Below are positions 1 to 64,000 of a stretch of DNA of 64,000 nucleotides, piece by piece. The translations under genes and the position numbers were made by a program. The stretch is from positions 1,706,565 through 1,770,564 of the forward strand of contig JAHBUV010000001.1 of assembly GCA_019637915.1 (NCBI GenBank), given 5' to 3'. Each line of letters opens with the position of its first letter. Position 1 is the first letter of the stretch. A model generated the notes under the pieces. The model saw only the letters and a program-made list of their open reading frames with translations, did no database searches and was not told the origin of the DNA. Origin of the DNA: Pseudobdellovibrionaceae bacterium. Its GTDB lineage: Bacteria; Bdellovibrionota; Bdellovibrionia; Bdellovibrionales; Bdellovibrionaceae.

Positions 1-30
1 GCGCGGGCCGCCGAGGAAGACCCCTTCGAA

Positions 31-819
31 TCACCGAACCAGCTTGTTCCGGACGCGCCAAATGGCGATGTTCATGCACAACCAGCCGATGAAGAGGATC
101 AGGGCGACGTGGGCGAAAGCCTGCCAGGTGAAACCGACTGACAAAACACCGCGCACGGCGCTCACGGCGTGCGTGAGGGGCAGAAGCCAGGTCAGGTGGC
201 GGATGCCGTTCGGCAGTTGCTCGATGGGAAAGTAAATTCCCGAAACCAACGACATCGGGATGATGAAACCTGAAATGTAATAAATGAAGGCGTCGTAGTT
301 CCTCACCCAGGTCGTCACGATCATCGCGAGGCCCGCGAAGAACCAGGAAACCCCGAATAAAATCAGCAGCACCGGGAAAATGCGCCAGCTGTCGACCAAG
401 CCCAGGAAACTCGCGACGAGGGCGACGCCGCAAGCGCCGAACAGGCCCTTGCTCGCCGTCCACAGGATCTCGCCCACCACGATTTCCTCCGCCGACACCG
501 GCGACATCATGATGGTGGCGTAGGTCTTCTGGAAATTCAGTTTCGCGAAGCAGCCGTAGGTGCCCTCGAAAAAAGCCACCATCATGGCGGTCGAAGTGAG
601 GATCCCGGGAAAGAAGAATTCCACGTAGGAGTGCCCGCCCATGTTGCTCACGTAGGATCCCAACCCGTAGCCGATCGCGCCCAGGTACATCAGGGGTTCC
701 AGGCAAGTCCACAGCAGCGACACCATCCAGGTCTTGCGGTAGTGCAGGAAGTTACGTTGCCAGACGTGCAGGAAACGCGACGTGATCTTCGGCGGGACGA
801 AACAGTCCTTGAATTTCAT
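31..819 (-). CDS. ABC-2 type transporter permease, NodJ-like
   Basis: Predicted inner-membrane permease of an ABC-2 exporter, 262 aa, the usual length for the NodJ/DrrB group. Six hydrophobic stretches are visible, at roughly residues 33-55, 70-90, 120-142, 148-170, 180-200 and 235-255, with the conserved EPLMYLGAIGYGLG stretch near residue 41 and a PLTHAVSAVRG motif near residue 217. The start overlaps the stop of the upstream ATPase gene by four bases (ATGA), so the two are translationally coupled and presumably form one complex. The substrate cannot be inferred. The 30 bases between its stop and the window edge hold nothing that can be called. Confidence 0.9.
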   Translation of the reverse strand: MKFKDCFVPPKITSRFLHVWQRNFLHYRKTWMVSLLWTCLEPLMYLGAIGYGLGSYVSNMGGHSYVEFFFPGILTSTAMMVAFFEGTYGCFAKLNFQKTYATIMMSPVSAEEIVVGEILWTASKGLFGACGVALVASFLGLVDSWRIFPVLLILFGVSWFFAGLAMIVTTWVRNYDAFIYYISGFIIPMSLVSGIYFPIEQLPNGIRHLTWLLPLTHAVSAVRGVLSVGFTWQAFAHVALILFIGWLCMNIAIWRVRNKLVR

Positions 820-1745
820 GCTTCATCCCTCAGCTGGTGACCGGAGAGTTTCAAAAAAACGTCGTTCAGCGTGGGCCGGCGCAAGGTGATGCGGTCCCCG
901 GAAATCAGGTCCAGGACGGCTTTGGAATCCTGCCCTTCGCGCACCAGCACCGAGATGGTGTCGTTGATCACCTGGTGATCGAGACCGGCGGCGCGCAGGC
1001 GCCCCAGGTAGTAGTTCACGTCCGCGGCTTTGCACTCGAACTCCACCACCTCGCGGCCGGCGTGTTCGCGGATCAGATCCGCCGGCGTGCCGATCGCGAG
1101 AATGCGGCCGTGGTCCATGATCGCCAGACGGTCGCACATCTGCTCGGCCTCTTCCATGTAATGGGTGGTCAGGACCACCGAGGCGTTCTGTTTTTTCAGT
1201 TCGCGGAAAAACCCCCAGATCCACACTCGCGCCTGGGGATCGAGGCCCGTCGTCGGCTCGTCCAGGATCACCAGCTCCGGGTTGTTCAAGAGGCTGCGGG
1301 CGATGGTCAGGCGCCGTTTCAGTCCGCCGCTCAAGGTCTCCACGGCGCGCTCGGCGTATTCGCTCAGGCGCAGCCATTTCAGCAGCTCCTGGGCGCGGCT
1401 CATGGCCTCCGTCGGCGCGATGTCGTGGTAGCGGGCGTAGACCAGCAGGTTTTCCAGGACGGTGAAGTCGGGATCGAGGCCGTCCTCCTGGGGAACGACG
1501 CCGATGCGGGATTTGATCTCGCGGATGTGCTCGCGCACGTTCAAACCGAGCACGTACATCTCCCCGCCGCCGATCTGGGCGGAGCCGTACATCATCTTCA
1601 TCGTCGTGGTTTTCCCGGCCCCGTTGGGGCCGAGCAGACCGAAACACTCGCCGCGACGGATCTCGAGCGAGATTCCGTCAACGACGTTTTTTTCACCGTA
1701 GGATTTCACCAATTCCTTGGTTTCAACGATGTTCTGATAAGCCAT
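816..1745 (-). CDS. ABC transporter ATP-binding protein, NodI-like
   Basis: ATPase subunit partnering the permease downstream. It has Walker A GPNGAGKTT (about residues 39-47), Q-loop VPQED, signature LSGGLKRR (about 139-146), Walker B LVILDEP and switch His in TTHYMEEAE. The C-terminal extension after about residue 230 is typical of DrrA/NodI-type ATPases of daunorubicin-resistance or lipooligosaccharide exporters. 309 aa matches that group. A good ribosome site (aaggag) precedes the ATG. The cargo is unknown; family membership is secure, specificity is not. Confidence 0.93.
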   Translation of the reverse strand: MAYQNIVETKELVKSYGEKNVVDGISLEIRRGECFGLLGPNGAGKTTTMKMMYGSAQIGGGEMYVLGLNVREHIREIKSRIGVVPQEDGLDPDFTVLENLLVYARYHDIAPTEAMSRAQELLKWLRLSEYAERAVETLSGGLKRRLTIARSLLNNPELVILDEPTTGLDPQARVWIWGFFRELKKQNASVVLTTHYMEEAEQMCDRLAIMDHGRILAIGTPADLIREHAGREVVEFECKAADVNYYLGRLRAAGLDHQVINDTISVLVREGQDSKAVLDLISGDRITLRRPTLNDVFLKLSGHQLRDEA

Positions 1746-1769
1746 GTCCTTTTGGCTCCTTCGTCGGGT

Positions 1770-3587
1770 TTAGTCCTCTTTCGCGTTGCGGGCGCGCTTG
1801 TGGGGATCGAGATCGCGGCAGCGCAGGCGCACGTGCTTCGGCGTCACCTCGATCAGTTCGCTGTCGCTGATCCACTCCATGGCGCGTTCGAGCGTCATGG
1901 GACGAACCGGGGTCAGGCGGATCGCTTCGTCCGAACCGGAGGCCCGCACGTTGGTGAGCTTTTTCTCGCGCGTGATGTTCACGTCGAGGTCGTTCTCTTT
2001 GGCGTGCTCGCCGACGATCATGCCCTCGTAGACGTCATCACCGTGGGTGACGTACATCACGCCGCGCTCCTGCAGGTTCCAGATGGCGAAGGCCGTGGCC
2101 ATGCCTTTGCGGTCGGAGATCATGGAGCCCGTGTTGCGGGAATAGATCTCGCCCTTGTACTCGTCCCAGCCGTCGAATTGCGTGTTCAGCAAACCGGTGC
2201 CGCGCGTGTCGGTCAGGAACTCGGAGCGGTAACCGATCAGGCCGCGCGCCGGGATGCGGAATTCCAGGCGGGTGCGGCCGGAACCCTTTTGCACCATGTT
2301 CGTCATGATGCCTTTGCGGGTGCCGAGTTTTTCGGTCACGGCGCCGACGAACTGATCCTCAATGTCGATGACGGCGATCTCCATGGGTTCCATTTTCTTG
2401 CCGTCGACCATTTTAAAAATGACCTGGGGTTTCGAGACCAGGAGCTCGAAACCTTCGCGGCGCATCTGCTCGATGAGGACGCCCAGCTGCAGCTCACCGC
2501 GGCCGACGACCTTGAAGGCGTCGGTGCTGTCGGTTTTTTCCACGCGGATGGCGACGTTGTAGAGCAGCTCGCGCTCCAGGCGCTCCAGGATCTTCCGCGA
2601 GGTCACGTTCTTGCCGTCCATGCCGGCGAAGGGACCGTTGTTCACGGAGAACACCATGCCGACGGTGGGTTCCTCCACCGTGATCCGCGGCAGCGGCTTC
2701 GGGTTCAGCACTTCCGTGATGGTGTCGCCGATGGTGAAGTCCTCCATGCCGGCGACGATGGCGATGTCGCCCGCGCCGATCTCCTGCACCTGCACGGGGG
2801 CGTTCACGTGGTACTGGAACAGGGCCGAGACCTTCACTTTCTTCTGCGCGCCCTTGTCCTGCATCACCAGCACTTCGTCGCCGAGCTTGATCTTGCCGGC
2901 GCGCACGCGGCCGATGGCCAGACGGCCGACGTAGTCGTTGTAGGAGATGTTGGAAACCATGATCTGCAGGGGATTTTCCTCGATGATTTTCGGCGGCGGC
3001 ACCTGCTCGAGGATGGCCTCGTAGAGCACCTCGAGGGAGTTCGTGCGCACCTCGGGATCGAGGGTGGCCATGCCTTCGCGGGCGATGGCGAAGATGGGTT
3101 TGAAATCGCACTGCTCTTCGGAGGCGTCGAGGTCGATGAACAAGTCGAAGACCTCGTTCAGGACTTCCTGGATGCGGGCGTCGGAACGGTCGATCTTGTT
3201 GATGCAGACCAGGACCTTGATGTTCTGCTCGAGGGCCTTGCGGAGCACGAAACGCGTTTGCGGCAGCGGACCTTCGGAGGCGTCGACGAGCAGGATCGCG
3301 CCGTCCACCATGTTCAGGGTCCGTTCCACTTCACCACCGAAGTCCGAGTGACCGGGGGTATCGACGATGTTGATCTTGATGTCTTTGTACTGGAAGGAGG
3401 CGTTCTTCGCGGCGATGGTGATGCCGCGTTCGCGTTCGAGGTCCATGGAGTCCATCAGGCGTTCTTCCACCTGCTGGTTTTCGCGGAAGGTCCCGGCTTG
3501 TTTGATCAGGTGATCGACGAGCGTGGTCTTGCCATGGTCAACGTGCGCGATAATCGCGATATTGCGGATTTTCTTCGGATCGTACAT
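1770..3587 (-). CDS. typA: Translational GTPase TypA/BipA
   Basis: Ribosome-binding GTPase of the EF-G/LepA superfamily, used for stress adaptation and 50S assembly. G1 AHVDHGKTT is at about residues 14-22, the ITIAAKNASF switch I segment near 56-65, G3 DTPGHSDFGGEVER near 77-90 and G4 NKID near 131. The TypA-specific C-terminus (TRGTGLLNTQFDGW, FAIWNLQERG) is intact. 605 aa is full length. ATG is preceded by aaagga. It reads away from the dus gene on the same strand with a 46-base gap that could hold its promoter. Confidence 0.97.
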   Translation of the reverse strand: MYDPKKIRNIAIIAHVDHGKTTLVDHLIKQAGTFRENQQVEERLMDSMDLERERGITIAAKNASFQYKDIKINIVDTPGHSDFGGEVERTLNMVDGAILLVDASEGPLPQTRFVLRKALEQNIKVLVCINKIDRSDARIQEVLNEVFDLFIDLDASEEQCDFKPIFAIAREGMATLDPEVRTNSLEVLYEAILEQVPPPKIIEENPLQIMVSNISYNDYVGRLAIGRVRAGKIKLGDEVLVMQDKGAQKKVKVSALFQYHVNAPVQVQEIGAGDIAIVAGMEDFTIGDTITEVLNPKPLPRITVEEPTVGMVFSVNNGPFAGMDGKNVTSRKILERLERELLYNVAIRVEKTDSTDAFKVVGRGELQLGVLIEQMRREGFELLVSKPQVIFKMVDGKKMEPMEIAVIDIEDQFVGAVTEKLGTRKGIMTNMVQKGSGRTRLEFRIPARGLIGYRSEFLTDTRGTGLLNTQFDGWDEYKGEIYSRNTGSMISDRKGMATAFAIWNLQERGVMYVTHGDDVYEGMIVGEHAKENDLDVNITREKKLTNVRASGSDEAIRLTPVRPMTLERAMEWISDSELIEVTPKHVRLRCRDLDPHKRARNAKED

Positions 3588-3633
3588 GCATTTCCTTTGT
3601 GAACGTTTCGTGCGCTTTTAAAAAACACAACAC

Positions 3634-4647
3634 CTACCCGTGACCGCCCATGAGGAAGCGTTCATCGGATGTGTCCTCCTGGGGGGCCAGTCGAAGCGCC
3701 TCGAAAAACGCGATGGAAGTTTCCATCGTCTCCGAAACGGACGTGCTCTGGAAGATGGCTTTGCGAAAAGCGGCGGCCCCAGGATAGCCGGTTGCGAACC
3801 AGGCGGCAAATTTTCTGAGTTGAATTTGTGTGATGTGCTCGCTGCAGCGGGCCTGAATGCACTCGGCGAGCTCCCGGAAAAGGGCGGCGAAGTCCCGATT
3901 GTCGCCAGACAGGCTTTCCCCGCGCCAGATTTTCAGGGCATCCACGAAGATATAAGGATTTTTCAGGGCGCCCCGGCCGATCATCACCCCGTCCACGCCC
4001 GTCTGGCGCAGGCGTTCGATGGCCTGGTGGGGGGTCAGCACATCGCCGTTCCCGAGAATGGGGATCTTCGATTGAGCTTTCACTTCAGCGATGTAATCCC
4101 AATCGGCCTTGCCTTCATAGGCCTGGGAGCGCGTCCGCCCGTGAATGGCCACCCAGGTGAGGCCTTCCTCATAAGCGATATGGCAGATCTCAACGGCGTT
4201 GCGGCTGCCGGCGTCCCAGCCCGTGCGGATCTTGATGGTCAGCGGGATATCGATGGCTTTTTTCACCGTCGAGACCATGGCGCGCACCGCTTGAGGATCG
4301 CGCAAGATCGCGGAACCTCCGCCTTTTTTCACGACTTTCGGCACCGGACAACCGAAGTTGAGATCGACGAAATCGGCGCCTTTTTCCTGGGCGAAACGGG
4401 CGGCTTGCGCCACCACCTCGGGCTCTTCCCCGAAGAGCTGGATGCCCACGGGGCGCTGGTCTTCCCCGAAACTCATCAGATCAATGGTCTTTTGCGATTG
4501 GTACTGGATCCCCGTGGCGCTGATCAGCTCCGTCACGACGACGCTCGAGCCGAGCTTTTTCATGAAGCTGCGGAACGCATGATCGGTGATGCCCGCCATG
4601 GGCGCCAGCACGAAGGGGTTGTCCCGAAGGGTTTTGAGGGGATCCAT
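3634..4647 (-). CDS. dusB: tRNA-dihydrouridine synthase, DusB-like
   Basis: FMN-dependent reductase of uridine to dihydrouridine in tRNA. LAPMAGITDHAFR at the N-terminus, the active-site Cys100 in LNFGCPVPKVVKKGGG, HGRTRSQAYEGKADW and NGDVLTPHQA with the C-terminal IGRGALKNP all fit the DusB/NifR3 group, and 337 aa is normal. An upstream in-frame TTG at 4665 would add six residues; ATG 4647 is chosen because the protein then begins at the canonical N-terminal strand. No convincing ribosome site is visible for either. DusB versus another Dus paralogue is inferred from overall resemblance. Confidence 0.93.
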   Translation of the reverse strand: MDPLKTLRDNPFVLAPMAGITDHAFRSFMKKLGSSVVVTELISATGIQYQSQKTIDLMSFGEDQRPVGIQLFGEEPEVVAQAARFAQEKGADFVDLNFGCPVPKVVKKGGGSAILRDPQAVRAMVSTVKKAIDIPLTIKIRTGWDAGSRNAVEICHIAYEEGLTWVAIHGRTRSQAYEGKADWDYIAEVKAQSKIPILGNGDVLTPHQAIERLRQTGVDGVMIGRGALKNPYIFVDALKIWRGESLSGDNRDFAALFRELAECIQARCSEHITQIQLRKFAAWFATGYPGAAAFRKAIFQSTSVSETMETSIAFFEALRLAPQEDTSDERFLMGGHG

Positions 4648-4691
4648 CGACGCTGTGCATATCAAGAGAGGTGAGTGAAATCAAAGGGATT

Positions 4692-5324
4692 TTAAAGAAC
4701 TTGCGGTTCCTCCCGGTAAAGAGGAACCCGCAAACGCCCCACGAACGCCCAAAATTCCACCGGGCTCTCCTGGATGATCCTTTCGCTGAAAAGATAGGCC
4801 ACCATTTTTCGGGCCTTCAACGAATCTTTTTCCCCCAGTTGGGCGAAATGATCATAGACGATCTCGTGCATCCAGAGCCCCGCCCTTTCCCGGGCCGGCA
4901 TATCTTTCCATAAGTCCTGGGAAAATATGAATTTCTTCCCGTCGGTTCGCGAATTTCTTCTCGTGGCGGCCTGCTGCAGCCGGCATTTCTTCGACAAAGG
5001 TTCGATGAGATGGAAAGAATCCTGGCTGGAAACAAGTTGGATGTTTTCCTTGTACTCGATCTCTCGCTGGAGCCTCTCGAAACGATCACGGTAATTTTTT
5101 GCCAGCGCGGGGGCGATCTTTTGAAGAGCAGACAACGTTTCATCGATGATTTGGTTTTCGTCAGCGGAGCCGATTTTCCTCCATGGCCCGGACGACTCGT
5201 AAAAATCCAGCAACTCGATCCGCCGGCGCCCGTTCTCCTCGCAGACGACGAGGTTTCCGCCGTTGCCAACCCGGTTGCCGTTGGCAAAAGCCGCCGCCAT
5301 CAAGACAAAGAATATTTTGATCAC
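4692..5324 (-). CDS. Exported GNGG-family protein with HE...H motif
   Basis: No named function. 210 aa with a short export signal (residues 1 to about 15), then the GNGGN motif at 20-24 followed by VVCEENGRRRIELLDFYE, a signature I associate with a family common in Bdellovibrio relatives. Residues 150-160 contain MHEIVYDH, a His-Glu/His cluster that could bind metal though the spacing is not classic HExxH. GTG start with ggag six bases upstream. It is the last gene of regulator-lipoprotein-GNGG, directly abutting the lipoprotein stop. It resembles in architecture the protein at 61090-62100, which also follows a TIGR02147 regulator. Confidence 0.75.
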   Translation of the reverse strand: MIKIFFVLMAAAFANGNRVGNGGNLVVCEENGRRRIELLDFYESSGPWRKIGSADENQIIDETLSALQKIAPALAKNYRDRFERLQREIEYKENIQLVSSQDSFHLIEPLSKKCRLQQAATRRNSRTDGKKFIFSQDLWKDMPARERAGLWMHEIVYDHFAQLGEKDSLKARKMVAYLFSERIIQESPVEFWAFVGRLRVPLYREEPQVL

Positions 5325-5990
5325 TCACAACTCCAGAGGTAAGCGGTACTTCAGTTTTTCCCCGTCAATTGTCACCAGCGTGAGGTGATAAAAAACCCCA
5401 TTCTGTTTTTGGGGGACATTGATCAAAATCCAACGCCGCAAAACGCCGTCGGCCGGGATATCGATCTGCCCCGCGTAGAGATGGTCTTCCGGAACGCTCC
5501 GAGATGTTTCCGCCTTCAAGATCGAGCGGTTGATCTCGCGAACCTTTTGATATGTCATTCCCGCCGCCGTCACGCCCAAGCCCGCATCGGACAAACCCCG
5601 GTTGCCGTTCCCGGCCCCCGCCACGGCGGCGACCACGCCCACCGCGGTCACCGCGCCTGTCATGATTTCAGAGTTGTGATTGGCCACCTTCTGTTTGTTT
5701 CTCAGGGATTCCGACCAGGCGATCAGGTCCTTCCCGACGAGCACGTTGTAGACATTCTTGTCTTGATCGGGAAATTCCAATTCAACCGATTCGATCCGCA
5801 GGATTTTCGTTGCCTTGTTCTCCAGGGTGAAATCCAAAAAAACGTTCGCGGGGCTCGAGTATTCATCAACCTTTTGCGCGCTGACCCGCAGAGATGTTTT
5901 ATTGGCCGCGTCCGGCGTGGCCATTTTACCGGGGTGGATGCTCGCGCATCCGGGGAGAAACACACTCAAAAGAAAAAACATCTTTTTCAT
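5325..5990 (-). CDS. Exported lipoprotein, unknown function
   Basis: 221 aa with a lipoprotein signal (KKMFFLLSVFLPGCAS, lipidation Cys near residue 15). The first half resembles a beta-sandwich with LDFTLENKATKILRIESVELEF, and a hydrophobic Ala/Gly segment (GAVTAVGVVAAVAGAGNG) lies near residues 112-129, followed by PVPE-type polar sequence. Its start overlaps the TIGR02147 stop (ATGA) and its stop abuts the GNGG gene, so the three are one transcription unit. No family recognised; probably a periplasm-facing envelope component regulated by the upstream HTH protein. Confidence 0.72.
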   Translation of the reverse strand: MKKMFFLLSVFLPGCASIHPGKMATPDAANKTSLRVSAQKVDEYSSPANVFLDFTLENKATKILRIESVELEFPDQDKNVYNVLVGKDLIAWSESLRNKQKVANHNSEIMTGAVTAVGVVAAVAGAGNGNRGLSDAGLGVTAAGMTYQKVREINRSILKAETSRSVPEDHLYAGQIDIPADGVLRRWILINVPQKQNGVFYHLTLVTIDGEKLKYRLPLEL

Positions 5991-6751
5991 CGCGGCGTCC
6001 TTTCATCCAATGCTTCGGTGACGGGAAACAATTGACAGGAAAACGTGTAGACGGCTTGGCAGTTCCCTTTTTCGAGCAAAGAAACCATTTCTTCCTGGAA
6101 AGACTCGATGGCTTTTTTCGCGAGGGGAATGTTCTTGGGATCGATCGCCATGGTCATCGCCGAGAAATCGCGCGCCTCCAAAGGGGTCTCCGTGATTTTT
6201 TCCTCCGCCAAAGCGAGGATTTGGCGGTGGTACTTGCGGATCGCTTCGGAAGGGACGCCGGAGGCGATCCGCAAAGGATCCGTTTTTTGCGAAAGGCAAG
6301 GGCCTGAATCCAGAATGTCCAGCCGCTGAAGCCGCAGCAAAGCCTCTTTCGCCTCGTAGAATTTGATGTTCAAGCGTTTCGCCACCCAAGCCGGATCATT
6401 TTTCGCCCCTTTTAATTTCGCCAGACTCAGAATGGCGAAATGATGCCAATCCGAGATCAAACGGAATTGATCCTCACGCAACTGGAAGCTCCGCTTTTCT
6501 TCCCCGGCTTGGCGGTCGCGGGCGACGGTCCCCTCGAACAAGCGCCTTCTTTCGAAAGGCGAAAAATTCAACCGACGGGCGATCTGATCAAAGACCTTCG
6601 GTGTGACGTTTCTTTTTCCGGAAATGATCTGGGACAACTGCGCGGGACTCAATTGCAGGCTTTGGGCGAAAGCCCGTAAGGAATACGCCTGATTGCTCTT
6701 TTGCCGGCTTTTCAGTTCGTCACGGAGTCTTTCCCGCAGGTCTGTCTTCAT
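5987..6751 (-). CDS. TIGR02147-family HTH transcriptional regulator
   Basis: 254 aa. The N-terminal helix-turn-helix (about residues 24-62: SLRAFAQSLQLSPAQLSQII then GKRNVT) resembles XRE-type DNA binding, and the C-terminal two thirds has the family's WHHFAILSLAKL, WVAKRLN and PLEARDFSAMTMAI segments (TIGR02147/DUF4423, largely confined to Bdellovibrio and Fibrobacter relatives). The frame stays open to 6823, but the HTH placement favours ATG 6751. It heads an operon with a lipoprotein and an exported GNGG protein. Upstream lie three alternating GAAACA/TGTTTC half-sites, a plausible autoregulatory operator. Confidence 0.88.
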   Translation of the reverse strand: MKTDLRERLRDELKSRQKSNQAYSLRAFAQSLQLSPAQLSQIISGKRNVTPKVFDQIARRLNFSPFERRRLFEGTVARDRQAGEEKRSFQLREDQFRLISDWHHFAILSLAKLKGAKNDPAWVAKRLNIKFYEAKEALLRLQRLDILDSGPCLSQKTDPLRIASGVPSEAIRKYHRQILALAEEKITETPLEARDFSAMTMAIDPKNIPLAKKAIESFQEEMVSLLEKGNCQAVYTFSCQLFPVTEALDERTPR

Positions 6752-6796
6752 GCCCAGGTTTTCACCCTGAAAATGGCAAAGAACAAGCCCACCATT

Positions 6797-6822
6797 GAAA
6801 CAGTGTTTCAGAATTCGAAACA
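6797..6822. promoter_or_regulatory. Candidate operator: three GAAACA half-sites
   Basis: GAAACA (6797-6802), TGTTTC (6804-6809) and GAAACA (6817-6822) alternate in orientation. The first two form a perfect dyad with a one-base centre and the second pair a dyad with a seven-base centre. The cluster lies 46-71 bases upstream of the regulator start at 6751, suited to control by that regulator. This is a pattern seen by eye; no binding data. Confidence 0.5.
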
Positions 6823-6838
6823 ACGACTCATTGCGCCA

Positions 6839-7438
6839 TCAAGCCAGCCAGGTCACACGGCCTTCCAGCTGGCGGGGGGCTTTCGGGGGCGCGTGGTCGG
6901 GGTAGCCGATCACCATCCCGCAAAGCAGTTCCAATTCACCGGCCTTGTATTCCGGAAGCTGATCGACGCCCAGGAACTTGTCGACGTCTTCTTTGATCTC
7001 CAAAGGTGCCCCCATGGTGCAGCAGCCGAGGCCTTCCACAAAGCAGGCGAGGTTCATGTTCTCGACCCCCATGTAAACACTGCCGATGCTGGTGTGATAG
7101 CGCTCGTCCGGCGTGTTGTGCGAGTAACAGAAAATCAGCACGGGGGCGTCGCCGAGCGTGAAGAAAAATCTTTCGGTGAATTGATAGAGCGAGGGTTTCA
7201 GGCGCTGCTGAAGGATGTCCTTGATGCCGAGCCAGGATTTCTGCGAATAGGCCAGGTACTCGTCGCGCTTTTTCCCGGTGACGACGTAGTAGCGCCAGTT
7301 CTGGCGGTTTTTCCCCGAGGGCCCCTGCATGCCGGCGGCGAGAACGCGTTCGATCACTTCCCGCGGCGGCATGTCGGGTTTGTACTTGCGGATCGAGCGA
7401 CGCGCTTCCAGGAGCTGATAGAATTCCTCTTTGTTCAT
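6839..7438 (-). CDS. Nitroreductase family protein
   Basis: FMN-dependent oxidoreductase, 199 aa. RRSIRKYKPDMPP (residues 13-25) is the phosphate-binding start of nitroreductases, followed by AGMQGPSGKNRQNWRYYVV and the late FVEGLGCCTMGAPL and ELLCGMVIGYPDHAPP segments. Three hydrophobic aromatic residues in FTERFFFTLGDAPVLIF suggest the usual dimer interface. It is transcribed on the same strand as the regulator operon but separated from it, and divergent from 7458. The substrate is unknown. Confidence 0.9.
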   Translation of the reverse strand: MNKEEFYQLLEARRSIRKYKPDMPPREVIERVLAAGMQGPSGKNRQNWRYYVVTGKKRDEYLAYSQKSWLGIKDILQQRLKPSLYQFTERFFFTLGDAPVLIFCYSHNTPDERYHTSIGSVYMGVENMNLACFVEGLGCCTMGAPLEIKEDVDKFLGVDQLPEYKAGELELLCGMVIGYPDHAPPKAPRQLEGRVTWLA

Positions 7439-7457
7439 GGGGGCAGTCTAAGGCACA

Positions 7458-7952
7458 ATGAAAGGGATGCAACGATTTACGCCCCGGGGGCTCGTGATCA
7501 TTTTTTCTCTGGCGGGAGTGCTCGCCCTCGTCACGGTGCTCGCCGTGATCCCGCCTTTGCGCGCCCGGATCCGCGCCTTCTTCCTGCCGGAAACGCGGCA
7601 GATCCTGGCGAAAACCTCGGGCTACATCACGCCCCGCGGTCCCTTCGTGTCGGTGTTCAAGATTTCCGAAGGCGGCTCTTTGATGCTGGAGATCTACACG
7701 ACCCCGGACGACCAGGGGAATCCGCAGCTCCTGCAGAAAATCCCGTTGAATGAAATCCGCGACGGTTACGTGAATTTCCAGGGCAACGCCACGAACCTCG
7801 CCCTGTCGGACACGGATCACGACGGCGCCCTGGATATCCTGGCGCCGACTTTCGACGAACAGATGACGCCGCGACTGAACGTCTTCCGCTACAACGAGGA
7901 CTTGCGCACCTTCGAGCGCGCTTCCGCCCCGCCCGCCTCATCCGGTCATTGA
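7458..7952 (+). CDS. Membrane-anchored protein with Asp-rich FG-GAP-like repeat
   Basis: 164 aa, unknown function. One N-terminal transmembrane helix (about residues 10-32) followed by a positively charged RARIRAFF stretch and an exported domain. DTDHDGALDIL near residue 120 resembles the calcium-binding loop of FG-GAP/VCBS repeats. ATG 7458 is used; an ATG three codons later is equally possible. Divergent from the nitroreductase and converging on hemH, whose stop it overlaps by seven bases. Confidence 0.68.
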   Translation: MKGMQRFTPRGLVIIFSLAGVLALVTVLAVIPPLRARIRAFFLPETRQILAKTSGYITPRGPFVSVFKISEGGSLMLEIYTTPDDQGNPQLLQKIPLNEIRDGYVNFQGNATNLALSDTDHDGALDILAPTFDEQMTPRLNVFRYNEDLRTFERASAPPASSGH

Positions 7953-8932
7953 ATCAGCTTCACGAAACCCCGCGCCCAGGCGTCGTCTTCGTTCACGCAA
8001 GGAACGAGGGTGAATTCCCGGCCGCCGGCATGCAGGAAATCCTCTTTGCCGCCCAAACCGATCTCCTCGAGGGTTTCCAGGCAATCCGCCACGAAAGACG
8101 GACAGGCCACGACGAGGTTTTTCACCCCGCCCGCCGCCAGGACCTTGATGGTGTCGTCCGTGGAGGGACCGATCCACTTCGCCGGACCCAGGCGTGATTG
8201 GAACGAGGCGCTCCAGCGCCCTTCCGGCAGCTCCAGGAGCCTCGCCAGATCCTTCGCGGTCGTCAGGGATTGGGTTTTATAGCAATTCGCCCGGCAGGGA
8301 TGTCCGGCGTCGCACTTCTCATCGACGCCGCCATGGGCCTCGCGGATCTGCGATTCCGGCAAACCGTGGAACGAGAAGAGCACGTGATCGGCCTTCGCCA
8401 GATGCGGCCGGATCAATTCCGCCTGGGGCCGCAAAAACTCCTCGCGGTCGTGGAAAGCCGGCAGGATTCGCAACTCCGGCGACCAGGACATTTTTTCGAG
8501 CTCGTTCTTCACGGTCTTGATGGCGGAACCCGACGTCGCTTGCGCGAACTGCGGGAAGAGAGGCGCGAAAACCAGCGTTTCCACCGAGCTCTCCCGCAGC
8601 TCGCGAAGAACGCGGAACAAGGACGGCTCCCCGTAACGCATGCCCACCCGGACGATCCAATCAGGCCCGAGGATCTCCCGCAGCTTGTCCGCGAATCTCT
8701 CCGTGTGCACGGCGAGCGGTGAACCCTCCGGGGTCCAGATGGCCCGGTACTTCGCCGCCGACTGCGGGCTGCGACGGGGCGTGATCAAGCCCTTCACGAG
8801 GAGCCAGCGCAAGGGAAAAGGCAGGCCGATGACGTCGGGATCCATCAGGAATTCGTCGAGGTAAACCTTCACGTCCGCCGTCCGCGGCGATGCCGGCGTG
8901 CCGATGTTGTTCAGGATCAAAGCTTTTTTCAC
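7946..8932 (-). CDS. hemH: Ferrochelatase
   Basis: Inserts Fe2+ into protoporphyrin IX, the last step of heme synthesis; class I enzyme, 328 aa. LFSFHGLPESQ carries the catalytic His, followed by the Cys-bearing CDAGHPCRANCYKT segment, then SFQSRLGPAKWIGPSTDD and CPSFVADCLETLEEIG with the conserved Glu. The CxxxxxCxxxC stretch could hold an iron-sulfur cluster or simply be the insertion seen in some bacterial enzymes. GTG start; its first four bases overlap the hemG stop (GTGA). Last gene of the nine-gene hemA-to-hemH operon. Confidence 0.95.
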   Translation of the reverse strand: MKKALILNNIGTPASPRTADVKVYLDEFLMDPDVIGLPFPLRWLLVKGLITPRRSPQSAAKYRAIWTPEGSPLAVHTERFADKLREILGPDWIVRVGMRYGEPSLFRVLRELRESSVETLVFAPLFPQFAQATSGSAIKTVKNELEKMSWSPELRILPAFHDREEFLRPQAELIRPHLAKADHVLFSFHGLPESQIREAHGGVDEKCDAGHPCRANCYKTQSLTTAKDLARLLELPEGRWSASFQSRLGPAKWIGPSTDDTIKVLAAGGVKNLVVACPSFVADCLETLEEIGLGGKEDFLHAGGREFTLVPCVNEDDAWARGFVKLIQ

Positions 8933-10122
8933 GCGCTCTCCCGGACGATTTTTTTCGCCAAGCTCTCGGATCTTTCGAGGATGCGGCTGAGGCCGATGCC
9001 CCCCAGCCAGTTGCCGTGCAGCCAGATCCCCTCTGGTTCGGGCAGATCCTCCAGAATTTTCTCCAGGGTGAGATCATAATGGGGCAACCCCTGCTTCCAC
9101 ACGGCGATCTCGCTTTCCACCGGTTGGTCGTCCAAACCCAAAATCCTTCGCCGCTCTGTTCGAATGAGCTCCCGGAGACCCTCCGCGGAAAGGTCGGCCG
9201 CCGCCGGGTCCGTGGCGCCGCCCAAAATCCAGCGTTCGCACGACAGGCGATCCTGCGTGGGGAAAATGCAGCGGTGGAACAAAACCCCCAAGGTGCGCAG
9301 GCCCTGGCCGCGCGGGACCAGGCAGCCGAAAGCCCTTTGGCCGTTGTCTTCTTCGAAGAACAAATTCGCCGCCACCAAAGGCGCGTACCGGATGCGCGAG
9401 ATTCTTTCCGCCAGGGCCGGGGCTTGGGCCCGCAGCAAACGCGCGGCCTCCGGCGCCGGCACCGCCAGCGCGCAGGGCGTGGGCAGGTTATCCCCGGAGA
9501 TTTCCACCGACTCGCGGATCTCCCCGCCGCGGGCGAGAATGTCTTTTTTCAAAGCTTCGATCAGAACGCCCATGCCGCCCTGGAGGCCGACCAGGCCCAG
9601 GTACCTGCCGCGATCACGACGGAACATCGGCCCCAGGACCAGACTCGCGCTCATGTGATCGATGTCGCCGGCGTAAATCCCCTGCAGGCCCGCCGCGAGG
9701 AGTTTCTCCGTCGCGGGCTTCGTCAGGCAACGTCCTCCCCAGGCGGAAACGCTTTCCCCGGGAAGCGGCGGCAGGCGGCGTTTCACTTTCCCCGCCACGT
9801 ATTTCCAAACGACGTGCAGGGTTTCAAAAACGCCCAAAGGCCAGCGCCGGGGACGACCGACGTAAAAGAGCTTGCGGTTCGAGGCCTTGTCCGGAACGAG
9901 CGCGGGGAGCCGCAATTCCTCGAGCAAGCGATCGACGCGCGCCGTGCGGCTGATGCTCGAGGCGGCGCTCTCCGCGAGTCCCGAAGCGAGCCGGCGGGTC
10001 CGGATCAGACCGCCGCAGCGGTTTTCTTTTTCGATCAGAACGACCTTCGCGCCCTCCTTCAGAAGGGCGCGGGCCAGAGTGAGTCCCGAAAAGCCGCCGC
10101 CGATGACCGTGATCGTTTTCAT
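8929..10122 (-). CDS. hemG: Protoporphyrinogen oxidase, HemY-type
   Basis: FAD-dependent, oxygen-linked oxidation of protoporphyrinogen IX to protoporphyrin IX, 397 aa. The FAD dinucleotide-binding motif VIGGGFSGLTLARA is at the N-terminus, followed by EKENRCGGLIRT and a C-terminal HGNWLGGIGLSRILERS that resembles the second FAD contact. Length and motifs fit the HemY (five-gene HemG synonym) branch, not the short flavodoxin-like HemG. The start codon overlaps the hemN stop by one base (TGATG) and its stop overlaps the hemH start. The substrate has to come from HemN just upstream. Confidence 0.92.
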   Translation of the reverse strand: MKTITVIGGGFSGLTLARALLKEGAKVVLIEKENRCGGLIRTRRLASGLAESAASSISRTARVDRLLEELRLPALVPDKASNRKLFYVGRPRRWPLGVFETLHVVWKYVAGKVKRRLPPLPGESVSAWGGRCLTKPATEKLLAAGLQGIYAGDIDHMSASLVLGPMFRRDRGRYLGLVGLQGGMGVLIEALKKDILARGGEIRESVEISGDNLPTPCALAVPAPEAARLLRAQAPALAERISRIRYAPLVAANLFFEEDNGQRAFGCLVPRGQGLRTLGVLFHRCIFPTQDRLSCERWILGGATDPAAADLSAEGLRELIRTERRRILGLDDQPVESEIAVWKQGLPHYDLTLEKILEDLPEPEGIWLHGNWLGGIGLSRILERSESLAKKIVRESA

Positions 10123-11462
10123 CAGATCGACTTCGAAAAAATCTGGGTTCCCGGCTTCATGGCTTGCAGGCGCTCGTCGAAAAACGCGCAGGCGTTGCGC
10201 AGGAAGGGGCGGCCCGCTTCCGTCAGACGCAAGCGTTTGCCTTCGCGCACGACGAGGCCGTCTTGGATCATTTCCTTCAGGAAGCGATCGGCGGCCTCCA
10301 GCTGCGAGTCCTCGAGTTCCGTTTCGAATTGCGTCGCGAACTGCAGGATCTGCCGCCGGCGCCGGCGGTCGACGTCCGTGTGCGCGTGGCCCTTCAGGGT
10401 CGGAATGCGGTTTTCCGCCAGGATCTGCTCGTACTTCGGCAGGATTTTCTCGTTCTGGTGGAAGCTCTTCGGCGTTTCCGAGATGCCGCTGACGCCCAAG
10501 GCGAGGAGCAGATCCGTGCGTTGATCGGTGTAGCCCATGAAATTGCGGTGCAGGGTCTTCTCCCGCATGGCTTTGGCCAGGCCGTCTTCCTTCAGGGCGA
10601 AATGATCCATCCCGATCTCGACGTAGCCGGCTTTCAAAAAAGCCTCGCGGGCGATTTCGTAGAGCTCGCGCTTCTCCCCGCCCATGGGCAGGTCCTCGTC
10701 CTTGAACAAGCGCTGCTGCGGTTTGATCCAGGGCACGAGGGCGAAGGAGTACAGGGCGATGCGGTCCGGGCGCAGTTCGATGGTTTTTTCCGCCGTCGTC
10801 TTCATGGTCTCCGGCGTCTGTTTGGCGAGACCGTAGATCAAATCGAAGTTCACGGAGTCAAAACCCAGGCGGCGCGCCTCGTCCGTGATGCCCTTCGTGA
10901 TGTCAAAGGGCTGAATGCGGTTCACGAGCCTTTGCACTTCGGCGTCGAAATCCTGCACGCCGAGGCTGATGCGGTTGAAGCCGAAGCCGCGCAAAGTCTC
11001 CAGCTGGCCCGCCGTCGTCCGGCGGGGATCGACCTCGATGCTCGCCTCCCAATGCTCGTCGCGCTGCAAGCCGCGGAACAGAACCTCGAACAGGCGGGAC
11101 AGGTTCTCCTTCGACAGGAAGGTCGGCGTACCGCCGCCCAGATGCACGTGCTTCAGCCGGCGTTTGCGCAGATCCGGCACCTGCTGCAGGTACAGTGACC
11201 ACTCCTTCAGAAGGTGCTCGACGTAAGCGTGCTCGAGCTTGTGGTTCTTGGTGATGATGTTGTTGCAGCCGCAAAACGTGCACAGCGTCTCGCAAAAAGG
11301 CACGTGCAGGTACAAAGACCACGCGGACTGCTCGTCCTTCAGCGACTGGCGCACGTGCTCCAGCCACTGCTCCGTGGAGAGATTCTGTTCCCAGGCCGGC
11401 ACGGTCGGATAACTCGTGTAGCGCGGCACCGGGACGTCGTATTTCGCCAGAAGGTCCTTCAT
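10122..11462 (-). CDS. hemN: Oxygen-independent coproporphyrinogen III oxidase
   Basis: Radical-SAM enzyme that decarboxylates coproporphyrinogen III to protoporphyrinogen IX. CxxxCxxCxC (Cys57, 61, 64, 66 in VPFCETLCTFCGC) binds the 4Fe-4S cluster, with GGGTPTFLS following and SEKTPKSFHQNEK near the C-terminal HemN domain. 446 aa is full length. The frame is open 30 codons further up, but ATG 11462 gives the canonical N-terminus and forms an ATGA overlap with the hemE stop. There is no HemF in the window, so the anaerobic enzyme appears to be the one here. Confidence 0.96.
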   Translation of the reverse strand: MKDLLAKYDVPVPRYTSYPTVPAWEQNLSTEQWLEHVRQSLKDEQSAWSLYLHVPFCETLCTFCGCNNIITKNHKLEHAYVEHLLKEWSLYLQQVPDLRKRRLKHVHLGGGTPTFLSKENLSRLFEVLFRGLQRDEHWEASIEVDPRRTTAGQLETLRGFGFNRISLGVQDFDAEVQRLVNRIQPFDITKGITDEARRLGFDSVNFDLIYGLAKQTPETMKTTAEKTIELRPDRIALYSFALVPWIKPQQRLFKDEDLPMGGEKRELYEIAREAFLKAGYVEIGMDHFALKEDGLAKAMREKTLHRNFMGYTDQRTDLLLALGVSGISETPKSFHQNEKILPKYEQILAENRIPTLKGHAHTDVDRRRRRQILQFATQFETELEDSQLEAADRFLKEMIQDGLVVREGKRLRLTEAGRPFLRNACAFFDERLQAMKPGTQIFSKSI

Positions 11463-12481
11463 TTCAAGACCTCCCTCACCCGGTCGACGAAACGGCGCAC
11501 GTTGCGCTCCGGGGTTTTCGGCAGAACGCCGTGACCGAGGCCGCAGACCCATCCGGCGCGCTCTTCCGTCGTCATTTCCGCCAGCGGCTCGAGGTACAGA
11601 TCCAGGGCGCGGTCAAAATCGCCGGCTTCCATGTGCAGCAGGCCCTGATCGAAATTGCCCTGCACGAAACCCTTTTTCGTGTCCTTCAGGGCCCGCGTGA
11701 TGTCCCAGCGGTGGTCGAAACCACGGCCCGCCCACGGGGCGCTCACGAAGGCTTCATCGAAAAACGCCGCTTGCGTGCCTTTCGAGTAGTAACCCAGGCG
11801 CCCCGGGAAGCGCCCGGCGAAACGCAGGAGCGCCGGCGCGAGGTACTGACGGAAGAACGCCGGGCTCACTTCGCCCGCGGCCGTGTCGAAGATCATCACC
11901 ACTTCGGCGCCGTTGTCCAGGTGCATGCGGATGTTCGCTTCCATCAGGGGCTCGAACACTTTCAGGAATTCCGGGAAAAGGGGCGCGCGCTTTTTCGATT
12001 CCACGAGGGAACCCGAATGACCGCCTTCGATGCTGTAGACGAAAAGGGTCCACAAGCCGCCGATGAATCCGATCAGGCTTTTGTCCTTCGGCAGCAGCTC
12101 ACGGGTCGCGCGCAGGGCTTCGCCCTGGAAAGACAGTTGCGCGAAGGCCTCTTCCACGGGTTTGAAAGCGCGGATGTCGGCGAGGTCTCGCACTTGCTTT
12201 TCCAGTTTCGGCCCCTGGTCGGAATAACTGAGCCCCAGCCCCACGGCGTCCAGAGGGTAAAGGATGTCGCTGAAGAGGATCGACACGTCGAAATCGAAAT
12301 CGCGGATCGGGCCCAGGGCCACTTCGGCGGCGAGTTCCGGCTGACGGCAAAGCTGGTCGAAGCTGTTCTTGGAGCGCATGCCCTGATAGTGGGAATGATA
12401 GCGGCCGGCCTGGCGCATGAACCAGATCGGAGGGGTCGGTTGCGGACGGCGCTCCAAGGCGTTGATGAATTTCCTGTTCAT
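11459..12481 (-). CDS. hemE: Uroporphyrinogen decarboxylase
   Basis: Converts uroporphyrinogen III to coproporphyrinogen III. 340 aa. PPIWFMRQAGRYHSHYQGMR carries the substrate-binding arginines (Arg23, Arg27), FSDILYPLDAVG the catalytic Asp, and GFIGGLWTLFVYSIEGG, FDTAAGEVSPAFF and HGVLPKTPERNV follow in order. The open frame runs much further upstream in a reading frame antiparallel to the response regulator coding; the ATG at 12481 is the true start by family length and overlaps the response regulator stop (ATGA). Confidence 0.96.
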   Translation of the reverse strand: MNRKFINALERRPQPTPPIWFMRQAGRYHSHYQGMRSKNSFDQLCRQPELAAEVALGPIRDFDFDVSILFSDILYPLDAVGLGLSYSDQGPKLEKQVRDLADIRAFKPVEEAFAQLSFQGEALRATRELLPKDKSLIGFIGGLWTLFVYSIEGGHSGSLVESKKRAPLFPEFLKVFEPLMEANIRMHLDNGAEVVMIFDTAAGEVSPAFFRQYLAPALLRFAGRFPGRLGYYSKGTQAAFFDEAFVSAPWAGRGFDHRWDITRALKDTKKGFVQGNFDQGLLHMEAGDFDRALDLYLEPLAEMTTEERAGWVCGLGHGVLPKTPERNVRRFVDRVREVLK

Positions 12482-13149
12482 GCGGGCTCCTCGTTCATCC
12501 ATTGGTATCCGATGCCGCGCACGGAGTGGATTCTCTCCCCGTCGGCGCCCAGCAGCTGGCGCAAACGCACGACGGCGTTGTCCACGGTCCGGTGGTTCGG
12601 TGTTTTGTCGATGCCCCAGACGTGATCCAGGATCTCGTCGCGGCTCACGACTTGCGGGCTTTTTTCGACCAGCAGTTTCAAAATCTTCATGTCGGTCACG
12701 GGCGGGTACTCGATGGCGCCGTCCGCCCGGCGCAGGAAAAAGTCCTGCAGGTTCACGACCACGTCGCGCAATTTGATCTCGCGCGCGACCGCGGGGTGGG
12801 AATCCAGCACGTGCTTCACGCGCAGCAGGAGTTCTTTCAGGTAAAAGGGCTTCGGGATGAATTCCTGCGCCCCCAGCTCGAAACCCTTCAGGCGGGATTC
12901 GGCGTCGGATTGCGCGGTCAGAAACACGAAATGGCAGCCGTCTTTCCTGGCGATTTTTTCCGCGATGTCGAAACCGTTGCCGTCCGGCAGGCCGATGTCG
13001 AGGATGGCGAGATCCCAGTGGTGTTTCCCCAGGAGTTCTTCGCTCTCGCGCACCGAACGCGCCCACGACACGTCGTAATCCTGCGCCAGACGGTCGCGCA
13101 GGTTTTCCCCCAAAGTCAGGTCGTCCTCGACCAGAAGCACCCGTCTCAT
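12478..13149 (-). CDS. OmpR/PhoB-type response regulator in heme operon
   Basis: 223 aa. The receiver domain (residues 1-115) has the acidic pocket VEDD at 7-10, phospho-acceptor Asp51 in LAILDIGLPDG and Lys of PKPFYLKEL; a winged-helix DNA-binding domain follows (about 125-222), ending IHSVRGIGYQWM. Cognate kinase is immediately upstream with an ATGA overlap and hemE immediately downstream with another. The location inside the heme operon suggests control of heme synthesis, or sensing of heme or redox state, but the sequence alone does not show the target. Confidence 0.93.
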   Translation of the reverse strand: MRRVLLVEDDLTLGENLRDRLAQDYDVSWARSVRESEELLGKHHWDLAILDIGLPDGNGFDIAEKIARKDGCHFVFLTAQSDAESRLKGFELGAQEFIPKPFYLKELLLRVKHVLDSHPAVAREIKLRDVVVNLQDFFLRRADGAIEYPPVTDMKILKLLVEKSPQVVSRDEILDHVWGIDKTPNHRTVDNAVVRLRQLLGADGERIHSVRGIGYQWMNEEPA

Positions 13150-13988
13150 CGCAGGGATCCTTTCAAAGACAGGACATTGGAAAAGCGCGGCTGGCTTTCG
13201 AAATCCAGGCGGCCCGACATTTTTTCGATCAGGCGGCGGCTCAGGAACAGGCCCAAACCATTGCTGCGCTCGTGACGGCTGGACAGAATGTCGCGTCCGA
13301 GTTTTTCCACCGGCACGGTCAGGCCCGAGCCGTTGTCGCGGATTTCCAGACGCACGCTCTCGCCCAGCGAGGAAATGTGGATCTCGATGCGGTCGGCTTT
13401 GCCGTGCAGGATGGAGTTGTGGAAAAGATTGCGGAGAACGATGGTGAAGGCGCGGCGGTCCGCCCACAGGTCGGCGTCCTTGCTCATCTCGAGCTGCATT
13501 TCGGAGAATTCGTTGCGCAAATGGTCCATCACGTCCCGCAGGCGGACCTTCTCCATCAGCAGGGCGTCCGACTCGAGCTGCGACATCCACAGCGAGTTCT
13601 CCAGCTGCAGATCAAGTTTCTGGATGTCCTTCAGCATGGCCTTCACCTTGGGATCCTGGCCGGCTTTCGACTCCCCGAGCAGCTCCCCCTGCAGGCGCAG
13701 GCGGGTCATCGAGGTTTTCAGGTCATGGGCGAAGGTGGAGAAAAACATCTTCAGCCGCTCGTGGCGCTGTTGGTGGTGATGGGTCAGATACACCAGGAAA
13801 ACGCCGCCCCCCAGGAGGATCAGCAGCAGGAAGCTTCCTTCCCATAAAAACATGCGCTGCATGCGCGCGTCGCTGCCGGCGTTGTGGAGGGCGTGCAACC
13901 ACCACCAGGACACCAGGCTGATGGTGCACAAAAGCCAAATGATGGCGAGAACCGTCAGTTTACCCGCGAGTCGTCTTTTCCAGCTCAC
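13146..13988 (-). CDS. Sensor histidine kinase in heme operon
   Basis: 280 aa. Two transmembrane helices (about 9-33 and 47-68) flank a tiny external loop, so there is no periplasmic sensor domain. HisKA H-box [17 protein letters not shown] has phospho-His88, N-box [13 protein letters not shown]1 IRDNGSGL and G2 [18 protein letters not shown] complete a standard HATPase. GTG start with gagg six bases upstream. Its first 29 bases overlap the end of hemL and its stop overlaps the response regulator start. Signal is probably sensed in the membrane or through a partner. Confidence 0.93.
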
Positions 13989-15273
13989 TGGCGACCTCGA
14001 TCACCTGGGCCGCGACCTGCGACAGAACCTCGTCGCCGTGGGCGGCGCTCAGGAAACCCACTTCATACGCGTTCGGCGCGAGATAGATTCCCCGGTCCAG
14101 GCATCCCAGAAAAAGTTTTTTGAAACCCGTCGACTGATCGGCGGGCAGGCGGTCCACCCGGCGGATCGGTTCTTTTTGTTTGCCGTGGATCCAGAAAAGG
14201 GAGCTCTCCACCGACACGTCGAAGGGCAGGTTGTGTTTCGCGAAACCGGCCTTCAGATCGGCGCCGAATCTCCCGGCGCGACCATTGATCTCCGACCACA
14301 GGTTCCGCGATTTCATTTTTTTCAAAGTCACGAGGCCGGCGCGCATGCCGACGGGATTGGCGCTCAAGGTGCCGGCCTGATAAACGGGGCCGAGCGGCGC
14401 CACCTGATCCATCAGATCGGCGCGGCCACCGTAACAGCCCACCGGGAAACCACCGCCCAGGATTTTTCCGTAGCAAACCAGATCCGGCCGCAGCCCCGTC
14501 ACTTCCGCCATGCCGCCCAGGGCGACGCGGAAGCCGGAAATGACCTCGTCGAAAATCAACAGGCTGCCGTGCTGAGTGCAGATGTCGCGCAGGAATTTCA
14601 AGTACTCGGCGCGCTGGGGAAGCAGGCCGAAGTTCGCCGGCAAGGGCTCGATGATGACGGCGGCGATGTCGCGGCCGTGCTCACTGAAAACGCGTCGGAC
14701 TTCCTCTTCGTCGTCGAGGGCCGCCACCAAAGTGTGGTGAACCGCCTCCTCGCTGACGCCGGCGCTGCTCGAGGCCGAGGCCCCCGCCAGACCCGAACCG
14801 GCCTTCACCAGGAGGGAATCGACGTGACCGTGATAACAACCTTCGAACTTCAGGATTTTTTTGCGGCCCGTGGCGGCTCTGGCCACGCGCAGGGCGCTCA
14901 TCACCGCCTCCGTGCCCGAAGACACGAAACGCAGTTTCTGCACCCAGGGGAGCTCCGCCGTCAGCCACTCGGCGAGTTCCAGGGAATAAGGCTCGCAGGC
15001 GCCGAAGGTCCAAGCCGTCCCGATCATCTCGCGCACGGCCTCCTCCACTTCGGGATCGCGGTGACCGAGGATCAAGGGACCGAAGCTCATGCAGAAGTCG
15101 ACGTAACGGCGGTTTTCCACCGACGTCAGGTGGCAGCCCTCCGCGGATTTGAAAAACACCGGCGCGCGGTCCATGCCTTTGAAGGAACGCACGGGGGAGT
15201 GCACGCCGCCGGGGGAGACTTTTTTCGCCCGTTCGAACAGCTGATCGGATTCGTTCATGTCTTTTTTCCCCAA
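13960..15273 (-). CDS. hemL: Glutamate-1-semialdehyde 2,1-aminomutase
   Basis: PLP enzyme that isomerises glutamate-1-semialdehyde to 5-aminolevulinate, the second step of the C5 route. 437 aa. [12 protein letters not shown] at the N-terminus, [15 protein letters not shown], the PLP-contact [11 protein letters not shown] and the Schiff-base Lys in [13 protein letters not shown] are all present. TTG 15273 is the start, supported by gaggag nine bases upstream; the ATG five codons in lacks one. It comes three bases after hemC stop and overlaps the kinase gene by 29 bases. Paired with HemA, it establishes the C5 pathway. Confidence 0.95.
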
Positions 15274-15276
15274 GTT

Positions 15277-16716
15277 TCAATTCTCCTCAAGCGGCCAGCG
15301 GAGATGCAGGTTCTTCACACGGTCTTTCAAAATATCCCAGGTCTTGCCCGGTCCGCAGGCGTGATCTCTGCCGGCCAGATGCGGCCAGCGCCGCAAAGCC
15401 TCGTGGAAGAGAGTGGCGCTGCTCCAGTACAAAGTCCCTGATTCCGGCGGCGCTTCGCTGTTCGCCCGGGGCACGAGTTCGTAGGTCACGACCCCCACTC
15501 CCCGCACGGGGCCGGGACTCAAGGAGTGCGTGAGGCTCGCCCACGAAAGCGCTCCCGCCAGGCGTTCGATCCGGGGATCCTCGCTTTCGCCCAGACCTTC
15601 CGAGGAGCCGTTCACCCAATGACCCTTTTGAGCCATCTTTTTCCATGTGGTCAGCCCCGCCGTCCAGAGAATTCCGTGAAAAACCAGGGAGCCCGGCCAG
15701 GCTTTTTCATGGGCGAGGAAAACCGCGCTGGTCCCCGCCGGCAGACTGACGTCCGGCAAAGGCCGGCGTTCGAAAAGCCAGTCACTGCGCAAAGGGATCA
15801 CGTCCCCGCGGAAGGAATTGGCGAGGATTTTTTCACGCAACTCCACGCCTTTCTCGGTGAGGCCGCGCACGAAGCGCAAATCCGAGCCATGTCGGTGCAG
15901 AACCGTGGCGCCGATCTTCTGGTGGCAACCGCCGCCGTGCGAACTCAGGATTTCGCGCTCGCGCACGGCTTCCGTGAAAGTCCGCGCGTCGTGGATTTTC
16001 GCCAGGAGCTTTTTCAAGTCCTCGCGGTCGCGGCGGATCTCGATGGCCAGGGCCCCCTGGGCCGCGGCGGCGGGGTTCACGGACAAAGGCAGGACCATCC
16101 AGTCGCACGCGGCCAGGGCTTCGCCCACCTGGCGACGGGCCGAAGCGAACTCCTCCTCGGTCGTGCCGAGCAGGCGGTCAATGGCCGCTTTCGCCACCAC
16201 CAAGCCGTCGACCTCCGGCGTTTCCAGAAGTTTGCGCAAACGCGTGGGGATGTTGCCGCGCACGGAAAGGAATTCAATCCCGCCGGGGGAGCCCGGCAGA
16301 TGCTCGCGCAAAAAAGGCTTCAGGTTGTATTCGCGGCGGGGCGAGCTCGAAAAAATCCTCAATTGAGCACCCGGCCGGCAGCGTGGGCGCGAGCTTTTTT
16401 TGAACAACAGCAGGTCACGCGCGTCGGCGCGGGGCAAAGTGGCGGCGATCTCGGTCTCCGGCTTCTCCTCGACCGGCAGGTCTTTCCAGGAGTGCACGAC
16501 CATGTCGGCGCGGCCGGCGATCAGATCCGAGGTCAGGTCCTCGGTGAAAACGCCTTTGCCGGGCATCTTCCACAAGGGATCGGTGAGGTTTTTGTCGCCC
16601 AAGGATTCGGAAAAATGGAATTCAACGCTCAAGCCGGGTTCGGCTTCTTTGAGGGCTTTGGCGACTTCGAAAGCTTGCATCCTTGCAAGATCACTTTGGC
16701 GGGAGGCGAGTCTCAC
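15277..16716 (-). CDS. hemC: Porphobilinogen deaminase with HemD-like C-terminal extension
   Basis: The first 310 or so residues are HemC: MRLASRQSDLARMQ, HSWKDLP, SVRGNIPTRLRKL and the dipyrromethane cofactor Cys264 in SSHGGGCHQKIGA. The rest (about 165 residues) does not belong to HemC. It contains YWSSATLFHEALRRW and ACGPGKTWDIL, which resemble the SS(x)xAV and GPxTAxxL segments of uroporphyrinogen III synthase, so this is probably a divergent HemC-HemD fusion. GTG 16716 is chosen: it overlaps the hemA stop (GTGA), starts at the normal HemC N-terminus and has gggagg ten bases upstream; GTG 16734 would add six residues. Confidence 0.86.
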   Translation of the reverse strand: MRLASRQSDLARMQAFEVAKALKEAEPGLSVEFHFSESLGDKNLTDPLWKMPGKGVFTEDLTSDLIAGRADMVVHSWKDLPVEEKPETEIAATLPRADARDLLLFKKSSRPRCRPGAQLRIFSSSPRREYNLKPFLREHLPGSPGGIEFLSVRGNIPTRLRKLLETPEVDGLVVAKAAIDRLLGTTEEEFASARRQVGEALAACDWMVLPLSVNPAAAAQGALAIEIRRDREDLKKLLAKIHDARTFTEAVREREILSSHGGGCHQKIGATVLHRHGSDLRFVRGLTEKGVELREKILANSFRGDVIPLRSDWLFERRPLPDVSLPAGTSAVFLAHEKAWPGSLVFHGILWTAGLTTWKKMAQKGHWVNGSSEGLGESEDPRIERLAGALSWASLTHSLSPGPVRGVGVVTYELVPRANSEAPPESGTLYWSSATLFHEALRRWPHLAGRDHACGPGKTWDILKDRVKNLHLRWPLEEN

Positions 16717-17537
16717 CCGCACAGATCCTCCCACCCGAAGGGGCGGATCTGATGACGGGAGAAATACTCTTCCACCTTGCCACGCAGGAATTCGCGGCAG
16801 CGGGGCACGATGTCTTCGCGCTCGCGGCGCAGTTGCTGGATCTCGGCGAACAGGTCTTGCAGAGTGCGGACGTTGGGATGGTCGAGAGCGCCGTCGCGCA
16901 GATCAATCACGAAAGAACGATCGGCGAGCGCCCGCACCGCCTCATCGGCCAAAGGGGCGGCGATCACGTGGGCCGTGGCTTTCGGCGTTTGTCCCACCAG
17001 GAAAGGCACGTCGCTGTCGAGGGCGCGCGGTTGACGGACCACCACGGCCGAGGTTTTTTCGCGCATCCACGGCCACAACTCCTGGCCGAGGCTGCCGAAG
17101 CCCCACAGGGCCACGTCCGGCATGTCCTTCAACCAACGGCGCACGATCTGCCCGTAGGACAGGGAACCCGTCGCCGACAGGAATTTGGTGCGGGCCTCTT
17201 TGGTGGTGTTTTGCAGGAAAGGCAGGAAACCGGGCTCGCGGCGCAAAAGATGATCTTCCGGAATCTGCGACAGGTAGTTTTTGAACTGACCCATCACTTC
17301 GGTCTCGCCCAGAACCGGCGAGTGCAGACCGCAAAGCACTTCGAGCAAAAACATCACCGCTTGCTCATCCTGGTAAACTTCGATCCCCTTGACAGACTGG
17401 AACTCGTCCTGAGACAGCTCGTCTTCCACGAACAGAATCTCGCGCAGGCAGGTGGCCCAGGTCTGGCGGGAGCCGAAACTGGCTGACGTCCCCAAGGACG
17501 TCTGTTTAGATCGATGAAGCAATGTGAGTGGGTTCAC
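16713..17537 (-). CDS. hemA: Glutamyl-tRNA reductase, short divergent form
   Basis: First committed step of the C5 pathway: NADPH reduction of glutamyl-tRNA to glutamate-1-semialdehyde. Recognised from CGLHSPVLGETEVMGQFKN (residues about 90-108), which matches the family signature, the reactive Cys in ATCLREILFV (about residue 29) and a Rossmann-like VALWGFGSLGQELW. At 274 aa it is far shorter than the usual 400-plus: the N-terminal catalytic domain is condensed and the C-terminal dimerisation helices are largely missing. GTG start. First gene of the heme operon, divergent from hemB. Confidence 0.84.
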   Translation of the reverse strand: MNPLTLLHRSKQTSLGTSASFGSRQTWATCLREILFVEDELSQDEFQSVKGIEVYQDEQAVMFLLEVLCGLHSPVLGETEVMGQFKNYLSQIPEDHLLRREPGFLPFLQNTTKEARTKFLSATGSLSYGQIVRRWLKDMPDVALWGFGSLGQELWPWMREKTSAVVVRQPRALDSDVPFLVGQTPKATAHVIAAPLADEAVRALADRSFVIDLRDGALDHPNVRTLQDLFAEIQQLRREREDIVPRCREFLRGKVEEYFSRHQIRPFGWEDLCG

Positions 17538-17607
17538 AAAAGCAATGTATCTGACTTGTTAAATGAAAGTGTCATGAGAATGTCACAAGACCCGTGGAGG
17601 AGAAAAA
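17538..17607. promoter_or_regulatory. Divergent hemA/hemB intergenic promoter region
   Basis: The 70 bases separating hemA (reverse) and hemB (forward) must carry both promoters. Two direct TGTCA copies (17570-17574 and 17581-17585) lie mid-region, and hemB has a strong ggaggag ribosome site. On the reverse strand TACATT sits six bases before the hemA GTG, which would place transcription start close to the start codon. No clear consensus -35 is evident; candidate for shared regulation by the encoded two-component system. Confidence 0.5.
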
Positions 17608-18579
17608 ATGGACCTTAAAATCCGTCCTCGTCGCAACCGCAAATCCGACTCGGTGCGTGAATCCCTAGCTGAGACAAGCCTTTCTTTGAACAAATTGATC
17701 TATCCCATCTTTATCGCGGAAGACGCCAATTTGAAGCAAGAGATCCGCACCATGCCCGGTCAGCATCGCTGGGGGCAGAAAAGCGGACTTTCCCATCTTC
17801 AAGACGCCTGGAAAGCCGGTCTGCGTCAGTTCGCCGTCTTTCCCGTGGTGCCCGAGGCGCAAAAAGACAAGAAAGCCTCCGGGGCCACCGACCCCGATCA
17901 CTTTTTGATCCGCTTTTTCAAAGACTTCAAAAACGCCCTGCCCGAAGCCACTTTGATCAGCGACATCGCTTTGGATCCCTTCAATTCCGACGGCCATGAC
18001 GGGCTCGTCCGCGACGGGCTCATCGTCAACGACGCGTCCGTCGACGTGCTGGCGAAGATGGCGGTCGTGCACGCCAGCGCGGGGGTCGACTGGGTGGCTC
18101 CGAGCGATATGATGGACGGCCGAATCGGCGCCGTCCGCAAAGCCCTGGACGAAGCCGGTCATGAGGACACCAGCATCCTCGCCTACTCGGCGAAGTACGC
18201 TTCGGCTTTTTACGGCCCTTTCCGCGATGCCTTGGATTCCGCCCCGCGCTTCGGCGACAAAAAAACCTATCAGATGGATCCGCGCAACAGCCGCGAGGCC
18301 TTGCGCGAAACGCGTTTGGACATCCAACAGGGCGCCGACATCGTCATGGTGAAACCGGCCCTGGCCTATTTGGACGTCATTCAGCGCGTGAAGCGTTTTT
18401 CGGAAGTCCCCGTCGCCGCCTACAACGTCAGCGGTGAATACGCCATGATCAAGCTGGCCGCCCAGGCCGGCGCCCTGGATGAAAAGCGCGCGGCCCTGGA
18501 ATCCCTGATCGCCATCCGCCGCGCCGGCGCCGACGTGATCCTCTCCTACTGGGCTTTCCAAGCCGCCGACTGGCTCTGA
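17608..18579 (+). CDS. hemB: Delta-aminolevulinic acid dehydratase
   Basis: Condenses two 5-aminolevulinates to porphobilinogen. 323 aa. Catalytic Lys residues are in AYSAKYASAFYGPF and VMVKPALAYLDVI. Where zinc enzymes have three Cys, this has SDIALDPFNSDGHDG, so it is the Mg-type (Asp-rich) active site. Starts at ATG with ggaggag seven bases upstream; followed by a strong terminator. It is the only heme gene on the forward strand, transcribed divergently from the hemA-hemH operon. Confidence 0.97.
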   Translation: MDLKIRPRRNRKSDSVRESLAETSLSLNKLIYPIFIAEDANLKQEIRTMPGQHRWGQKSGLSHLQDAWKAGLRQFAVFPVVPEAQKDKKASGATDPDHFLIRFFKDFKNALPEATLISDIALDPFNSDGHDGLVRDGLIVNDASVDVLAKMAVVHASAGVDWVAPSDMMDGRIGAVRKALDEAGHEDTSILAYSAKYASAFYGPFRDALDSAPRFGDKKTYQMDPRNSREALRETRLDIQQGADIVMVKPALAYLDVIQRVKRFSEVPVAAYNVSGEYAMIKLAAQAGALDEKRAALESLIAIRRAGADVILSYWAFQAADWL

Positions 18580-18583
18580 GAGC

Positions 18584-18616
18584 CCGCCGCGACACTCAGG
18601 GCGCGGCGGTTTTTTT
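18584..18616 (+). terminator. Rho-independent terminator after hemB
   Basis: An eight-base perfect stem (18584-18591 with 18602-18609), ten-base loop and seven T residues (18610-18616). It starts four bases after the hemB stop and overlaps the reverse-strand end of mltG. Confidence 0.88.
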
Positions 18617-19675
18617 CTGTTTGGTTTGGAGATCCCGCCAGCTTTTGCCGGCGCGGGCCCGCGGGTTCATTTGGAACGAGCGCACGGCCTTCGCGTGATC
18701 CTCATAGGTCGCGGAAAAAACATGGGTGCCGTCGTTGCGGCTCACGAAAAAGAAATACGGCGAAGCCTCCGGCCGCACGGCCGCCTGCAAAGCGTGCAGG
18801 CCCGGATTGGCGATCGGCCCCGGCGGCAACCCCGGAATCACGTAGGTGTTGTAGGGCGTCGGGCGCGACAGATCGGCCTTGGTGATGTTGGTCGGGATTT
18901 TCCCGGTGGCGACCGCCATGCCGTAGATGATCGTCGGATCGGTTTGCAGCCTCATGCCTTTGGCCATGCGGTTGTGGAACACCGAGGAGATCAGCGGACG
19001 CTCCACCGGCGCGCCCGTTTCTTTTTCGATGATGCTCGCCAGAGTCACCACCTGGTGGCGGTCCATCCCCGCGGGCACGGCGTTTTCCACCGCCTGGTAG
19101 TTGCTCAGGAAACGGTTCACCATGGAGGCGACGAGTTCCTTCGTCGTCGTGAACTTGGTGATCTGGTAGGTCTCGGGGAAAAGGTACCCCTCGAGCGAAA
19201 CGGCGTCGATCCCCAGCAAATCGCGGACGAACGCCGGGTCCCGCACGACCTTCAGGAAATTCTGGGACGTGCCGAAACCGCCGCGTTCGTACAGCGAAGC
19301 GATCTCGAAGATGTTCAGGCCTTCGCTCACCGTGAAAGGGCGCGCCAGGCTGTGGCCCGAGGTGATCACCGACAGGACGTCGATGGGTTTCATATTCGAG
19401 TTCAGCAGGTACTCGCCGACCTTCAGTTTCGAACGCTGCCCGATGGCGCGGGCGTAGAAGGAGAACAGCCCGGAATTGCGGATCACGCCGGCCGCCTCCA
19501 GATCGCGGGCGATGGAATTGAACCCGCGGCCCGGCTGGACTTCGTACACGACCTCGCGGTTTTCCGCCGACGTCGGGCTCGCCAGGAAATCCCAGAACAC
19601 GTAACCGATGACGGCGGCGGCGCAAAATCCCAGGACCACGGCGGACAGAATGATGGTCGAAACGGCTTTTCTCAT
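18596..19675 (-). CDS. mltG: Endolytic transglycosylase MltG
   Basis: Membrane-bound lytic transglycosylase that cuts nascent peptidoglycan glycan strands (YceG family), 359 aa. One N-terminal transmembrane helix (about residues 7-29), LysM-like subdomain with LKVGEYLLNS, then the catalytic Glu in ASIIEKETGAP and DPTIIYG, TPYNTYVIPGLPPGPIANPG. Its ATG overlaps the astD stop (ATGA), so it is translated with the amino-acid catabolic genes, an unusual neighbour for a cell-wall enzyme. Confidence 0.94.
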   Translation of the reverse strand: MRKAVSTIILSAVVLGFCAAAVIGYVFWDFLASPTSAENREVVYEVQPGRGFNSIARDLEAAGVIRNSGLFSFYARAIGQRSKLKVGEYLLNSNMKPIDVLSVITSGHSLARPFTVSEGLNIFEIASLYERGGFGTSQNFLKVVRDPAFVRDLLGIDAVSLEGYLFPETYQITKFTTTKELVASMVNRFLSNYQAVENAVPAGMDRHQVVTLASIIEKETGAPVERPLISSVFHNRMAKGMRLQTDPTIIYGMAVATGKIPTNITKADLSRPTPYNTYVIPGLPPGPIANPGLHALQAAVRPEASPYFFFVSRNDGTHVFSATYEDHAKAVRSFQMNPRARAGKSWRDLQTKQKKTAAP

Positions 19676-21186
19676 TTTCCCTCGAAGGTGATGCCCGGAA
19701 GCATGCGGGCGCGTTCAAACGGCGTCGGATCCTCCAGACTCGCCACGGGCACCGTGCAATATTGGACGGCGTAATGGGCGGACGGGCGGTCGTTGCCGGA
19801 TTTCCCCATGCCGCCGAAAGGCAGCCGGCTGCTGGCGCCGTTGGTGGTGCGATTGAAGTTGAGCAATCCCACGCGGGCCTCGAGCAGGGCTTTCTGGTAA
19901 AGCTCCTGGTTCTTCGAAAAAAGCGCCATCACCAGGCCGTAACCCGTGGAATTGACGATCTTCAGCGTTTCGTCGAAATCCGACGAGCGATAGATCGCCA
20001 CGTTCGGGCCGAAGATCTCGCTCTTCTGATAGACCGAGTTCGGATCGAACTTTTTCACCAGGTGGATGCTCGGCGTGACGTAGTGGCCTTTTTGTTTCAG
20101 GTCCAGGGACTTTCCGCGCATCAGGCTTTCGCAGTTCTCGCGGTTGGCGATCTCCTGGTAGCGGATGTATTTCTCCACCGCGCCGGCGTTGATCAGGGAT
20201 CCCATGAAGGGGTTTTCGCTCCAGTGGCCGATGGTGAGTTTTTTCGCCGCCTGGTAAAAACGCTCGGTGAATTCGTCCGCGATGCGATCGTGCAGGATCA
20301 CGCGGCTCGTGCCCGAGCAGCGCTGACCCGTGGTCAGGTAGGCGCCGACCAGGGTTTCGTAGATCGCCTTGTCCATGTCGGCATCGTCCCAGACGACGGT
20401 GGCGTTTTTGCCGCCCATCTCGAGCGCCAGGATTTTCCAGTAGTGGTTCATGGTCTCCTGCTTGATGCGCAGACCCACCTCGTAGGAACCCGTGAAAAGG
20501 ATGCCGTCGACGTCCTCTTGGATGACCAGGCGGCGGCCCGACTCCCCATCGCCTTGCACCAGGTTGAAAACGCCCGGGGGCAGGCCGGCTTTTTCAACGA
20601 GTTCCGCGTAGAACTGGCCCACGGCCGGAGTCTGCTCGGAAGGCTTGAAGACAACCGTGTTGCCCGTGAGCAAAGCCGGCACGATGTGACCGTTCGGCAG
20701 GTGCGCCGGGAAATTGAAAGGTCCCAGGACCGCCATCACGCCGCGGGGCTTGTGACGGATCACCCCGTCCACCTGGGGCAGGGCATTGGTCAGGCGGTCC
20801 TCTTTCACGAGCTTCATGGACTCGTTCATGGTGACGTCGATCTTGTTGCCGAGGTTTTTCGCTTCGGTCATCGCGTCCCACAAAGGCTTCCCGGTGTCGC
20901 GCGCGATCAGCTGGGCCATCTGCTCGGCGTGGGTGTCGAAAACCTCTTTGAGTTTCAGCAAGTGGTTGCGGCGCTCATCCAGGGACAGGCGCGCCCACGG
21001 CAAGAAGGCTTTTTTCGCCGCCCGGCAGGCTTCGTCGATGTGGTCGTGACGCAGCTTCACGGTGAGCAATTGATCGCCCAGGTCGCCCGGGGAAACGTCC
21101 TTGAACTCGCCGTCGGCTTTTTCGGCGCGGACCCAGCGGCCGTTGATGAAATCACCCTTGTCCTCGAGTTTGATATGCGTGCTCAT
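19672..21186 (-). CDS. astD: N-succinylglutamate 5-semialdehyde dehydrogenase
   Basis: NAD-linked aldehyde dehydrogenase of the arginine succinyltransferase route. 504 aa. INGRWVRAE opens the ALDH fold, EMGGKN carries the general base Glu and TTGQRCSGTSR the catalytic Cys290; ATRPLSSRLPFGGMGKSG-like GASSRLPFGGMGKSGNDRP near the C-terminus matches AstD more than betaine or generic ALDH. Assignment is helped by AstA directly upstream, with ATGA overlaps at both ends. Confidence 0.9.
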   Translation of the reverse strand: MSTHIKLEDKGDFINGRWVRAEKADGEFKDVSPGDLGDQLLTVKLRHDHIDEACRAAKKAFLPWARLSLDERRNHLLKLKEVFDTHAEQMAQLIARDTGKPLWDAMTEAKNLGNKIDVTMNESMKLVKEDRLTNALPQVDGVIRHKPRGVMAVLGPFNFPAHLPNGHIVPALLTGNTVVFKPSEQTPAVGQFYAELVEKAGLPPGVFNLVQGDGESGRRLVIQEDVDGILFTGSYEVGLRIKQETMNHYWKILALEMGGKNATVVWDDADMDKAIYETLVGAYLTTGQRCSGTSRVILHDRIADEFTERFYQAAKKLTIGHWSENPFMGSLINAGAVEKYIRYQEIANRENCESLMRGKSLDLKQKGHYVTPSIHLVKKFDPNSVYQKSEIFGPNVAIYRSSDFDETLKIVNSTGYGLVMALFSKNQELYQKALLEARVGLLNFNRTTNGASSRLPFGGMGKSGNDRPSAHYAVQYCTVPVASLEDPTPFERARMLPGITFEGK

Positions 21187-22220
21187 GTCTGTTCCTTTCG
21201 ACGGTCGTATTCAAAGGGCGCGACGAAAATCTCATCGTCCACGGAAACCTGCAACAGGTCGCGCATGCGCGACGGGATGGCGATCTCGCCGTCGCGGATA
21301 TCGGCTTGCACCAGCGCCGCGCGGAAATCCTCGTGGGCGCTGCCGACCAGGAAAGTCTTGGAGTAGACGGCGTCCTTGAACTCCGCCACGCGCAGGCGGC
21401 GGCCGAGTTTGATCGGTCCGATCTCCTGGGTGGCGCATCCGTAGTGGGGGCCGCCGTCGAAGGGGTCGACTTCGTCCAGGTATTCGAAACCGATGCTCTC
21501 GAGCAGATGCTGGGCGGGTTTCGTCGCCTCGCCGACGCGGCCCAGGACGGTGCGCGCTTTCGAATCCAAAAGGCAGAGGTAGATGTCGTCCTCCGGGAAC
21601 AGGCTTTCGATGAATTCCTTGTGGCTCTGTGAAAGCAGGTCCGCCTCCTGGTAATTCAGGCCCGTGAAGCGACGGCCCAGGGCCTCCCAGAATTCGCTGC
21701 GGCCCTCGTCGGTGAGCGGCGGGGTGAGTTCGCACAGCACGCGGTCCTCGAATTTCTCCGGGTGGAGGGCGATGTAGAGGAAGCGCGACAGGCTGATCTG
21801 CTTTCCCAGGCGTTCCGGGCGGCGGCGGTAGGACTTGTCCACCAACAGGCCGCCGATCTCGGTCGGCCCGTCCGTGTCCAGTTGAAAGCGCAAAACCTGG
21901 TGGATGAAACCGATCCCCAGGTCTTTGCTGAATTGGCTGCGCTTCAGGATCTTGAAGAAGGAGTGCGGGATCTCGTCCGTGCCGTGCTTCGCCAGGACCA
22001 GCGAGCTGCCGACGATCTGCCGTTCCTCGACGTCCTCGATCACGAAGACGTATTCCGACTTCCCTTTGGGCAATTCGCCCGCGAAGGACCTCACGCTGCG
22101 CTCGATCTTGTCCTGCAGGGTTTTCTTGTCGCCCGGGAGGTTCAGGAGATTGAACTGCTTGGCGAGCTCCAGGAGCTGCGGCAGATCATCGTGGTGAACG
22201 GCGCGAATCACGAAATTCAT
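21183..22220 (-). CDS. astA: Arginine N-succinyltransferase
   Basis: Transfers succinate from succinyl-CoA to the alpha-amino group of arginine, opening the AST route of arginine catabolism. 345 aa, the normal AstA length. IRAVHHDDLPQL opens the GNAT-like fold; TEIGGLLVDKSYRR, FWEALGRRFTGLNYQEADLL and DPFDGGPHYG fit AstA. ATGA overlap with the M20 gene above and astD below. AstB, needed next in the canonical route, is not in the window. Confidence 0.92.
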   Translation of the reverse strand: MNFVIRAVHHDDLPQLLELAKQFNLLNLPGDKKTLQDKIERSVRSFAGELPKGKSEYVFVIEDVEERQIVGSSLVLAKHGTDEIPHSFFKILKRSQFSKDLGIGFIHQVLRFQLDTDGPTEIGGLLVDKSYRRRPERLGKQISLSRFLYIALHPEKFEDRVLCELTPPLTDEGRSEFWEALGRRFTGLNYQEADLLSQSHKEFIESLFPEDDIYLCLLDSKARTVLGRVGEATKPAQHLLESIGFEYLDEVDPFDGGPHYGCATQEIGPIKLGRRLRVAEFKDAVYSKTFLVGSAHEDFRAALVQADIRDGEIAIPSRMRDLLQVSVDDEIFVAPFEYDRRKEQT

Positions 22221-23563
22221 AGACAGAACCTTTCGATCACGCGGCGGTAGAATTCCGTGGCGCGATGGAGATCCTCCAGACGAACGTGTTCATCCGGAGT
22301 GTGAATGTTGTTTTCCCTCGAACCGGGGCCGAAGCACGCGCAGTCGACGCCCGTGCGCGAGAAAAGGCTCGCTTCGTTGGTGGAGGCTTGCGTGGTCACG
22401 CGATCCGGCAGGCCCAGAGCCCGCAGCTCGTCCAGGCAGCCTTTGACCAAAATGGACTGGGCCGGCGTGCGGAAGGGTTTTTTGTAGTCCGTGACGCGGA
22501 AATAACCGCCGAGGTCGGCGCAGACCCGGCGCAGGTTTTCCATCCATTTTTCGTAAGTTTCCTGGGTGATCAGCGGCGGCAGACGGCAGCTGCCCGAGAA
22601 CTGCACGTGCTCCTCCTCCGTGCGGATCAAACCGATGTTCAGGGTCGGCGTGTCCGGGAGGAAATCGGGATCCTTGTAGGCCTGGAACTCGCGTTCGAGC
22701 TCGCGCACGGCCTCATGGATGCGGCGGATTTTCGGCGCGATCGGATCGCGGACATTGGCGACCTCGATTTCCAGGAAGGCGTGCGCCGGCACCGTGGTCG
22801 TGCTCAACCCCCCGTCGATCTCCATCACCACGACCCCGTCCGGCAGCTGCGTCAGGGAGTCGAGCATCTTGACGATGGCGCTGTCGCCCAGATGGGGCAC
22901 GGAGGAATGCACGGCCTTGCCGCGGAAAATGCGGCTTTGCGTGGACGTGCTCTCGCGCAAATCATGCTCGCGGCGGTAACGGTTTTCCTCCTCGGAAAAC
23001 GGCAGGCGGATCTCGACATTGGCGAAGCCTTTGGCGGCGCTCACCAGCCGCAGGTCCGTCGGCTCCCCGATCAGGGCCATCTTCGCGGAAATTTTATTTT
23101 TGCGGATCAGCTTGAGCGCCCCGGTCATGCCCGTCTCTTCCCCGTAAGTGCCGACCAGCACGGGCGGCAGGGTCCAGGAACTCCTGCCGGCGAAAGAGGC
23201 CATCGCTTCGAGTTTGCAAAGGAAATCCAGTTTCGTCGAAGCGGTCCCGAGGCCGTGGATTTTGCCGTCGATGATGGTGGCGTCAAAAGGATTCTGACCG
23301 TTCTGCGCCCACATCTGGAAGGGTCCCGGATCGGCGGTGTCCAGGTGGTTCTGCAGCATGAACTCGGCGGCGGGCCGCCCCACGCCCCGGGGGCGGGCGA
23401 TCAGATTCGCCTGATCAAGGCCGTCATGCACCTCGTCCTGCAGTTCCACGTCGAGACCGCGATCGCGGCAAAGCGCCGCCGCGACGGACGCGATCTCGCG
23501 GGAACCGCAGGACGGCGTGCTGTCGATGGCGATGAAGCGGCGGCAGGTCTCGACAAAATCCAA
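22217..23563 (-). CDS. M20-family deacylase, ArgE/DapE-like
   Basis: 448 aa dizinc amidohydrolase family. Seen: metal His73/Asp75 in QNHLDTAD, Glu142-Glu143 in YGEETGMTG, IGEPTDLRLVSAAKG, dimer-domain His in VHSSVPHLGD and terminal His in IHTPDE. The bridging-metal Asp expected in GxGxxDxK is Ser109 here (GLGTASTKLD), so activity may be altered. Position between aminotransferase and AstA suggests it takes the desuccinylase (AstE) or a related deacylation role; inferred from context only. TTG start follows the previous TGA directly, with aagga upstream. Confidence 0.83.
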   Translation of the reverse strand: MDFVETCRRFIAIDSTPSCGSREIASVAAALCRDRGLDVELQDEVHDGLDQANLIARPRGVGRPAAEFMLQNHLDTADPGPFQMWAQNGQNPFDATIIDGKIHGLGTASTKLDFLCKLEAMASFAGRSSWTLPPVLVGTYGEETGMTGALKLIRKNKISAKMALIGEPTDLRLVSAAKGFANVEIRLPFSEEENRYRREHDLRESTSTQSRIFRGKAVHSSVPHLGDSAIVKMLDSLTQLPDGVVVMEIDGGLSTTTVPAHAFLEIEVANVRDPIAPKIRRIHEAVRELEREFQAYKDPDFLPDTPTLNIGLIRTEEEHVQFSGSCRLPPLITQETYEKWMENLRRVCADLGGYFRVTDYKKPFRTPAQSILVKGCLDELRALGLPDRVTTQASTNEASLFSRTGVDCACFGPGSRENNIHTPDEHVRLEDLHRATEFYRRVIERFCL

Positions 23564-24940
23564 TCAGTATCCTTCCTGGATGGTTTTCTCGATGATCGAC
23601 AGCGCGACATCGATGTCCTGGTCCTCGATGCATGCCGGGATCAGGAAGCGCACGCGGAACGGCCCTTTGCCGCAACCGAAGGCGATGACGCCGTTGTGGT
23701 AGAGTTTTTTCATGAAGACGTCGGCCTGCTCTTTGGCGCCGTCATGGGGCGTGAACGCGATCATCAATCCCATGCCGCCGGCGTCCTGGACCTTGCCTTT
23801 GCAAGTCGTTTCGTTGAGGCGGTTGAAACCGTCGATGAAACGCTTGTGGATCCGCGCCACGCGGCCCTCGCCGCCGAGATACCCGTCATTCACCATCATG
23901 TCGATCATCTCCATGCCCGTGGTCATGGAGACCGTCGAACCGGAGAAGGTGCCGGCGATCAGGCCCGGCTTCGGATTGTATTCCTCCGTGTAGAGGGTGG
24001 CGCCCAGCTGCGCGGTCTTGGCGATGGTGACGAGGTCCGCGTACTGACCGATGTCCAGGGTCTCGAAGGCGAACAGCTCGCCGGTGCGGCAGAAGGTCTG
24101 CACCTCGTCGATCCACACGGCGATTTTCTTTTCCTTGGCGAACTCCAGCATGGGAACGAAGAACTCCCGCGGGGCCGCGTTGTAGCCGCCTTCGCCGAGC
24201 ATCGGCTCGAAGGCCAGGCAGGCGATGTCGCCCTCGTTCCCGGCGACGTGCTCCTTGAACGCAGCGAGGGTTTTTTCCGCGCTGCCCGGGGTTTTTTTGT
24301 CGTAGAAGGGAATGCGCAGAACCTCATGGTATTCCGGCAGGCCTTGCTTGAAGGCCGGATTGTCGGTGACCTCCGCCATCATCGTCGAGCGGCCGGCGAA
24401 AGCGTTTTTGAAGGCGACGATCTTGCGCGCCGGCGAGTGTTTCTGGCGCGCCATCTTCAGGGCGTTTTCATTGGCCATGGTCCCGCAGGTGGCGAACCAC
24501 ACGTGCTTCAGGCGACTGCGGCGGCCCGCCAGCTTCGACAGCTTTTCGCTGAACTGGATGTACTCGCGGTTGGGCTCGAGATTGCCCTGCACGATGATGT
24601 CGGAAAGGGCCCCGCGCAGGGCCGCCCCGATCACGCGCGGATGGGAGTGGCCGAAAAGGTGGATGCCGATGCCGTTGATGAGATCGAGCTTGACGCTGCC
24701 GTCCTCGAGTTCGACGTAAGGCCCGCGGCCCGCGCCCGAACCGATGAAGGGATAATGCAGGGGACGGCCGCGCAGGACGGCGATCTGCTCGAGCATTTTT
24801 TTGTTCCGGTCAGCGAAGGAAGGATCCGCCGGCCGCACTCCGGTGATTTGTTCGTTCAAGCGTCCGACGTCGCCGACGATCTGCGTGACCAGCTGACGAA
24901 TTTTTTCCGATTCCGTGATTTGGTGACCGACAAGACTCAT
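23564..24940 (-). CDS. Class III aminotransferase, possible AstC role
   Basis: 458 aa PLP-dependent enzyme of the ornithine/GABA aminotransferase fold. GIHLFGHSHPRVI, FATCGTMANENALKMAR, the PLP Asp278 in WIDEVQTF and Schiff-base Lys308 in TIAKTAQLG are visible. The first 60 residues are an unusual leader before the conserved start. In this operon an AstC-type reaction (succinylornithine to succinylglutamate semialdehyde) is the natural fit, but the sequence is not a close match to AstC, so lysine or other omega-amino substrates cannot be excluded. Confidence 0.8.
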   Translation of the reverse strand: MSLVGHQITESEKIRQLVTQIVGDVGRLNEQITGVRPADPSFADRNKKMLEQIAVLRGRPLHYPFIGSGAGRGPYVELEDGSVKLDLINGIGIHLFGHSHPRVIGAALRGALSDIIVQGNLEPNREYIQFSEKLSKLAGRRSRLKHVWFATCGTMANENALKMARQKHSPARKIVAFKNAFAGRSTMMAEVTDNPAFKQGLPEYHEVLRIPFYDKKTPGSAEKTLAAFKEHVAGNEGDIACLAFEPMLGEGGYNAAPREFFVPMLEFAKEKKIAVWIDEVQTFCRTGELFAFETLDIGQYADLVTIAKTAQLGATLYTEEYNPKPGLIAGTFSGSTVSMTTGMEMIDMMVNDGYLGGEGRVARIHKRFIDGFNRLNETTCKGKVQDAGGMGLMIAFTPHDGAKEQADVFMKKLYHNGVIAFGCGKGPFRVRFLIPACIEDQDIDVALSIIEKTIQEGY

Positions 24941-25057
24941 GACCTTTGGCCTTTCTGAATGAAGGGGCGGGATTTGCCCCTCAGCTTACCTCGCGCCGCA
25001 GGGGTGAGACAAGACGCGATGGACACGCCCTTCGCTCTGGGCCTAGAATGAAAAACC

Positions 25058-25858
25058 ATGTTCAAACGGGTCTTTTCCGCCCTCTTGCTGTTGGCTTTTT
25101 CCCACGCGACTTTCGCCGAGGACGCCGCCCCTCGCGGCTTTGAAGACACTTTCCGCGCCGGTCTCGCCTCTTACCAAAACAAAGACTTCGAAAAAGCCCG
25201 CGCCGAATTCAATCAAGCCTTGTCCCTGGAGCCGCGGAACACCGCAGCAATGACGAACTTTGCCCTGACCCTCTACCAGCTCAATGAAAAAGGCGCGGCC
25301 ATCGCTTGGTTTCGTCGGGTTTTGGCCGTTGACCCGCGGCAGGAAGAGGCCCGGGCCGGGCTGACCTTCGCCGTGTCGCAGCTGGAGATCAAAGAAATCC
25401 CCCACCGCATCGAAACCTTTGAGACCCTGCGCGACAATTTCCTGCAGTACATCCCCTTGAAACAGGCCTTGGTCCTCACCGCCCTTCTGCTTCTGGCCTC
25501 GGGTTGGCTTTTGCTGAACTGGCTGGGGGAAAGACGCCGCACCCTGCGCCTGAAAGAGCCGCCGCCGCCTTTCCCCTTCAAAACCGCTTTTCTTTGCACG
25601 GTTTTCCTGGGGATGGCGACTTTGCTGCTTTTGAAAATTTACGATCAAACCATCCCGCGCGGCACCATCATCCCCCCCAAAGTGGCGGCGAAGGCCTCCC
25701 CGTCGGACGCCGGGGTCTCCATGTTCGACCTGCACGAGGGTTTCGAGGTGATCATTCGCGACGTGCGGGATGACTGGGTGCAGGTCACTTACCCCGGCGG
25801 CCTCACCGGCTGGATCCCCAAACAAGCTTTGATTCCCACGCAAGGAGGGGGCTCATGA
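25058..25858 (+). CDS. TPR and SH3-like membrane protein, BatE-like
   Basis: 266 aa. Signal peptide 1-20, two TPR units (about 30-100: LASYQNKDFEKARAEFNQAL, LTLYQLNEKGAAIAWFRRVL), two transmembrane helices (about 128-150 and 185-205), then a C-terminal bacterial SH3 domain with WVQVTYPGGLTGWIPKQAL. The layout resembles BatE/Bat-operon proteins of Bacteroidetes and Bdellovibrio. It heads a four-gene run: its stop overlaps the next start by four bases. Function inferred only as an envelope scaffold. Confidence 0.75.
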   Translation: MFKRVFSALLLLAFSHATFAEDAAPRGFEDTFRAGLASYQNKDFEKARAEFNQALSLEPRNTAAMTNFALTLYQLNEKGAAIAWFRRVLAVDPRQEEARAGLTFAVSQLEIKEIPHRIETFETLRDNFLQYIPLKQALVLTALLLLASGWLLLNWLGERRRTLRLKEPPPPFPFKTAFLCTVFLGMATLLLLKIYDQTIPRGTIIPPKVAAKASPSDAGVSMFDLHEGFEVIIRDVRDDWVQVTYPGGLTGWIPKQALIPTQGGGS

Positions 25859-26388
25859 TGGTTCCTCTGTGGGAAAACATTTTCCGTTCCGACCGGCGCG
25901 CCAAAACCCTGGAAGCGGCCTTGCGCGGCAACCTTCTCTTCCGGGACCTGACCGCCCGGGAGATCCGCCTGGTGCAGCAGATCGTCAACGTGCGCACCTA
26001 CGCGCCGGGCGAACCCGTGTTCCAGCAGGGCGAGATCGGCGTGGGCATGTACATCATCGTGCAGGGAAGCGTCGACGTCACGACGGAAGAGCACGCCCGC
26101 GCCAATCAGGCCCCGCAGAATCAATTCATCACGCGCCTTTCGAACGGCGATTTTTTCGGCGAGATCGCCCTGGTGGAGGAAGCCGGCCGTCGCACCGCCA
26201 CCGTCACCGCCCGCGAGGAATCCGTCCTGATCGGGTTTTTCAAACCCGATCTGATGGAGATCGTGAACCGCAATCCCGGCGCCGGGGTGAAGATCCTCCT
26301 CGGGCTCAGCAAGGTGCTGGGCACGCGCCTGGCGGAAACCACCGCCATGATCCGCAGCCTGAAATTGAACGACCGGATCGAGGCGTGA
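25855..26388 (+). CDS. Stand-alone cyclic nucleotide-binding domain protein
   Basis: 177 aa, a single CNB domain with no helix-turn-helix. GEPVFQQGEIGVGMYIIVQGSVDV is followed by the phosphate-binding cassette GDFFGEIALVEEAGRRTATVTA, which retains the Glu and Arg that contact cyclic nucleotide. Start ATGATG overlaps the previous stop. Because it lies between an SH3/TPR membrane protein and a permease, it may act as a cytoplasmic sensor for them; which nucleotide it binds is unknown. Confidence 0.88.
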   Translation: MMVPLWENIFRSDRRAKTLEAALRGNLLFRDLTAREIRLVQQIVNVRTYAPGEPVFQQGEIGVGMYIIVQGSVDVTTEEHARANQAPQNQFITRLSNGDFFGEIALVEEAGRRTATVTAREESVLIGFFKPDLMEIVNRNPGAGVKILLGLSKVLGTRLAETTAMIRSLKLNDRIEA

Positions 26389-27431
26389 TGAACATCCGGA
26401 AGCTGCGGCGAAGAAAGCTTTTGTTTTTCGTTTCCGTGCTCCTCGGCTTCTTCGTTCTCGTCTTCTTCGTGCGCAACCTTCTGGTTTCCGCCCTCCTGGC
26501 TTTCGTCGGCTTCTACCTGATCACGCCCCTGGTGGATCTGCTGGAACGGCGGGGCATGCCGCGCATCACCTCCGTGCTCGTGCCCTTTGTCACGCTGACG
26601 GCGGTTTTTTTCCTCGCGACGCAGTGGCTGCTCCCGTCCTTCGTCAGCCAGTTCGGCTCCCTCAAGGGGGATTTGCCCCGCTACCTGGAGAAAGCCCAGC
26701 GCTTGAGCGTCGAGATCGAGGCTCAGGCGGGGCATTTCCTGCCTCCCGAAACGGCGGCGCGCCTGACGGCCCAGGTGGAGGAACGCCTGCTCCTTTGGGC
26801 TCACCGGATTTTCGAAGGCCTGCCGAACTACGTTTCCGATTCGCTGACGGTTTTGTTCCTGGCGCCTTTTCTGTGTTTTTTCATGCTGCTCGACGGCCGC
26901 TCCCTGGTGCGCCAGCTCCTGGCCATCGTGCCCAATCATTATTTCGAGCTCGTGATGAACCTGCAGCACGAGATCTCGTTTCAGATGGGCGGTTTCATCC
27001 GCGCCCGTTTGCTCGAGTCGCTGATCGTCGGCGTTCTGGTCGCGGCCGGCCTGATGATCATGGATTTCAAATACGCCTTGGTGCTGGCCCTGTTCGCGGC
27101 GGTCCTGAATTTGATCCCTTACGTGGGCCCCGTCATCGGCGCTCTTCCCGCCTACTTGCTGGCTTTCCTGGGCGGCGCGACGTCGGGGGAGTTCCTGGCG
27201 CTCACCGTGATCTACGGCGGCGCCCAGGTGATCGATGCCGCGTTGATTCTGCCCATTCTCGTCGCCAAAATCGTGAATCTGCATCCGGTCACCGTAGTGC
27301 TGTCGATCATGATCGGCTCCCAACTCATGGGTGTTTTGGGCATGATCATTTCGATCCCGGTCACCAGCGCTTTGAAGGTGACGCTTTCCGCTCTGTACCA
27401 GCATCTCACGCAGTTCCGCGACGAGATTTGA
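26388..27431 (+). CDS. AI-2E/PerM family transporter
   Basis: 347 aa polytopic membrane protein of the AI-2E exporter/PerM family, with about seven to eight helices. ALLAFVGFYLITPLVDLLE at the N-terminus, FLMLLDGRSLVRQLL in the middle and the C-terminal hallmark VLNLIPYVGPVIGALPAYLLA are visible. ATG overlaps the previous stop (TGATG). The family covers autoinducer export, sodium/proton antiport and unknown cargo; nothing here resolves the substrate. Confidence 0.9.
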   Translation: MNIRKLRRRKLLFFVSVLLGFFVLVFFVRNLLVSALLAFVGFYLITPLVDLLERRGMPRITSVLVPFVTLTAVFFLATQWLLPSFVSQFGSLKGDLPRYLEKAQRLSVEIEAQAGHFLPPETAARLTAQVEERLLLWAHRIFEGLPNYVSDSLTVLFLAPFLCFFMLLDGRSLVRQLLAIVPNHYFELVMNLQHEISFQMGGFIRARLLESLIVGVLVAAGLMIMDFKYALVLALFAAVLNLIPYVGPVIGALPAYLLAFLGGATSGEFLALTVIYGGAQVIDAALILPILVAKIVNLHPVTVVLSIMIGSQLMGVLGMIISIPVTSALKVTLSALYQHLTQFRDEI

Positions 27432-27444
27432 CGGCGCGTCCGTG

Positions 27445-27474
27445 TTGACATTTTCAGCGGCCTCGACCTAAGAT
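27445..27474 (+). promoter_or_regulatory. Sigma-70-like promoter for bamD-like gene
   Basis: TTGACA (27445-27450), 18-base spacer and TAAGAT (27469-27474). The -10 ends nine bases before the ATG at 27484, predicting transcription start about three bases upstream of it and so a near-leaderless message. No ribosome site precedes the ATG. Confidence 0.6.
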
Positions 27475-27483
27475 CAGCCCCAG

Positions 27484-28212
27484 ATGCTGCGAGTCATAAT
27501 TGCCCTCTTTTTGATGTCGTCTTTGTTGGCCTGCTCGAGTGTGGAAAAAAAATCCGACACGCCGGAAGGTCTGTTCTCCATCGCGCAGGAGCTGGAGGAA
27601 AGCGATCGCTACGAACTGGCGATCCTGCGCTACAACGACGTGAAAAACAAATTCCCCTACAGCTCGTGGGCGACCAAGGCGGAACTCGCCATCGCCGATG
27701 TCCATTACAAAGCCGAGTCCTGGCCGGAAGCGCAGGTGAGCTACCAGGCTTTCCGCGAGCTGCACCCGACTCATCCGCAGATCGCTTACGTCGTGTTCCG
27801 CCTGGGCATGAGTTATTACAACCAGATGCCGGAAACCGTGGACCGCGACCTGACCCTGGCGAAGGACGCCATCGATTCCTTCGACGAGGTGATCCGCCGC
27901 CACCCCGGCTCCGAGTACGCCGCCGAGGCCCGCGAAAAAAAAGAGGACAGCCTGAAGCGCCTGGCCGGCAAGGAAGAGTACATCGCCGATTTTTATTTCA
28001 AGCGCGGTTTTTACGGGGCGGCCCTGCCCCGTTACGAGGGCCTGCTCCGGAATTACCCCAATCTGGGTTTTGACGCCAAGGCCCTGTCCCGCGCGGCGAT
28101 CGCCGCCAACAAGGCGGATCACAAAGAAAAAGCCCGCGAATACCTGCAGCTGTTGAAAGGCAAATTCCCCGACAGCTCCGAACTCAATGCCGCCCGGCGG
28201 GAGATCGAGTGA
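27484..28212 (+). CDS. bamD: BamD-like outer-membrane assembly lipoprotein
   Basis: 242 aa lipoprotein (lipidation Cys17 in SSLLACSS), with TPR repeats that hold outer-membrane beta-barrel precursors in the BAM complex. NKFPYSSWATKAELAIADVHY, AFRELHPTHPQIAYVVFRLG and RHPGSEYAAEA match the YfiO/BamD pattern. The canonical family length is 240-250. Preceded by a good sigma-70-type promoter nearly on top of the ATG. The next TPR gene overlaps the stop by four bases. Confidence 0.88.
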   Translation: MLRVIIALFLMSSLLACSSVEKKSDTPEGLFSIAQELEESDRYELAILRYNDVKNKFPYSSWATKAELAIADVHYKAESWPEAQVSYQAFRELHPTHPQIAYVVFRLGMSYYNQMPETVDRDLTLAKDAIDSFDEVIRRHPGSEYAAEAREKKEDSLKRLAGKEEYIADFYFKRGFYGAALPRYEGLLRNYPNLGFDAKALSRAAIAANKADHKEKAREYLQLLKGKFPDSSELNAARREIE

Positions 28213-28934
28213 TGCAATCCATGTCGGACGAAATGCTCGTTGAAGCCCGCTCCGCCTTCCTGCGCGGCGATGACCGCACCGCCGAGCGCCTGCTGCAACA
28301 ACTTCTCTTGAGCAACGGCCGCAATCCCGAGATCCACCAGATGCTGGCGACCATCTGTTACAACCAGGGGAAATTCAGCAAGGCCATCCAGCATTTCAAA
28401 CGCGCCCTCGAGATCGATCCGGCCTACACCGACGCCAGCGTCGGCCTGTCCATCATCCTGAACGACCTCGGCAAGTACGATGAAGGCCGCCGCATTTTCC
28501 AGGAGGCGCAAGAGCGCCTGGACAAGATGAAAGGCCGGCCGGACCCCTGGGTCGACGAAAAGATCGCCTCGAAGCACGAGGAACTCGCCGATCTTTACAG
28601 CCAATACCACCGTTACCAGGAAGCCCTGGAGCAGCTCTTCAAGGCTCAGAAACTCACGACCCGCAAGGCGGAGATCACCATGCGCATCGCCGACGCCCAC
28701 GTGCATCTGGGGCAGACGGACCGCGCCATCAAGGATCTTCGCGCCCTGGTGCGCGAGTACCCGCATTTGGTCCCGTCCCGCCTGAAACTCGGCCTTGTTC
28801 TGTATAATTCCAACAACATTGCTGAGGCCGTCGAACAGTGGGAGAATGTCCTGATCCGTGACCCGGAGAATCCCGAGGCCTTGCGCTACCTGAAAATGGC
28901 CCAAGCCGCCGGGATCACCTCTCTCGGACTGTGA
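28209..28934 (+). CDS. Tetratricopeptide repeat protein
   Basis: 241 aa made of roughly six TPR units: LRGDDRTAERLLQQLL, TICYNQGKFSKAIQHFKRAL, LSIILNDLGKYDEGRRIFQEA, YSQYHRYQEALEQLFKA, HVHLGQTDRAIKDLRALV and LGLVLYNSNNIAEAVEQWENV. No signal peptide, so cytoplasmic. The ATG overlaps the BamD stop. Probably an assembly scaffold coupled to BamD; no specific partner visible. Confidence 0.85.
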   Translation: MMQSMSDEMLVEARSAFLRGDDRTAERLLQQLLLSNGRNPEIHQMLATICYNQGKFSKAIQHFKRALEIDPAYTDASVGLSIILNDLGKYDEGRRIFQEAQERLDKMKGRPDPWVDEKIASKHEELADLYSQYHRYQEALEQLFKAQKLTTRKAEITMRIADAHVHLGQTDRAIKDLRALVREYPHLVPSRLKLGLVLYNSNNIAEAVEQWENVLIRDPENPEALRYLKMAQAAGITSLGL

Positions 28935-28945
28935 AAGGAATCGCC

Positions 28946-29464
28946 ATGGGACAAATCAAAGACGACATGATGCCCTTCCTCACCCGGAAAGAGATCGACG
29001 CCCTGGTCACGCGGCTGGCGCGCCAGATCGAAGCCGACTACGAGGGGCGCGACATCGTTTTCATTTGCCCTTTGCGCGGCTCGATTCACCTGACGGCGGA
29101 CCTCATGCGCAAGGTGGACCTGCCCCAGCAGGTGGATTTCGTCGACGTGAAAGCCGTTGAAAAAGGCGGCGCCATCAAGATCGTCAAGGACATCTCGGTG
29201 AACATCGCCGGCAAGCACGTTTTGATCGTGGAAGAAGTCATCGACACCGGGCGCACCTTGAGTTTTCTGCGCAACCGCCTGTTCGCCTCGGCCCCGGCCT
29301 CTTTGAAGATCGTCACCCTGCTCGACAAGCCCGCCCGCCGCGAGCTGCCCATCAAGGCCGATTACATCGGCAAGACCATCGATGACCGCTACGTCGTCGG
29401 TTACGGCATGGACAGCGAAGAGCTGGGCCGGAATTACCCTGAAATCTACAATCTGAAGAACTGA
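28946..29464 (+). CDS. hpt: Hypoxanthine phosphoribosyltransferase
   Basis: Salvages hypoxanthine or guanine with PRPP. 172 aa. IVFICPLRGSIHLTADL, the PRPP loop VLIVEEVIDTGRTL, ADYIGKTIDDRYVVGYG and the terminal ELGRNYPEIYNL are the HPRT hallmarks. A GTG at 28931 would overlap the TPR gene, but ATG 28946 is favoured because aagga stands seven bases upstream of it. It lies at the end of the run starting at 25058. Confidence 0.93.
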   Translation: MGQIKDDMMPFLTRKEIDALVTRLARQIEADYEGRDIVFICPLRGSIHLTADLMRKVDLPQQVDFVDVKAVEKGGAIKIVKDISVNIAGKHVLIVEEVIDTGRTLSFLRNRLFASAPASLKIVTLLDKPARRELPIKADYIGKTIDDRYVVGYGMDSEELGRNYPEIYNLKN

Positions 29465-29471
29465 GGCTCCG

Positions 29472-29546
29472 TCAGCTGACGGCGACGTTCACGAGAAAAA
29501 GAATGACGACGCTGACGGCGTAAAGTGCCAAAAGTTGCTTGGACAT
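29472..29546 (-). CDS. Small 24-residue membrane peptide
   Basis: A 24-codon frame, MSKQLLALYAVSVVILFLVN then VAVS, which is almost wholly one membrane helix. The ATG has gggag seven bases upstream. It converges on hpt, which ends seven bases away. The size is compatible with KdpF/YnhF-type small proteins, but no family is recognised and coding is unproven. A perfect 14-base palindrome (29469-29482) straddles its stop. Confidence 0.42.
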   Translation of the reverse strand: MSKQLLALYAVSVVILFLVNVAVS

Positions 29547-29735
29547 AAGTTCGCTCCCCCAGGACGATTGTGAGGGAGTCTTTAAACCCGCGTCAAGCCT
29601 TTGATACGGGCTTTTTTGACCAAAGTCTGGTCGACAGCGTCTCAGGTTGGGACGAAGTCTGACCAAAAAACCGACGTTTCCCCTCCAGAAAATCCCCCGA
29701 CCTACCGATAGGGACGGAAGAAAGGGGGGACTTTC
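29547..29735 (+). promoter_or_regulatory. Leader of the Tad/Flp operon with GACCAAA repeats
   Basis: 189 bases upstream of the pilin gene. GACCA (29618-29622) and TGGTC (29628-29632) form a dyad with a five-base centre, and GACCAAA recurs at 29661-29667, 43 bases on. A gggggg ribosome site precedes the pilin ATG. No clear -35/-10 pair is recognised; these repeats are candidates for pilus-operon regulation. Confidence 0.4.
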
Positions 29736-29927
29736 ATGAACCAAATCAAGTCCTTTTCCAAGCGTCTTCTGAAGAACACAAAAGGTCAGGGGATGGTGGA
29801 ATACATTCTGTTGCTGGTGGTGGTCGTCGCGATCGTGATGGCGATGAAAACTCCGCTGACGAAATACGCCGCGGATTACATCGAGCAGCTGAACGGAAAA
29901 ATCGGCAACGTTTTCAACAGCAACTAA
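29736..29927 (+). CDS. flp: Flp-type class IVb pilin
   Basis: 63 aa. The leader ends KG and processing gives QGMVEYILLLVVVVAIV with Glu at mature position 5, then a single hydrophobic helix and a short polar tail. This is the Flp pattern of the Tad system. It heads the pilus operon, followed five bases later by a second pilin-like protein. It is the likely major pilus subunit, to be cut by a prepilin peptidase not found in the window. Confidence 0.9.
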   Translation: MNQIKSFSKRLLKNTKGQGMVEYILLLVVVVAIVMAMKTPLTKYAADYIEQLNGKIGNVFNSN

Positions 29928-29933
29928 GGAAAC

Positions 29934-30122
29934 ATGACGATCGAATACGTCCTCCTTCTTTTTGTGGTTTTCTGCATCGGGCTCAAGTCCTTCATGAGCG
30001 CGCCGAAAGACGCGTTCCTGAACTCGGGCCCGAAGCTCGGCGCGCGCATCGAGAAACAGCTCGTGACCGGCCGGGATTTCTCATTGAACCACAGTGTGAA
30101 GTGGTCGTCGGATCAGAGGTAA
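29934..30122 (+). CDS. Second pilin-like protein without a leader
   Basis: 62 aa that begins MTIEYVLLLFVVFCIGLKSF: the Glu-Tyr motif of a mature Flp pilin sits at residue 4, with no leader peptide ahead. After about residue 20 the sequence is hydrophilic (GPKLGARIEKQLVTGRDFSL). It may be a minor subunit that needs no prepilin processing. Starts seven bases after the pilin stop; aagga upstream. Confidence 0.7.
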   Translation: MTIEYVLLLFVVFCIGLKSFMSAPKDAFLNSGPKLGARIEKQLVTGRDFSLNHSVKWSSDQR

Positions 30123-30126
30123 GGTC

Positions 30127-30378
30127 ATGGGGCGGATGATTCGTAACCGCCGCGGACAGTTCGTGATCGAGGGCATCCTCCTCATGGTCGTCATGCTGGG
30201 TGTTTTCATCGTCACGACGAGACTGATCCGCGAAAACGAAGTCGCCACCCGCATGGTCACGGGCCCCTGGTCGAAAGTGGCCGGCATGACCGAAAACGGC
30301 GTTTGGAGCGAAGCCAACAACGCCACCCGCCGCAAGCATCCCAACAATTTCGAACGCTTTTTCACCTCCAAGGAGTGA
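30127..30378 (+). CDS. Pseudopilin-like small protein
   Basis: 83 aa. RNRRGQFVIEGILLMVVMLGVFIVTTRL shows a G|xxxxE prepilin-type site with Glu at mature +5 and one helix, then a polar C-terminus (GPWSKVAGMTENGVWSEA). No close family recognised. Four bases after the previous stop and overlapping neither neighbour; probably a TadE/TadF-type minor pilin of this operon. Confidence 0.7.
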   Translation: MGRMIRNRRGQFVIEGILLMVVMLGVFIVTTRLIRENEVATRMVTGPWSKVAGMTENGVWSEANNATRRKHPNNFERFFTSKE

Positions 30379-30383
30379 CGGCC

Positions 30384-31055
30384 GTGTCATTCTTCAGGAA
30401 CCGCTCCATGCGACGTTTGAAGGACAACCGGGGGATTCTCTCGGTCGATTTCCTTTTCGCGATGACCATGGCGGCCGTTCTTTGCATGATGATGTTCGCC
30501 TTCACCACGACCCTGGCGATGATCGAGATCACCCAGTACGTCGCCTTCTCCACGGCCCGCGCCCACGCCGCGGCCCACGAGGACCAGGACCGCCAGATGG
30601 CCCTCGGCCAGGCGAAGTTCAATTCCTTCAACAACAGCAAACTCTTCCCGGCCCTTTCCCCCCTGCTCGGCAACGGCTGGTTCGAGATCGACCCGAAATC
30701 CCTGGACATCCGGGGCGGCGGCCGCGGCGGCGCCACCTTCGACGAGGACTACGGGCAAGGCGCGCAGGACGCCCTTCCCCACGAGGGCGTGCGCTTCCGC
30801 TTCCACGCGAAAATCCTGAAGATGAACCTGCCCTTCATGGGCGCCATCACCGACGAAGAGGACTTCGGCACCTGGGTGACGGGCTTCATTTTCCGCGAGC
30901 CCAGCGCGGAAGAATGCCGCAAGACCATGGAAGTGGGCATCCGCTACCAGGCCATCAAAAAGCTCGACCGCATGAATCGCTTCGAGCGCGCCGTGTCCAT
31001 CCCCTACAGCAAGGGCGACCAGGCGTACTTCCCCATGGAGGACAACGGATGTTGA
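30384..31055 (+). CDS. TadE-like pseudopilin
   Basis: 223 aa from GTG 30384, chosen because aaggag stands eight bases upstream; an ATG at 30408 is the alternative. The N-terminus DNRGILSVDFLFAMTMAAVL has a G|xxxxD prepilin-type junction followed by one helix, and the rest is extracytoplasmic. The TadE/TadG minor-pilin role is inferred from position and this N-terminus. Its last seven bases overlap the next gene. Confidence 0.7.
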   Translation: MSFFRNRSMRRLKDNRGILSVDFLFAMTMAAVLCMMMFAFTTTLAMIEITQYVAFSTARAHAAAHEDQDRQMALGQAKFNSFNNSKLFPALSPLLGNGWFEIDPKSLDIRGGGRGGATFDEDYGQGAQDALPHEGVRFRFHAKILKMNLPFMGAITDEEDFGTWVTGFIFREPSAEECRKTMEVGIRYQAIKKLDRMNRFERAVSIPYSKGDQAYFPMEDNGC

Positions 31056-31537
31056 AAAAGCTCCGACCCTTCCGGGACCAAAAGGGACTGGCGACCATCG
31101 AGATGATCCCGATCATGATCGTGATCGCGATCCTCCTGAACTTCGCTTTGGGTTTTTTCGGCGTCATCCACACCGGGATCCTGAACTCCATCGCCGCCCG
31201 CAACTACGCCTTCGAGACCTTCCGCCACCGCACCAATCTGCTGTACTTCCATGACGTTCGCGGGGAAGGCCATTACAAAACCCAGAACACGCGCGCCCAC
31301 GGCATCGCCAGCGAGAACCGCAGCGGCGGCGACACCCAGTCCGTGGCGACGACCCGGCCCATCGGCTTCGGCATGAACCCCGAGTCCAGCGGCGGCCAGG
31401 ACGTCCATGAGTCCGGTTCCAACAACCGAGGCATTTTCAGCATCGTGGAAGGTCAACGCAACCAGGACATCAGCACCTCGCCGGTCTGGCTCAGACCAAT
31501 GTACGGGATTTGTCTGAATGCGAAATGCAGCCGATAG
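31049..31537 (+). CDS. Second TadE-like pseudopilin
   Basis: 162 aa. DQKGLATIEMIPIMIVIAIL has the prepilin junction G|xxxxE and a single helix, then a hydrophilic domain containing FRHRTNLLYFHDVRGEGHYK and a Ser/Gly-rich ESGSNNRG stretch. It overlaps the preceding TadE-like gene by seven bases, so both are probably made in step. Closest to minor pilins of Tad systems; no more exact match is visible. Confidence 0.7.
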   Translation: MLKKLRPFRDQKGLATIEMIPIMIVIAILLNFALGFFGVIHTGILNSIAARNYAFETFRHRTNLLYFHDVRGEGHYKTQNTRAHGIASENRSGGDTQSVATTRPIGFGMNPESSGGQDVHESGSNNRGIFSIVEGQRNQDISTSPVWLRPMYGICLNAKCSR

Positions 31538-31560
31538 GGTTCAGCAGGGGGAAGTGACGA

Positions 31561-32448
31561 ATGGGAAATGAAACACGCAATCTCTGGCTCTCCATCGGCG
31601 CCGGCGTTTTCGCCACCTTTTTGCTTTACAGCTACTCCCAGGAAAAAAAGGCCGAGTACGACAAGAAATTCGGGACCACCAAGCGCGTGATCGTGGCGAA
31701 GGAAGACATCGCCGAGATGCAGACCATCTACGACACCATGGTGGAGGCCGTGGAAAAACCGGCGGATTTCGTGGAACCCGAAGCCGCCATCACCACGGAA
31801 GAGGTGGTCGGCAACGTCGCCGCCATCCCGATCAAAAAAGGCCAGCAGATCGTCAAAAACAAATTGCACACGCCGGGCCCCGACACCGGGATCTCCCAGC
31901 AGGTCGCGCCCACGAAGCGCGCCATCGCCATCCCCATCGACGAGATGCGCGCCGTCGCCAAGCTCATCCGCCCCGGCGACCGCATCGACATCCTCGCCGC
32001 CGTGGACATCGGCAAGGGCGTCAACCAGGAGAGGAAAGTGCAGACCCTCATGCAGGACGTGGTCGTCCTCGCCACCGGCGTCTCAATTGTGAACAACATT
32101 CCCCGCGTATTCGAATTGGATGCCTCCGGACGCAATTTGATACAAACCACGCTGACAGGGGACACGAAATATACGACAATCACAGTTGAGGCGGATCCCA
32201 AACAGGTACAGGATCTGGTGTACATCCTGTCCACGGCTCCCGGTAACTTGTTCTTCAGCTTGAGAAATCCCAACGACCGGAACCTGCCCCGATACCCGGC
32301 GTCCACCGTCGGGAGCATCGTCGGCAACGAGCTGCCCGCGGCTCCGCCCGTGGTGATCCCGCAGGCGCCCATCCAAGTGGCGCCTCCGGCTCCCGCGCCG
32401 AGTGCACCGAGAACGCCGCCGAAGCGCAACGGGTTCAGGACTCTATGA
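31561..32448 (+). CDS. cpaB: Flp pilus assembly protein CpaB/RcpC
   Basis: 295 aa inner-membrane-anchored periplasmic protein with an SAF domain. Signal anchor near 10-25, then TKRVIVAKEDIAEMQTI, IPIKKGQQIV and TKRAIAIPIDEMRAVAKLIRPGDRID, the CpaB core. A Pro/Ala-rich tail (about 265-290) ends it. Bases about 32080-32260, coding PRVFELDASGRNLIQTTL onwards, are noticeably more AT-rich than the rest of the gene. The stop overlaps the frame of the next gene by four bases. Confidence 0.9.
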   Translation: MGNETRNLWLSIGAGVFATFLLYSYSQEKKAEYDKKFGTTKRVIVAKEDIAEMQTIYDTMVEAVEKPADFVEPEAAITTEEVVGNVAAIPIKKGQQIVKNKLHTPGPDTGISQQVAPTKRAIAIPIDEMRAVAKLIRPGDRIDILAAVDIGKGVNQERKVQTLMQDVVVLATGVSIVNNIPRVFELDASGRNLIQTTLTGDTKYTTITVEADPKQVQDLVYILSTAPGNLFFSLRNPNDRNLPRYPASTVGSIVGNELPAAPPVVIPQAPIQVAPPAPAPSAPRTPPKRNGFRTL

Positions 32449-32480
32449 ACACCGGGCTCCAAGCGGCGAGGGGGGGTTTG

Positions 32481-33974
32481 ATGAAGCGTCTGTCACGCTC
32501 GTTCGTGCTGTTTTCCTTTCTGTTCACGGCGGCGAACGCCTCCGCGTTCGAGGACCTGGACGCGGGGACTTACCGCACGAAGCAATACATCAGCCTCACG
32601 ATGACCCTCGAACAGGACGTGAAACTGCCGCCGCTACCCCCCGAGGTGGAATTCAAGGGCAATTTCCGCAGCTACACGTCGGCCCTTTACGACAAGCAAT
32701 TGGGCGTGATCCGCTTCATCCCCAAAAAAGAAGGTTTTTCCACCCTCACCATCCATGACAAACGCAACGGCCGCATGGTCGCCGAGTACCGCATCGACGT
32801 CCAGCGCAACAAGCTCGACAAGGTCGTGCGCGAGGTGCGCGCCCTGCTGGGCGACATCGAAGGCATCTCCATCAAAGTCGTCAACAACAAGGTGATCGTC
32901 GACGGCCAGGTGCTGCTGCCGAAGGACCTGGTGCGCATCACCAACGTCATCACGCAATTCGGCGACGCCGCGAGCCTCGTCACCCTGAGCCCCCTCGCCC
33001 AGAAAAAAATCGCCGAATTCATCTCGCGCGACATCAACAACCCGGAGATCGAAGTCCAGGCGGTGAACGAAAAGATCATCCTGAAAGGCTTCGCCAACGA
33101 CGATGACGAGCGCGTGCGCGCCGAGATCATCGCCAAAACCTACCTGCCGGACCTGTTCGTCGACCCGAACGCGGAAAAAGCCGGCGTGAAAACCCGCAAG
33201 CCCGCCAACGACGGCGTCATCAACCTGATCCAGGTGAAGGAAAAAGCCCCGGGCCCGCCGCCGAAGATGATCCAGCTGGTCGTGCACTTCGTCGAGCTCA
33301 ACAAAGAGTACGGCAAGTCCTTCCGCTTCCAGTTCACCCCGGAAATCAACGACGGCAGCGGCGTGCAGTTCATGACCGGCTCCAACGGCGGCGGCGTCAT
33401 GAGCCAGATCTCCGGCACGATCTCGAACCTGCTCCCGAAGCTCAACTGGGCGAAGAGCCACGGGCACGCGCGCGTCCTTGAAAGCACCAGCCTCATCGTC
33501 CAGGACGGCAAACAAGGCACGGTCAACCAGACGACGAGCTTCCCCGTCCCCACGCCGCCCACGACCCTGGGGGCCGCGCCCACCTACACCTCGATCAAAG
33601 TCGGGATCGATTCCCAGATCACCCCGGTCCTGCTCGGCGAGCGCTCCGGCAGCGTGAAGATGGACATGAAATTCTCGGTCAGCAACATCGTCGACTTCTC
33701 ATCGGGGATCCCGATCACCGCCGAGAACAACATCACGACGACGATCACCGTCCGCGACCGCCAGAGCGCCGCGGTCGGCGGCCTGATCCGCAACACCGCC
33801 TCGACGGCCTACAACCCGCCGAGCGGCGCGAAGAACCCGATCATCAGCCTGTACGCCTCGAAGCAGTTCCAGCGCAAACAGAGCCAGTTCGTCGTTTTCG
33901 TCACGCCCGTGGTGAAAACCTCGGCCAGCGCCGGATCCGAGCAGATCAAGAAAAAGTTCCGCCTGCACGAGTGA
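32481..33974 (+). CDS. cpaC: Flp pilus outer-membrane secretin CpaC/RcpA
   Basis: Outer-membrane pore for the pilus. From ATG 32481 the signal peptide is MKRLSRSFVLFSFLFTAANA; an in-frame ATG at 32445 would place a 12-residue extension before it. A BON/N0 region with VVNNKVIVDGQVLLPKDL (about 130-150) is followed by the secretin domain: QDGKQGTVNQTTSFPVP, GIDSQITPVLL and GGLIRN with SQFVVFVTPVV at the end. 497 aa is typical. Confidence 0.93.
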   Translation: MKRLSRSFVLFSFLFTAANASAFEDLDAGTYRTKQYISLTMTLEQDVKLPPLPPEVEFKGNFRSYTSALYDKQLGVIRFIPKKEGFSTLTIHDKRNGRMVAEYRIDVQRNKLDKVVREVRALLGDIEGISIKVVNNKVIVDGQVLLPKDLVRITNVITQFGDAASLVTLSPLAQKKIAEFISRDINNPEIEVQAVNEKIILKGFANDDDERVRAEIIAKTYLPDLFVDPNAEKAGVKTRKPANDGVINLIQVKEKAPGPPPKMIQLVVHFVELNKEYGKSFRFQFTPEINDGSGVQFMTGSNGGGVMSQISGTISNLLPKLNWAKSHGHARVLESTSLIVQDGKQGTVNQTTSFPVPTPPTTLGAAPTYTSIKVGIDSQITPVLLGERSGSVKMDMKFSVSNIVDFSSGIPITAENNITTTITVRDRQSAAVGGLIRNTASTAYNPPSGAKNPIISLYASKQFQRKQSQFVVFVTPVVKTSASAGSEQIKKKFRLHE

Positions 33975-34060
33975 GCCCGCGGGGCCGGAGTTCTCGACCT
34001 CGGCCCTGTCTAAATTCGACACTTTTCCGCCGATAATCAGCCAGGGAGGTTCGTCTGGCA

Positions 34061-36280
34061 TTGAATCCCAATTGCACCTTGATCGGAGTGCTTGGCGGCA
34101 AAGGCGGCGTCGGCAAAAGCGTGTTTGCCGCGAACTTCGCCTGCGCCCTCATGACCGAACTGCGTTCGCAGGTCCTGCTCATCGATGCGGACAGCAAATC
34201 CATCGGCGACCAGAACGTCATCACCGGGATCAAGCCCAACAAAACCCTGCGCGAACTCGCCTCCTTCCAGGGATCGCTGAACTCCCTGCCGATCAACCAA
34301 TTGGTGAGCGTGCACCCTTCCGGCCTCGCTTACCTCGGCGCCGTGCGCGGCCCCGACGAGAAGCTTGAAATCCGCCAGGACCTCGTCATCGGCCTGCTCG
34401 AGTACCTGAGCCGACAGTTCAAATACATCGTCGTCGACCTCGGCAACGACATGGGTCCCTTGCAGCAAGCCATCCTGATGGAGGCGACCTGCGCCATGAT
34501 CGTCACGACCCCGGAAGTCCTCGTCGTGACGCAAACGCAGCGCCTGATCAACGAGCTGATGTCCGCGACTTTCCCCAAGGACATGTTCCAGCTCGTCATC
34601 AACAAGGCCGGACCGAACGGACTGAATCCCACGGCCATTTCCACCCAGCTGCAAATGCCGCCCCTGGCGATGCTGCCCCAGGATGAAGCCACCGCCGCGG
34701 CCGCCATGGGCAAGTTCACCCCCCTCGTGCTGGCCGCGCCGAAAGCGCCCCTCACGGCCGCCTACTATGATGTCGTCCGCAAACTGACGAGCGGCATCCT
34801 GCAACGCCTGAAAGCCCTCACGAAACCGAAGCCGCAGGGCGCGGCCGAATCCGGCGGCGCCCCGTCCTCCGTGGTGGCGGCGACCGGCCTCGACCCGCGC
34901 ACCCAGCTGAAGCTGCGCGTGCATTCGGAATTGATCCGCACCGCCGATCTCAACAAGCTTCTGTCGGAAACGCGCGGCGATGAGAGCAAACAGAACGAGC
35001 TCCGGGAAAAAACCCGCCGCGAGATCACCCAGATCGTCGATCGCGAAGCGCCGGACCTGCAGCGGGACGAACGCTCCAAAGTCATCAAGGAAGTCCTCGA
35101 GGAGTCCCTGGGGCTCGGCCCCCTGGAAGACCTTCTGGCCGATCCCAACGTGTCCGAGATCATGGTGAACGGCGCAAAAAAAATCTTCGTGGAGAAAAGC
35201 GGCAAGGTTCAGCTGGCCGTGACGACTTTCACGTCCAATGATCACCTGCGCCGGATCATCGAACGCATCGTCACCCCCCTGGGGCGCCAGATCAACAACT
35301 CCACGCCTTACGTGGACGCGCGCCTGAAGGACGGTTCCCGGGTGAACGCCGTGATCGAGCCTTTGGCGATCGACGGGCCCGCCCTGACCATCCGGAAATT
35401 CAAAAAGGGCGGCGTCAGCCCCGAAAAATACATCGAGTACGGATCCATGACGAAATTCATGGTGGAGTTCCTGCGCATCTGCGTGGAGAACGGGCTGAAC
35501 GTCGTCATCAGCGGCGGCACCGGCTCCGGTAAAACGACCCTGCTCAACATGATGTCGTCCTTCATCCCCAGCAACGAGCGCATCATCACCGTCGAGGACG
35601 CGGCCGAACTGCAGATGCAGCAGGAGCACGTCGTCCGTCTGGAAACCCGTCCGCCGTCCATGGAGGGCTCCAACGCCGTGACCATCCGCGATCTGATCAA
35701 GAACTCCCTGCGGATGCGCCCCGACCGCATCGTCGTCGGTGAGTGCCGCGACGGCGCCGCCCTCGACATGCTGCAGGCGATGAACACCGGTCACGACGGG
35801 TCCATGACCACCACCCACGCCAACAGCCCGCGCGAATGCATCGCCCGCCTGGAGACCCTGTGCATGATGGCCGGAATGGAACTCCCGGTGCGCGCCATCC
35901 GCGAGCAGATCGCCAGCGCCGTCCACCTGATCGTTCAGGTGTCCCGCCTGTCCGACGGCAGCCGCAAAGTCCTCAGCATCACCGAGGTCGCCGGCATCCA
36001 GGGCGAAGTGGTCACGTTGGCCGAGATTTTCCGTTTCAAGGAAACCGGTTACGATAAGAACCGCCGCATCGTCGGCGTCTTTCAGGCGACGGGGACCGTG
36101 CCGAGCTTCATCCAGAAACTGGCCGACAAAGGCGTCGTGATCCCGCGCGAGATTTTCTCCAACGACGCCTCCACTCAACCTCAAACGCCGCAAGCGCCGA
36201 AAATCCAGGCGCCGGCCGGCGGGTTGACGAAGCCCCCGGGCGGGCCCGCCGGTCCCGGCGGCGTGAAGAAGACGGGTTAA
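34061..36280 (+). CDS. CpaE-CpaF fusion: Tad localisation ATPase joined to pilus motor ATPase
   Basis: 739 aa. Residues 1-260 are a MinD/TadZ-type ATPase with deviant Walker A GGKGGVGKS (about 12-20) and LLIDADSKSIGDQNV; a linker of about 30 residues with Pro/Ala follows. Residues about 300-700 are the TadA/CpaF secretion ATPase: GTGSGKTT Walker A near 485-492, TVEDAAELQMQQEHVV, RPDRIVVGECRDGAALDML Walker B and THANSP. The Pro/Gly-rich tail ends the protein. TTG start with ggaggt ten bases upstream. The two are separate genes in most Tad loci, and the receiver-like domain of CpaE is absent. Confidence 0.92.
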   Translation: MNPNCTLIGVLGGKGGVGKSVFAANFACALMTELRSQVLLIDADSKSIGDQNVITGIKPNKTLRELASFQGSLNSLPINQLVSVHPSGLAYLGAVRGPDEKLEIRQDLVIGLLEYLSRQFKYIVVDLGNDMGPLQQAILMEATCAMIVTTPEVLVVTQTQRLINELMSATFPKDMFQLVINKAGPNGLNPTAISTQLQMPPLAMLPQDEATAAAAMGKFTPLVLAAPKAPLTAAYYDVVRKLTSGILQRLKALTKPKPQGAAESGGAPSSVVAATGLDPRTQLKLRVHSELIRTADLNKLLSETRGDESKQNELREKTRREITQIVDREAPDLQRDERSKVIKEVLEESLGLGPLEDLLADPNVSEIMVNGAKKIFVEKSGKVQLAVTTFTSNDHLRRIIERIVTPLGRQINNSTPYVDARLKDGSRVNAVIEPLAIDGPALTIRKFKKGGVSPEKYIEYGSMTKFMVEFLRICVENGLNVVISGGTGSGKTTLLNMMSSFIPSNERIITVEDAAELQMQQEHVVRLETRPPSMEGSNAVTIRDLIKNSLRMRPDRIVVGECRDGAALDMLQAMNTGHDGSMTTTHANSPRECIARLETLCMMAGMELPVRAIREQIASAVHLIVQVSRLSDGSRKVLSITEVAGIQGEVVTLAEIFRFKETGYDKNRRIVGVFQATGTVPSFIQKLADKGVVIPREIFSNDASTQPQTPQAPKIQAPAGGLTKPPGGPAGPGGVKKTG

Positions 36281-36292
36281 GGGGGGACGCGC

Positions 36293-37168
36293 ATGAGATT
36301 TCTCGCCAATGAATGGATCCTGATCCCGCTGATCGCCGTCTGCGCCTTCATCATCGTCTACAACGTCGCGGACAGGGCCCTCGACTTCCTGCGGGACAAA
36401 AGCCTGGGAACGAGGAGCGAGGTCATCCGTCACATGCGCCTGATGTCGGTGCCGGTCGACGAGAAACGCCTGACCCTGCTGATGTTGTTCCTGAGTTTCG
36501 GCCTGGGTTCGCTGTTCTTCATCCTGTTTTGGCCGAAGGTCCTGGTCGGCCTGCTTTTCGGCGTCACCGTCACCATCGTGGGCTGGTCCTTGCCGTTGAT
36601 TTTCATCCGCATCATCTACGAGCGCCGCTGCACCCGCTTCACCGATCAGATGGTGGACGGCCTGACCATCATGGCCAACGGCGTGAAGTCCGGCTCCAAC
36701 GCCCCGCAAGCCATGCTCCGCGTGGTGGAGATCATGGGCAACCCCATCAGCCAGGAGTTCAAGATCGTCCTGAACCAGACGCAGTTCGGTCAGAGCTTCG
36801 AGGAGGCCTTGAACGACCTGGGTGAACGCATCCCGCGCCCCGACGTGCAGATGTTCGTCACCTCCGTGAACATCCTGAAAGAGACCGGCGGCAACCTCGC
36901 CGAAACCTTCCAGACGATCGTCATGGTGATCCGCGAGCGCCAGAAGGTCGAAAAGAAAATCCAGGCCATGACCGCGCAAGGGATCATGCAGGGGCTCGTC
37001 GTGACGATGATCCCCTTCGTCCTCGCCGGCGTTTTCTTCCTGATCGACCCGAATTTCATCCGCCCGATGTTCAGCACGACCTTGGGACTGTTTCTCTGTT
37101 TCGCGATCCTGACCTTGCAAATTATCGGTGGAATCATGATCAAGAAGATTGTTACCATCAAGGTATAA
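36293..37168 (+). CDS. tadB: Tad pilus inner-membrane protein TadB/TadC
   Basis: 291 aa with an F-domain and three to four transmembrane helices: LIPLIAVCAFIIVYNV, LMLFLSFGLGSLFFILFW, KVLVGLLFGVTVTIVGWSLP and the C-terminal GLVVTMIPFVLAGVFFL. QMVDGLTIMANGVKSGSN and LKETGGNLAETFQTIV are the TadB/TadC core. Canonical operons have two such genes (TadB, TadC); only one is seen here, so a single protein may serve as the platform or the second is elsewhere. Confidence 0.88.
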   Translation: MRFLANEWILIPLIAVCAFIIVYNVADRALDFLRDKSLGTRSEVIRHMRLMSVPVDEKRLTLLMLFLSFGLGSLFFILFWPKVLVGLLFGVTVTIVGWSLPLIFIRIIYERRCTRFTDQMVDGLTIMANGVKSGSNAPQAMLRVVEIMGNPISQEFKIVLNQTQFGQSFEEALNDLGERIPRPDVQMFVTSVNILKETGGNLAETFQTIVMVIRERQKVEKKIQAMTAQGIMQGLVVTMIPFVLAGVFFLIDPNFIRPMFSTTLGLFLCFAILTLQIIGGIMIKKIVTIKV

Positions 37169-37193
37169 GCCCACCGATTTTCAGAGGAACGTC

Positions 37194-38849
37194 ATGATGA
37201 ACAGATGGATCGCTTTACTGACATGGATGACAGCTTCGACATCGTTCGCTCTCGTCGACATGAAAAACGCCAACTACACGAATTCATGGACCGACCTGGA
37301 AGTTCCGGGCATCGGTTATGAGTTCAAAGTCGTGCGCGCCTACAACAGCCGTTCCTTGTTCAACGGCATGTTCGGCTTCGGCTGGTGCTCGGACTTCGAA
37401 ACCTCGATGGAGATCATGCCCGAGGGCAGCGTGAAAATCACCGAATGCGGTTCCGGCTCCAGCACGACCTATTCGGCCCGCGAGATCAGCCGCGCCGACA
37501 TCGACAAAACGATCGGTCAGATCGTCGCCGCCATGAAAAAAGAGAACAAGGGCGGCCTGAGCGAGGCGTACTACAAAACCCTCCAGACGGAACTGACGGA
37601 AAAAGACGAAAAGCGCCTGGAGCTCGCGAAGAAATACAACATTTCCGTCCCGATCAAAGAGGGCACGAAGTTCTTCGCCAACGGCAAAGAGGTCGAGCAC
37701 GTCGTTTTCAGCAAGGGCTTCTACACACGCAATTTCGTCGACGGCGGTTCGCAGCGTTTCAATCCCGACGGGAAAATGTCCGCCCATTACGACAAAAACG
37801 GCAATTTCCTGAAGTTCGAATACGAGGGCGGCCTTCTCCGCCAGATCGTCGACAACAACAGCCGACGCCTGAGCTTCAAATACCACCCGAACAAAAAAGT
37901 CCAGATGATCACCGGCCCCAACGGCCTGACCTCCGAGTACCAGTTCGAGCGTTTGGACGATCTTTCCGTCGTGAAAAACGCCTGGAAAAACACCTACACC
38001 TACCAATACGATGAATTCCACAACCTGACCAAGGCGACCTGGCCCGACAAAAGCTTCATCGCGATCAAATACGACAAGGTCAAGGACTGGGTCATCAGCT
38101 TCACGGATCGCGACAAGTGCGTTGAAACCTACAAGTACGAACTCTCCGACAACGATCCCCGCAACCACTACTGGTCGACGGTCAAAAAAGTCTGCGGCAA
38201 GGAGACCGTCGCCGACAACCGCTACGAGTTCTGGCACAAGCAGCGCCCGGACGGTCAGTTCTTCCTGCAGCGCGTGCTGTCCTCGGTGAACGGCATCACC
38301 ACCGACATCGTCTACCACGACCTGTTCGGGAAACCGATCTCCATCCGCAAAAACGCCGACCGCATGTCCTTCGATTATTACCCGGACGGCCTGGTGAAGA
38401 CGAAGTCGACCGCCACCTCCAAGATGGATTTCGAGTACGACGCCCTCATCAAAAAAGTCAGCCAGGTGAACATCAACTTCTTCGATGAAAAAGGGAAGCC
38501 CAACGGCAAACGCGTCACCCAGTTCAAATACGACGGGCGCGGCAATCTGTCTTTCGCGGCGAACTCCGACGGCCAGAAAATCTCGATGACCTATGACAAC
38601 CGCGGGCGCATCGCCAGCATCACCGATCAGGCCAAAAAGATCGTGCGCATCGAATACGAGGAACGCTTCGGCAAACCCGCCATGGTGACCCGCCCCGGGG
38701 TCGGCACGATCAAGGTGAGTTACAAGCCGAATGGTGATATCCAAAACGTGGAAAGCAAGGAAGGTCCGACCGTCGCCATGCAGGTGGCCAGCACCTTCAA
38801 CAATTTACTCGACATCATTGCCCCCGCCACGGCGGAATTGTATTTATAA
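37194..38849 (+). CDS. Secreted YD-repeat (RHS-like) protein
   Basis: 551 aa. Signal peptide of about 19 residues (MMNRWIALLTWMTASTSFA), then a DUF6531-like N-terminus (VRAYNSRSLFNGMFGFGWCS), followed by RHS/YD repeats: YQYDEFHNLTKATWPD, FKYDGRGNLSFAANSDGQ, MTYDNRGRIASITDQ, SYKPNGDIQNV. No C-terminal toxin domain follows: the frame ends about 15 residues after the last repeat with ATAELYL. ATG 37194 has agagga upstream. Sits directly after TadB, so the pilus operon or a shared surface function is suspected. Confidence 0.82.
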   Translation: MMNRWIALLTWMTASTSFALVDMKNANYTNSWTDLEVPGIGYEFKVVRAYNSRSLFNGMFGFGWCSDFETSMEIMPEGSVKITECGSGSSTTYSAREISRADIDKTIGQIVAAMKKENKGGLSEAYYKTLQTELTEKDEKRLELAKKYNISVPIKEGTKFFANGKEVEHVVFSKGFYTRNFVDGGSQRFNPDGKMSAHYDKNGNFLKFEYEGGLLRQIVDNNSRRLSFKYHPNKKVQMITGPNGLTSEYQFERLDDLSVVKNAWKNTYTYQYDEFHNLTKATWPDKSFIAIKYDKVKDWVISFTDRDKCVETYKYELSDNDPRNHYWSTVKKVCGKETVADNRYEFWHKQRPDGQFFLQRVLSSVNGITTDIVYHDLFGKPISIRKNADRMSFDYYPDGLVKTKSTATSKMDFEYDALIKKVSQVNINFFDEKGKPNGKRVTQFKYDGRGNLSFAANSDGQKISMTYDNRGRIASITDQAKKIVRIEYEERFGKPAMVTRPGVGTIKVSYKPNGDIQNVESKEGPTVAMQVASTFNNLLDIIAPATAELYL

Positions 38850-38861
38850 AGGAGAACCGGC

Positions 38862-39143
38862 ATGAAAAGCCTGTTGATTAAAACGATCCTCGTGGTATCC
38901 GCCGTCGCTTTGACGGGAATCCTGGCCTGGGCCAATGCGGAAAGCGCCGCCGGTTACAACACCGAAGAGATCGCCGCCCAGAAGTCCACCAAACCGAAGC
39001 AAACCACCGAGGCCGGGGAATGCCCTGAATGCGAAAAGCGCGCCTTCCAGGGCCGCCTGGGCGACCGCACGAACGCCCCTTCGTCCGCCACCCCCTCGGG
39101 ATCCGGCGCCAGCTCGGGCGGCGGCACGGACGGCGAGAGATAA
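38862..39143 (+). CDS. Small exported protein with CPEC and RLGD motifs
   Basis: 93 aa with a clear signal peptide (about residues 1-26: TILVVSAVALTGILAWANA) and a low-complexity Ser/Gly tail (SSATPSGSGASSGGG). ECPECEKRAFQGRLGDRT holds two Cys and the RLGD motif shared with the 59-residue protein at 39318. Twelve bases after the YD-repeat gene with aaaggag upstream, so co-transcribed. Unknown function. Confidence 0.72.
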   Translation: MKSLLIKTILVVSAVALTGILAWANAESAAGYNTEEIAAQKSTKPKQTTEAGECPECEKRAFQGRLGDRTNAPSSATPSGSGASSGGGTDGER

Positions 39144-39206
39144 AACGCCTTTCCGCGTATCATGTTGAGCAGCTGTCCAAAAAAAAGACAGTCCCGCTTT
39201 GAGACG

Positions 39207-39245
39207 ACGCCCAAGTGCCCGGAATCACTTGGGCGTTTTATTTTG
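39207..39245 (+). terminator. Rho-independent terminator after the Tad/RHS operon
   Basis: An 11-base perfect stem, acgcccaagtg (39207-39217) pairing with cacttgggcgt (39226-39236), with eight-base loop and a T-rich tail from 39236. It ends the transcript of the pilus, YD-repeat and small protein genes. Confidence 0.88.
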
Positions 39246-39260
39246 AAACCCGTCTCCGAT

Positions 39261-39276
39261 TGGCACGCTCCTCGCT
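39261..39276 (+). promoter_or_regulatory. Sigma-54-type promoter of the 59-residue gene
   Basis: TGGCACG at 39261-39267 then, after four bases, TCGCT at 39272-39276. The conserved GG and GC are 12 bases apart as in -24/-12 promoters and only one base differs from the consensus TGGCACG-N4-TTGCT. It stands about 40 bases ahead of the ATG at 39318. Confidence 0.65.
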
Positions 39277-39317
39277 AAGAAGGTCATTGAACACACTTCT
39301 TGTTAAAGGAGAGCGCT

Positions 39318-39497
39318 ATGAAAAAGATGATTCTGATGTCCGCCGTGATTCTGTCGACCTCTTTCGCCTTCGCCGACAAAGGCGCCCAGCCCTCGTGCGA
39401 CAAGCAATCCGTCGCCCGTCTCGGCGACAGCACCGGCGTTCAGGTGAAAACGCAGAAAGCCGGCAAGAGCACCTCGAGCACCAAAGGTCAGAACTGA
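39318..39497 (+). CDS. Small exported protein with RLGD motif
   Basis: 59 aa: signal peptide KKMILMSAVILSTSFAFA, then a short mature part SCDKQSVARLGDSTGVQVKT and a basic Ser/Thr/Lys tail. It shares Cys and RLGD with the 93-residue protein upstream. aaggag lies six bases before the ATG. It has its own sigma-54-type promoter and the operon terminator separates it from the YD-repeat gene. No family recognised. Confidence 0.72.
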   Translation: MKKMILMSAVILSTSFAFADKGAQPSCDKQSVARLGDSTGVQVKTQKAGKSTSSTKGQN

Positions 39498-39514
39498 TTA
39501 TCGGTTGAAGATGA

Positions 39515-39784
39515 TTACCGGCCGGCCCGCTCAAAGCGGGTCGGCTGTTCTTTGTCCGGCGACAACGCCTGATCGACGCCGTTTTTCACCGAGTTGAAGG
39601 CGTTTTGAATCGCCAGGGCCCCGCCCGTCGCGGCGCTTTGCACCCACTGCGCGGCTTTCGAGGCGCGAAAAGCCTGGTCCACGTGATCTTCGATGCTTTC
39701 CCCCCTCACTTGCAATTGCGAGAAGGTCACGATCGCCGCCGTCAAGGCGAGACAACGCAAAACAAACACCAGTTCGCCCATCAT
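39515..39784 (-). CDS. Small exported/membrane-anchored protein
   Basis: 89 aa. An N-terminal hydrophobic segment (VFVLRCLALTAAIVTFSQLQV) followed by an amphipathic region AIQNAFNSVKNGVDQAL. Unknown function. Its start overlaps the stop of the CheY-like gene (ATGA), so it is translated with that response regulator. An alternate ATG one codon on is equally possible. Confidence 0.6.
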   Translation of the reverse strand: MMGELVFVLRCLALTAAIVTFSQLQVRGESIEDHVDQAFRASKAAQWVQSAATGGALAIQNAFNSVKNGVDQALSPDKEQPTRFERAGR

Positions 39785-40167
39785 GTTTTGGCCTCTTTTT
39801 TGTTTTTTCTCTCGATCTGCTTCAGGCAGAGATCGATCTGCTCTTTGGAGAACGGCTTGGGCAGCCATCCCTGGAAGATCTGCGGCTCGTGGAAACCCGG
39901 CACTTCCGAGGGTTCGAGCGTCGAGCAGGCGATCAGGTAGACATCCGGCCACTTCGCCTTCATCTCTTTCGCCACGGCGACGCCGTTTTTCTTCGGCAGG
40001 ACCAGATCCATGAAAACGATGTCGGGGAGGACCCTCGCCACCATCGCCATGGCTTCATCGCCGTCGCCGGCCTCGCCGACAAAGAGGTGCCCGAGCGAAT
40101 TCATCACGCTCTTGATCAGCTCACGGACGAAGGGGGCGTCATCGACGACGGCATAGCGCACGCGCAT
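39781..40167 (-). CDS. Single-domain response regulator (CheY-like)
   Basis: 128 aa receiver alone: acidic residues VVDDA (8-11), phospho-acceptor Asp54 in IVFMDLVLPKKNG, Ser in IACSTLEPSE and Lys in WLPKPFSKEQI. No output domain, so it probably acts by protein contact. No kinase is adjacent; the partner may be elsewhere. It overlaps a small membrane protein gene at its stop. Confidence 0.9.
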   Translation of the reverse strand: MRVRYAVVDDAPFVRELIKSVMNSLGHLFVGEAGDGDEAMAMVARVLPDIVFMDLVLPKKNGVAVAKEMKAKWPDVYLIACSTLEPSEVPGFHEPQIFQGWLPKPFSKEQIDLCLKQIERKNKKEAKT

Positions 40168-40179
40168 GCGGTTATTTTA

Positions 40180-41286
40180 TCAGTGGCCCCAGCGGTAACC
40201 GAGGGAAAAATTCAAAAGGGTGCTGGTCACCGTGACGTTGGACGGGGTCTGGCCATTGGTCGGATCGACCGGAGAGGCCGCGCCCGTGAAGAGGTTGCGC
40301 TCGGAGTTGAGTTCCAAACCGTAAACGAACTGGCTGCCGCGGCCGAAACGCCATTCCCCGCCGGCCTCGACGCCCACCAGGACGTTTTCCCCCTGTTCGC
40401 CGGATTTGAGATCGACGGCGGCCTTCATTTCCTGATGCTTCAGCCGGGGGGCGATTTTCCCGCCCAGCACCCAGGCGTGGTCCGCCGAACTCGGCAGAAC
40501 CACCTTCGCCCCGATGCCCACGCCCGAAGTGCGCAAACGCGCGTGACTCGTGGAGTCCGTGGCGACGTTGAAGGAACGGTCCATGTACAGCAGCGAGAAC
40601 TCAAAGGACGGCGACACGCGGGACAATCCGAAATAGCGGCGAAGCTTGATCCCCATCTCCATGATTTCGTCGCGGAACGGATCCATGGAATGGGTGGCGG
40701 CGTCGCCGGCCACGCTGGCGCCCAGGGAAAATCGGATGGACCCGGTCACGCCGATGCGCGGGGCGAACCAGACGTTGGACCGGAGATCGACGTTGCTGTA
40801 AGCGCTGTGGTACTCGCGATAGGAGTAATTCGATTTCGAATCGAGATAGGAATAGCCGCCGCTGACCTGGATTTCGACCTTGTTGTTGCGGACGTCTTCC
40901 GGATGGATTCTTTCCCTGTAAAACGTCGTGACACTGTCGTTTTCGCCGTCCACGAGGGCGCGCGCTTGTTCCGCCAGCGTGGGCTCCGTCGCGTCCTCTT
41001 TGCCGGCAGCGGCCGCGACTTCCGTCGCGGGTTTGGGGGAAGGCAGGACCACCGGCGGCATGGCCGGAGCCGGCGGCTGGACCGGGACGACCGGCGCGGA
41101 TTTGACGCCGGGAGCGTCCGGCGCTTTTTCGGCGGCGGGGGCGCGCTGAACTTCTTCTGTTTTCTTCTTCTTCACTTCATAGCGGCCCGAGGACATCAAC
41201 TGACTGGTGAAGTCGGCCTGCGCCTGGGCTTTCGGTCCGGTCGAAAGAGCGAAAGCGAGGAAAGAAAAAAGAAGAGGGGTGCGCAT
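40180..41286 (-). CDS. Outer-membrane beta-barrel protein with Pro/Ala linker
   Basis: 368 aa. Signal peptide (residues 1-22), then a Lys/Pro/Ala-rich linker (about 45-95: PVVPVQPPAPAMPPVVLPSP), then alternating amphipathic strands typical of a porin-like barrel ending NFSLGYRWGH with an aromatic near the C-terminus. Strands such as VEIQVSGGYSYLDSKSNYSY and SPSFEFSLLYMDRSF alternate polar and hydrophobic. No family recognised; the linker suggests a periplasmic tether ahead of the barrel. Confidence 0.72.
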   Translation of the reverse strand: MRTPLLFSFLAFALSTGPKAQAQADFTSQLMSSGRYEVKKKKTEEVQRAPAAEKAPDAPGVKSAPVVPVQPPAPAMPPVVLPSPKPATEVAAAAGKEDATEPTLAEQARALVDGENDSVTTFYRERIHPEDVRNNKVEIQVSGGYSYLDSKSNYSYREYHSAYSNVDLRSNVWFAPRIGVTGSIRFSLGASVAGDAATHSMDPFRDEIMEMGIKLRRYFGLSRVSPSFEFSLLYMDRSFNVATDSTSHARLRTSGVGIGAKVVLPSSADHAWVLGGKIAPRLKHQEMKAAVDLKSGEQGENVLVGVEAGGEWRFGRGSQFVYGLELNSERNLFTGAASPVDPTNGQTPSNVTVTSTLLNFSLGYRWGH

Positions 41287-41362
41287 GGACCTCTCTTCGG
41301 TTTTTCACTGGATGACTTGATGCTTGTTTGACGTGATTTCGACTCACGGGCACAATGAAAAC

Positions 41363-42934
41363 ATGCGTCACCACGGGCATCTCATCTTGATCTGCAGTGC
41401 GGTTTTTTCACTTTCCTTCCTGGGACTTCCAACGGCTTTCGGCCAGACGAAAAGCCAGCCGCGCTACATCAGCAAAGACGATCAGGATCTGACGATCAAA
41501 ACCGTCACCATGGCGCCGTTCACGGACAATCTCTCGGGCATCTACGCCAAGCCGCTCACCGAGCATCTGCGCGCGCGCCTGGGCAATGATCCGCGCTGGT
41601 CGCTGGTGCCTTTCCCCGAGCGCCCGGTGAAGACGGAAAAATTGGACGCCGATCCGAACGAAGTCCTGCGCATCCTGCGCGAAAGCAAGGCCGATGCGCT
41701 CCTGGCCGGCCGGCTGCTGAAAGGCCCCGCGGGCATCAGCCTGCAGATGGCGCTCTACACCGGTCCCGCCGGGCAGCCCCTGGTGATCGAAGAGGCCGAG
41801 GAAAAAATCCGCTTCGAAACGGATTATTTGAAATCATTGGTCGATGCCACCTTGCTGCGTTTGCGGCAGCGCCTGCCTTATCAGGCGACCGTGGTCAGCC
41901 GCCGCGGTCAGCAGGTCACCATCAACCTTGGCGGCAACTCCGGCCTGCGCGAGGGCACCGATGTGGACGTCGTGCAGATCCTCAAGGTCCATCGCCACCC
42001 CAAGCTGAATTTCATGATCGCCGCCGACAAGGAAATCCTCGGCAAAGTCCGCATCAGCAAGGCGGACGAGGAATTGAGTTTCGGCGACATCGTCTTCGAA
42101 AAAGAGGCCGCCCTCATCGCTCCCGGCATGAAGGTGTTCTCCGCGCCTCCCGTCGTTTATCCCGGATCCAACGCCATCGCCGACCGCGCCGACAAGGACG
42201 TGGCTTTCGGCGACAAGCCCGTCGAGTGGCTGCCCGAAAACGCCCCGCAATTCGGCCGCGTGCAAATCATGGCCGGCATCGGTCAATACACGCAGGCGGC
42301 GACGCTGATCCCGGACGGCAGCATCGAGGGTTCCAACGGCTTCACGCCCAATCTCGGCATCATGGGCGAAGGCTGGTTGAACCGCGATTGGTGGATCGGT
42401 TTCGACCTGCGCCAGTCGGCGTTCAGCATCAACAACGGCCTGGCCAATTCCTCGCCCGGAAAATTGAACATGTCCCTGTCGAAGTACACCGTCAGCGGCG
42501 GCTACAACTTCCTGCTGGGCGATGACTTCTTCGGCCCGAAAATCCAGCTAGGTTTGGGCCTCGGCAAATTCTCCGCCCGGGTCGATGAAAGCGCCCCGGT
42601 CGCCTTCTCCAACATGGAGTACGGCGGCACGGTGATCGGCTTCGCCTTCAACACGCCGGTCGACGCGCTCAGCCTCTGGGACATCGGCGCCAAGTTCAAA
42701 TACTACTTCTCCCCGGGCGTCAGCGAGTCGGTGAGTTCGGGTGATCGGAAATCCGTCAGCGCCAACGACTTCTCCTTCATGATCGCCAAACGCGTCCGCC
42801 AGAACTTCCGCTACGTCGGCGAATTCAACATGGAGTACTACAACTCCGACTTCGACGGCGGCGGAGCCCGCCCCGCCACCAGCGCCAGCCACCGGGTCAC
42901 CACCCTCATGGCCGGCTTGGAGTATTTGTTTTAA
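41363..42934 (+). CDS. FlgT-like N-terminal domain plus outer-membrane barrel
   Basis: 523 aa from ATG 41363; in-frame codons further up lack a signal. Signal sequence ends around AFGQ. The N-terminal part, TVTMAPFTDNLSGIYAKPL through LLAGRLLKGPA, resembles the FlgT/TolB-N type fold, followed by INLGGNSGLREGTDVDVVQIL, which resembles the C-terminal FlgT-like SH3 barrel. From about residue 300, alternating strands (FGRVQIMAGIGQYTQAATLI, KYTVSGGYNFLL) form a barrel ending VTTLMAGLEYLF. Terminal Phe fits outer-membrane insertion. Function unknown. Confidence 0.72.
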   Translation: MRHHGHLILICSAVFSLSFLGLPTAFGQTKSQPRYISKDDQDLTIKTVTMAPFTDNLSGIYAKPLTEHLRARLGNDPRWSLVPFPERPVKTEKLDADPNEVLRILRESKADALLAGRLLKGPAGISLQMALYTGPAGQPLVIEEAEEKIRFETDYLKSLVDATLLRLRQRLPYQATVVSRRGQQVTINLGGNSGLREGTDVDVVQILKVHRHPKLNFMIAADKEILGKVRISKADEELSFGDIVFEKEAALIAPGMKVFSAPPVVYPGSNAIADRADKDVAFGDKPVEWLPENAPQFGRVQIMAGIGQYTQAATLIPDGSIEGSNGFTPNLGIMGEGWLNRDWWIGFDLRQSAFSINNGLANSSPGKLNMSLSKYTVSGGYNFLLGDDFFGPKIQLGLGLGKFSARVDESAPVAFSNMEYGGTVIGFAFNTPVDALSLWDIGAKFKYYFSPGVSESVSSGDRKSVSANDFSFMIAKRVRQNFRYVGEFNMEYYNSDFDGGGARPATSASHRVTTLMAGLEYLF

Positions 42935-42963
42935 AAAAAAAGCCCGGGTTTCCCCGGGCTTTT
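42933..42963. terminator. Bidirectional terminator between barrel gene and groEL
   Basis: Stem agcccggg (42941-42948) with cccgggct (42953-42960), four-base loop, T run after and A run (42933-42941) before. It can serve the forward gene ending at 42934 and groEL on the reverse strand. Confidence 0.85.
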
Positions 42964-43000
42964 CCACATCTCCGCGACTTCGATGAAGCCGTGAATTTGA

Positions 43001-44668
<1,668 letters not shown>

Positions 44669-44677
44669 TCAATCAAA

Positions 44678-44980
44678 TCAGTGGAAAATGCCGAGGACGT
44701 CTTCCTCGCGCATCATGAGGTATTCGGCGCCATCGAGCTTGAGCTCGGTGCCGGCGTATTTGCTGAACAGGACTTTGTCGCCGGATTTCACTTCCAGGGG
44801 AAGGATTTTGCCGTCTTCGGTCACGCGGCCTTTGCCGGTGGCGACGACTTCACCGCGTTGCGGTTTTTCTTTGGCGGTGTCGGGGATGAAAAGACCGCCG
44901 GCCGTTTTTTCTTCTTCAGCCATGCGGCGAACGAGAATTCTGTCGTGCAGAGGACGCACTCCGATTTCCGTCTTAGCCAT
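44678..44980 (-). CDS. groES: 10-kDa co-chaperonin GroES
   Basis: 100 aa lid of the GroEL cage. [27 protein letters not shown] carries the mobile loop, and [28 protein letters not shown] the core barrel. Precedes groEL. No CIRCE inverted repeat is seen upstream; a TTGACT-N18-TATTAC promoter on the reverse strand is at 45051-45080. Confidence 0.97.
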
Positions 44981-45050
44981 AAATTCCTCCTCAAAGGATA
45001 TTCGAGCGGAGAATGGAACATCCTCCGCGGTTCATTGAATCGCGACGAGG

Positions 45051-45080
45051 GTAATATGGCCCCCCTCTGAAAGGAGTCAA
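45051..45080 (-). promoter_or_regulatory. Promoter of groES-groEL
   Basis: On the reverse strand TTGACT (45075-45080), 18-base spacer and TATTAC (45051-45056). The CTTGACT and CCATATTA context also partly resembles a sigma-32 promoter. There is no TTAGCACTC-N9-GAGTGCTAA (CIRCE) motif in this region, so HrcA control is not evident. The region 45081-45137 carries no gene. Confidence 0.55.
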
Positions 45081-45137
45081 GCTCAGGGGGTGTAATTTTC
45101 TTTTTACGCACGGCAAAAACGCCGTTTTATCAGGGAT

Positions 45138-45602
45138 TTATTTGGTTTCGTTGCCCAGCTGAAGGGCGCTGGCGGGAAGGCTTCCGCCCTGGTTTTGGGT
45201 GCCGAAAACGGAGTTGGCGTAGGCCGACATCAATTCGGCCACTTCCTCGGGGCTGAGTTTGCCCGCGACTTCCTTGTAGACCGAGTTTTTGTTGGACATT
45301 TTGGCGAGGTAACCGGCGAAGTAATCGGAGACGGTGAGTTCCTGGGCGGTCTCGACCGCCACCTTTTCACGATAAACCTGGGCTTCGAGTCTGTGGGTGG
45401 CTGGCTTTTGGCGGCGGGCGCCTGGGTCATGCTTGTGGTGGTTCAGGCGGTTTTTCACCGTTTCGTAACGGCCTTTGGCTTCACTGACCTGGGTGTTTTT
45501 CCACTCACGGTAGCTTTTCACGGACTCGGCCGCCCAAACAGTTTCGGTGGTCGCCAAAAAGGCGGCCATACTCAAGGCGAGTTTCATGATCAGCGCTTTC
45601 AT
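45138..45602 (-). CDS. Exported hypothetical protein
   Basis: 154 aa from ATG 45602, chosen for ggagg seven bases upstream and the signal peptide that follows (MKALIMKLALSMAAFLATTE through VWAA). Mature part is mainly helical, KSYREWKNTQVSEAKGRYET, and ends with LPASALQLGNETK. Unknown function; downstream of the groES promoter region but not coupled to it. It converges on nothing and reads toward groES. Confidence 0.68.
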   Translation of the reverse strand: MKALIMKLALSMAAFLATTETVWAAESVKSYREWKNTQVSEAKGRYETVKNRLNHHKHDPGARRQKPATHRLEAQVYREKVAVETAQELTVSDYFAGYLAKMSNKNSVYKEVAGKLSPEEVAELMSAYANSVFGTQNQGGSLPASALQLGNETK

Positions 45603-45742
45603 TTTGAAGCCTCCAGAGCCAACGTTCCGAATCCAGCGCCGTTGATTCAAAGGCCGTGCCGGGACCCGGAAAGGACCAAAGCGAATCTATTGGTTCTGGA
45701 TCCCCGCGTCCCCTCCTCAAGGCGGGAAATGGCCGTTAGTTG

Positions 45743-45770
45743 TTCGACATGGGCCCTAAAACGCTATAGC
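45743..45770 (+). promoter_or_regulatory. Candidate promoter of the cytochrome lipoprotein gene
   Basis: TTCGAC (45743-45748), 16-base spacer and TATAGC (45765-45770). The -10 ends eight bases before the ATG 45779, so transcription probably starts within two bases of it and the message would be leaderless; no ribosome site is seen. Confidence 0.45.
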
Positions 45771-45778
45771 CTTTGAAT

Positions 45779-46147
45779 ATGCGAATGATCATGATGATCT
45801 CCATCGCTTACGTCCTTCTGGCTGCCTGCGGAAAAGTGCAAAATTCCTCGAGCCAAGAGCGCCAGACATACAACCCCACGCTGCCCGCCGGGAGCGCTGG
45901 ATTCGTCCCCGTTCAATCCGCCATCATTCAAAAATGCGGCGGCTGCCATGCCTGGGTCAGTTGGTCGGAGGCTCAATTCGTGAGCAACGGCTACGTGGTC
46001 CCCGGAAACCCGGGCGCTTCCCAGCTTTATGCCCGCAACATCGGCGCCACCAGCGGGGCCGGGCCCCGCACCATGCCCCCCATGGGGCAAACACCGATGA
46101 CCAATGACGAACTGGGCGCCATGGTGGCCTGGATCAACTCCCTTTAA
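45779..46147 (+). CDS. Exported c-type cytochrome lipoprotein, single heme
   Basis: 122 aa. Lipoprotein signal (SIAYVLLAACGK, lipidation Cys), then one CGGCH heme-binding motif near residue 52 (IIQKCGGCHAWVSW) and the GPRTMPPMGQTPMT region that could supply the axial Met. ATG 45779 is chosen over an in-frame TTG at 45773. Its last four bases overlap the outer-membrane gene on the other strand. It begins the cytochrome-rich cluster running to 52687. Confidence 0.8.
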   Translation: MRMIMMISIAYVLLAACGKVQNSSSQERQTYNPTLPAGSAGFVPVQSAIIQKCGGCHAWVSWSEAQFVSNGYVVPGNPGASQLYARNIGATSGAGPRTMPPMGQTPMTNDELGAMVAWINSL

Positions 46148-46734
46148 AGGGCCCAGAACCGAAGGCCGACGTTCAACGCCAATGAATTCCCGAGACCGAA
46201 GGTCCCGACCGACTGGTAAAACTCCACCCTGTCCGACATCGCCATGCGCAGGTCCAAGGAGTAACCGGGACTGTAGCTCGAACCGAATCTTTCGATGTCC
46301 TTGCGCAGGACAAAGACCGTGAAAGCCGCATCGACCCGGCGTTTGAAACGGTAAATGCCCCGCAGGTTGCCGAGAACGCCGTTCCAGTTGTGGCGGGGGA
46401 AGTTGGCCTCCGCCGTGGCTTCAAGATCCACCTGCCCCTGCAGGTACTGAACGCCGATGCCCGTTCCCCAACGGCCGCGCACCCGCTCGAATTCAAGGCC
46501 GACGCCCATGCCCTGGAAGACGCTCTTGTTCATGGTGTCGCCCGTCGAGGAGAGGGCGTTGAATTGCTCTTCGAAGTAACCCCAGAAAACAGGAACGTAA
46601 AGGCGTTGCCGGAAAGGCGGCGGACGGGGGGCGGGACGGCGGATGGTGGCCGCCGGCGGAGCGGTCTCCCGCGATGCCGCCTGCTGCGCGAAACCCGGCG
46701 AAATCAGCAAAAACAATGAAATCAAGAATCCCAC
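46144..46734 (-). CDS. Small outer-membrane beta-barrel protein
   Basis: 196 aa. Signal peptide MGFLISLFLLISPGFA, Pro-rich stretch (PAPRPPPFRQRLYVPVFW), then alternating strands GRWGTGIGVQYLQGQVDLEA, GVLGNLRGIYRFKRRVDAAF and a last LALNVGLRFWAL. Ends with an aromatic-rich strand typical of barrels. Unknown function; adjacent to and on the same strand as the heme-bearing barrel protein upstream, 12 bases away, so probably co-transcribed. Confidence 0.65.
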   Translation of the reverse strand: MGFLISLFLLISPGFAQQAASRETAPPAATIRRPAPRPPPFRQRLYVPVFWGYFEEQFNALSSTGDTMNKSVFQGMGVGLEFERVRGRWGTGIGVQYLQGQVDLEATAEANFPRHNWNGVLGNLRGIYRFKRRVDAAFTVFVLRKDIERFGSSYSPGYSLDLRMAMSDRVEFYQSVGTFGLGNSLALNVGLRFWAL

Positions 46735-46746
46735 GTCACCATCCTC

Positions 46747-47931
46747 CTACAGGGATAAGTGCAGCTGCGTCTGCACTTCCCAGGTGTCCGACTTCACCGC
46801 GTTGGTGGAGAGGACGCGCGTGTTCACCACATCGAGACGAAACTCCGTGCGCGGCAAGGGGAAGGCCAGCAGGCCGCCGCCCCAACGGGTCGTGATGTCG
46901 TTCGGGGTGCTCTTATAGGTTTCAAAATTCATGGCCCAGTTGTAACCGCGAGCGACGTTGAAAAGACCCTGCGTGAACGTGTACGTGCCGGTGGAGTTGC
47001 GGTGGCTCAGGGCCTCCTCGACGGCGCGGTTCTGAACCTGCCCGATCTCGAACATCAGGCTGTCGCCCTTGCTGTCCGGAAGGCCGATGCGGGCATGCAA
47101 GGCGCCCATGGTTTTCCGGGTGTACTTGTTTTTCGAACCGAGCAGGGAGATCCCGAAAGCCTTGCGCTCGAAAAACTCGTACTCCGTCATCATGCTGCCG
47201 CCTTGCTGGCGCAGATCCGCGTCCTGACTCTGGTTCCCGGCGAAGGCGTTCACCGAGATCTCGAATTTCGGCTGCACGTACTGCCCGATCAGACCGTGGG
47301 ATTGGTCGTTCATCGACATTTCCGTGCGACTGCGGCTGAACGAGGTGTGGTTGGGGTGGCGGATCCCGAACACCCGGTCCGTGAGCCCCAGGTACCAGAA
47401 CATGTTTTTCGATTGCTGCCAGCGGAAGTAGTGCTCGCGGCTGATCCACTCCGAAGGCATCTCCGACGGCGGGGCGTTTTTCATGGTTTGCGGCACCGGC
47501 ACGTAACCGATGCTGCCGACGAAAATGAATTTCTGGGCCCGGTCGAACAACAGCGCCATATTGAGATCGGCCTGCATGGTGATGTATTTGCTGACCGCTT
47601 TGTCGCTGCTGCCGCCCGGGTTTCTTTGCACGTAGATGCCGCGGTACTTCGCCCCGGGGCGGATCCACCAGGGAAGTTCCGTGCTGCCCAGGAAACCGGA
47701 TTTGTCGCCGATCTCGTCATCGGTGGTCTTCTTCGGGAAAACCGCGCGCGAGGTGATCTCCGTCGCGAACAAGGCCCGGCCGTAGTCGTTCAGCGGGCCG
47801 TTGCCGTTGCCATTGAAATGGCAGGTCAGGCAGGAGCGATAGCCGTACCCGATGAAGTCCGGATAAGCCAAAGCCGTCGATGCTCCCCACAAACAAAAAA
47901 AGAGAGTGCCTAAAAACCCGACAGTCTTCAT
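46747..47931 (-). CDS. Outer-membrane porin-like protein with N-terminal heme-c site
   Basis: 394 aa. Signal peptide (1-22), then a single heme-c site at Cys34-x-x-Cys37-His38 (YRSCLTCHFNG), then about 330 residues of alternating strands ending TQLHLSL. This is a heme-bearing exported protein fused to a barrel, possibly for electron transfer to or across the outer membrane. No named family recognised. The downstream barrel gene is co-directional. Confidence 0.75.
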   Translation of the reverse strand: MKTVGFLGTLFFCLWGASTALAYPDFIGYGYRSCLTCHFNGNGNGPLNDYGRALFATEITSRAVFPKKTTDDEIGDKSGFLGSTELPWWIRPGAKYRGIYVQRNPGGSSDKAVSKYITMQADLNMALLFDRAQKFIFVGSIGYVPVPQTMKNAPPSEMPSEWISREHYFRWQQSKNMFWYLGLTDRVFGIRHPNHTSFSRSRTEMSMNDQSHGLIGQYVQPKFEISVNAFAGNQSQDADLRQQGGSMMTEYEFFERKAFGISLLGSKNKYTRKTMGALHARIGLPDSKGDSLMFEIGQVQNRAVEEALSHRNSTGTYTFTQGLFNVARGYNWAMNFETYKSTPNDITTRWGGGLLAFPLPRTEFRLDVVNTRVLSTNAVKSDTWEVQTQLHLSL

Positions 47932-48098
47932 GTCAAAGATGATGACAGCTCAAAAACGGATGTCCATCTTTTGATCACCGCGATGCGATTTTTTTCGTCG
48001 GACGAGTGTCATCTTGATATGACCTCGACAGTTTTTCCCACTTTCCATTCCTCTTCCATAATAATGAGTCCATGGCAGATCGATTCGACTTCGGGGGA

Positions 48099-49343
48099 AT
48101 GATGAATTGGCGCCTTTCCATCGCCGCCGTTTTACTGACAGTGCAGTGTCCAGCGATCGCACAGGTCTCGGATCAACACCGTCAAGAAGCCAAGCGCCTG
48201 CTCGAACGCCTCGTCGGAGCGAAACTCCCTTTGGACCACGCGCTGGTCGCGCAGGCCGCGGCTCTCGTGGCGACCGGGGACCGCGCCGGGGCCGCGAAAC
48301 TCGCCACCAGCCAGCCGAATTTCTACAATCTCACCGTCAAGCAAATGGCCCTGAGGATGTCGAACCGCGAGGAAACGCTGCGCGTCCCCCTCAATGATTT
48401 CGCCGCTTCGTTCATCGGGGTCACCCGGGATGAAACCGACGCGCGGGAGCTTTTGACGGGCAACTTCCACTACAAGGGCAATCCGAATCTGTTGACGGGC
48501 TTCAATGTTCGGCAGAACATCGCCGACGATTTGCTCGCGTCGAACACCCACTACAGCGACCTCGACAACGGCACCATCGATCTCTCCACGGTCCTGATGC
48601 GCGTGGCCGGACAGCCTTTATTGATCGACGACAATAAAAACATCGCCGACAACCTGGACCCGGCGGGCGTTCTGACTTCAAGGGCCTTCATGGCGGCCCA
48701 TGCGGTCGATGGGACGAACCGCCGCTTGGTGGAGTTCACCTTCCGCGAATTCGCCTGCGTCAGCATCGATCAATGGGCCGACACCGCGGCCAGCGACCTG
48801 CGCATCGGTCGCGACATTGACCGCTTCCCCGGCGGCGATCACTTCAAATTCCAGACGAGCTGCAAAGGCTGCCACACCGGCATGGACGGCTTCCGCGGCG
48901 CTTTCGCCAAATGGGACTTCCGCAACAACAACGCCATCCTCTCCACGATGAAGGGCACGGGACGGGCGCAGGCGAACGCCAGCGCCGCCGGCGTCATGAA
49001 CAAAATGAACAAGAACAACACCGTCTATCCCGGCGGCTACGTCATGACCGACGATTCGTGGGTGAACAACGCCAGCCGCGGGACCAATGCCCTGTTGTTC
49101 GGCTGGAACGGCGCCGGCATCGACGGCGGCATGGGTGTCCAGAGTTTCGGCCGCCTGGTCGCGAATTCGAAACGCTTCAGCCAGTGCATGGCCGTCCGGG
49201 TTTTCGAGGCGGTCTGCAAAAAGCCGCTCGACCCGGAAAAACAAAAGGGCCTGATGATGGAACTTGGCTCGACGTTCGAGAGGAACGGCTACAAACTGAA
49301 AGGGCTGTTCGAAACGGTCGTCCTGCGCAGCGAATGCCATTGA
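48099..49343 (+). CDS. Exported single-heme protein, DUF1592/1588/1585-like
   Basis: 414 aa from ATG 48099 (alternate ATG 48102). Signal peptide MMNWRLSIAAVLLTVQCPAI. The C-terminal half has SCKGCHTGMDGFRGAFAKWD (heme-c motif within DUF1588-like text) and LVANSKRFSQCMAVRVFEAV, which matches DUF1585. The family is known from planctomycetes and myxobacteria, where it pairs with Tat-exported DUF1501/1552 proteins; here such a protein is two genes downstream. The first of four co-directional genes to 52687. Frame is open further up to 48072, without a signal there. Confidence 0.75.
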   Translation: MMNWRLSIAAVLLTVQCPAIAQVSDQHRQEAKRLLERLVGAKLPLDHALVAQAAALVATGDRAGAAKLATSQPNFYNLTVKQMALRMSNREETLRVPLNDFAASFIGVTRDETDARELLTGNFHYKGNPNLLTGFNVRQNIADDLLASNTHYSDLDNGTIDLSTVLMRVAGQPLLIDDNKNIADNLDPAGVLTSRAFMAAHAVDGTNRRLVEFTFREFACVSIDQWADTAASDLRIGRDIDRFPGGDHFKFQTSCKGCHTGMDGFRGAFAKWDFRNNNAILSTMKGTGRAQANASAAGVMNKMNKNNTVYPGGYVMTDDSWVNNASRGTNALLFGWNGAGIDGGMGVQSFGRLVANSKRFSQCMAVRVFEAVCKKPLDPEKQKGLMMELGSTFERNGYKLKGLFETVVLRSECH

Positions 49344-49371
49344 TCCTTGATTGATTCTCCGGGGGGAGATG

Positions 49372-50043
49372 ATGTCCTTGTCCAAAGGGTTTCTCAAAAC
49401 TTTCGTTTTCTGCGGCCTGGCCGCCGCGGCGATCGCCGTCGCGTTCACCAACTGCGGCCGTCCTTCGTGGTCCGCCGCGGACTACTCCTCCCTGCACGAC
49501 CCTTTCGGCGGCCTTTCCAACATCGGCACCAAAAGGGTCAACACGACCCCCTACGCTCTGCTGAATTCGGAGCAGGTTTATAAATCCATGCTCAACGTCA
49601 CCGGTCAGGCCGCGCCGACCAACGCTCAGATCACCGAGTACGGCCGCCGCTCGGGCGCTCTCGCGGCCAGCGGGGAATTGGATCTGATCAACAGCCCGAT
49701 GCTGATCGGCATCTCCAGCCTGGCGGGCGAGGTCTGCAACGGTCTGCTCGCCAAGGAGATCGCGCTCGCCGCGGACCAAAGGCAATTTTTCCCCGGCGTG
49801 AATTTCGCCCAGGGCATCGGCGCCCTGCCCGCCGCTTCCTTCGACGATTCCGTTCACCGCATGGCGCGCTCGTTCTGGGGGCGCGATGAAAAGCCGGAGG
49901 AGTCGGCGGCCCTCGTCGCTTTCCGGGCGGATTTCCTTTCGACCCTCACGGCGCAACAGCAGACCCAGAGCGCCTCGACCAGAAACCTTTTCCTCGGAAC
50001 CTGCGCGGGCATGCTCGCCAGTTTCGACGCTTACACTTACTAA
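49372..50043 (+). CDS. Exported lipoprotein of the cytochrome cluster
   Basis: 223 aa from ATG 49372 with ggggag just upstream; ATG 49369 lies next to it. Signal helix KTFVFCGLAAAAIAVAFTNC, with Cys following an FTN and so a non-standard lipid-attachment site, then a helical domain of unknown type. No heme motif. It lies between the DUF1585-like heme protein and the Tat-exported protein, 28 and 15 bases away. Confidence 0.7.
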   Translation: MSLSKGFLKTFVFCGLAAAAIAVAFTNCGRPSWSAADYSSLHDPFGGLSNIGTKRVNTTPYALLNSEQVYKSMLNVTGQAAPTNAQITEYGRRSGALAASGELDLINSPMLIGISSLAGEVCNGLLAKEIALAADQRQFFPGVNFAQGIGALPAASFDDSVHRMARSFWGRDEKPEESAALVAFRADFLSTLTAQQQTQSASTRNLFLGTCAGMLASFDAYTY

Positions 50044-50058
50044 AAGGCGGGAAGACGC

Positions 50059-51489
50059 ATGAGCAAAGAGAAAAAAGACATTCCTTTGTGGGCGAAGACC
50101 GGTCACGCGCGTCCCGTCACGCGACGGGACTTCCTGGCGGCGGGCCTGATTCCGTTCGCCGCGAGCGCCCTGTTGCCGAGCTGGATGTCCCTGTTCCTCG
50201 CCTCGCCGGAGGCGCAAGCGCAGAGCGCCCTGAACTGCTCCTCGGGAAACAGCGCTTGGATTCCCTTCATCACGCTGAACCTGGCGGGCGGCGCGGCCAT
50301 GATGTCGAACTACCTGCCGATGAACGCGGCCGGCGCCCCGATCGCCTCTTACAGCAAAATGGGCCTCGGCAACAAAGACGTCCCGATCGCGCGCGAATTC
50401 GGCAACGTGCCTTTCGCCGGCGAAATGAACGGGCAACTGCTCAGCCGCTTTCTCGATGGCGTGCGCGCCACCGCGGCGGCCTCCCTGTCGAACACGGCTT
50501 TCATGGGCTTGTGCGTCCGCTCCCGCGATGATTCCGCTGAAAACCGCTTCGATGTCAGCGGCATGGCCCACGTGGCCGGTCTGGCGGGGTCGCGCCTGCC
50601 GAATCTCGGCTCGAACGACAGTCTCTCGGGCTTCGATCAGCTGCCCGCCGTCGTCGCGCCGCCCTCGCCCCTGGTGATCCGCAGCTTCAACGACGCGGCC
50701 AATGCCCTGGGCTTCAGCGCGTCCCTGGGGACCGCGCTCACCCAACCCCAGCGCGAGAAAGTCGCGAAGCTCGTCTCGAGCCTCAACTCATCGCAAGCCC
50801 GCAAGCTCGCCTCCTTTGAAGGCGGCGATGTCCTGCAGAATCTCGTCAGCTGCGCCGGCATCAAGAACGAGGATCTCATCCGCCAGGGTTCCGCCGCCGT
50901 CGATCCCCGCCAAAACGCCGCCATCGCCCAGCTCTGGAACATCAACGCCAACACGGGCGCCAACAACCGCGATCTCGTTTTCGCCACCATGGTTTACAAC
51001 GCCGTGAGCGGCCAGTCGGGGAGCGCCAACCTGCAGCTCGGCGGATTCGACTATCACGACAACAGCCGCAACACCGGCAACACGCGCGATCGCGAGGCGG
51101 GCCTTCTGGTCGGCCGCATCCTCGAAACCGCCCGCCTGCTGAACCGCCCGGTGTTCCTGTACGTCACCTCCGACGGCGCCGTTTCCTCGGCCGAGTCCGA
51201 GACGGACCGCCTGGCGCCGTGGACCAGTGACCGCGGTTCCGCCGGCGGCTCCTACATCCTCGTCTATCATCCCGCGGGGCGCATCGTGACCACTCACTAT
51301 CAGATCGGCTCTTTCACGGACGGCCAGGCCGCGGATGATAAATTCGTCATCGGCAACAATCCGGAGCTCGCCGCCCAGGCCGTTTTCGCCAACTACCTGC
51401 AACTCAACCGCCGCATGGATCTTTTCGAGCGCATCGCCGGCCGCGGCCTGGACAGCAAAGGTTTGAGCGAGGTCATCAAGATTGCCTAA
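50059..51489 (+). CDS. Tat-exported DUF1501-like protein
   Basis: 476 aa. Twin-arginine signal VTRRDFLAAGLIPFAASALL then cleavage after AQAQ. The domain contains LQLGGFDYHDNSRNTGNTRD and LNRPVFLYVTSDGAVSS, which resemble the LGGWDTH and late acidic segments of DUF1501. In other bacteria such proteins pair with DUF1592/1585 cytochromes; the match is to a distant part of the family. The next gene starts before its stop. A sulfatase-like fold is possible but unproven. Confidence 0.7.
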   Translation: MSKEKKDIPLWAKTGHARPVTRRDFLAAGLIPFAASALLPSWMSLFLASPEAQAQSALNCSSGNSAWIPFITLNLAGGAAMMSNYLPMNAAGAPIASYSKMGLGNKDVPIAREFGNVPFAGEMNGQLLSRFLDGVRATAAASLSNTAFMGLCVRSRDDSAENRFDVSGMAHVAGLAGSRLPNLGSNDSLSGFDQLPAVVAPPSPLVIRSFNDAANALGFSASLGTALTQPQREKVAKLVSSLNSSQARKLASFEGGDVLQNLVSCAGIKNEDLIRQGSAAVDPRQNAAIAQLWNINANTGANNRDLVFATMVYNAVSGQSGSANLQLGGFDYHDNSRNTGNTRDREAGLLVGRILETARLLNRPVFLYVTSDGAVSSAESETDRLAPWTSDRGSAGGSYILVYHPAGRIVTTHYQIGSFTDGQAADDKFVIGNNPELAAQAVFANYLQLNRRMDLFERIAGRGLDSKGLSEVIKIA

Positions 51490-52687
51490 ACAGTTCCGTT
51501 GGTTGTCAGGGGTGGGCCTCACGTGTTTGCTGTTGTTGGCGTACAACAACTGCAGCCAGGGCCCGTTCGCGCTGATGACGGTGAACTCGGAGGATTTCGC
51601 CTCGAACCGGATCTTTTTCTCCGGCAGCTGCGAAGCGGAATTGATGAACCTCTACGCCAACACCTACCGGCCCTTTCTGACGAACTCCTGCGCCAGTTGC
51701 CATACCAACGGTCCCGGCATCGGCGCTTTCGGGTCGGCGGATTTTCAGGTTTCATACGATTCTTTCAAGAGCATCGGCCGTGACAAGATCCACCGCCAGT
51801 CCCTGAACGCCGGCCATCAGCCCGGGATCACGGGGCCGCAGAACGCCGACCGCCTGGATCCTTACCCCTCGCGCTGGCTCGCCGCGGAGGCGAGCTACGA
51901 GAGCTGCCGCTCGCAAGAGCCCGATTACGTCCCGACCTCCCTGCTCACCCTGCACAAGGCGAACGCGCAGATTCTTCAGCGGGCGAACGCCAACCAGACC
52001 AACTGGACGCGCCTTGAATGGGACCTGACGACCGAGGCCGCGAACAGCCAGCAGCGGAATCTCTATCCGATGATTCTCGGGATCGAGGCCCGCGTCGCCG
52101 TCGTCGGCGGCGTCCGCCGCGGTTATGAGTTCCGCAACCCCACGGCGCGCCTGAAGGCCGCCGGCGGCGGTTACACCATCAAAGGCCTCAGGCTCTCGAT
52201 CAATGACGCCAAACTCGTCGACGTCACGACCTTCGCCACCGTGAACATGGGCGTGCCGGGCACGACGGACGTGAATCTGGCCCCCGGGTCCGCTTTCGCC
52301 CTGGCGGTGATGGAGCCCGTGCTCGCCACCGATCGTTTCGCGATCGAAGTGATGGAAATCGCCAACGGCGCCATTCCTCCGGGCGGCGGAGGGGGCGGCG
52401 GCCCCACCGAGCCCGAGCCCAGCCTGCCGACTTCGGTCAGCTGGACTCAACTGACCTCCAATGACGCCACCTTGGGCGTGTTCCGGCAAAGCTGCCTCAA
52501 CTGCCACGGAGCGACCAATCCCAGCGCGGGCTTGAATCTCCTGGACTACGCCAAAGCCAAGGCCGCCGCGAATGAAATCATGTCCCGCATGAACAACGCC
52601 AACAACCCCATGCCGACGTCGGGACTCCTCAGCAACGAAAAGCGCGAATTGATCCGCATCTGGGTGCAGGGCGGGGCGGCTCAGTAG
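51482..52687 (+). CDS. Exported diheme cytochrome lipoprotein
   Basis: 401 aa from TTG 51482, overlapping the previous stop by eight bases and preceded by gagg. Signal helix (LSGVGLTCLLLLAYNNC, lipid-type Cys24), then heme motif Cys70-x-x-Cys73-His74 (LTNSCASCHTNG) and a second near the C-terminus, LNCHGATNPS. A Gly-rich linker (GGGGGGGP) separates a beta-sandwich-like middle from the last cytochrome domain. Last gene of the four-gene exported set. Confidence 0.75.
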   Translation: MPKQFRWLSGVGLTCLLLLAYNNCSQGPFALMTVNSEDFASNRIFFSGSCEAELMNLYANTYRPFLTNSCASCHTNGPGIGAFGSADFQVSYDSFKSIGRDKIHRQSLNAGHQPGITGPQNADRLDPYPSRWLAAEASYESCRSQEPDYVPTSLLTLHKANAQILQRANANQTNWTRLEWDLTTEAANSQQRNLYPMILGIEARVAVVGGVRRGYEFRNPTARLKAAGGGYTIKGLRLSINDAKLVDVTTFATVNMGVPGTTDVNLAPGSAFALAVMEPVLATDRFAIEVMEIANGAIPPGGGGGGGPTEPEPSLPTSVSWTQLTSNDATLGVFRQSCLNCHGATNPSAGLNLLDYAKAKAAANEIMSRMNNANNPMPTSGLLSNEKRELIRIWVQGGAAQ

Positions 52688-52708
52688 GCCGATCCCCGAT
52701 TTCGAATT

Positions 52709-53695
52709 TTACAAAGAAAGATCTTTCTCCGCCTCTTCCAGGCAGCTGACCTTGGACAGCCACTGGTACCCCGACAGCAATTCCACGATCCCGTCATCGG
52801 GCAGGCCGCGAATGGCGCCGGTCTCGCGGTTCAGCTCGGCGACCACGATATTGCCCAGGGAATTTTTCCTGTCGTGCTTCAAGAAGCCCAGAGCCTCGAT
52901 GTCGGCTTTGTTCTCGTCCCACCAGCGGTGGAAGTTTTCCGTGTGCCGGCGGGCGGCGGCCGCGTCCACCCCGCCGCCGAAGTTGATCATGCCGTCGGCG
53001 GAATAATATCGCAGCGGGATGACGACTTCGTGGCCGATCTCGGCGTCGCGGTCGCGCCAGATGTCGTGCAGGGGTTTGCCCACCTCGCAGTAACTCACGA
53101 ACCAACTGCCGAATTTCACTTCGAAAGTGAACTCATCGAAGTCCTCGTCGGCCAGCGGATAGCGCTTCACCACGTCGTTCAAACCGAAGTTGCAATGAAT
53201 GATCGGCACCAGGCCCGCGCCTTTGCGGATGATGACGTCCTCGTACTGATGGATCGTGAGGTTCAATTCGTCCAGGGCCTCGCGGAACTCATTCGCGCCC
53301 TCGCGGTAAATCCCCGCGGGATTCTTCATCGGGCCGCGGTGCTTTTCGAAATAGACGTGCAGGTGGTTCATGTATTCCTGGGTCATGCCCGGATGGGCGC
53401 GCTCAGGGACCAGACCGGGGTGGTGGGCATTGATGGTGTCGATCGCCCGGTTGAGCTTCGCGACGATGCGTTCTTCGGTGTCGTAGCTGTTCGGGAAATT
53501 CGGGAAGCGGTCGCGACGGTAGAGGTGATCCCGCTCGCAGGCGATTTTCAGGGCTTCAAAGTATTTGCGGCTGACGGGCGTGCTCTTCAAATCCCAAAAA
53601 AGGTGGATCTGGTCACGGGGGTCTTCTTTGTGAACGTCGCGGCGGGAGAAGGTGACCTTGATTTGTTTCAAAGGGTTTCTCCCGCCCGGTCTCAC
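52709..53695 (-). CDS. Unknown protein coupled to a nitronate monooxygenase-like gene
   Basis: 328 aa, no signal, mostly helical, no family I recognise. Visible: FPNFPNSYDTEERIVAKLN, EYMNHLHVYFEKHRGPMKNP and NFGGGVDAAAARRHTENFH. Conserved-looking His and aromatic clusters (HRWWDENK) suggest an enzyme or binding fold. GTG start overlaps the nitronate monooxygenase-like stop by four bases (GTGA), so the two are coupled. Confidence 0.68.
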   Translation of the reverse strand: MRPGGRNPLKQIKVTFSRRDVHKEDPRDQIHLFWDLKSTPVSRKYFEALKIACERDHLYRRDRFPNFPNSYDTEERIVAKLNRAIDTINAHHPGLVPERAHPGMTQEYMNHLHVYFEKHRGPMKNPAGIYREGANEFREALDELNLTIHQYEDVIIRKGAGLVPIIHCNFGLNDVVKRYPLADEDFDEFTFEVKFGSWFVSYCEVGKPLHDIWRDRDAEIGHEVVIPLRYYSADGMINFGGGVDAAAARRHTENFHRWWDENKADIEALGFLKHDRKNSLGNIVVAELNRETGAIRGLPDDGIVELLSGYQWLSKVSCLEEAEKDLSL

Positions 53696-55176
53696 AATCC
53701 GCTTTCGAGGGCTTTTTCCACCGGTCGCTCGGGCGCGACGGTTTTTTCCTCGCTCAGCAGGTAGGCGACGACGTCTTTGGCGCCGTAGTGCTCTTGTCCC
53801 GGTTTCAGAATCCGGGCGATTTTATTCAAATCATCGCCCGCCGTGAGCAAGTGCATTTCAACGCGGCCGCCGGCCTGGATCTGCGGCATGCCGATATCGG
53901 CCATCAGGGCGTTGCACAGGCACTTGCGGCCGACGGTGTCTTCCTCGAGGCCGCCTTTTTTCACGTAATCCGCGACCGGTTCGGCGGGGCAGCGTTGTCC
54001 CAGGCTGCCGTCCTCTTTTTTATAGAAATGACGGAGGTACCCGAGATCGCAAATGCGTTTGCGCGAGAGATAAATGCTCTCTTCCGAGATGCTGCCCGGG
54101 ATGCGCGCGGCCTTGAACGGGAAGCCCGTGGGGGAGGAGCGCGGATCCGTGAAGATCCAGCCGCCCTCCGGCGGTTTTTCATGCAAAACGGTGTGAATGG
54201 CCCCGGCGCGAAGTTTCGGGTCAACACCCGACTCGTCCGAGAACGCGAACAGGGTGCCGACCTGAATGCCGTGGGCGCCTTGTTCGCGCACCTGACGGAA
54301 TTTTTCCGGGGTGGCGTAATCGCCCGCCATCCAGAAGGGCAGCTCGAGGGCGGCCATGTCGGCCAGCGAAACCGCGTCGCGCTCGCCGTAAATGGGCTCG
54401 CCGCGCTCGTTCAGTTTCATCGGGCCGCGCGGGGGCGCATTGTGCCCGCCCGCCAGGGGGCCTTCGACGATGAAGCCGTCCACGCGGCCGGTGGATTTCT
54501 TTTTCAGGTTCATCGCCAGCACGGCGGAGGAAACGATCGGGAAGAAGTAGGGGCGCTTCAGGGGCTTCAGCTCCAGGCCCTCCATCACGTCGCGGGGATC
54601 GAAATACGTCACGGCGTCTTCACCGCCCACCACGGGGATTTTCAGGCCGGCCTTTTCGTTGTTGGCGAAAAGATCCAGGGCGCCCGGGATCTCGCGCGGG
54701 ATGCCCGCGCCCATGATGACGTAATCCACATCCGCGAGCATGGCGCCATACAGGCAAGCCAGGTTGGGGAGCTGAATTTTCTCGAGCAAATTCAAACCGA
54801 CGACGCCGTCGTGGCCTTCACGGGCCAGCCAGACTTCCACGAAGCAGGCGGCCACCGTGGTCTGCAGCAGGAATTTCGGCGACTCCAAAGAAAACATCGG
54901 CGGGCGCTTGTAGGCCTGGCCCGGATTGCGGCCGTTCTCCAGAAAGTAGGTCTCGAGGATTTTCTGCGCGATGGCTTGCGACGGAAAGGCCGCCAAGGCA
55001 CGACGACAGTGACCACCGACATCACCGTCCTGCAAACGGCGGACGAGGACCGAATTGATGGCGGTGCCGGAGACAACGCCCAACTGCCCGGTCTCGGACA
55101 CGGCTTTGGCCAATTTCCAGTCGGAAACGGCGATGCCCATGCCGCCTTGAATAAGAATCGGGTGATTTTTGTGCAT
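53692..55176 (-). CDS. Nitronate monooxygenase/2-nitropropane dioxygenase-like FMN protein
   Basis: 494 aa. From ATG 55176 it opens PILIQGGMGIAVSDWKLAKA as in nitronate monooxygenases, with GTAINSVLVRR, PIVSSAVLAMNLKK, FIVEGPLAGGHNAPP and GIQVGTLFAFSDESGV. Later text (RKRICDLGYLRHFYKKEDGS, GRKCLCNALMADIG) is not typical of the short enzymes and is seen in longer PfaD-like relatives. Upstream in-frame codons reach 55254 but the domain begins at 55176. Reaction substrate unknown; coupled downstream to the 328-residue protein. Confidence 0.85.
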   Translation of the reverse strand: MHKNHPILIQGGMGIAVSDWKLAKAVSETGQLGVVSGTAINSVLVRRLQDGDVGGHCRRALAAFPSQAIAQKILETYFLENGRNPGQAYKRPPMFSLESPKFLLQTTVAACFVEVWLAREGHDGVVGLNLLEKIQLPNLACLYGAMLADVDYVIMGAGIPREIPGALDLFANNEKAGLKIPVVGGEDAVTYFDPRDVMEGLELKPLKRPYFFPIVSSAVLAMNLKKKSTGRVDGFIVEGPLAGGHNAPPRGPMKLNERGEPIYGERDAVSLADMAALELPFWMAGDYATPEKFRQVREQGAHGIQVGTLFAFSDESGVDPKLRAGAIHTVLHEKPPEGGWIFTDPRSSPTGFPFKAARIPGSISEESIYLSRKRICDLGYLRHFYKKEDGSLGQRCPAEPVADYVKKGGLEEDTVGRKCLCNALMADIGMPQIQAGGRVEMHLLTAGDDLNKIARILKPGQEHYGAKDVVAYLLSEEKTVAPERPVEKALESGL

Positions 55177-55351
55177 GTTGAGCAATCTATCGGGAAGAAG
55201 GCCCGCGATGCAATCAAAGAGTGGAAAAAACCTCAGGAAACAGATAGTTGGCAATTCATGTAAACGTTTGATTTAATTTCACTTTTTCACAGAATCGCCC
55301 ACTCTGTCGACAGACAAATCATGAAACAAATCAAGCTTCTGCGGATGGGGT

Positions 55352-56113
55352 TTACTTCTTCCGGGTGAGTTCCACGATCTCCTCGAGCTTTTCCACGGGC
55401 TGCACTCCGCTCAGCGCAATGCCGTTGAGAATCATCGTCGGGGTTCCATTGAAGCCGAAGGCTTGGAATTCCGCCATGTCCTCTGCGACGGTCTTTTTCA
55501 CCGCGGCGGATTTGACGTCGGCGGCGAGCTTGCCGGGGTGAGCGCCAACTTGAGCGGCCGCTTTTTTCAGAAACGCTTCATCTTTCAGTTGTCTTTGATG
55601 GGCGAAGACATGCTCGTAGAACTTGAGCGCTTTGACTTTGTCCTGACGGCGGATCGCCTCGAAGTACAGCGCGGCCGGAAAGGCCATCGGGTGGAAATCG
55701 AGGGGCATGTTCTTGTAATAGACCTGGATGTCATTTTTGTGCTTTTGTTTGAACTCCTTCAATGACTCGCTCGCCATTTTGCAGGCGGGGCATTGAAAAT
55801 CCACGTACTCCACCAGCACGATGGGGGCCTTGTCGTCGCCGATCAACCTCCGCTCCTCTGAAAGCTTCGGTTGTTTGGGATTTTTCAAATCCCTCTCCTG
55901 CCCTTTTTTCATTTCAGAAGCGTGTTGTTCATATTGCGCCTGCTGGGCCTTCTGGGCCGCGCGATTGACGGATTCGATGAACCGGACGGGATTCTCCTCA
56001 ATCGCCTCGAACACGATGTCCGGATTCTTTTTGATCGCCTCGCGGATCTGGTTTTCGCTGGAAACGCAACCGGAGACGGCGAAACCACCCAATGCCAGGA
56101 TTAACTTTTTCAT
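55352..56113 (-). CDS. DsbA-like thiol-disulfide lipoprotein
   Basis: 253 aa. Lipoprotein signal (LALGGFAVSGC, Cys16), helical spacer with a KAQQAQYEQHASEMKK stretch, then a thioredoxin fold with Cys108-Pro-Ala-Cys111 (VDFQCPACKMAS) and cis-Pro GTPTMILNG. This fits the BdbD/DsbA or Com1-like lipoprotein group. The ATG overlaps the M56 peptidase stop, so it is part of the BlaI operon. Confidence 0.88.
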   Translation of the reverse strand: MKKLILALGGFAVSGCVSSENQIREAIKKNPDIVFEAIEENPVRFIESVNRAAQKAQQAQYEQHASEMKKGQERDLKNPKQPKLSEERRLIGDDKAPIVLVEYVDFQCPACKMASESLKEFKQKHKNDIQVYYKNMPLDFHPMAFPAALYFEAIRRQDKVKALKFYEHVFAHQRQLKDEAFLKKAAAQVGAHPGKLAADVKSAAVKKTVAEDMAEFQAFGFNGTPTMILNGIALSGVQPVEKLEEIVELTRKK

Positions 56114-57228
56114 CTCATCCCCTTGTTTGTCGGAATTGATTGTTTGTCGTTCTCACACCTGTTCGAATCCGGCTTTTGATTCAGCCAGGACTCCATCCAC
56201 TTTTCATGATTCCACTGGGAGCACATGAGCCCTCGAGACATGTTTCCATCGCGGCCGCCGATGGTCACACGGGCCTGCGCGGCCGAAAACCCGATTGAAA
56301 GAGAAACCGTCAGAACCAAAATCCGCCGGAATAGACTCCTCGAAACTTTCGATTTTTCAAGGGAGTTCAGGGATTCCATCCTCTCCTTGATTTCCTTGAA
56401 GCCACGACTGGCCGAAACGGATACCAGGCTGGTGGATGAGCCCGGGGCCAAAGAGACCACGTCCAAAAGCGATCGCTGAAGATCGAGCGGGCGAATGCCG
56501 GCCGCCAGCACGGATTCTTCATCCGCGGCTTTTTCCACCGTCATGTGATGCCGATGGTGAAAGAGGGCCATCAAGGGATGAAAAAACAGCGCTCTCCGGC
56601 AGAGCCTTCCCAACAACAACCAAAGAACATCGCCATCGCGCGCATGAACGAGTTCATGGCAAAGAACCGCCCGCAGGCTGTCGGCTGAAAGCTCGTTCAG
56701 CAACTTCTCTGGCATCACCACTTTGCAATTCCGAAAACCGAGGACGAAAGGACTGATTTGTTCGCCCGTCGTGTAAAACGGCATCTCCTTTGCCAGGCCC
56801 AAGCGTCTTCGGCACATCTCAAATATTTTTTGCGGCTCCGGGCTCAAGACAGGCTTGAGTCGGCGGACCTGCCGAAATGAAAGAAAAATCCTGAGGCCGT
56901 CTTGGCTCAGCAAAAATCCGAAGCCACACGCCCATATCGCCGCGATGAGGCGGGTGATGGGCAGGGAAGATCCGGCTTTCACGAAACGATCAAAACAGCC
57001 GGACGCCAGTTCCGGATCCGCGAACGCAACGAGCAAAAAACCCGCTGAAAAAACGGTCATGATCAAAACCGTCTGACTGTTCAAAAACCATTTCATCTGC
57101 AGATGGCTGGTTCTCCCCAAGAGCCAAGCCGAGACGATCCACCATAAAATCAGAGATACCGTGGCGGCCAATGTCCCGACCAGCAAACCTCGCCAGACAT
57201 AATCAAGAAACGGGAGCTCAGCCAACAT
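56110..57228 (-). CDS. BlaR1-like M56 zinc peptidase without sensor domain
   Basis: 372 aa membrane metallopeptidase of family M56. Three to four helices in the N-terminal half, then HELVHARDGD with His191-Glu192-x-x-His195 and the third-ligand region EKAADEESV. After that, a helix near 305-325 and a short tail; no penicillin-binding sensor domain. Paralogues cleave BlaI-type repressors; BlaI is directly upstream, overlapping its start by 11 bases. Its own cue is therefore unknown. Confidence 0.9.
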   Translation of the reverse strand: MLAELPFLDYVWRGLLVGTLAATVSLILWWIVSAWLLGRTSHLQMKWFLNSQTVLIMTVFSAGFLLVAFADPELASGCFDRFVKAGSSLPITRLIAAIWACGFGFLLSQDGLRIFLSFRQVRRLKPVLSPEPQKIFEMCRRRLGLAKEMPFYTTGEQISPFVLGFRNCKVVMPEKLLNELSADSLRAVLCHELVHARDGDVLWLLLGRLCRRALFFHPLMALFHHRHHMTVEKAADEESVLAAGIRPLDLQRSLLDVVSLAPGSSTSLVSVSASRGFKEIKERMESLNSLEKSKVSRSLFRRILVLTVSLSIGFSAAQARVTIGGRDGNMSRGLMCSQWNHEKWMESWLNQKPDSNRCENDKQSIPTNKGMR

Positions 57229-57616
57229 CTTCGCCCCCTTTTTTGTGCTCCATCTTCGCCATCATGTCTTTCAGCTGCGAAAGCTCTTCCGCCGTCAATT
57301 TCGAAGAGGACACAAAATAAGCGAAGAGAGGGCTGACTGAACCACCCAGGGTTTTTTCAATGAAGTTCGAGACCTTGTCGCTGAGCACTTCATTCGTTTC
57401 AAGCTTCGTGCGGTATTGAAAAATCCCGTTTTCACGGGCGCGGCTCAAGAATCCCTTTTTACGGAGCCTCTCCATGACCGTTAAAACGGTCGTGCGCGCC
57501 AGCTTCTTTTCCTTTTCAAAATGGACCGCCACGTCCCTCACGGAGAGAGGCTCATGGCCATCGACATAGCGAAGGATTTCCATTTCCTGCTCACCCAAAC
57601 TCGGCACTTTCTTCAT
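57218..57616 (-). CDS. BlaI/MecI-type repressor
   Basis: 132 aa. Winged-helix text LGEQEMEILRYVDGHEPLSV then VTTVLTVMERL-like ARTTVLTVMERLRKKGFLSR, followed by a dimerisation helix FIEKTLGGSVSPLFAYFV. ATG 57616 is chosen from domain placement; upstream in-frame codons reach 57667. Two palindromic operators sit directly ahead of its start. It controls itself, the M56 peptidase and the DsbA-like lipoprotein. Confidence 0.9.
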   Translation of the reverse strand: MKKVPSLGEQEMEILRYVDGHEPLSVRDVAVHFEKEKKLARTTVLTVMERLRKKGFLSRARENGIFQYRTKLETNEVLSDKVSNFIEKTLGGSVSPLFAYFVSSSKLTAEELSQLKDMMAKMEHKKGGEDVG

Positions 57617-57627
57617 CAGCCACCTCA

Positions 57628-57667
57628 GACTACAAATGTAGTCTAAATTGACTACGTCTGTAGTCAA
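57628..57667 (-). promoter_or_regulatory. Two BlaI-type operators overlapping the promoter
   Basis: Dyads gactacaaatgtagtc (57628-57643, perfect except central four bases) and gactacgtctgtagtc (57650-57665) match the BlaI/MecI operator pattern TACANNTGTA; centres are 22 bp apart, two helical turns. On the reverse strand TTGACT (57662-57667) and TAGACT (57640-57645), 16 apart, form a promoter that both operators overlap. Confidence 0.85.
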
Positions 57668-57711
57668 TGGGGTCTGGAGTCTAGTTTTTCGGGATGCAGG
57701 AAAATTGCGGT

Positions 57712-57870
57712 CTATTCATCAGTTCCTGCAACAATTTCCACTTTGATGCGATCGGGGTCTTCGAAATAGACCGCGTAATTTCCACCCGCACGTGGATGCG
57801 AGCTTGTTTCTTAGATGGTGGAGTAGACGACGAAGTCATCCAGCCGACTTTGCAGCTACTGACGGTCCAG
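57712..57870 (-). pseudogene. Decayed VOC/glyoxalase-family gene remnant
   Basis: In one reverse frame the sequence reads HPRAGGNYAVYFEDPDRIKV and then EIVAGTDE before a stop at 57712-57714. This is a typical C-terminal strand of VOC (glyoxalase/bleomycin-resistance) proteins. Upstream the same frame carries two in-frame stops, so this is a fragment of a broken gene. No start is present. Confidence 0.6.
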
Positions 57871-57940
57871 TAATGACTGCAACCTCCTTGGTACCTATAA
57901 GTAGTTGATAATAATAATGACTTCGTGCAGTATTTGATTT

Positions 57941-58102
57941 TGCTACAAAAAATGATTCAAAATTTGCAGCAACCTATTTGTAATTATAAGTGCTTATATT
58001 TATTAGGTATTATCATTATGGACCAGTTTTCTACAAAAAGTACTCAAAAACTTGTAGAATGATGACAGGTTTTCTACAAAATATGCAGCAAATTTTGCAG
58101 AT
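57941..58102. promoter_or_regulatory. Three matched 31-bp dyads upstream of the Fic gene
   Basis: Each is eight bases, fifteen bases, eight bases: TGCTACAA/TTGCAGCA (57941-57971), TTCTACAA/TTGTAGAA (58029-58059, perfect) and TTCTACAA/TTGCAGAT (58072-58102). Centres are 88 and 43 bases apart; the third ends 17 bases before the Fic ATG. This suggests a regulator that binds repeatedly in the leader, perhaps the Fic protein itself through its C-terminal HTH. Confidence 0.6.
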
Positions 58103-58119
58103 AAAGTTGCGGGTATAAA

Positions 58120-59364
58120 ATGAGCAAAGACGACTTTGATTTCTTAAATTCGGACATCTGGCTCAACTACACCCAGCAAAGCTATCGATCTCCTGAAGAG
58201 ATCAGGTATCGACTTCAGGAGAAAAATAAAAAGCCGAAAGATTGGGAATCAGTGGCGAGAAAGATCGTCGCTATTCGAAAAACCAATGCGATCACACTGT
58301 TCATCGATTCGATTGCACCGAGGTTTTGGTTTTATCCTGCTGACAGCATTCTACGGAAAATTAATGAAATCGACCGAATCGGAACTGCTCTATACGAAAG
58401 GATTCGGCGTGCGACATTTGAACAAGAGTTTCTATTAAATTCGAGAATTGAAGAGGCGATCACTTCTGCAATTTACGAAGGTGCTCACAGTACGAGAGCA
58501 CAAGCAAAGCAGCTAATCGCGTCCAAGGAAACACCCAAGAACAAAGATGAGTGGATGCTCATCAATAACCTTCTGGCCATGAATTGGGTGAAGGATCACA
58601 ATCAAGAAACCCTTTCCAAAGACACGATCCTTACCCTTCATGAAATTGTAACTCGGAACACTCTCGAAGGTGATGACGTCAACTACTCAGGTCGGTTTCG
58701 CGACGACACGGTGAGTGTCGGTCCGCATGAAGGAATTCAATACGATTTGATTGAGACCGCTATCAATCAAATGATCAAACTCATTACTCAGAATAGACGT
58801 TACATACATCCAATTATTAGAGGCGTACTCATCCACTACTTCATTGCATATATTCATCCGTTCTTCGACGGAAACGGGCGAACTGCCAGAGCACTCTTCT
58901 ATTTCAAATCAATGAAACACAATTTGAAGTATGTTGAGTTACTTTCCGTCTCTGCCTACTTGAAACAGCATGGGGAGCAATATGAAAAGGCATTTCAAAA
59001 AGTCGTAGAGAACGAATACGACGTGACCTACTTCATCGATTTTTGCCTAGACTCGATGCTCTCAGCATTAAAACAGGTAGAGAAGAAGATTACTTATTTA
59101 ATTCGAATGGCTGACCTAAAGCAGCGGTTCAAGCTTAACGACAATCAGCTTGGATTACTTCAACGGATGGCTCTCAATAAGTTCCGATTCGTACATATCG
59201 AAGAGTATGCAGCACAGATCAAAATGTCTCGTGAGACTGCCCGGCAAGATTTAAAGGAACTCCAAGATCAAGGTCTGTTGATCGAATTCAAGTCTGGCAA
59301 GAAGCTCTGCTACAAGGTCAACGCAGAGAAGCTAAGAGAGCTTTATAAAGATCCAGGTGTTTAG
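58120..59364 (+). CDS. Fic/DOC-family protein with N-terminal inhibition motif and C-terminal HTH
   Basis: 414 aa, predicted AMP-transferase. Fic motif HPFFDGNGRTAR starts at His246, with Asp250 and the GNGR anion hole. The inhibition helix motif S-x-x-x-E-G is at Ser116-Glu120-Gly121 (ITSAIYEGAH), so it is a class II, self-inhibited form. The last 75 or so residues have a DeoR-like winged helix, YAAQIKMSRETARQDLKELQ. AT-rich relative to genes before 57.7 kb, so likely acquired. Alone, without an adjacent antitoxin gene. Confidence 0.88.
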   Translation: MSKDDFDFLNSDIWLNYTQQSYRSPEEIRYRLQEKNKKPKDWESVARKIVAIRKTNAITLFIDSIAPRFWFYPADSILRKINEIDRIGTALYERIRRATFEQEFLLNSRIEEAITSAIYEGAHSTRAQAKQLIASKETPKNKDEWMLINNLLAMNWVKDHNQETLSKDTILTLHEIVTRNTLEGDDVNYSGRFRDDTVSVGPHEGIQYDLIETAINQMIKLITQNRRYIHPIIRGVLIHYFIAYIHPFFDGNGRTARALFYFKSMKHNLKYVELLSVSAYLKQHGEQYEKAFQKVVENEYDVTYFIDFCLDSMLSALKQVEKKITYLIRMADLKQRFKLNDNQLGLLQRMALNKFRFVHIEEYAAQIKMSRETARQDLKELQDQGLLIEFKSGKKLCYKVNAEKLRELYKDPGV

Positions 59365-59691
59365 CACTTGCTTCACGGGTTCAGCCCGGTCTGCTCAGAG
59401 GGAGAAGGTCAGACTCTACCCTTTAAGGGGCGTTGTGTCCACCAAACCGGGGCAACTTCACTAGAGATACTTATTCCCAAACCAAAATAACCCGCAGCAT
59501 TAAGTATTTGATAACTTTTACTAAAACTACTTAGAGCATTTAAATAAAACCTGAAATATCTGTCTTTCAAATGGACCATTTCATTTACTTTTGTAAACAC
59601 AAAAGACGACCTAGACCTTGTTTGAAAAATTTAAACTCCGTAGGATCTGGTTGTGCGCACATAAACAAAAAAATTAAGGAGAATTTTTAAA
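59365..59691. other. Gene-poor stretch with GC-richer patch and hairpin repeat
   Basis: No convincing gene. 59375-59465 is more GC-rich than its surroundings, and 59436-59460 begins TGTCCACCAAACCGG and reads like the end of an IS3-type element, though no transposase follows. CTTTTGT (59588-59594) and ACAAAAG (59599-59605) form a hairpin repeat with a four-base loop, about 90 bases before the next gene. A 63-codon reverse frame at 59409-59600 has no protein-like pattern and is not called. Confidence 0.4.
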
Positions 59692-60282
59692 ATGAAAACC
59701 GCAATTCTGTTTTTTAGTCTTTTAGTAGGCGGCTTCGCCCATGCACAAGTTATCGCAGACACGTTTGAGTGCCGAGCCAAAATAGTTGATCTTAAAACAA
59801 ATGACACCGCAGAAAGTGTCGGCATGGCGGCAGGCCATCGCATAGTGACGCCGATAGATTCCTCAACAGGACAACCATATCCATCAAATATGGAAGTCTC
59901 TAAAGGCGAGGCTAAACTAAGTTTGGCGCTTAACGGAAAAATAAATTCATACAAAGTTGATTTCAATCTTCAGTATGGATTTGCTAAACGTTCTCTTCCA
60001 AATCCCACTGAAGCTCGACAGTATGTTTGCAATCAAGTTACACTTCAAAGTTGTCAGAATGGTGAGATGGGTTCGTGTGCCGCTGCGAGCACAATTTGCG
60101 TAGTAATTCCAGATCCTTTTGATCCTAAATATGGGTGGAGCGAAACAATCTTAATTCAAAAAGTCCCAGTGTTTAATGAAAAACTTTTGCGTCCTCTCGA
60201 TACAATCGTTCCGATTGATCCAAATGACCCTAATGGAGCACGCGTAACTGTCTCTTGCAAATTTCAAGGAACATACCTCTAA
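59692..60282 (+). CDS. Exported hypothetical protein, regulator-associated
   Basis: 196 aa. Signal peptide of about 19 residues (MKTAILFFSLLVGGFAHA), then ADTFECRAKIVDLK and a four-Cys region around QVTLQSCQNGEMGSCAAAS. Probably disulfide-bonded, with DTFECRAK resembling the RDSFECTIRSG text of the 61090 protein. ATG has aaggag ten bases upstream. It stands two bases ahead of a TIGR02147 regulator. Confidence 0.72.
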   Translation: MKTAILFFSLLVGGFAHAQVIADTFECRAKIVDLKTNDTAESVGMAAGHRIVTPIDSSTGQPYPSNMEVSKGEAKLSLALNGKINSYKVDFNLQYGFAKRSLPNPTEARQYVCNQVTLQSCQNGEMGSCAAASTICVVIPDPFDPKYGWSETILIQKVPVFNEKLLRPLDTIVPIDPNDPNGARVTVSCKFQGTYL

Positions 60283-60284
60283 CG

Positions 60285-61103
60285 ATGCAATCAGTTAGAC
60301 CTGTTGTTTTTGATTATACTGACCCGTCAGAATTCCTCCGAGACCTTGGCGAGCACAATAGAGAAACTCGCCGAGGTTTCAGTGTTCGTGCCAGATCAAA
60401 AGATATGGTCGGGTGCTCGCCTGCTCTTATTTCACAAGTTTTAAAAGGTCAGAGAAAACTAAAACGTGACCAACTGTTAAATTTCGCAAAAGTCTTTGGG
60501 CTAACAACCACCGAAGTAAACCACATCGACAATCTTCTTAAGTCAGAACAAACGCAAGGTGCGCTTAGTGACTTTTCTATTCCTACAAAGGAAGCAACAG
60601 CAAAAGTTCCTAAAAATCATCTTTTGGCTGATTGGTTGCATCCCTACGTAAAAGACCTTATTGAGCTAAAAGATTTTAAGCTTGATGTGAAATGGATGCT
60701 TCAGCATCTGGGCTTCGCAGCAACTCCACCTAAAATTGAAAAATCAGTTCAATTTCTTCTCAAGGAAGGGTTCTGGAGAAAAACTCCCGAAGGGAAAATT
60801 GTTCCTGAAGAAGCAGCAGTCGTGACGACAAATGAGATTCCAAATGAAAAAATTAAAGCCTTTCATAAGCAGGCATTAAAAATTGCAGCAAAAGGCTTGG
60901 AAGAGTTTCCTGTAAATCGGCGTAAAGCTTCAACCATTCTCGTCGCCGTTAATGAGGACTCAAAAGAAGAACTGAAAGCTCTCATCAATAAATTTCAAAG
61001 TGATTTGGTTTCATTTATGGAAAATCATTCGCAGGACAAGGACGAACTTATGCAAGTGACGATTCACATGACTCCAATCGGAGGACAAGATGTCAAAAAG
61101 TAA
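60285..61103 (+). CDS. TIGR02147-family HTH transcriptional regulator
   Basis: 272 aa from ATG 60285; a 30-base in-frame upstream extension overlaps the previous gene and lacks sense. HTH at about residues 32-72 (GCSPALISQVLKGQRKLKRD), then WLHPYVKDLIELKDFKLD, FHKQALKIAAKGLEEFPVN and TILVAVNEDSKEELKALINK, as in TIGR02147. AT-rich codon use differs from the similar regulator at 5987-6751. It overlaps the following GNGG gene by 14 bases. Confidence 0.86.
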   Translation: MQSVRPVVFDYTDPSEFLRDLGEHNRETRRGFSVRARSKDMVGCSPALISQVLKGQRKLKRDQLLNFAKVFGLTTTEVNHIDNLLKSEQTQGALSDFSIPTKEATAKVPKNHLLADWLHPYVKDLIELKDFKLDVKWMLQHLGFAATPPKIEKSVQFLLKEGFWRKTPEGKIVPEEAAVVTTNEIPNEKIKAFHKQALKIAAKGLEEFPVNRRKASTILVAVNEDSKEELKALINKFQSDLVSFMENHSQDKDELMQVTIHMTPIGGQDVKK

Positions 61104-62100
61104 AATAATTTTATTTCTATATTTAATGTGTCCTGCATTTTCTTTTGCGGGAACAGTGGTTGGAAATGGTGGGGAGCCTATTCTACATTATTTAGAGGCT
61201 TCACGTTTCGCTCTTATTGAAACACTCAGAGATATTCATAATGATCCAAAAAAGAATGCTGAGTTTTGCTCTAAGGAGTCACAACTCAATGCCGATCAGA
61301 AAAATTTCTGCCGTGAGTATTTATTGGAAATTTTAGATCAAGTCATCACGCTGAACCTTGAACCGAAAAAAGTTCCCTTTGTTCTGAGAGAAGACCCTTT
61401 GCTTGTGGTTGGGCCAGATGGAAAACCGATGCCAGTTTCTGCAAGAACTGAACTCGGCGACCAAGGGCCTATTGAGTTTCATCTTGATTCTATTAAGTTG
61501 ATGGCTCCTAAAGACCTTTTGCAATTGGTAGCACACGAATTTCAACATAAAATCACTTATAAAAACAGCAGTCCGACAGACAATGATCCTATTGGGCCGT
61601 TTCAATATGGACGATTTTTGATTGATTCTGTAGCATCTGCTATCGTGAAAGTGGCTATTGAAACTGGAAGGATTGGCACGCAGCTTGTTCTTCGGGATAG
61701 TTTTGAATGCACCATCCGCTCGGGTTCATCGCAATTTGGAATGAGGGCCTCAACGCAAAGATGGTTTTTTGATTCTTCTCTTACAAGCTACAAAACAAGT
61801 CTTAGCGAACTGCCGACAGACCCATTTATTTTTGTTTCAGAGACCATCGATTCAAAAATTGTTTTTCAGCTCAACATTACTGATAAGAATCACTGCCAAA
61901 ATCTGAATGATGCCAGCTTACGACAATCTCGTTTGGCCTTGTGGAGAGTATTCAATAATCCTCAAACACCATCGCAATTGATTTCTGAACAAAAGCTGCC
62001 TGGAGTGAATCCTCTGTGCGAAAAAGTATCACCGCTTTTCACAGCAGACTTTCAAGCCATTCATTTTGATTGCAAGTATTACGGGACTGAGGCTCACTAA
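61090..62100 (+). CDS. Exported GNGG-family protein with HExxH
   Basis: 336 aa. Signal peptide (about residues 1-20) then TVVGNGGEPILHYLE (GNGG at 25-28). VAHEFQHKITYK holds an HExxH motif at His149-Glu150-x-x-His153, followed by GPFQYGRFLIDSVASAIV; hence a candidate zinc peptidase. The C-terminal half is a separate domain with RDSFECTIRSGSSQF. It overlaps the TIGR02147 gene and has the same regulator-plus-GNGG arrangement as 4692-6751. No catalytic assignment beyond the motif. Confidence 0.75.
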   Translation: MSKSKIILFLYLMCPAFSFAGTVVGNGGEPILHYLEASRFALIETLRDIHNDPKKNAEFCSKESQLNADQKNFCREYLLEILDQVITLNLEPKKVPFVLREDPLLVVGPDGKPMPVSARTELGDQGPIEFHLDSIKLMAPKDLLQLVAHEFQHKITYKNSSPTDNDPIGPFQYGRFLIDSVASAIVKVAIETGRIGTQLVLRDSFECTIRSGSSQFGMRASTQRWFFDSSLTSYKTSLSELPTDPFIFVSETIDSKIVFQLNITDKNHCQNLNDASLRQSRLALWRVFNNPQTPSQLISEQKLPGVNPLCEKVSPLFTADFQAIHFDCKYYGTEAH

Positions 62101-62107
62101 GAATAAG

Positions 62108-62134
62108 GACGCAGCTATTTTATTAAGCTGCGTC
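62108..62134. terminator. Hairpin after the GNGG gene
   Basis: A nine-base stem gacgcagct (62108-62116) with agctgcgtc (62126-62134) and nine-base loop. On the reverse strand it follows the stop of the remnant frame at 62133 and is trailed by T-rich sequence; a terminator for either strand, with little T-tract on the forward side. Confidence 0.5.
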
Positions 62135-62346
62135 ACCCTGCCAATTTCAGCTTCTTAGTTTTTGCCGTATATGCCGTTGGCGTATATCGTGTATCCATCC
62201 ATTCAGGTTCGGGACGTGTTGCTGGAAAATTTAAAATTTCTGTTAAAGCTTCTTCTTGCTCTTTGCTCAATACCGGAATTTTTTTGTAACTCAATCGGAC
62301 GCCACTTTTATTAACTGTTGAGAAGACAGGCGATTTGTAGAATAAT
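62133..62346 (-). pseudogene. Reverse-strand remnant: C-terminal part of an unknown gene
   Basis: The reverse frame ending at 62133 reads LSYKKIPVLSKEQEEALTEI, LNFPATRPEPEWMDTRYT and PTAYTAKTKKLKLAG, with continuous protein-like composition for about 65 codons and no credible start; the promoter of the forward gene at 62353 begins where it fades. I take it as a truncated 3-prime gene end. The family is not recognised. Confidence 0.4.
62318..62346 (+). promoter_or_regulatory. Promoter for 62353 gene, near-leaderless
   Basis: TTGAGA (62318-62323), 17-base spacer and AATAAT (62341-62346). With transcription seven bases after the -10, the start is the A of ATG 62353. No ribosome site precedes it. 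Confidence 0.5.
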
Positions 62347-62352
62347 ATTATT

Positions 62353-62772
62353 ATGCCAAACTTCAGAAAAAATATCTTTTTAGGTCTTATATTTTTACTA
62401 TGCGGAATTAGCTCGGCGTGGGCAAAGCCTTCTCAAAGCGAAATTGCATTTCAAAATAGCTCCATTCATTTTCAAGCTACGAAAACAAAATCTAAGTTTA
62501 CCTTTTCGGATAACTTAGGTCCTCGTAGCCTTGAAATTAAAAAATGTAATCGCAAAGTGGTTGAAGATTTTTGGCAAGGCCTTGTGAAGTCAGTAAACTC
62601 ATTGCAGGGTTCGGGCATCAAGGAAAGACTGCCCTCTTCAAACGCATGGGTTAAATTTGAAGGTGTTAAATTTCAAGTTCTTGATTTTGAACCCGCCATC
62701 CATGTTTTCAATAAAGCACCCAACAATTCTCAAGTTTTATTTTCTGAAAGCAGACGATTATGCAAAAAATAA
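62353..62772 (+). CDS. Exported hypothetical protein
   Basis: 139 aa. Signal peptide MPNFRKNIFLGLIFLLCGIS through AWA, then KPSQSEIAFQNSSIHFQATK. No motif recognised; two Cys in the mature region (IKKCNRKVV and RRLCKK). The next gene overlaps its end by 13 bases, so they are translated together. Confidence 0.7.
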   Translation: MPNFRKNIFLGLIFLLCGISSAWAKPSQSEIAFQNSSIHFQATKTKSKFTFSDNLGPRSLEIKKCNRKVVEDFWQGLVKSVNSLQGSGIKERLPSSNAWVKFEGVKFQVLDFEPAIHVFNKAPNNSQVLFSESRRLCKK

Positions 62773-64000
62773 TCTTTGTTTTCGCAATTGCTTTAACGGC
62801 TTCGTTCGCATCGGCTGATATTGGGAAAAATATTGAGGAGATTAATAAAGCCGTAAAAAATGCAGGGAATCAGCCAGAAAAATGCACAACATGCTACGTG
62901 GCTGCGGCAGGAATTGCATCCGACAACACGGGCTCTCTGATGAGAAGTTGCGTTGAAAACATCTGTTCAAAGAAAGAATTTTCTCTCGCCGAGACACTGA
63001 ACAAAATTTACGATGGTACAACAAAACCCAACACCACTTACGATAATGAAATCCAACCTATCATCAACGCAATGGCGAAGGAAGATGCTAACGATAAAGT
63101 GACCAGAGGAAAGACATATGAGGAATGGTTAAAAAACCCGCCTGACTTAAAAAAACCAGGAGCCATACGAGTTTTTAATATGTTCACCGTTCTCAATAGT
63201 TTCTCTAAATTTCAGTTCAAGGCTGAGAACGGCAAAGCGGTTATTGATGTTTCCAAATCAAGAAGTGCGTTTCCTGACATCTCTGATGAAGAGTTTAATA
63301 AGCGCGTACAAATTGGTGGAAAAGTTCTGAGTGCCCTCATGGATAAGGCAATTACGGAAACAGACCCAGCGAGGGTTCAGCTTGTCTATGGAAGCGGATT
63401 TAAGGCAAGGGTTGATTCGGTTATAGGCTCGTTTACGGATAAGCAGAAACAAATTGAAGCTGACCCAGAATTAAATTTTTTAACGAAGCTTCAATCATTT
63501 AAAGAAATGGCCTCTGGAGAAAAGATAAAACAGCAGTTTGAAAATACTGAACAGATAAATCCGGATGCTATTAGCAACTTGAATCAAGCCAACGCAGTTC
63601 TAAATTTATTCGTGGCTATTTCTAAAGACCCCGATTTCAAGAAGATGCTTGATTCAGCTCCAATTGATATGAAAAAGGCAATTGCTACATTAGGAACGCA
63701 GAAAATCCTGAAGGACCGAGAGCAACAGCAACAAGGGGTCTTAACTGGACAAACAGCATTATCCGCAAAGTGCCGAACGGCTTTTGAAACTGCCCAGCAG
63801 GTCTTACCATCTCAAAAAGATTTGGATTTATTTAAAACAAAAGTTGATGGATTAAAAAACAATTTTTTGGATAAGACAAAATCCTTAATGTGTGAATCCG
63901 CATCCAAGAATTATCAATCTCAGGTATCGTCTTGGTCAGCAAATTTTCCACTTACAAAAGAGCAGTATCTTGCCAACATGAAAGCAAGTTTAAATCGTGG
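62760..64000 (+). CDS. Exported helical protein, partial (runs off window)
   Basis: At least 413 codons from ATG 62760, open to the window end with no stop. Signal peptide MQKIIFVFAIALTASFASA. A Cys-rich N-terminal patch (CTTCYVAAAG with MRSCVENICSKKEFS) precedes a long helical region rich in Lys/Gln (KEMASGEKIKQQFENTEQ, KDREQQQQGVL). No family recognised. It overlaps the previous exported protein by 13 bases. The C-terminus lies beyond the window. Confidence 0.72.
   Translation, partial: MQKIIFVFAIALTASFASADIGKNIEEINKAVKNAGNQPEKCTTCYVAAAGIASDNTGSLMRSCVENICSKKEFSLAETLNKIYDGTTKPNTTYDNEIQPIINAMAKEDANDKVTRGKTYEEWLKNPPDLKKPGAIRVFNMFTVLNSFSKFQFKAENGKAVIDVSKSRSAFPDISDEEFNKRVQIGGKVLSALMDKAITETDPARVQLVYGSGFKARVDSVIGSFTDKQKQIEADPELNFLTKLQSFKEMASGEKIKQQFENTEQINPDAISNLNQANAVLNLFVAISKDPDFKKMLDSAPIDMKKAIATLGTQKILKDREQQQQGVLTGQTALSAKCRTAFETAQQVLPSQKDLDLFKTKVDGLKNNFLDKTKSLMCESASKNYQSQVSSWSANFPLTKEQYLANMKASLNR

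What the first reader, a model, noticed from the sequence alone, without database searches (positions are those of the whole stretch)
4692..6822. Two copies in the window of a regulator-exported-protein module (TIGR02147 plus GNGG)
At 4692-6751 and 59692-62100 a TIGR02147 regulator is coupled to a GNGG protein that carries an HE..H-like motif. Copy one is GC-rich and copy two AT-rich, so they are not a recent duplication. TIGR02147 is rare outside Bdellovibrio-like lineages. The pairing suggests a modular sensor or secreted-protease family of unknown role.
Basis: partly seen in the sequence, partly recalled or inferred. Interest (0 to 1): 0.7.

Follow-up and report, generated by a model that had tools for sequence, protein, structure and literature searches.

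The report
Regulator paired with exported protease-like protein
Predatory-type bacteria of the Bdellovibrio phylum carry up to dozens of copies of a two-gene cassette, a DNA-binding regulator followed by an exported protein that begins with a Gly-Asn-Gly-Gly tag and often has a protease-like active-site helix; this window holds two of them, and the pairing is real and phylum-wide, though its job is unknown.

Summary
The window holds two TIGR02147/DUF4423 regulators (5987-6751 minus; 60285-61103 plus), each in a tight operon with an exported GNGG protein (4692-5324 minus, with a lipoprotein 5325-5990 between; 61090-62100 plus). The genome has 13 such regulators; 6 adjoin a GNGG/GGGG-type exported protein. 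In ten genomes the gene after TIGR02147 is co-directional in 79 of 95 cases and exported in 74; strict GNGG occurs in 33, against at most 5 at any other neighbouring position. Conversely 51 of 53 GNGG-profile genes lie within 1.5 kb of a TIGR02147 gene (about 1 expected). Partners diverge strongly yet share a Gly-rich tag about 4 residues after the predicted signal-peptidase site, and usually a hydrophobic-HE helix. Only 23 of 105 such helices are HExxH; most are HExxY/W/R/G. Copy one is HEIVY, so not a canonical zinc protease; its AlphaFold model resembles zincins only weakly. Copy two is HEFQH. Best reading: a self-contained regulator plus exported (pseudo)zincin cassette, duplicated and diversified in Bdellovibrionota. 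Signal, regulation, enzymatic activity and role in predation are inferred or unknown.

The parts
5987..6751 (-). Regulator 1: TIGR02147/DUF4423 protein (ATG start; longer TTG start to 6823 possible). HigA-like XRE HTH (res. ~3-86), MarR/ArsR-like winged helix (~90-164), C-terminal alpha/beta part.
   Evidence: NCBIfam 113 bits, Pfam DUF4423 160 bits; AlphaFold model pLDDT 90; VIA Z 9.2 to HigA 2icp, Z 8+ to winged-helix regulators
5325..5990 (-). Lipoprotein (GCASIHPG), 221 aa, overlaps regulator 1 by 4 bases
   Evidence: same gene, same place in L152, L166, L178, L107
4692..5324 (-). Exported GNGG protein 1 (210 aa, GTG start), HEIVY at 153-157: pseudo-zincin-like
   Evidence: alignment A6 invariants; AlphaFold pLDDT 86, pTM 0.82; weak zincin matches
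59692..60282 (+). Exported 196-aa protein just upstream of regulator 2, possible first gene of the operon
   Evidence: signal peptide in the sequence, 2-base gap to ATG 60285; no family match
60285..61103 (+). Regulator 2: TIGR02147/DUF4423 protein
   Evidence: 104 bits TIGR02147, 98 bits DUF4423
61090..62100 (+). Exported GNGG protein 2 (336 aa), HEFQH at 149-153; overlaps regulator 2 by 14 bases
   Evidence: the homologues in G005, G010, G021 all directly follow a TIGR02147 gene

Best explanation
Each copy is a self-contained operon: a cytoplasmic one-component regulator (TIGR02147: XRE HTH plus winged helix) translationally coupled to an exported effector that it most likely controls (and probably autoregulates). 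The effector is cut by signal peptidase so that a Gly-rich tag (consensus [AG]xx[ED]VGNGGD) lies at the mature N-terminus, and usually carries a zincin-like HE helix. Some effectors (copy two, HEFQH) are probably active metallopeptidases; many, including copy one (HEIVY), are probably non-canonical or catalytically dead zincin derivatives kept for binding. The cassette has been duplicated, exchanged and diversified across Bdellovibrionota, probably as an arsenal of separately switched envelope or prey-directed proteins. Shown: pairing, orientation, export signal, shared tag, HE helix, phylum-wide spread. Inferred: regulation of the partner, zincin fold, place of action, role in predation.
For: In 10 genomes the gene after TIGR02147 is co-directional 79/95, exported 74/95, strict GNGG 33/95; other neighbouring positions at most 5. 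Loose Gly motif 49/68 at +1 vs 17/255 of other exported neighbours (Fisher 8e-28); hydrophobic-HE 38/68 vs 20/255 (8e-17). Reverse: 51/53 GNGG-profile genes within 1.5 kb of TIGR02147, 32 directly downstream; expected 1.1 and 0.05. 80 named loci: 72 followed by an exported protein, 38 with a 4-base stop/start overlap. Outside the order 18/22. Tag position 3-6 residues after the predicted cleavage site. Regulators cluster by partner type on their tree (14 changes vs 28 shuffled, 0/200) with some swaps. Second-look fold matches of copy one are mostly zincins, though all Z < 4. A copy-two homologue carries a C-terminal outer-membrane barrel-like domain, which fits an envelope location.
Against: No expression, DNA-binding or activity data. 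Seven of 13 regulators in this genome lack an obvious GNGG neighbour. About a quarter of partners lack the HE helix (42 of 147). Foldseek found no PDB match below E 0.19 for copy one. Neighbourhood alone does not prove regulation of the partner.
Confidence: 0.6

Rival explanations
1. ImmR-ImmA / DdrO-IrrE-like switch: the zincin cleaves its XRE regulator.
For: XRE regulator with an adjacent HE(xxH) protein; DdrO appears low among Foldseek hits of the regulator and IrrE-like among viral hits of the partner.
Against: Partners carry signal peptides (74/95; 72/80) while ImmA/IrrE are cytoplasmic (general knowledge); most partners lack HExxH.
Confidence: 0.07
2. Secretion-coupled feedback: the regulator senses the unexported precursor or its Gly-rich tag, so the tag is conserved because the regulator reads it.
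For: The tag is conserved in partners that otherwise differ and is tied to TIGR02147 adjacency.
Against: No binding evidence; the tag could equally be a sorting signal or a structural loop of the domain (it leads into a confident strand in the model).
Confidence: 0.13
3. Toxin-antitoxin or effector-immunity pair, with the regulator acting as antitoxin.
For: HigA-like HTH (TIGR02607 E 6e-4; HigA Z 9.2); many variable copies.
Against: Partner is exported and shows no match to TA or defence families; a cytoplasmic regulator cannot neutralise a periplasmic toxin directly.
Confidence: 0.1
4. The pairing reflects common ancestry and operon inertia only; the regulator controls other genes.
For: Some regulators stand without a partner.
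Against: The adjacency persists across many genera, in co-directional and divergent order, with different partner types.
Confidence: 0.1

Closest known systems
TIGR02147 (Fsuc_second) / Pfam DUF4423 regulators
   Same: Both window regulators are members over the curated cut-offs
   Different: The family entries, as shown by the tools, describe no partner gene; the coupling to exported GNGG proteins was not found in the papers I could search
ImmR-ImmA and DdrO-IrrE (XRE regulator plus COG2856 zincin)
   Same: XRE-type HTH regulator next to an HE-helix protein
   Different: Here the HE protein is exported and mostly lacks HExxH; the regulator has an added winged helix and C-terminal domain
Mini-zincins (selecase; Acel_2062, PF06262 Zincin_1)
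   Same: Weak fold resemblance of copy one (Z 3.8 and 3.6); one partner (L173) matches PF06262 at the cut-off
   Different: Copy one has HEIVY instead of HExxH and a Gly-rich tag after a signal peptide
BlaI-BlaR1 (a pair of this kind lies at 56110-57667)
   Same: Winged-helix regulator beside an M56 metallopeptidase gene
   Different: BlaR1 is an integral membrane sensor; GNGG partners have only a signal peptide

Membership tests
TIGR02147 / DUF4423 regulators | score over the curated cut-off | tested here: met
   113 and 104 bits vs 50; 160 and 98 bits vs 30
Zincin metallopeptidase (copy two, 61090-62100) | HExxH motif | tested here: met
   HEFQH at 149-153
Zincin metallopeptidase (copy two, 61090-62100) | third zinc ligand and proteolytic activity | not testable with these tools
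   no model of copy two was made; activity needs the bench
Zincin metallopeptidase (copy one, 4692-5324) | HExxH motif | tested here: not met
   HEIVY at 153-157, Y nearly invariant in its subfamily
Zincin metallopeptidase (copy one, 4692-5324) | zincin fold | tested here: inconclusive
   best zincin Z 3.8, no Z of 5 or more; Foldseek E 0.19 or worse
ImmR-ImmA / DdrO-IrrE system | cytoplasmic zincin able to reach the regulator | tested here: not met
   signal peptides on both window partners and most homologues
HigBA-type toxin-antitoxin | adjacent RelE-fold HigB toxin | tested here: not met
   adjacent genes are exported proteins without match to HigB models
GNGG partner family (defined here by A6) | signal peptide, GNGG, conserved D, E, D, Q, HE, Y, S, R | tested here: met
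   copy one carries all; copy two shares the tag, HE and export but joins only by iterated profile

The most novel reading that the evidence does not exclude
The Gly-Asn-Gly-Gly tag at the mature N-terminus is a recognition element shared by otherwise dissimilar exported effectors, read by the dedicated TIGR02147 regulator or by a Bdellovibrionota-specific export or sorting route, making these cassettes a plug-in effector system in which the downstream domain can be swapped.
Probability: 0.15. Interest if true: 0.85.

Novelty: new variant of a known kind. Interest (0 to 1): 0.68.

Why it matters
It links one of the largest regulator families of predatory bacteria, until now of unknown target, to a large set of exported proteins mostly without any Pfam family, and gives most copies a predicted partner. 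That makes the role of dozens of orphan genes per genome directly testable in B. bacteriovorus, where one DUF4423 protein, Bd3700, is listed as up-regulated in the prey-exit phase (PMC12546842). The retained HE helix without the second zinc ligand also offers a natural series from HExxH to degenerate zincin-like proteins.

Tried and rejected
Cytoplasmic zincin cleaving the regulator (exported partner). Toxin-antitoxin (no toxin family). Known defence system (PADLOC: no match for the GNGG proteins, lipoprotein or 59692-60282; only weak generic HTH matches for regulator 1). Modules as general AT-rich islands: pair GC minus flank GC averages -0.008 in 71 named loci, so copy two's island is local. 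The profile first grouped nearly all partners when signal peptides were included; I repeated it with the first 45 residues removed, after which copy one, the GxxD type and copy two still merge by iteration but the HELGHH type and the lipoprotein stay apart; such iterated merging can drift, so one common origin is not claimed. No plasmid-borne copy. No paper found for TIGR02147; the single DUF4423 paper is the proteome study. Sequence search of PDB with the partner alignment: nothing. Viral fold library: no significant match.

Full report
What is there. The window belongs to a 3.32-Mb genome (G000) whose near relatives are Bdellovibrionota; loci named in a public genome scan with the same regulator family are nearly all Bdellovibrionales, Bacteriovoracaceae and kin. 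Copy one: regulator 5987-6751 minus, then a lipoprotein 5325-5990 (4-base overlap), then the GNGG protein 4692-5324 with no gap. Copy two: exported protein 59692-60282 plus, regulator 60285-61103, GNGG protein 61090-62100 with a 14-base overlap. Both regulators are members of TIGR02147 and DUF4423 above the curated cut-offs. No curated family describes either GNGG protein, the lipoprotein or 59692-60282.

More than chance. The own genome has 13 TIGR02147 genes. Six adjoin a GNGG-, GIGG- or GGGG-type exported protein with an L..HE motif: the two in the window, L018, L023 (co-directional, overlapping), L019 (divergent) and L020 (convergent). I then fetched neighbourhoods in nine further genomes and called genes with a codon-usage model. 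Of 95 TIGR02147 genes with a next gene, that gene is on the same strand in 79, has a signal-peptide-like start in 74 and strict GNGG in 33; at positions -5 to -1 and +2 to +5 strict GNGG occurs in 0 to 5. Among exported neighbours the loose Gly motif is in 49/68 at +1 against 17/255 elsewhere, and a hydrophobic-x-HE motif in 38/68 against 20/255. My gene caller misses AT-rich genes in G000 (it dropped copy two), so G000 is undercounted. Genes are related by descent, so the Fisher values overstate independence; the effect is nevertheless seen in most of the genomes (G023 is the exception) and outside the order (18 of 22 exported, 12 with the tag).

Reverse test. A profile of 24 copy-one-type partners (A6) was run over 25 genomes and compared with TIGR02147 positions. 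Of 53 hits in ten genomes 51 lie within 1.5 kb of a TIGR02147 gene, 32 directly downstream on the same strand; random placement predicts 1.1 and 0.05. The profile was built from proteins found beside TIGR02147, so it may favour paired subfamilies. The hits of copy two's own sequence in other genomes (G005, G010, G021), found without that bias, each follow a TIGR02147 gene directly.

Conservation of copy one. Regulator, CASxHPG lipoprotein and GNGG protein recur in the same order in Bdellovibrio sp. MAG_58 (L152), Halobacteriovorax sp. ARS37 (L166), Bdellovibrionaceae UBA6776 (L178) and G005 (L107), and the regulator of copy one groups with theirs.

The partner proteins. Over 146 partners the Gly motif sits mostly 3-6 residues after the predicted signal-peptidase site, with consensus [AG]xx[ED]VGNGGDVV.C. 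In the copy-one type, GNGG, D40, E43, D102, Q118, H153, E154, Y157, S168 and R172 are invariant or nearly so. Of 147 partners 105 have the hydrophobic-HE motif; the residue at the place of the second zinc His is Y 36, H 23, G 17, W 11, R 9. One partner matches PF06262 Zincin_1 at its cut-off, one matches matrixin weakly. A copy-two homologue (L245) has HELGH and a C-terminal stretch resembling an outer-membrane barrel, slightly below that family's cut-off.

Structure. AlphaFold gave pLDDT 86 and pTM 0.82 for copy one's GNGG protein and 90 and 0.70 for its regulator. Foldseek finds nothing significant for the GNGG protein; the best, at E 0.19, is selecase, a mini-zincin. In the second look most of the 22 rows are metallopeptidases or parts of them (deuterolysin-type, selecase, Acel_2062, DPC protease, BlaR1, PPEP-1), but all at Z below 4, so the zincin fold is suggested and not shown. 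The regulator is a HigA-like HTH (Z 9.2) followed by a MarR/ArsR-like winged helix (Z about 8); its C-terminal part was barely tested.

Evolution. On the regulator tree the partner types need 14 changes against 28 when shuffled (0 of 200 as low): regulator and partner are largely inherited together, with partner changes in between. TIGR02147 is in 46 of 59 genomes drawn from the phylum, in up to 21 matches there and up to 45 in close relatives; some genes give two matches.

How it probably works. Overlapping genes imply co-translation. A regulator with two DNA-binding-type domains next to an exported protein most simply controls that operon. The signal it reads is unknown. The exported protein acts in the envelope or beyond; prey-directed use is an inference from the lineage, supported only by the report that a DUF4423 protein, Bd3700, is up-regulated at prey exit (PMC12546842).

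Verdict. The pairing is real, general and, in the papers I could search, undescribed. It is not a new kind of regulation in principle, but it is a large uncharacterised cassette family with an unexplained shared N-terminal tag.

Noticed in passing
window 57000-64000 and on to about L251:4000: AT-rich island (GC about 0.40 against about 0.60 around it) with a transposase of the integrase-core type at L251:1049-2113; copy two lies in it, probably acquired horizontally.
   Followed up: partly
window 56110-57667: BlaI-type repressor and M56 (BlaR1) peptidase pair at the island edge, itself a regulator-metallopeptidase pair.
   Followed up: partly
window 58120-59364: SoFic-like Fic protein with a C-terminal HTH directly before the copy-two operon.
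   Followed up: no
L251:113-688: Another HExxH protein (HEMGHKLF) just past the window end, in the same island; not linked to a TIGR02147 gene that I saw.
   Followed up: no
L245:1495-2673: Copy-two homologue with GNGG, HELGH and a C-terminal outer-membrane-barrel-like domain.
   Followed up: partly
L203:5804-7606; L189:5752-6777: Partner proteins in which the tag precedes other domains: Kelch repeats (L203) and DUF4360 (L189), suggesting domain exchange behind the tag.
   Followed up: partly
L019, L020: Regulators ending in a YFEF/DVFEL-type C-terminus stand divergent from or convergent with their GGGG/GGNGG partner, unlike the co-directional rest.
   Followed up: no

Follow-up and report, generated by a model that had tools for sequence, protein, structure and literature searches.

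Gene pairs of the PSCyt/DUF1585-DUF1501 type, in which the gene for an exported heme protein is coupled to one for a DUF1501-type protein, are common in a number of phyla, with no function known for them. Nothing is known of what PSCyt proteins do (PMC5615132) and DUF1501 is uncharacterised (PMC4452313), in agreement with the remark in the first-pass annotation of the DNA studied here that such pairs have no settled function. Searches of open papers on the DUF names and on Cyc2 together with Bdellovibrio turned up no functional description. Cyc2 itself, a fused cytochrome-porin for which the porins OprO and OprP are cited (PMC8406198), is the second system that invites comparison, and the MtrCAB and other porin-cytochrome conduits, which also combine heme proteins with an outer-membrane barrel, are the third.

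A cluster of seven genes for exported proteins

We analysed a 64,000-nucleotide stretch of the genome of a Pseudobdellovibrionaceae bacterium (the window), in which seven clustered genes for exported proteins had been proposed. All seven open reading frames (ORFs), here called A to G, are confirmed at 45773-52687 by the ORF listing, and every product is predicted to be exported, each call (signal peptide, lipobox or Tat motif) having been made by inspection.

A, 45773/45779-46147, forward strand: ORF, sequence read; monoheme (CGGCH) lipoprotein of about 122-124 aa, lipobox LAAC; start codon probably the ATG at 45779
B, 46144-46734, reverse strand: ORF, alignment; small outer-membrane barrel-like protein, 196 aa
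C, 46747-47931, reverse strand: ORF, model; signal peptide, CLTCH (34-38) and predicted 16-strand barrel, 394 aa
C/D intergenic region, 47932-48071, no strand: divergent, separates C-B from D-E-F-G
D, 48072-49343, forward strand: ORF; single-heme protein, CKGCH at 264-268, 423 aa, putative distant kin of DUF1588 (PSCyt3)/DUF1585 (PSD2); signal peptide probably beginning at the ATG near 48099
E, 49351-50043, forward strand: ORF; lipoprotein-like (...FTNC), 230 aa
F, 50059-51489, forward strand: ORF; Tat-exported, RR at 22-23, 476 aa
G, 51482-52687, forward strand: ORF; diheme lipoprotein (two CxxCH, ...YNNC), 401 aa
Flanking genes compared: GroEL; 45138-45650; 52709-53695; 53692-55254; 55352-56113

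C-B and D are divergent, with about 140 bp between them, while B and A are convergent and overlap by a few bases. Weak promoter-like matches, to consensus only, occur on both strands of the C/D intergenic region (48035-48062 forward, 47966-47939 reverse). The gaps D/E, E/F and F/G are 8, 16 and -7 bp, and D and F, with E sitting between them, have the layout of a PSCyt-DUF1501-like pair within one operon-like run.

Scattered gene order in relatives was looked for in 41 Bdellovibrionota loci, picked solely for encoding F (identity across them 21-56%). D-E-F-G is contiguous and in the same order in 39 of the 41, whereas the five flanking genes of the window are found again in none of the other 40 loci. 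Since the order of D-E-F-G is kept and the flanks are not, chance grouping or an annotation artefact can be rejected. The same gene-neighbour survey, which the first-pass annotation had suggested, places C-B-A next to D-E-F-G in about half of the loci, and the full gene set is present in Bdellovibrio bacteriovorus (locus L083). The proposal of outer-membrane partners is thus borne out in that a barrel module often adjoins; the partner is not obligatory, each module occurring also alone.

D and F as a distant DUF1585/DUF1501-type pair

The heme motif of D (C264, C267, H268) is invariant in 35 of 35 aligned proteins, as are Cys382 and Cys422. The protein in the window matches neither DUF1588 nor DUF1585 in Pfam at E <= 1, nor any DUF family in NCBIfam, but among the 35 homologues at that Pfam threshold 12 match DUF1588 (best 0.002) and 15 match DUF1585 (best 9.4e-6). 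Comparison of the D profile gave 97.5% against D', the corresponding protein of a second type of cluster (see below), and 95% against a 1676-aa DUF1585 paralogue of the same genome, over the last 62 columns of the latter. Via its homologues and profiles, then, D appears to be distantly related to DUF1588/DUF1585, and the description of D as a DUF1585-like heme protein is only partly supported as a label, the window protein itself being without a match. Solved-structure sequences yielded nothing credible with the D profile, and plasmid sequences no matches with D.

A similar picture is seen for F. The Tat RR is invariant in all 36 F proteins, none of which matches DUF1501 (PF07394) at E <= 1; the window F falls in no Pfam family and has no DUF match in NCBIfam, where its homologues match no DUF1501, DUF1552 or DUF1585 family. 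DUF1501 shares the alkaline phosphatase (AP) superfamily fold, being in the same Pfam clan. The predicted structure of F (pLDDT 82) has an alkaline phosphatase/sulfatase fold, with Z 11.8 to NPP3 and many AP-superfamily entries among its matches; the best Foldseek E-value is 1.8e-3. Measured against the ordered DUF1501 motifs GG.D, GG.D.H, SEF.RT and DH, F keeps GG, GG.D.H, an acidic residue in the SEF position and the D of DH, but has lost the D after the first GG and the H of DH. These two positions are probable metal ligands, so an enzymatic role for F is uncertain. The F profile gave only 3.6% directly against DUF1501 but 68% against F', the partner of D', while F' gave 99.8% against DUF1501. 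Predicted fold, motif order and the match to F' together suggest that F is distantly DUF1501-like rather than a family member. Assignment of F to DUF1552 (PF07586, HXXSHH) was rejected, with no instance in the 36 F proteins in Pfam and a profile value of only 8.5%. The F profile found nothing credible among solved-structure sequences, and F had no matches among plasmids.

D and F resemble the PSCyt/PSD-DUF1501/DUF1552 pairs of Planctomycetes, Verrucomicrobia and Myxobacteria in that an exported heme protein with a DUF1588/DUF1585-like C-terminal half lies near a Tat-exported protein of predicted AP-like fold. Lectin-like domains are seen in some members of both groups, as with Laminin_G_3 in some D homologues (2.1e-6). 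Unlike those pairs, D and F lie below Pfam detection and are without DUF1592, DUF1595 or DUF1587 parts, and their cluster has an extra lipoprotein (E) between them, the diheme G after them and an outer-membrane cytochrome-porin alongside. Neither DUF1592 nor DUF1552, both named in the first-pass annotation, was found in the window cluster; a separate DUF1552 gene, paired with that for the 1676-aa DUF1585 protein, lies elsewhere in the genome.

E is fast-evolving, and the window protein matches no known family in a Pfam search; Calx-beta or FG-GAP parts are seen among E-like homologues. G homologues usually have two CxxCH motifs, the second in a Cytochrome_CBB3 domain. In a rival explanation, D-E-F-G would make or alter a polymer of the cell surface. 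F would bind or transfer a polymer group, the D and G hemes would serve oxidative cross-linking or modification instead of respiration, and C-B would be a barrel for export or anchoring whose heme is structural. The lectin-like, Calx-beta and FG-GAP domains are in keeping with this, as are, in some Proteobacteria, the DUF1501 genes that go along with genes for chitin synthase (PMC5122149) and, in Verrucomicrobia, the PSCyt genes found with carbohydrate-binding modules (PMC5615132). Nevertheless, in the partly annotated loci that we read, the cluster had no recognisable neighbour of the glycosyltransferase or polymerase kind, and with four or five c-heme proteins a chain of electron carriers is a better fit than one oxidation step. 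We consider this explanation rather unlikely.

C has a predicted Cyc2-like architecture

The CxxCH of C is invariant in 20 of 20 aligned homologues. Its AlphaFold2 model has 16 strands (pLDDT 74, with the heme part of low confidence) and matches porins with a Foldseek E-value of 1e-11; the closest structures are OprO (Z 24.6, rmsd 3.1 over 293 residues) and OprP (Z 24.1). C is thus similar to Cyc2 in having a signal peptide (by inspection), one N-terminal c-heme motif and a predicted 16-strand barrel of OprO/OprP type, as well as A-x-P-x-F ahead of the heme motif and L-x-x-Y-G-R after it. A small c-cytochrome gene, A in the case of C, is nearby, as it is near plasmid-borne Cyc2 genes.

The differences are equally clear. 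The Cyc2 motif AXPXFAR[Q/K][T/Y] before CXXCH occurs in none of 93 C sequences, whose consensus there is a.aYp.fIg.gY.s, with IGYGY where Cyc2 has AR[QK][TY]. The PXL motif four residues past CXXCH is likewise found in none of the 93, a GPLNDYGR-type motif being there instead. Unlike Cyc2, C almost invariably has another barrel gene, B, after it, is linked to DUF1585/DUF1501-type pairs and, in a genome scan with the C of the window, has matches almost only in records named Bdellovibrionota. A profile of the C heme region scored 34.4 against six plasmid-borne Cyc2 homologues, compared with a mean of 23.3 and a maximum of 31.4 for shuffled sequences (n=100), while unrelated heme regions of the set reach 32.2 against each other. 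NCBIfam searches with C homologues, and Pfam and NCBIfam searches with the window proteins, retrieved no Cyc2-type family; the C profile found nothing credible among solved-structure sequences, and the only match of C to plasmid sequences was at chance level. Since both motifs are absent, C is best described, on its model and motifs, as a Cyc2-like fused cytochrome-porin and not as Cyc2. This architecture was overlooked by the first-pass annotation and is the best mechanistic lead in the locus.

B follows C in nearly every locus. In the alignment, the C-terminal strand of its homologues is aromatic, as is usual for proteins of the outer membrane, which suggests that B is a small outer-membrane barrel; versions in Bacteriovoracia have an additional N-terminal part. 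A, with weak cytochrome c/CBB3 matches in Pfam, has homologues near C in most loci, usually with one CxxCH, and in relatives a YceI (PF04264) gene lies beside A/C.

An MtrCAB-type conduit was rejected because the cluster has no multiheme protein resembling MtrA or MtrC: C has one heme and a predicted 16-strand barrel, in contrast to the decaheme proteins and 26-strand barrel of that system. Electrons might also be exported by another route, leaving the periplasm via D/G, A and C for an acceptor outside the cell, for example ferric iron, humics or compounds derived from prey. This would share with known conduits the general plan of an outer-membrane cytochrome-porin plus lipid-anchored cytochromes, and sequence does not reveal direction. 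Yet with its single heme C is poorly suited to spanning a membrane outward, as argued for Cyc2 (PMC8406198), and the genome encodes three COX1-family oxidases, which makes oxygen a likely acceptor. We regard electron export as improbable.

Two modules that occur together and apart

In our tally of 192 genomes, 73 encode F, 72 have a strong C match (E < 1e-100) and 53 have the two together (Fisher odds 14, P 3e-15, not corrected for phylogeny). Counted by eye, about 31 of these 53 have C no more than about 10 kb away from D or F. Both modules are also seen singly: 14 loci have C-B-A, often with YceI, but neither D nor F in the surrounding 8-10 kb or so; C occurs without D-E-F-G in genomes G083, G089, G092 and G148; and most genomes of one family, which belongs to the same taxonomic order, have D-E-F-G without strong C (e.g. 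G053, G159, G168, G171, G191).

In about 17 loci (e.g. L175, L176) C-B is joined to the second pair, D' and F'. D' contains DUF1585 above the Pfam cut-off and a sub-threshold DUF1588, and F' is DUF1501 at or near the cut-off. These second-type Bdellovibrionota clusters share with the window cluster the C and B families, followed by lipoproteins and a small heme protein; they differ in that F' retains the DHG motif lost from F, the lipoproteins are different and the loci examined have no G-type diheme protein. A clean split of C into clades matching the two cluster types was rejected, the labels being mixed over the tree. They need 38 changes, implying that barrel and pair were joined or kept together in many lineages.

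Could C-B-A be a self-standing Cyc2-type system for ferrous iron oxidation, yielding energy or detoxifying iron released by prey, with D-E-F-G a separate system that shares the neighbourhood and perhaps regulation? The architecture and porin relatives of C, the 14 loci lacking D or F nearby and the genomes with D-E-F-G alone are compatible with this. However, chance hardly accounts for C adjoining D or F in about 31 of the 53 genomes that have both, or for the independent link of C-B to D'/F', and the Cyc2 motifs are missing. We regard it as an unlikely reading, albeit the most serious competitor.

A possible envelope electron-transfer pathway

The reading we tentatively prefer, at somewhat below an even chance, is a cell-envelope electron-transfer cluster whose two modules serve one periplasmic electron pool. 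In the first, C-B-A, the outer-membrane protein C would carry a single heme plugging the periplasmic mouth of its 16-strand barrel, a small reductant or metal ion entering the pore would exchange electrons with C, and A would then receive them, B acting as an accessory barrel. In the second, D-E-F-G, the folded Tat-exported F, with its AP-like fold and altered metal site, may form a periplasmic or surface complex with D, the membrane-tethered E and G. This complex would bind an anionic or glycan-like polymer, from which the D and G hemes would draw electrons for periplasmic cytochromes and thence heme-copper oxidases. Gene order, its conservation, heme motifs and export signals are observed and the folds of C and F are predictions; we infer that a complex forms, that the hemes are attached and that electrons flow inward, as well as the nature of the substrate.

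The contiguity of D-E-F-G, the genomic co-occurrence of F and C and the second union of C-B with D'/F' all favour this two-module pathway. So do the OprO/OprP likeness of the C barrel, the proximity of A to C, YceI in relatives, Laminin_G_3 in D homologues and the presence in the same genome of a cytochrome c assembly protein along with the COX1-family oxidases. Against it are the modules that occur singly, the lack of Cyc2 motifs in C and the loss of two probable metal ligands from F. Hemes without any role in electron transfer, in proteins that are structural or sensory, have a precedent in the noncanonical cytochrome c described as aiding calcium loading of PilY1 in Myxococcus (PMC8833165), but CxxCH is conserved in four different proteins of a single conserved cluster, and we consider this explanation very improbable.

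Implications

Of the original interpretation, the exported heme cluster, the DUF1585-like/DUF1501-like pairing, the outer-membrane partners and the kept order stand, and the DUF family labels are only partly supported. What is new is the single-heme domain of C fused to a predicted 16-strand barrel, and the pairing of C-B also with a genuine DUF1585 plus DUF1501 cluster. The Cyc2-like architecture is thereby extended beyond iron oxidisers, in a form whose heme-region motif would escape searches with the published Cyc2 motif. Two separate versions of such a pair adjoin an outer-membrane cytochrome-porin in bacteria that can be cultured and are genetically tractable, which makes the question of what these pairs do a testable one. 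It is possible, if doubtful, that a hitherto undescribed system for oxidation in the envelope extends across the phylum, with a Cyc2-like cytochrome-porin of the outer membrane as the regular partner of heme-hydrolase pairs of the DUF1585/DUF1501 type. If so, the unexplained DUF1585/DUF1501 pair of planctomycetes, myxobacteria and Bdellovibrionota would belong to extracytoplasmic electron transfer.

Cluster content and gene order

The genome containing the window belongs to Bdellovibrionota, measures 3.32 Mb and is 99.8% complete. Seven genes, A to G, occupy the interval from groES/groEL (43001-44980, minus strand) to 52709:

A, 45773-46147, plus strand: monoheme lipoprotein
B, 46144-46734, minus strand: small protein, barrel-like
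C, 46747-47931, minus strand: barrel with fused heme domain
D, 48072-49343, plus strand: heme protein
E, 49351-50043, plus strand: lipoprotein
F, 50059-51489, plus strand: Tat protein
G, 51482-52687, plus strand: diheme lipoprotein

By inspection, all seven products carry a signal peptide, lipobox or twin-arginine motif at the N-terminus. Open reading frames and signals agree with the coordinates and descriptions in the first-pass annotation, which had proposed an exported cytochrome cluster with DUF1585-like and DUF1501-like members. In homologues of E and G (e.g. window 49351, 51482) the putative lipidated cysteine often follows Asn, Gln or His (FQNC, YNNC), a position held as a rule by Gly, Ala or Ser; when the first Cys is counted, Asn precedes it in 31 of 71 G proteins and 18 of 72 E proteins. 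Elsewhere in the window, GC content falls from about 60% to 40% across 57700-64000, which encodes several exported proteins of unknown kind and, by eye, a Fic-like protein (58120-59364), and looks like an acquired island.

F was searched against 192 genomes of the phylum, 73 of which were positive, and neighbourhoods of up to 20 kb were read around 40 matches, the window making 41 loci. D-E-F-G is contiguous and in the same order in 39 of these, the exceptions being a contig end (L052) and a duplicated locus (L053). Five window genes flanking the cluster provide a built-in control, being found again at none of the 40 other loci. At 20 of the 41 loci the stretch also contains C and B, whose order and orientation vary. 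Scattered gene order, named at first pass as the observation that would count against the cluster, is thus absent for D-E-F-G and applies in part to C-B-A. Some lineages have long lipoproteins, E-like or otherwise, upstream of D or at the place of E (L053:7726-10476, L045:13433-15610, L039:11460-13337); Calx-beta or FG-GAP repeats occur in some of these proteins.

Two modules and two types of pair

C was found at any strength in 125 of the 192 genomes and D in 83. With strong C defined as E below 1e-100 and genomes tallied by eye from lists, strong C is present in 72, F in 73 and both in 53, a co-occurrence with a Fisher odds ratio of 14 (P = 3e-15, uncorrected for relatedness). About 31 of those 53 have C no further than roughly 10 kb from D or F. 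One sister family, in most of its genomes, carries D-E-F-G but no strong C; in several close relatives it is D-E-F-G that is missing and C that is present. C-B-A and D-E-F-G are two modules, coupled loosely. Named genomes bear out this picture: in Bdellovibrio bacteriovorus strain kdesi (L083), C-B, A and G-F-E-D all occur together. In many relatives a protein with a YceI domain (PF04264, scoring up to 67 bits) adjoins A or C (L083:11772-12254, L085:11785-12270, L099:9138-9632, L120:9151-9636); none was seen in the window's own cluster.

Where C-B occurs without F, it often adjoins another pair, D' and F', followed by lipoproteins and a small heme protein. D' scores over the DUF1585 cut-off, with a DUF1588 match below cut-off, and the two F' proteins tested match DUF1501 with 35.1 and 25.1 bits against a cut-off of 27. 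Sorting 93 distinct C genes by neighbourhood puts the first-type pair near 38 and the second near 17 (one by a weak match); 14 have no pair of either type within 8 kb or more, and 24 lie too close to a contig end. These labels are mixed on the C tree, which requires 38 of them to change, compared with a mean of 47 after shuffling, so that one barrel module has been joined, across many lineages, to either of two DUF1585/DUF1501-type pairs. No other argument for a functional link between barrel module and pair is as strong.

Other arrangements also occur. Elsewhere in the window's genome (G000:C1:984600-991000; L180:8625-14992) a classical DUF1552 protein adjoins a 1676-residue protein that exceeds the DUF1585 cut-off and has two CxxCH motifs, the kind of pair intended at first pass. 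DUF1800-DUF1501 gene pairs in relatives (L182:5560-8738, L183:5962-9220) form a third DUF1501 arrangement.

Identity of D and F

The window's D has no Pfam match; its homologues give weak matches to DUF1585 (15 of 35) and DUF1588 (12 of 35). Profile comparison matches D to D' at 97.5% and to the C-terminal end of the 1676-residue DUF1585 protein at 95%. Its heme motif and Cys382/Cys422 are invariant.

No family match was obtained for F, nor among 36 homologues. Its model (pLDDT 82) has the alkaline-phosphatase/sulfatase superfamily fold (by VIA, Z 11.8, rmsd 3.8 over 216 residues; Foldseek weaker), and its profile match to F' rises to 68% once the F' profile is broadened. Its motifs follow the DUF1501 order: GG near the first strand, GGYDYH for GG.D.H, an invariant Asp at the SEF place and Asp391 at the DH place. 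Two DUF1501 residues are lost in F: the Asp behind the first GG, for which F mostly has Ala, Asn or Gly, and the His of DH. We read F as distantly related to DUF1501, its metal site altered in a way that may affect catalysis.

C compared with Cyc2

The model of C shows a 16-strand barrel behind a heme segment of low confidence. The closest structures are OprO (Z 24.6) and OprP (Z 24.1), both given as structural relatives of Cyc2 (PMC8406198). Cyc2 is defined by AXPXFAR[Q/K][T/Y] before the heme motif and PXL after it (PMC8406198), and these motifs were found in 0 of 93 C sequences; the C consensus instead keeps A-x-P-x-F before and L-x-x-Y-G-R after. Against six Cyc2 homologues, all from plasmids, the heme regions aligned over 35 columns with a score of 34.4; in 100 column shuffles keeping CxxCH, scores averaged 23.3 and peaked at 31.4, but an unrelated heme-region pair scored 32.2. 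In the plasmid loci an annotated c-type cytochrome gene follows cyc2 in five of six cases and lies upstream in the sixth (L197); C similarly has A, a c-heme gene, close by. C thus resembles Cyc2 in working plan and may be a distant relative, but is not classed as Cyc2. Met119 and His195, in the barrel part of C (window 46747-47931), are invariant; His195 lies in the model's third long loop, a place that would suit a pore or heme ligand.

Known components and proposed function

Taken singly, the ingredients of the cluster all belong to known kinds. PSCyt-type genes have been described as lacking any known function (PMC5615132), DUF1501 has no biochemical characterisation (PMC4452313) and DUF1501-DUF1800 has been linked to bacterial chitin synthases (PMC5122149). 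The open literature searched yielded no description of the Bdellovibrionota cluster, of the C cytochrome-porin family or of the union of both.

The best reading of A-G is as an envelope electron-transfer system. Since the genome encodes a cytochrome c assembly protein, heme attachment in the cluster proteins is plausible; three COX1-family genes, for heme-copper oxidases, are also present. At the outer membrane, C would exchange electrons with a small donor and pass them on to A, while D, G and F with E would form a tethered complex drawing electrons out of a bound substrate. Polymers are hinted at by the lectin-like domains of a few D homologues and by the Calx-beta or FG-GAP parts of E-like ones. 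Both modules would deliver electrons to periplasmic cytochromes and to those oxidases.

What the first reader, a model, noticed from the sequence alone, without database searches (positions are those of the whole stretch)
57941..58120. Three evenly built dyads before a self-inhibited Fic gene with an HTH
Each dyad has 8-15-8 geometry with CTACAA/TTG(T/C)AG half-sites. The Fic protein carries a C-terminal winged helix that could bind them, giving an autoregulated AMPylator. DeoR-like HTH fused to Fic is known, but operator arrays for it are not well defined.
Basis: partly seen in the sequence, partly recalled or inferred. Interest (0 to 1): 0.6.

Follow-up and report, generated by a model that had tools for sequence, protein, structure and literature searches.

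The report
Operator array of a self-regulating Fic gene
In front of a gene for a protein-modifying Fic enzyme that carries its own DNA-binding tail lies a cluster of paired DNA signals, conserved in the same enzyme's relatives and seemingly nowhere else in the genome, so the enzyme most likely sits on them to keep its own gene turned down.

Summary
Window 57943-57969, 58031-58057 and 58074-58100 each carry CTACAA-N15-TTG(T/C)AG, and no other place in this 3.3-Mb genome matches. The gene behind them (58120-59364) is a class II Fic protein (HPFFDGNGR, inhibitory SAIYEG) with a C-terminal winged helix. Nineteen distinct full-length orthologue leaders from Bdellovibrionota were examined: 19 of 19 carry such a dyad (shuffles: 0.1 hits per set), although gene neighbourhoods are not conserved. 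In orthologue-bearing genomes the motif sits at fic and otherwise occurs at chance level.

The start-proximal dyad is usually a tetrad of half-sites, F-6-F-3-R-6-R (two dyads offset by 12 bp); in the window 58074-58112. A promoter-like module lies 53 bp before the leading dyads, in fixed register.

Best reading: a Fic dimer represses its own promoter. CccR of Yersinia, also Fic plus C-terminal HTH, is a published autorepressor (PMC9755527), so the kind is known. The geometry (N15 against N26), the array, the tetrad and the clade are new. Binding was not tested.

The parts
57943..57969 (+). distal dyad 1, CTACAA-N15-TTGCAG (outer extension TTG...CAA, 57940-57972)
57978..58002 (+). single half-site TTGTAA plus promoter-like module TTATAAGTGCTTATATTTA, 53 bp before dyad 2 (TTGYAR-N47-CTACAA spacing kept in orthologues)
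57890..57914 (+). same promoter-like module 53 bp before dyad 1, degenerate; overlaps a sigma-70-like match TTGGTA-N16-AATAAT 57888-57915 (promoter matches found at chance level)
58031..58057 (+). dyad 2, CTACAA-N15-TTGTAG, perfect 8-bp arms
58074..58112 (+). start-proximal tetrad of half-sites F1 CTACAA (58074) - 6 - F2 CAGCAA (58086) - 3 - R1 TTGCAG (58095) - 6 - R2 TTGCGG (58107); dyad 3 of the finding is F1/R1
58120..59364 (+). fic gene, 414 aa: class II Fic domain (SAIYEG; HPFFDGNGRTAR) plus C-terminal winged helix (residues ~341-400), the presumed binder of the array

Best explanation
The array is the operator region of a negatively autoregulated Fic-winged-helix protein. A dimer places one winged helix on each half-site of a dyad. 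The half-sites are 21 bp apart (two turns, about 71 A, one face of the DNA). Distal dyad(s) flank a promoter module, and a proximal tetrad covers the stretch between promoter and start codon. Filling them by two or more dimers blocks transcription, so the amount of a potentially toxic AMP-transferase is held low. Shown here: the sites, their conservation, their restriction to this gene, the tetrad, and the domain make-up. Inferred: that Fic is the binder, that the effect is repression, the dimer geometry, the promoter position, and AMPylation itself.
For: 19 of 19 orthologue leaders carry a dyad scoring above 11 bits (0.1 expected, max 2 in 200 shuffles of the whole set). This includes 6 of 6 leaders without any exact dyad (L006, L008, L010, L023, L024, L032). 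Flanking genes are not shared (one pair with a hit among 133 flank frames), so gene and leader travel together. In 20 orthologue-bearing genomes CTACAA-N15-16-TTGYAG lies at fic in 12 genomes (19 sites, plus 1 before the gapped fic of G360), and elsewhere at 22 places in all, no more than the backwards control. In 196 relatives, 7 of 7 exact palindromes in the 10 orthologue genomes are at fic. The 19 places in 186 other genomes look like chance: the 16 of them examined lie in open frames of 200 aa or more, with no Fic nearby. Proximal dyads carry an extra half-site at +12 in 9 of 16 and at +33 in 7 of 16 (about 0.3 expected each), distal dyads in fewer than 3 of 23. The model matches CbFic2 8cil (Z 18.7, rmsd 4.3, 321 aligned) and SoFic 3zcn (Z 17.9, rmsd 7.0, 305 aligned) over both domains. 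Precedent: CccR represses its own promoter through inverted repeats, with 70.2 A between recognition helices in its dimer (PMC9755527, passages).
Against: No binding or expression data. Half-site and recognition-helix covariation rests on 2-3 outliers. L023 changed its half-site to TTACAA without an evident helix change. Of 5 examined plasmid-borne distant Fic relatives, 3 lack such dyads, so the array is a feature of this clade, not of all Fic-HTH proteins. CbFic2 binds random DNA with nanomolar affinity (PMC10628234, passages), so wHTH Fics need not be sequence-specific. R2 and F2 of the window tetrad are each one base off the half-site.
Confidence: 0.8

Rival explanations
1. The dyads bind another, widespread regulator of the host (or a co-travelling one), and Fic is only its target.
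For: Binding was not shown; other HTH proteins are encoded nearby (BlaI-like at 57218-57667, TIGR02147-type at 60255-61103).
Against: Sites are confined to fic and otherwise at chance level, which does not fit a regulator with other targets. Neighbour genes are not conserved across orthologues. The BlaI-like gene has its own different dyads at 57628-57665. The target protein itself has a winged helix.
Confidence: 0.12
2. The dyads act in RNA, as hairpins or attenuators in the fic leader.
For: Inverted repeats downstream of a possible promoter could be transcribed; dyad 2 folds to -7.9 kcal/mol.
Against: RNA folds are ordinary against shuffles (z -0.8, -1.9, -0.4). No terminator-like site was found. 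Among 21 exact dyads, 4 carry an A/C mismatch and 1 a G/U, tolerated as by a protein. The interleaved tetrad cannot form as one hairpin. Spacer length, not sequence, is kept.
Confidence: 0.04
3. Fic activates rather than represses its gene, or switches between both as the sites fill (low: distal dyad, activation; high: proximal tetrad, repression).
For: Distal dyads lie upstream of the second promoter-like module in two-unit leaders, about where an activator could sit; the proximal tetrad differs from the distal dyad.
Against: CccR is reported as an autorepressor (PMC9755527, passages); no positional evidence for contact with RNA polymerase.
Confidence: 0.1

Closest known systems
CccR (YPK_0951) of Yersinia pseudotuberculosis, PMC9755527
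   Same: Class II Fic domain plus C-terminal HTH; negative autoregulation through an inverted repeat in its own promoter; dimer needed; toxic when overproduced (passages read).
   Different: One 10-bp repeat with a 26-bp spacer (AGATAATCAT) against an array of CTACAA-N15-TTGTAG dyads plus a tetrad; secreted by T6SS. The crystal-structure match 7xux (title 'FIC domain containing protein'; that it is CccR is my recall) scores Z 15.6, rmsd 11.0, 294 aligned.
SoFic (SO_4266) and PADLOC family SoFic
   Same: Best defence-library match, E 4e-40 over residues 67-398; same two-domain fold, 3zcn Z 17.9, rmsd 7.0, 305 aligned.
   Different: Well below the NCBIfam cut-off for SoFic (60 against 550 bits); about 15% identity in the structural alignment; DNA binding not shown for SoFic according to PMC10628234 (passage).
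CbFic2 of Coxiella burnetii, PMC10628234
   Same: Fic plus winged helix, dimer, DNA-binding; nearest solved fold (8cil, Z 18.7, rmsd 4.3, 321 aligned).
   Different: Reported with random DNA and no defined operator; AMPylates histone H3 (passages).

Membership tests
Class II Fic (Fido) AMP-transferase | HPFx[D/E]GN[G/K]R motif | tested here: met
   HPFFDGNGR in the window; HP[FY]FDGNGR in 19 of 19 orthologues
Class II Fic (Fido) AMP-transferase | N-terminal inhibitory (S/T)xxxE(G/N) | tested here: met
   SAIYEG or SALYEG in 19 of 19
Class II Fic (Fido) AMP-transferase | AMPylation of a protein target | not testable with these tools
   needs a biochemical assay
Autoregulating Fic-HTH protein (CccR kind) | C-terminal winged helix in the Fic polypeptide | tested here: met
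   HTH_DeoR 2.6e-07; model residues 341-400 wHTH, block pLDDT 76-91; SoFic/CbFic2 fold
Autoregulating Fic-HTH protein (CccR kind) | inverted repeats before its own gene | tested here: met
   window array; 19 of 19 orthologue leaders
Autoregulating Fic-HTH protein (CccR kind) | binds them and represses | not testable with these tools
   no binding or reporter data
SoFic equivalog (NCBIfam NF046030) | score above the curated cut-off of 550 bits | tested here: not met
   60.4 bits; so a relative, not a SoFic in that narrow sense

The most novel reading that the evidence does not exclude
The array is more than an autorepression site: it works as the antitoxin-like partner of a one-gene system. Cooperative parking of Fic dimers on dyads and tetrad holds the enzyme off its targets, or sets its catalytic state (as DNA is reported to do for CbFic2). 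Loss or titration of the sites, for instance during phage takeover, then both releases enzyme and opens its promoter.
Probability: 0.12. Interest if true: 0.8.

Novelty: new variant of a known kind. Interest (0 to 1): 0.45.

Why it matters
Proteins that join a Fic AMP-transferase to a winged helix are widely distributed, yet the operator of only one (CccR) turned up in my searches. Here a whole clade gives a precise, testable binding code: half-site TTT(G/T)CT(A/g)CAAww, N15-16 spacing, a start-proximal tetrad with 12-bp offset, and a promoter module in fixed register. It suggests that such a gene moves between genomes together with its private operator and without a conserved second gene. It also offers natural half-site variants (CTCCAA, CTGCTA, TTACAA) for testing recognition.

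Tried and rejected
Regulon idea: no further sites above chance in the own genome or in 20 orthologue genomes; rejected for strong sites. RNA hairpin or attenuator: weak folds. Phage or viral origin: no relative in viral contigs; only 24-31% matches in 6 phage records and 26-32% matches in 18 plasmid records. Orthologues outside Bdellovibrionota: none found; all six genome-contig loci are from that group by their titles.

Second clade test: the distant Fic L012 (32% identity) has its own dyads (CAACTACTAA...TTAGTAGTTG), but its protein had no further member in 368 genomes, so no family could be built. Other distant Fics: L071 has a TTAACTCAAT-N10-ATTGAGTTAA dyad, L013 only direct repeats TTGGCGA, L070, L072 and L073 nothing comparable before the start, L069 a dyad that looks like an upstream terminator (reading of the printed leaders); L074 was fetched but not examined.

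Promoter: the consensus scan is at chance level, so the fixed-register module is called promoter-like only. Single-helix covariation: dyads with C at the third base (CTCCAA/TTGGAG) occur only in L010 and L032, the two with non-Arg at the residue matching R371. But TTGGAG alone also occurs in L011 and CTCCAA alone in L019, and L023 changed its site without a helix change. Suggestive only.

Rows left out: L028 and L029 duplicate L019 and L018; L014-L017 duplicate L003-L006; L031 has an N gap; L033 and L034 are cut at contig ends. One search treated the only dyad of L008, L030 and L032 as distal. One search used 29 of 39 dyads (those not closely behind another). These choices were made by hand. 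Mono- and dinucleotide shuffles do not remove relatedness between leaders; some leaders (L001, L003, L004, L005) still align over 76-128 bp.

Full report
Observation. The three dyads are real and lie at 57943-57969, 58031-58057 and 58074-58100, that is 177, 89 and 46 bases before the ATG at 58120. In the whole 3.3-Mb genome CTACAA-N12-16-TTGYAG has exactly three places, these. With a longer motif and up to three mismatches, ten other places appear, about what the backwards control gives (10 against 7).

The gene. The 414-aa product has a Fic domain (E 2.3e-16) and a DeoR-like HTH (E 2.6e-07). Its alignment with 18 orthologues shows HP[FY]FDGNGR and SA(I/L)YEG in 19 of 19, the marks of a class II, self-inhibited Fic protein. 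A structure model (mean pLDDT 71; winged-helix part 76-91) resembles Coxiella CbFic2 (8cil, Z 18.7, rmsd 4.3 A, 321 residues) and Shewanella SoFic (3zcn, Z 17.9, rmsd 7.0 A, 305 residues) over Fic domain and winged helix. The defence library calls it SoFic-like (E 4e-40); it falls far short of NCBI's narrow SoFic model.

Orthologues. 22 of 368 genomes of the phylum, including this one, have a match at E <= 1e-50; six loci from the named collection are MAGs titled Bdellovibrionaceae, Bdellovibrio, Oligoflexia, Halobacteriovoraceae and Bacteriovoracaceae. After removing duplicates and cut copies, 19 leaders with full genes remain, the other 18 being 45-66% identical in protein to the window's. 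21 exact CTRCAA-N14-16-TTGYAG dyads lie in 13 of 19 leaders, against 0.017 in dinucleotide shuffles. With a weight matrix, 19 of 19 leaders have a dyad above 11 bits, against 0.1 hits per shuffled set. The neighbouring genes are unrelated between loci, save one pair: the fic gene moves alone with its leader.

Locus specificity. In 196 relatives the perfect CTACAA-N15-TTGTAG was found 7 times in the 10 genomes with an orthologue, all 7 before fic, and 19 times in the other 186 genomes. Sixteen of those 19 were examined: all lie in open frames of at least 200 aa and none has a Fic relative within the fetched locus. In 20 orthologue genomes the wider pattern lies before fic at 19 places in 12 genomes, plus one before the gapped copy of G360, and at 22 other places in some 68 Mb, no more than the reversed control (my count from its list). 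So the motif behaves as a private operator of this gene.

Anatomy beyond the finding. (a) Half-sites: TTT(G/T)CT(A/g)CAA followed by four A/T. Core centres are 21 bp apart, two turns, about 71 A by arithmetic. (b) Of 16 start-proximal dyads, 9 have a further forward half-site exactly 12 bp downstream and 7 a further reverse half-site at +33; 23 distal dyads do not show them (fewer than 3). The proximal operator is thus F-6-F-3-R-6-R, two dyads interleaved with a 12-bp offset. In the window it reads CTACAA-6-CAGCAA-3-TTGCAG-6-TTGCGG, 58074-58112, ending 7 bases before the ATG. (c) TTGYA(G/A)-N47-(C/T)TRCAA recurs 9 times at exactly 47. Lined up on 29 dyads without gaps, the stretch -53 to -29 reads about TTGYAG-TTRTAA-N5-TRAATTTA, with 9.4 bits in register against 2.2 (sd 0.4, max 3.6) when rows are jittered. 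I take it for the core promoter region with a half-site at or near its -35 end. A sigma-70 consensus scan gives no support above chance, so this is inference. In five leaders the two first dyads are 88-89 bp apart (L001, L003, L004, L005, L007).

Mechanism. The simplest reading is negative autoregulation: Fic dimers fill the distal dyad and the proximal tetrad around the promoter and shut it, keeping a potentially toxic AMP-transferase scarce. RNA hairpins are unlikely. Another regulator is unlikely, given the private distribution. Binding and repression are not shown here.

What is known. CccR of Yersinia pseudotuberculosis is a class II Fic protein with a C-terminal HTH that represses its own promoter by binding AGATAATCAT-N26-ATGATAATCT, with 70.2 A between recognition helices (PMC9755527, passages read). 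The authors state that Fic proteins with HTH domains are widely distributed. CbFic2 binds random DNA with nanomolar affinity; its paper says SoFic DNA binding had not been shown (PMC10628234, passages). A class II Fic system is described as active against phage T5, and the S. thermophilus standalone systems including SoFic gave minimal effect in those tests (PMC11514479, passages). Searches for Fic with operator/autoregulation, helix-turn-helix plus promoter, Bdellovibrio, autorepress, wHTH plus inverted repeat, and repressor/dimer (listings only, PMC open-licence papers only) gave no description of this clade's array. So: same kind as CccR, new variant in operator geometry, multiplicity and clade.

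Verdict. Observation confirmed, interpretation supported by comparative evidence, novelty moderate.

Noticed in passing
window 57628-57665: Two adjacent perfect 16-bp dyads GACTAC-N4-GTAGTC, 22 bp apart, just before the BlaI/MecI-like repressor gene (minus strand, 57218-57667) that is paired with an M56 BlaR1-like peptidase (56110-57228): an ordinary BlaI-type operator pair by its look, also rich in CTACA.
   Followed up: partly
L012 (unnamed relative), about 20-110 bases before its fic start: A distant Fic-wHTH gene (32% identity) has its own dyads CAACTACTAA...TTAGTAGTTG and CTAATTACTA...TAGTAATTAG: same idea, other letters.
   Followed up: partly
L071, about 35 bases before the Fic gene of a Klebsiella plasmid: Perfect TTAACTCAAT-N10-ATTGAGTTAA dyad directly before the start of a Fic family gene.
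   Followed up: no
L023 leader: An orthologue that shows no CTRCAA or TTGYAG in its 300-base leader; it uses TTACAA/TTGTAA half-sites in the same 15-bp geometry with an unremarkable recognition helix.
   Followed up: partly
window 60255-61103 and 61090-62100: TIGR02147/DUF4423 HTH protein, followed by a 336-aa protein without a Pfam or NCBIfam match.
   Followed up: no
L069 (Ilyobacter plasmid pILYOP02): Two Fic family genes face each other within 500 bp on a conjugative plasmid.
   Followed up: no
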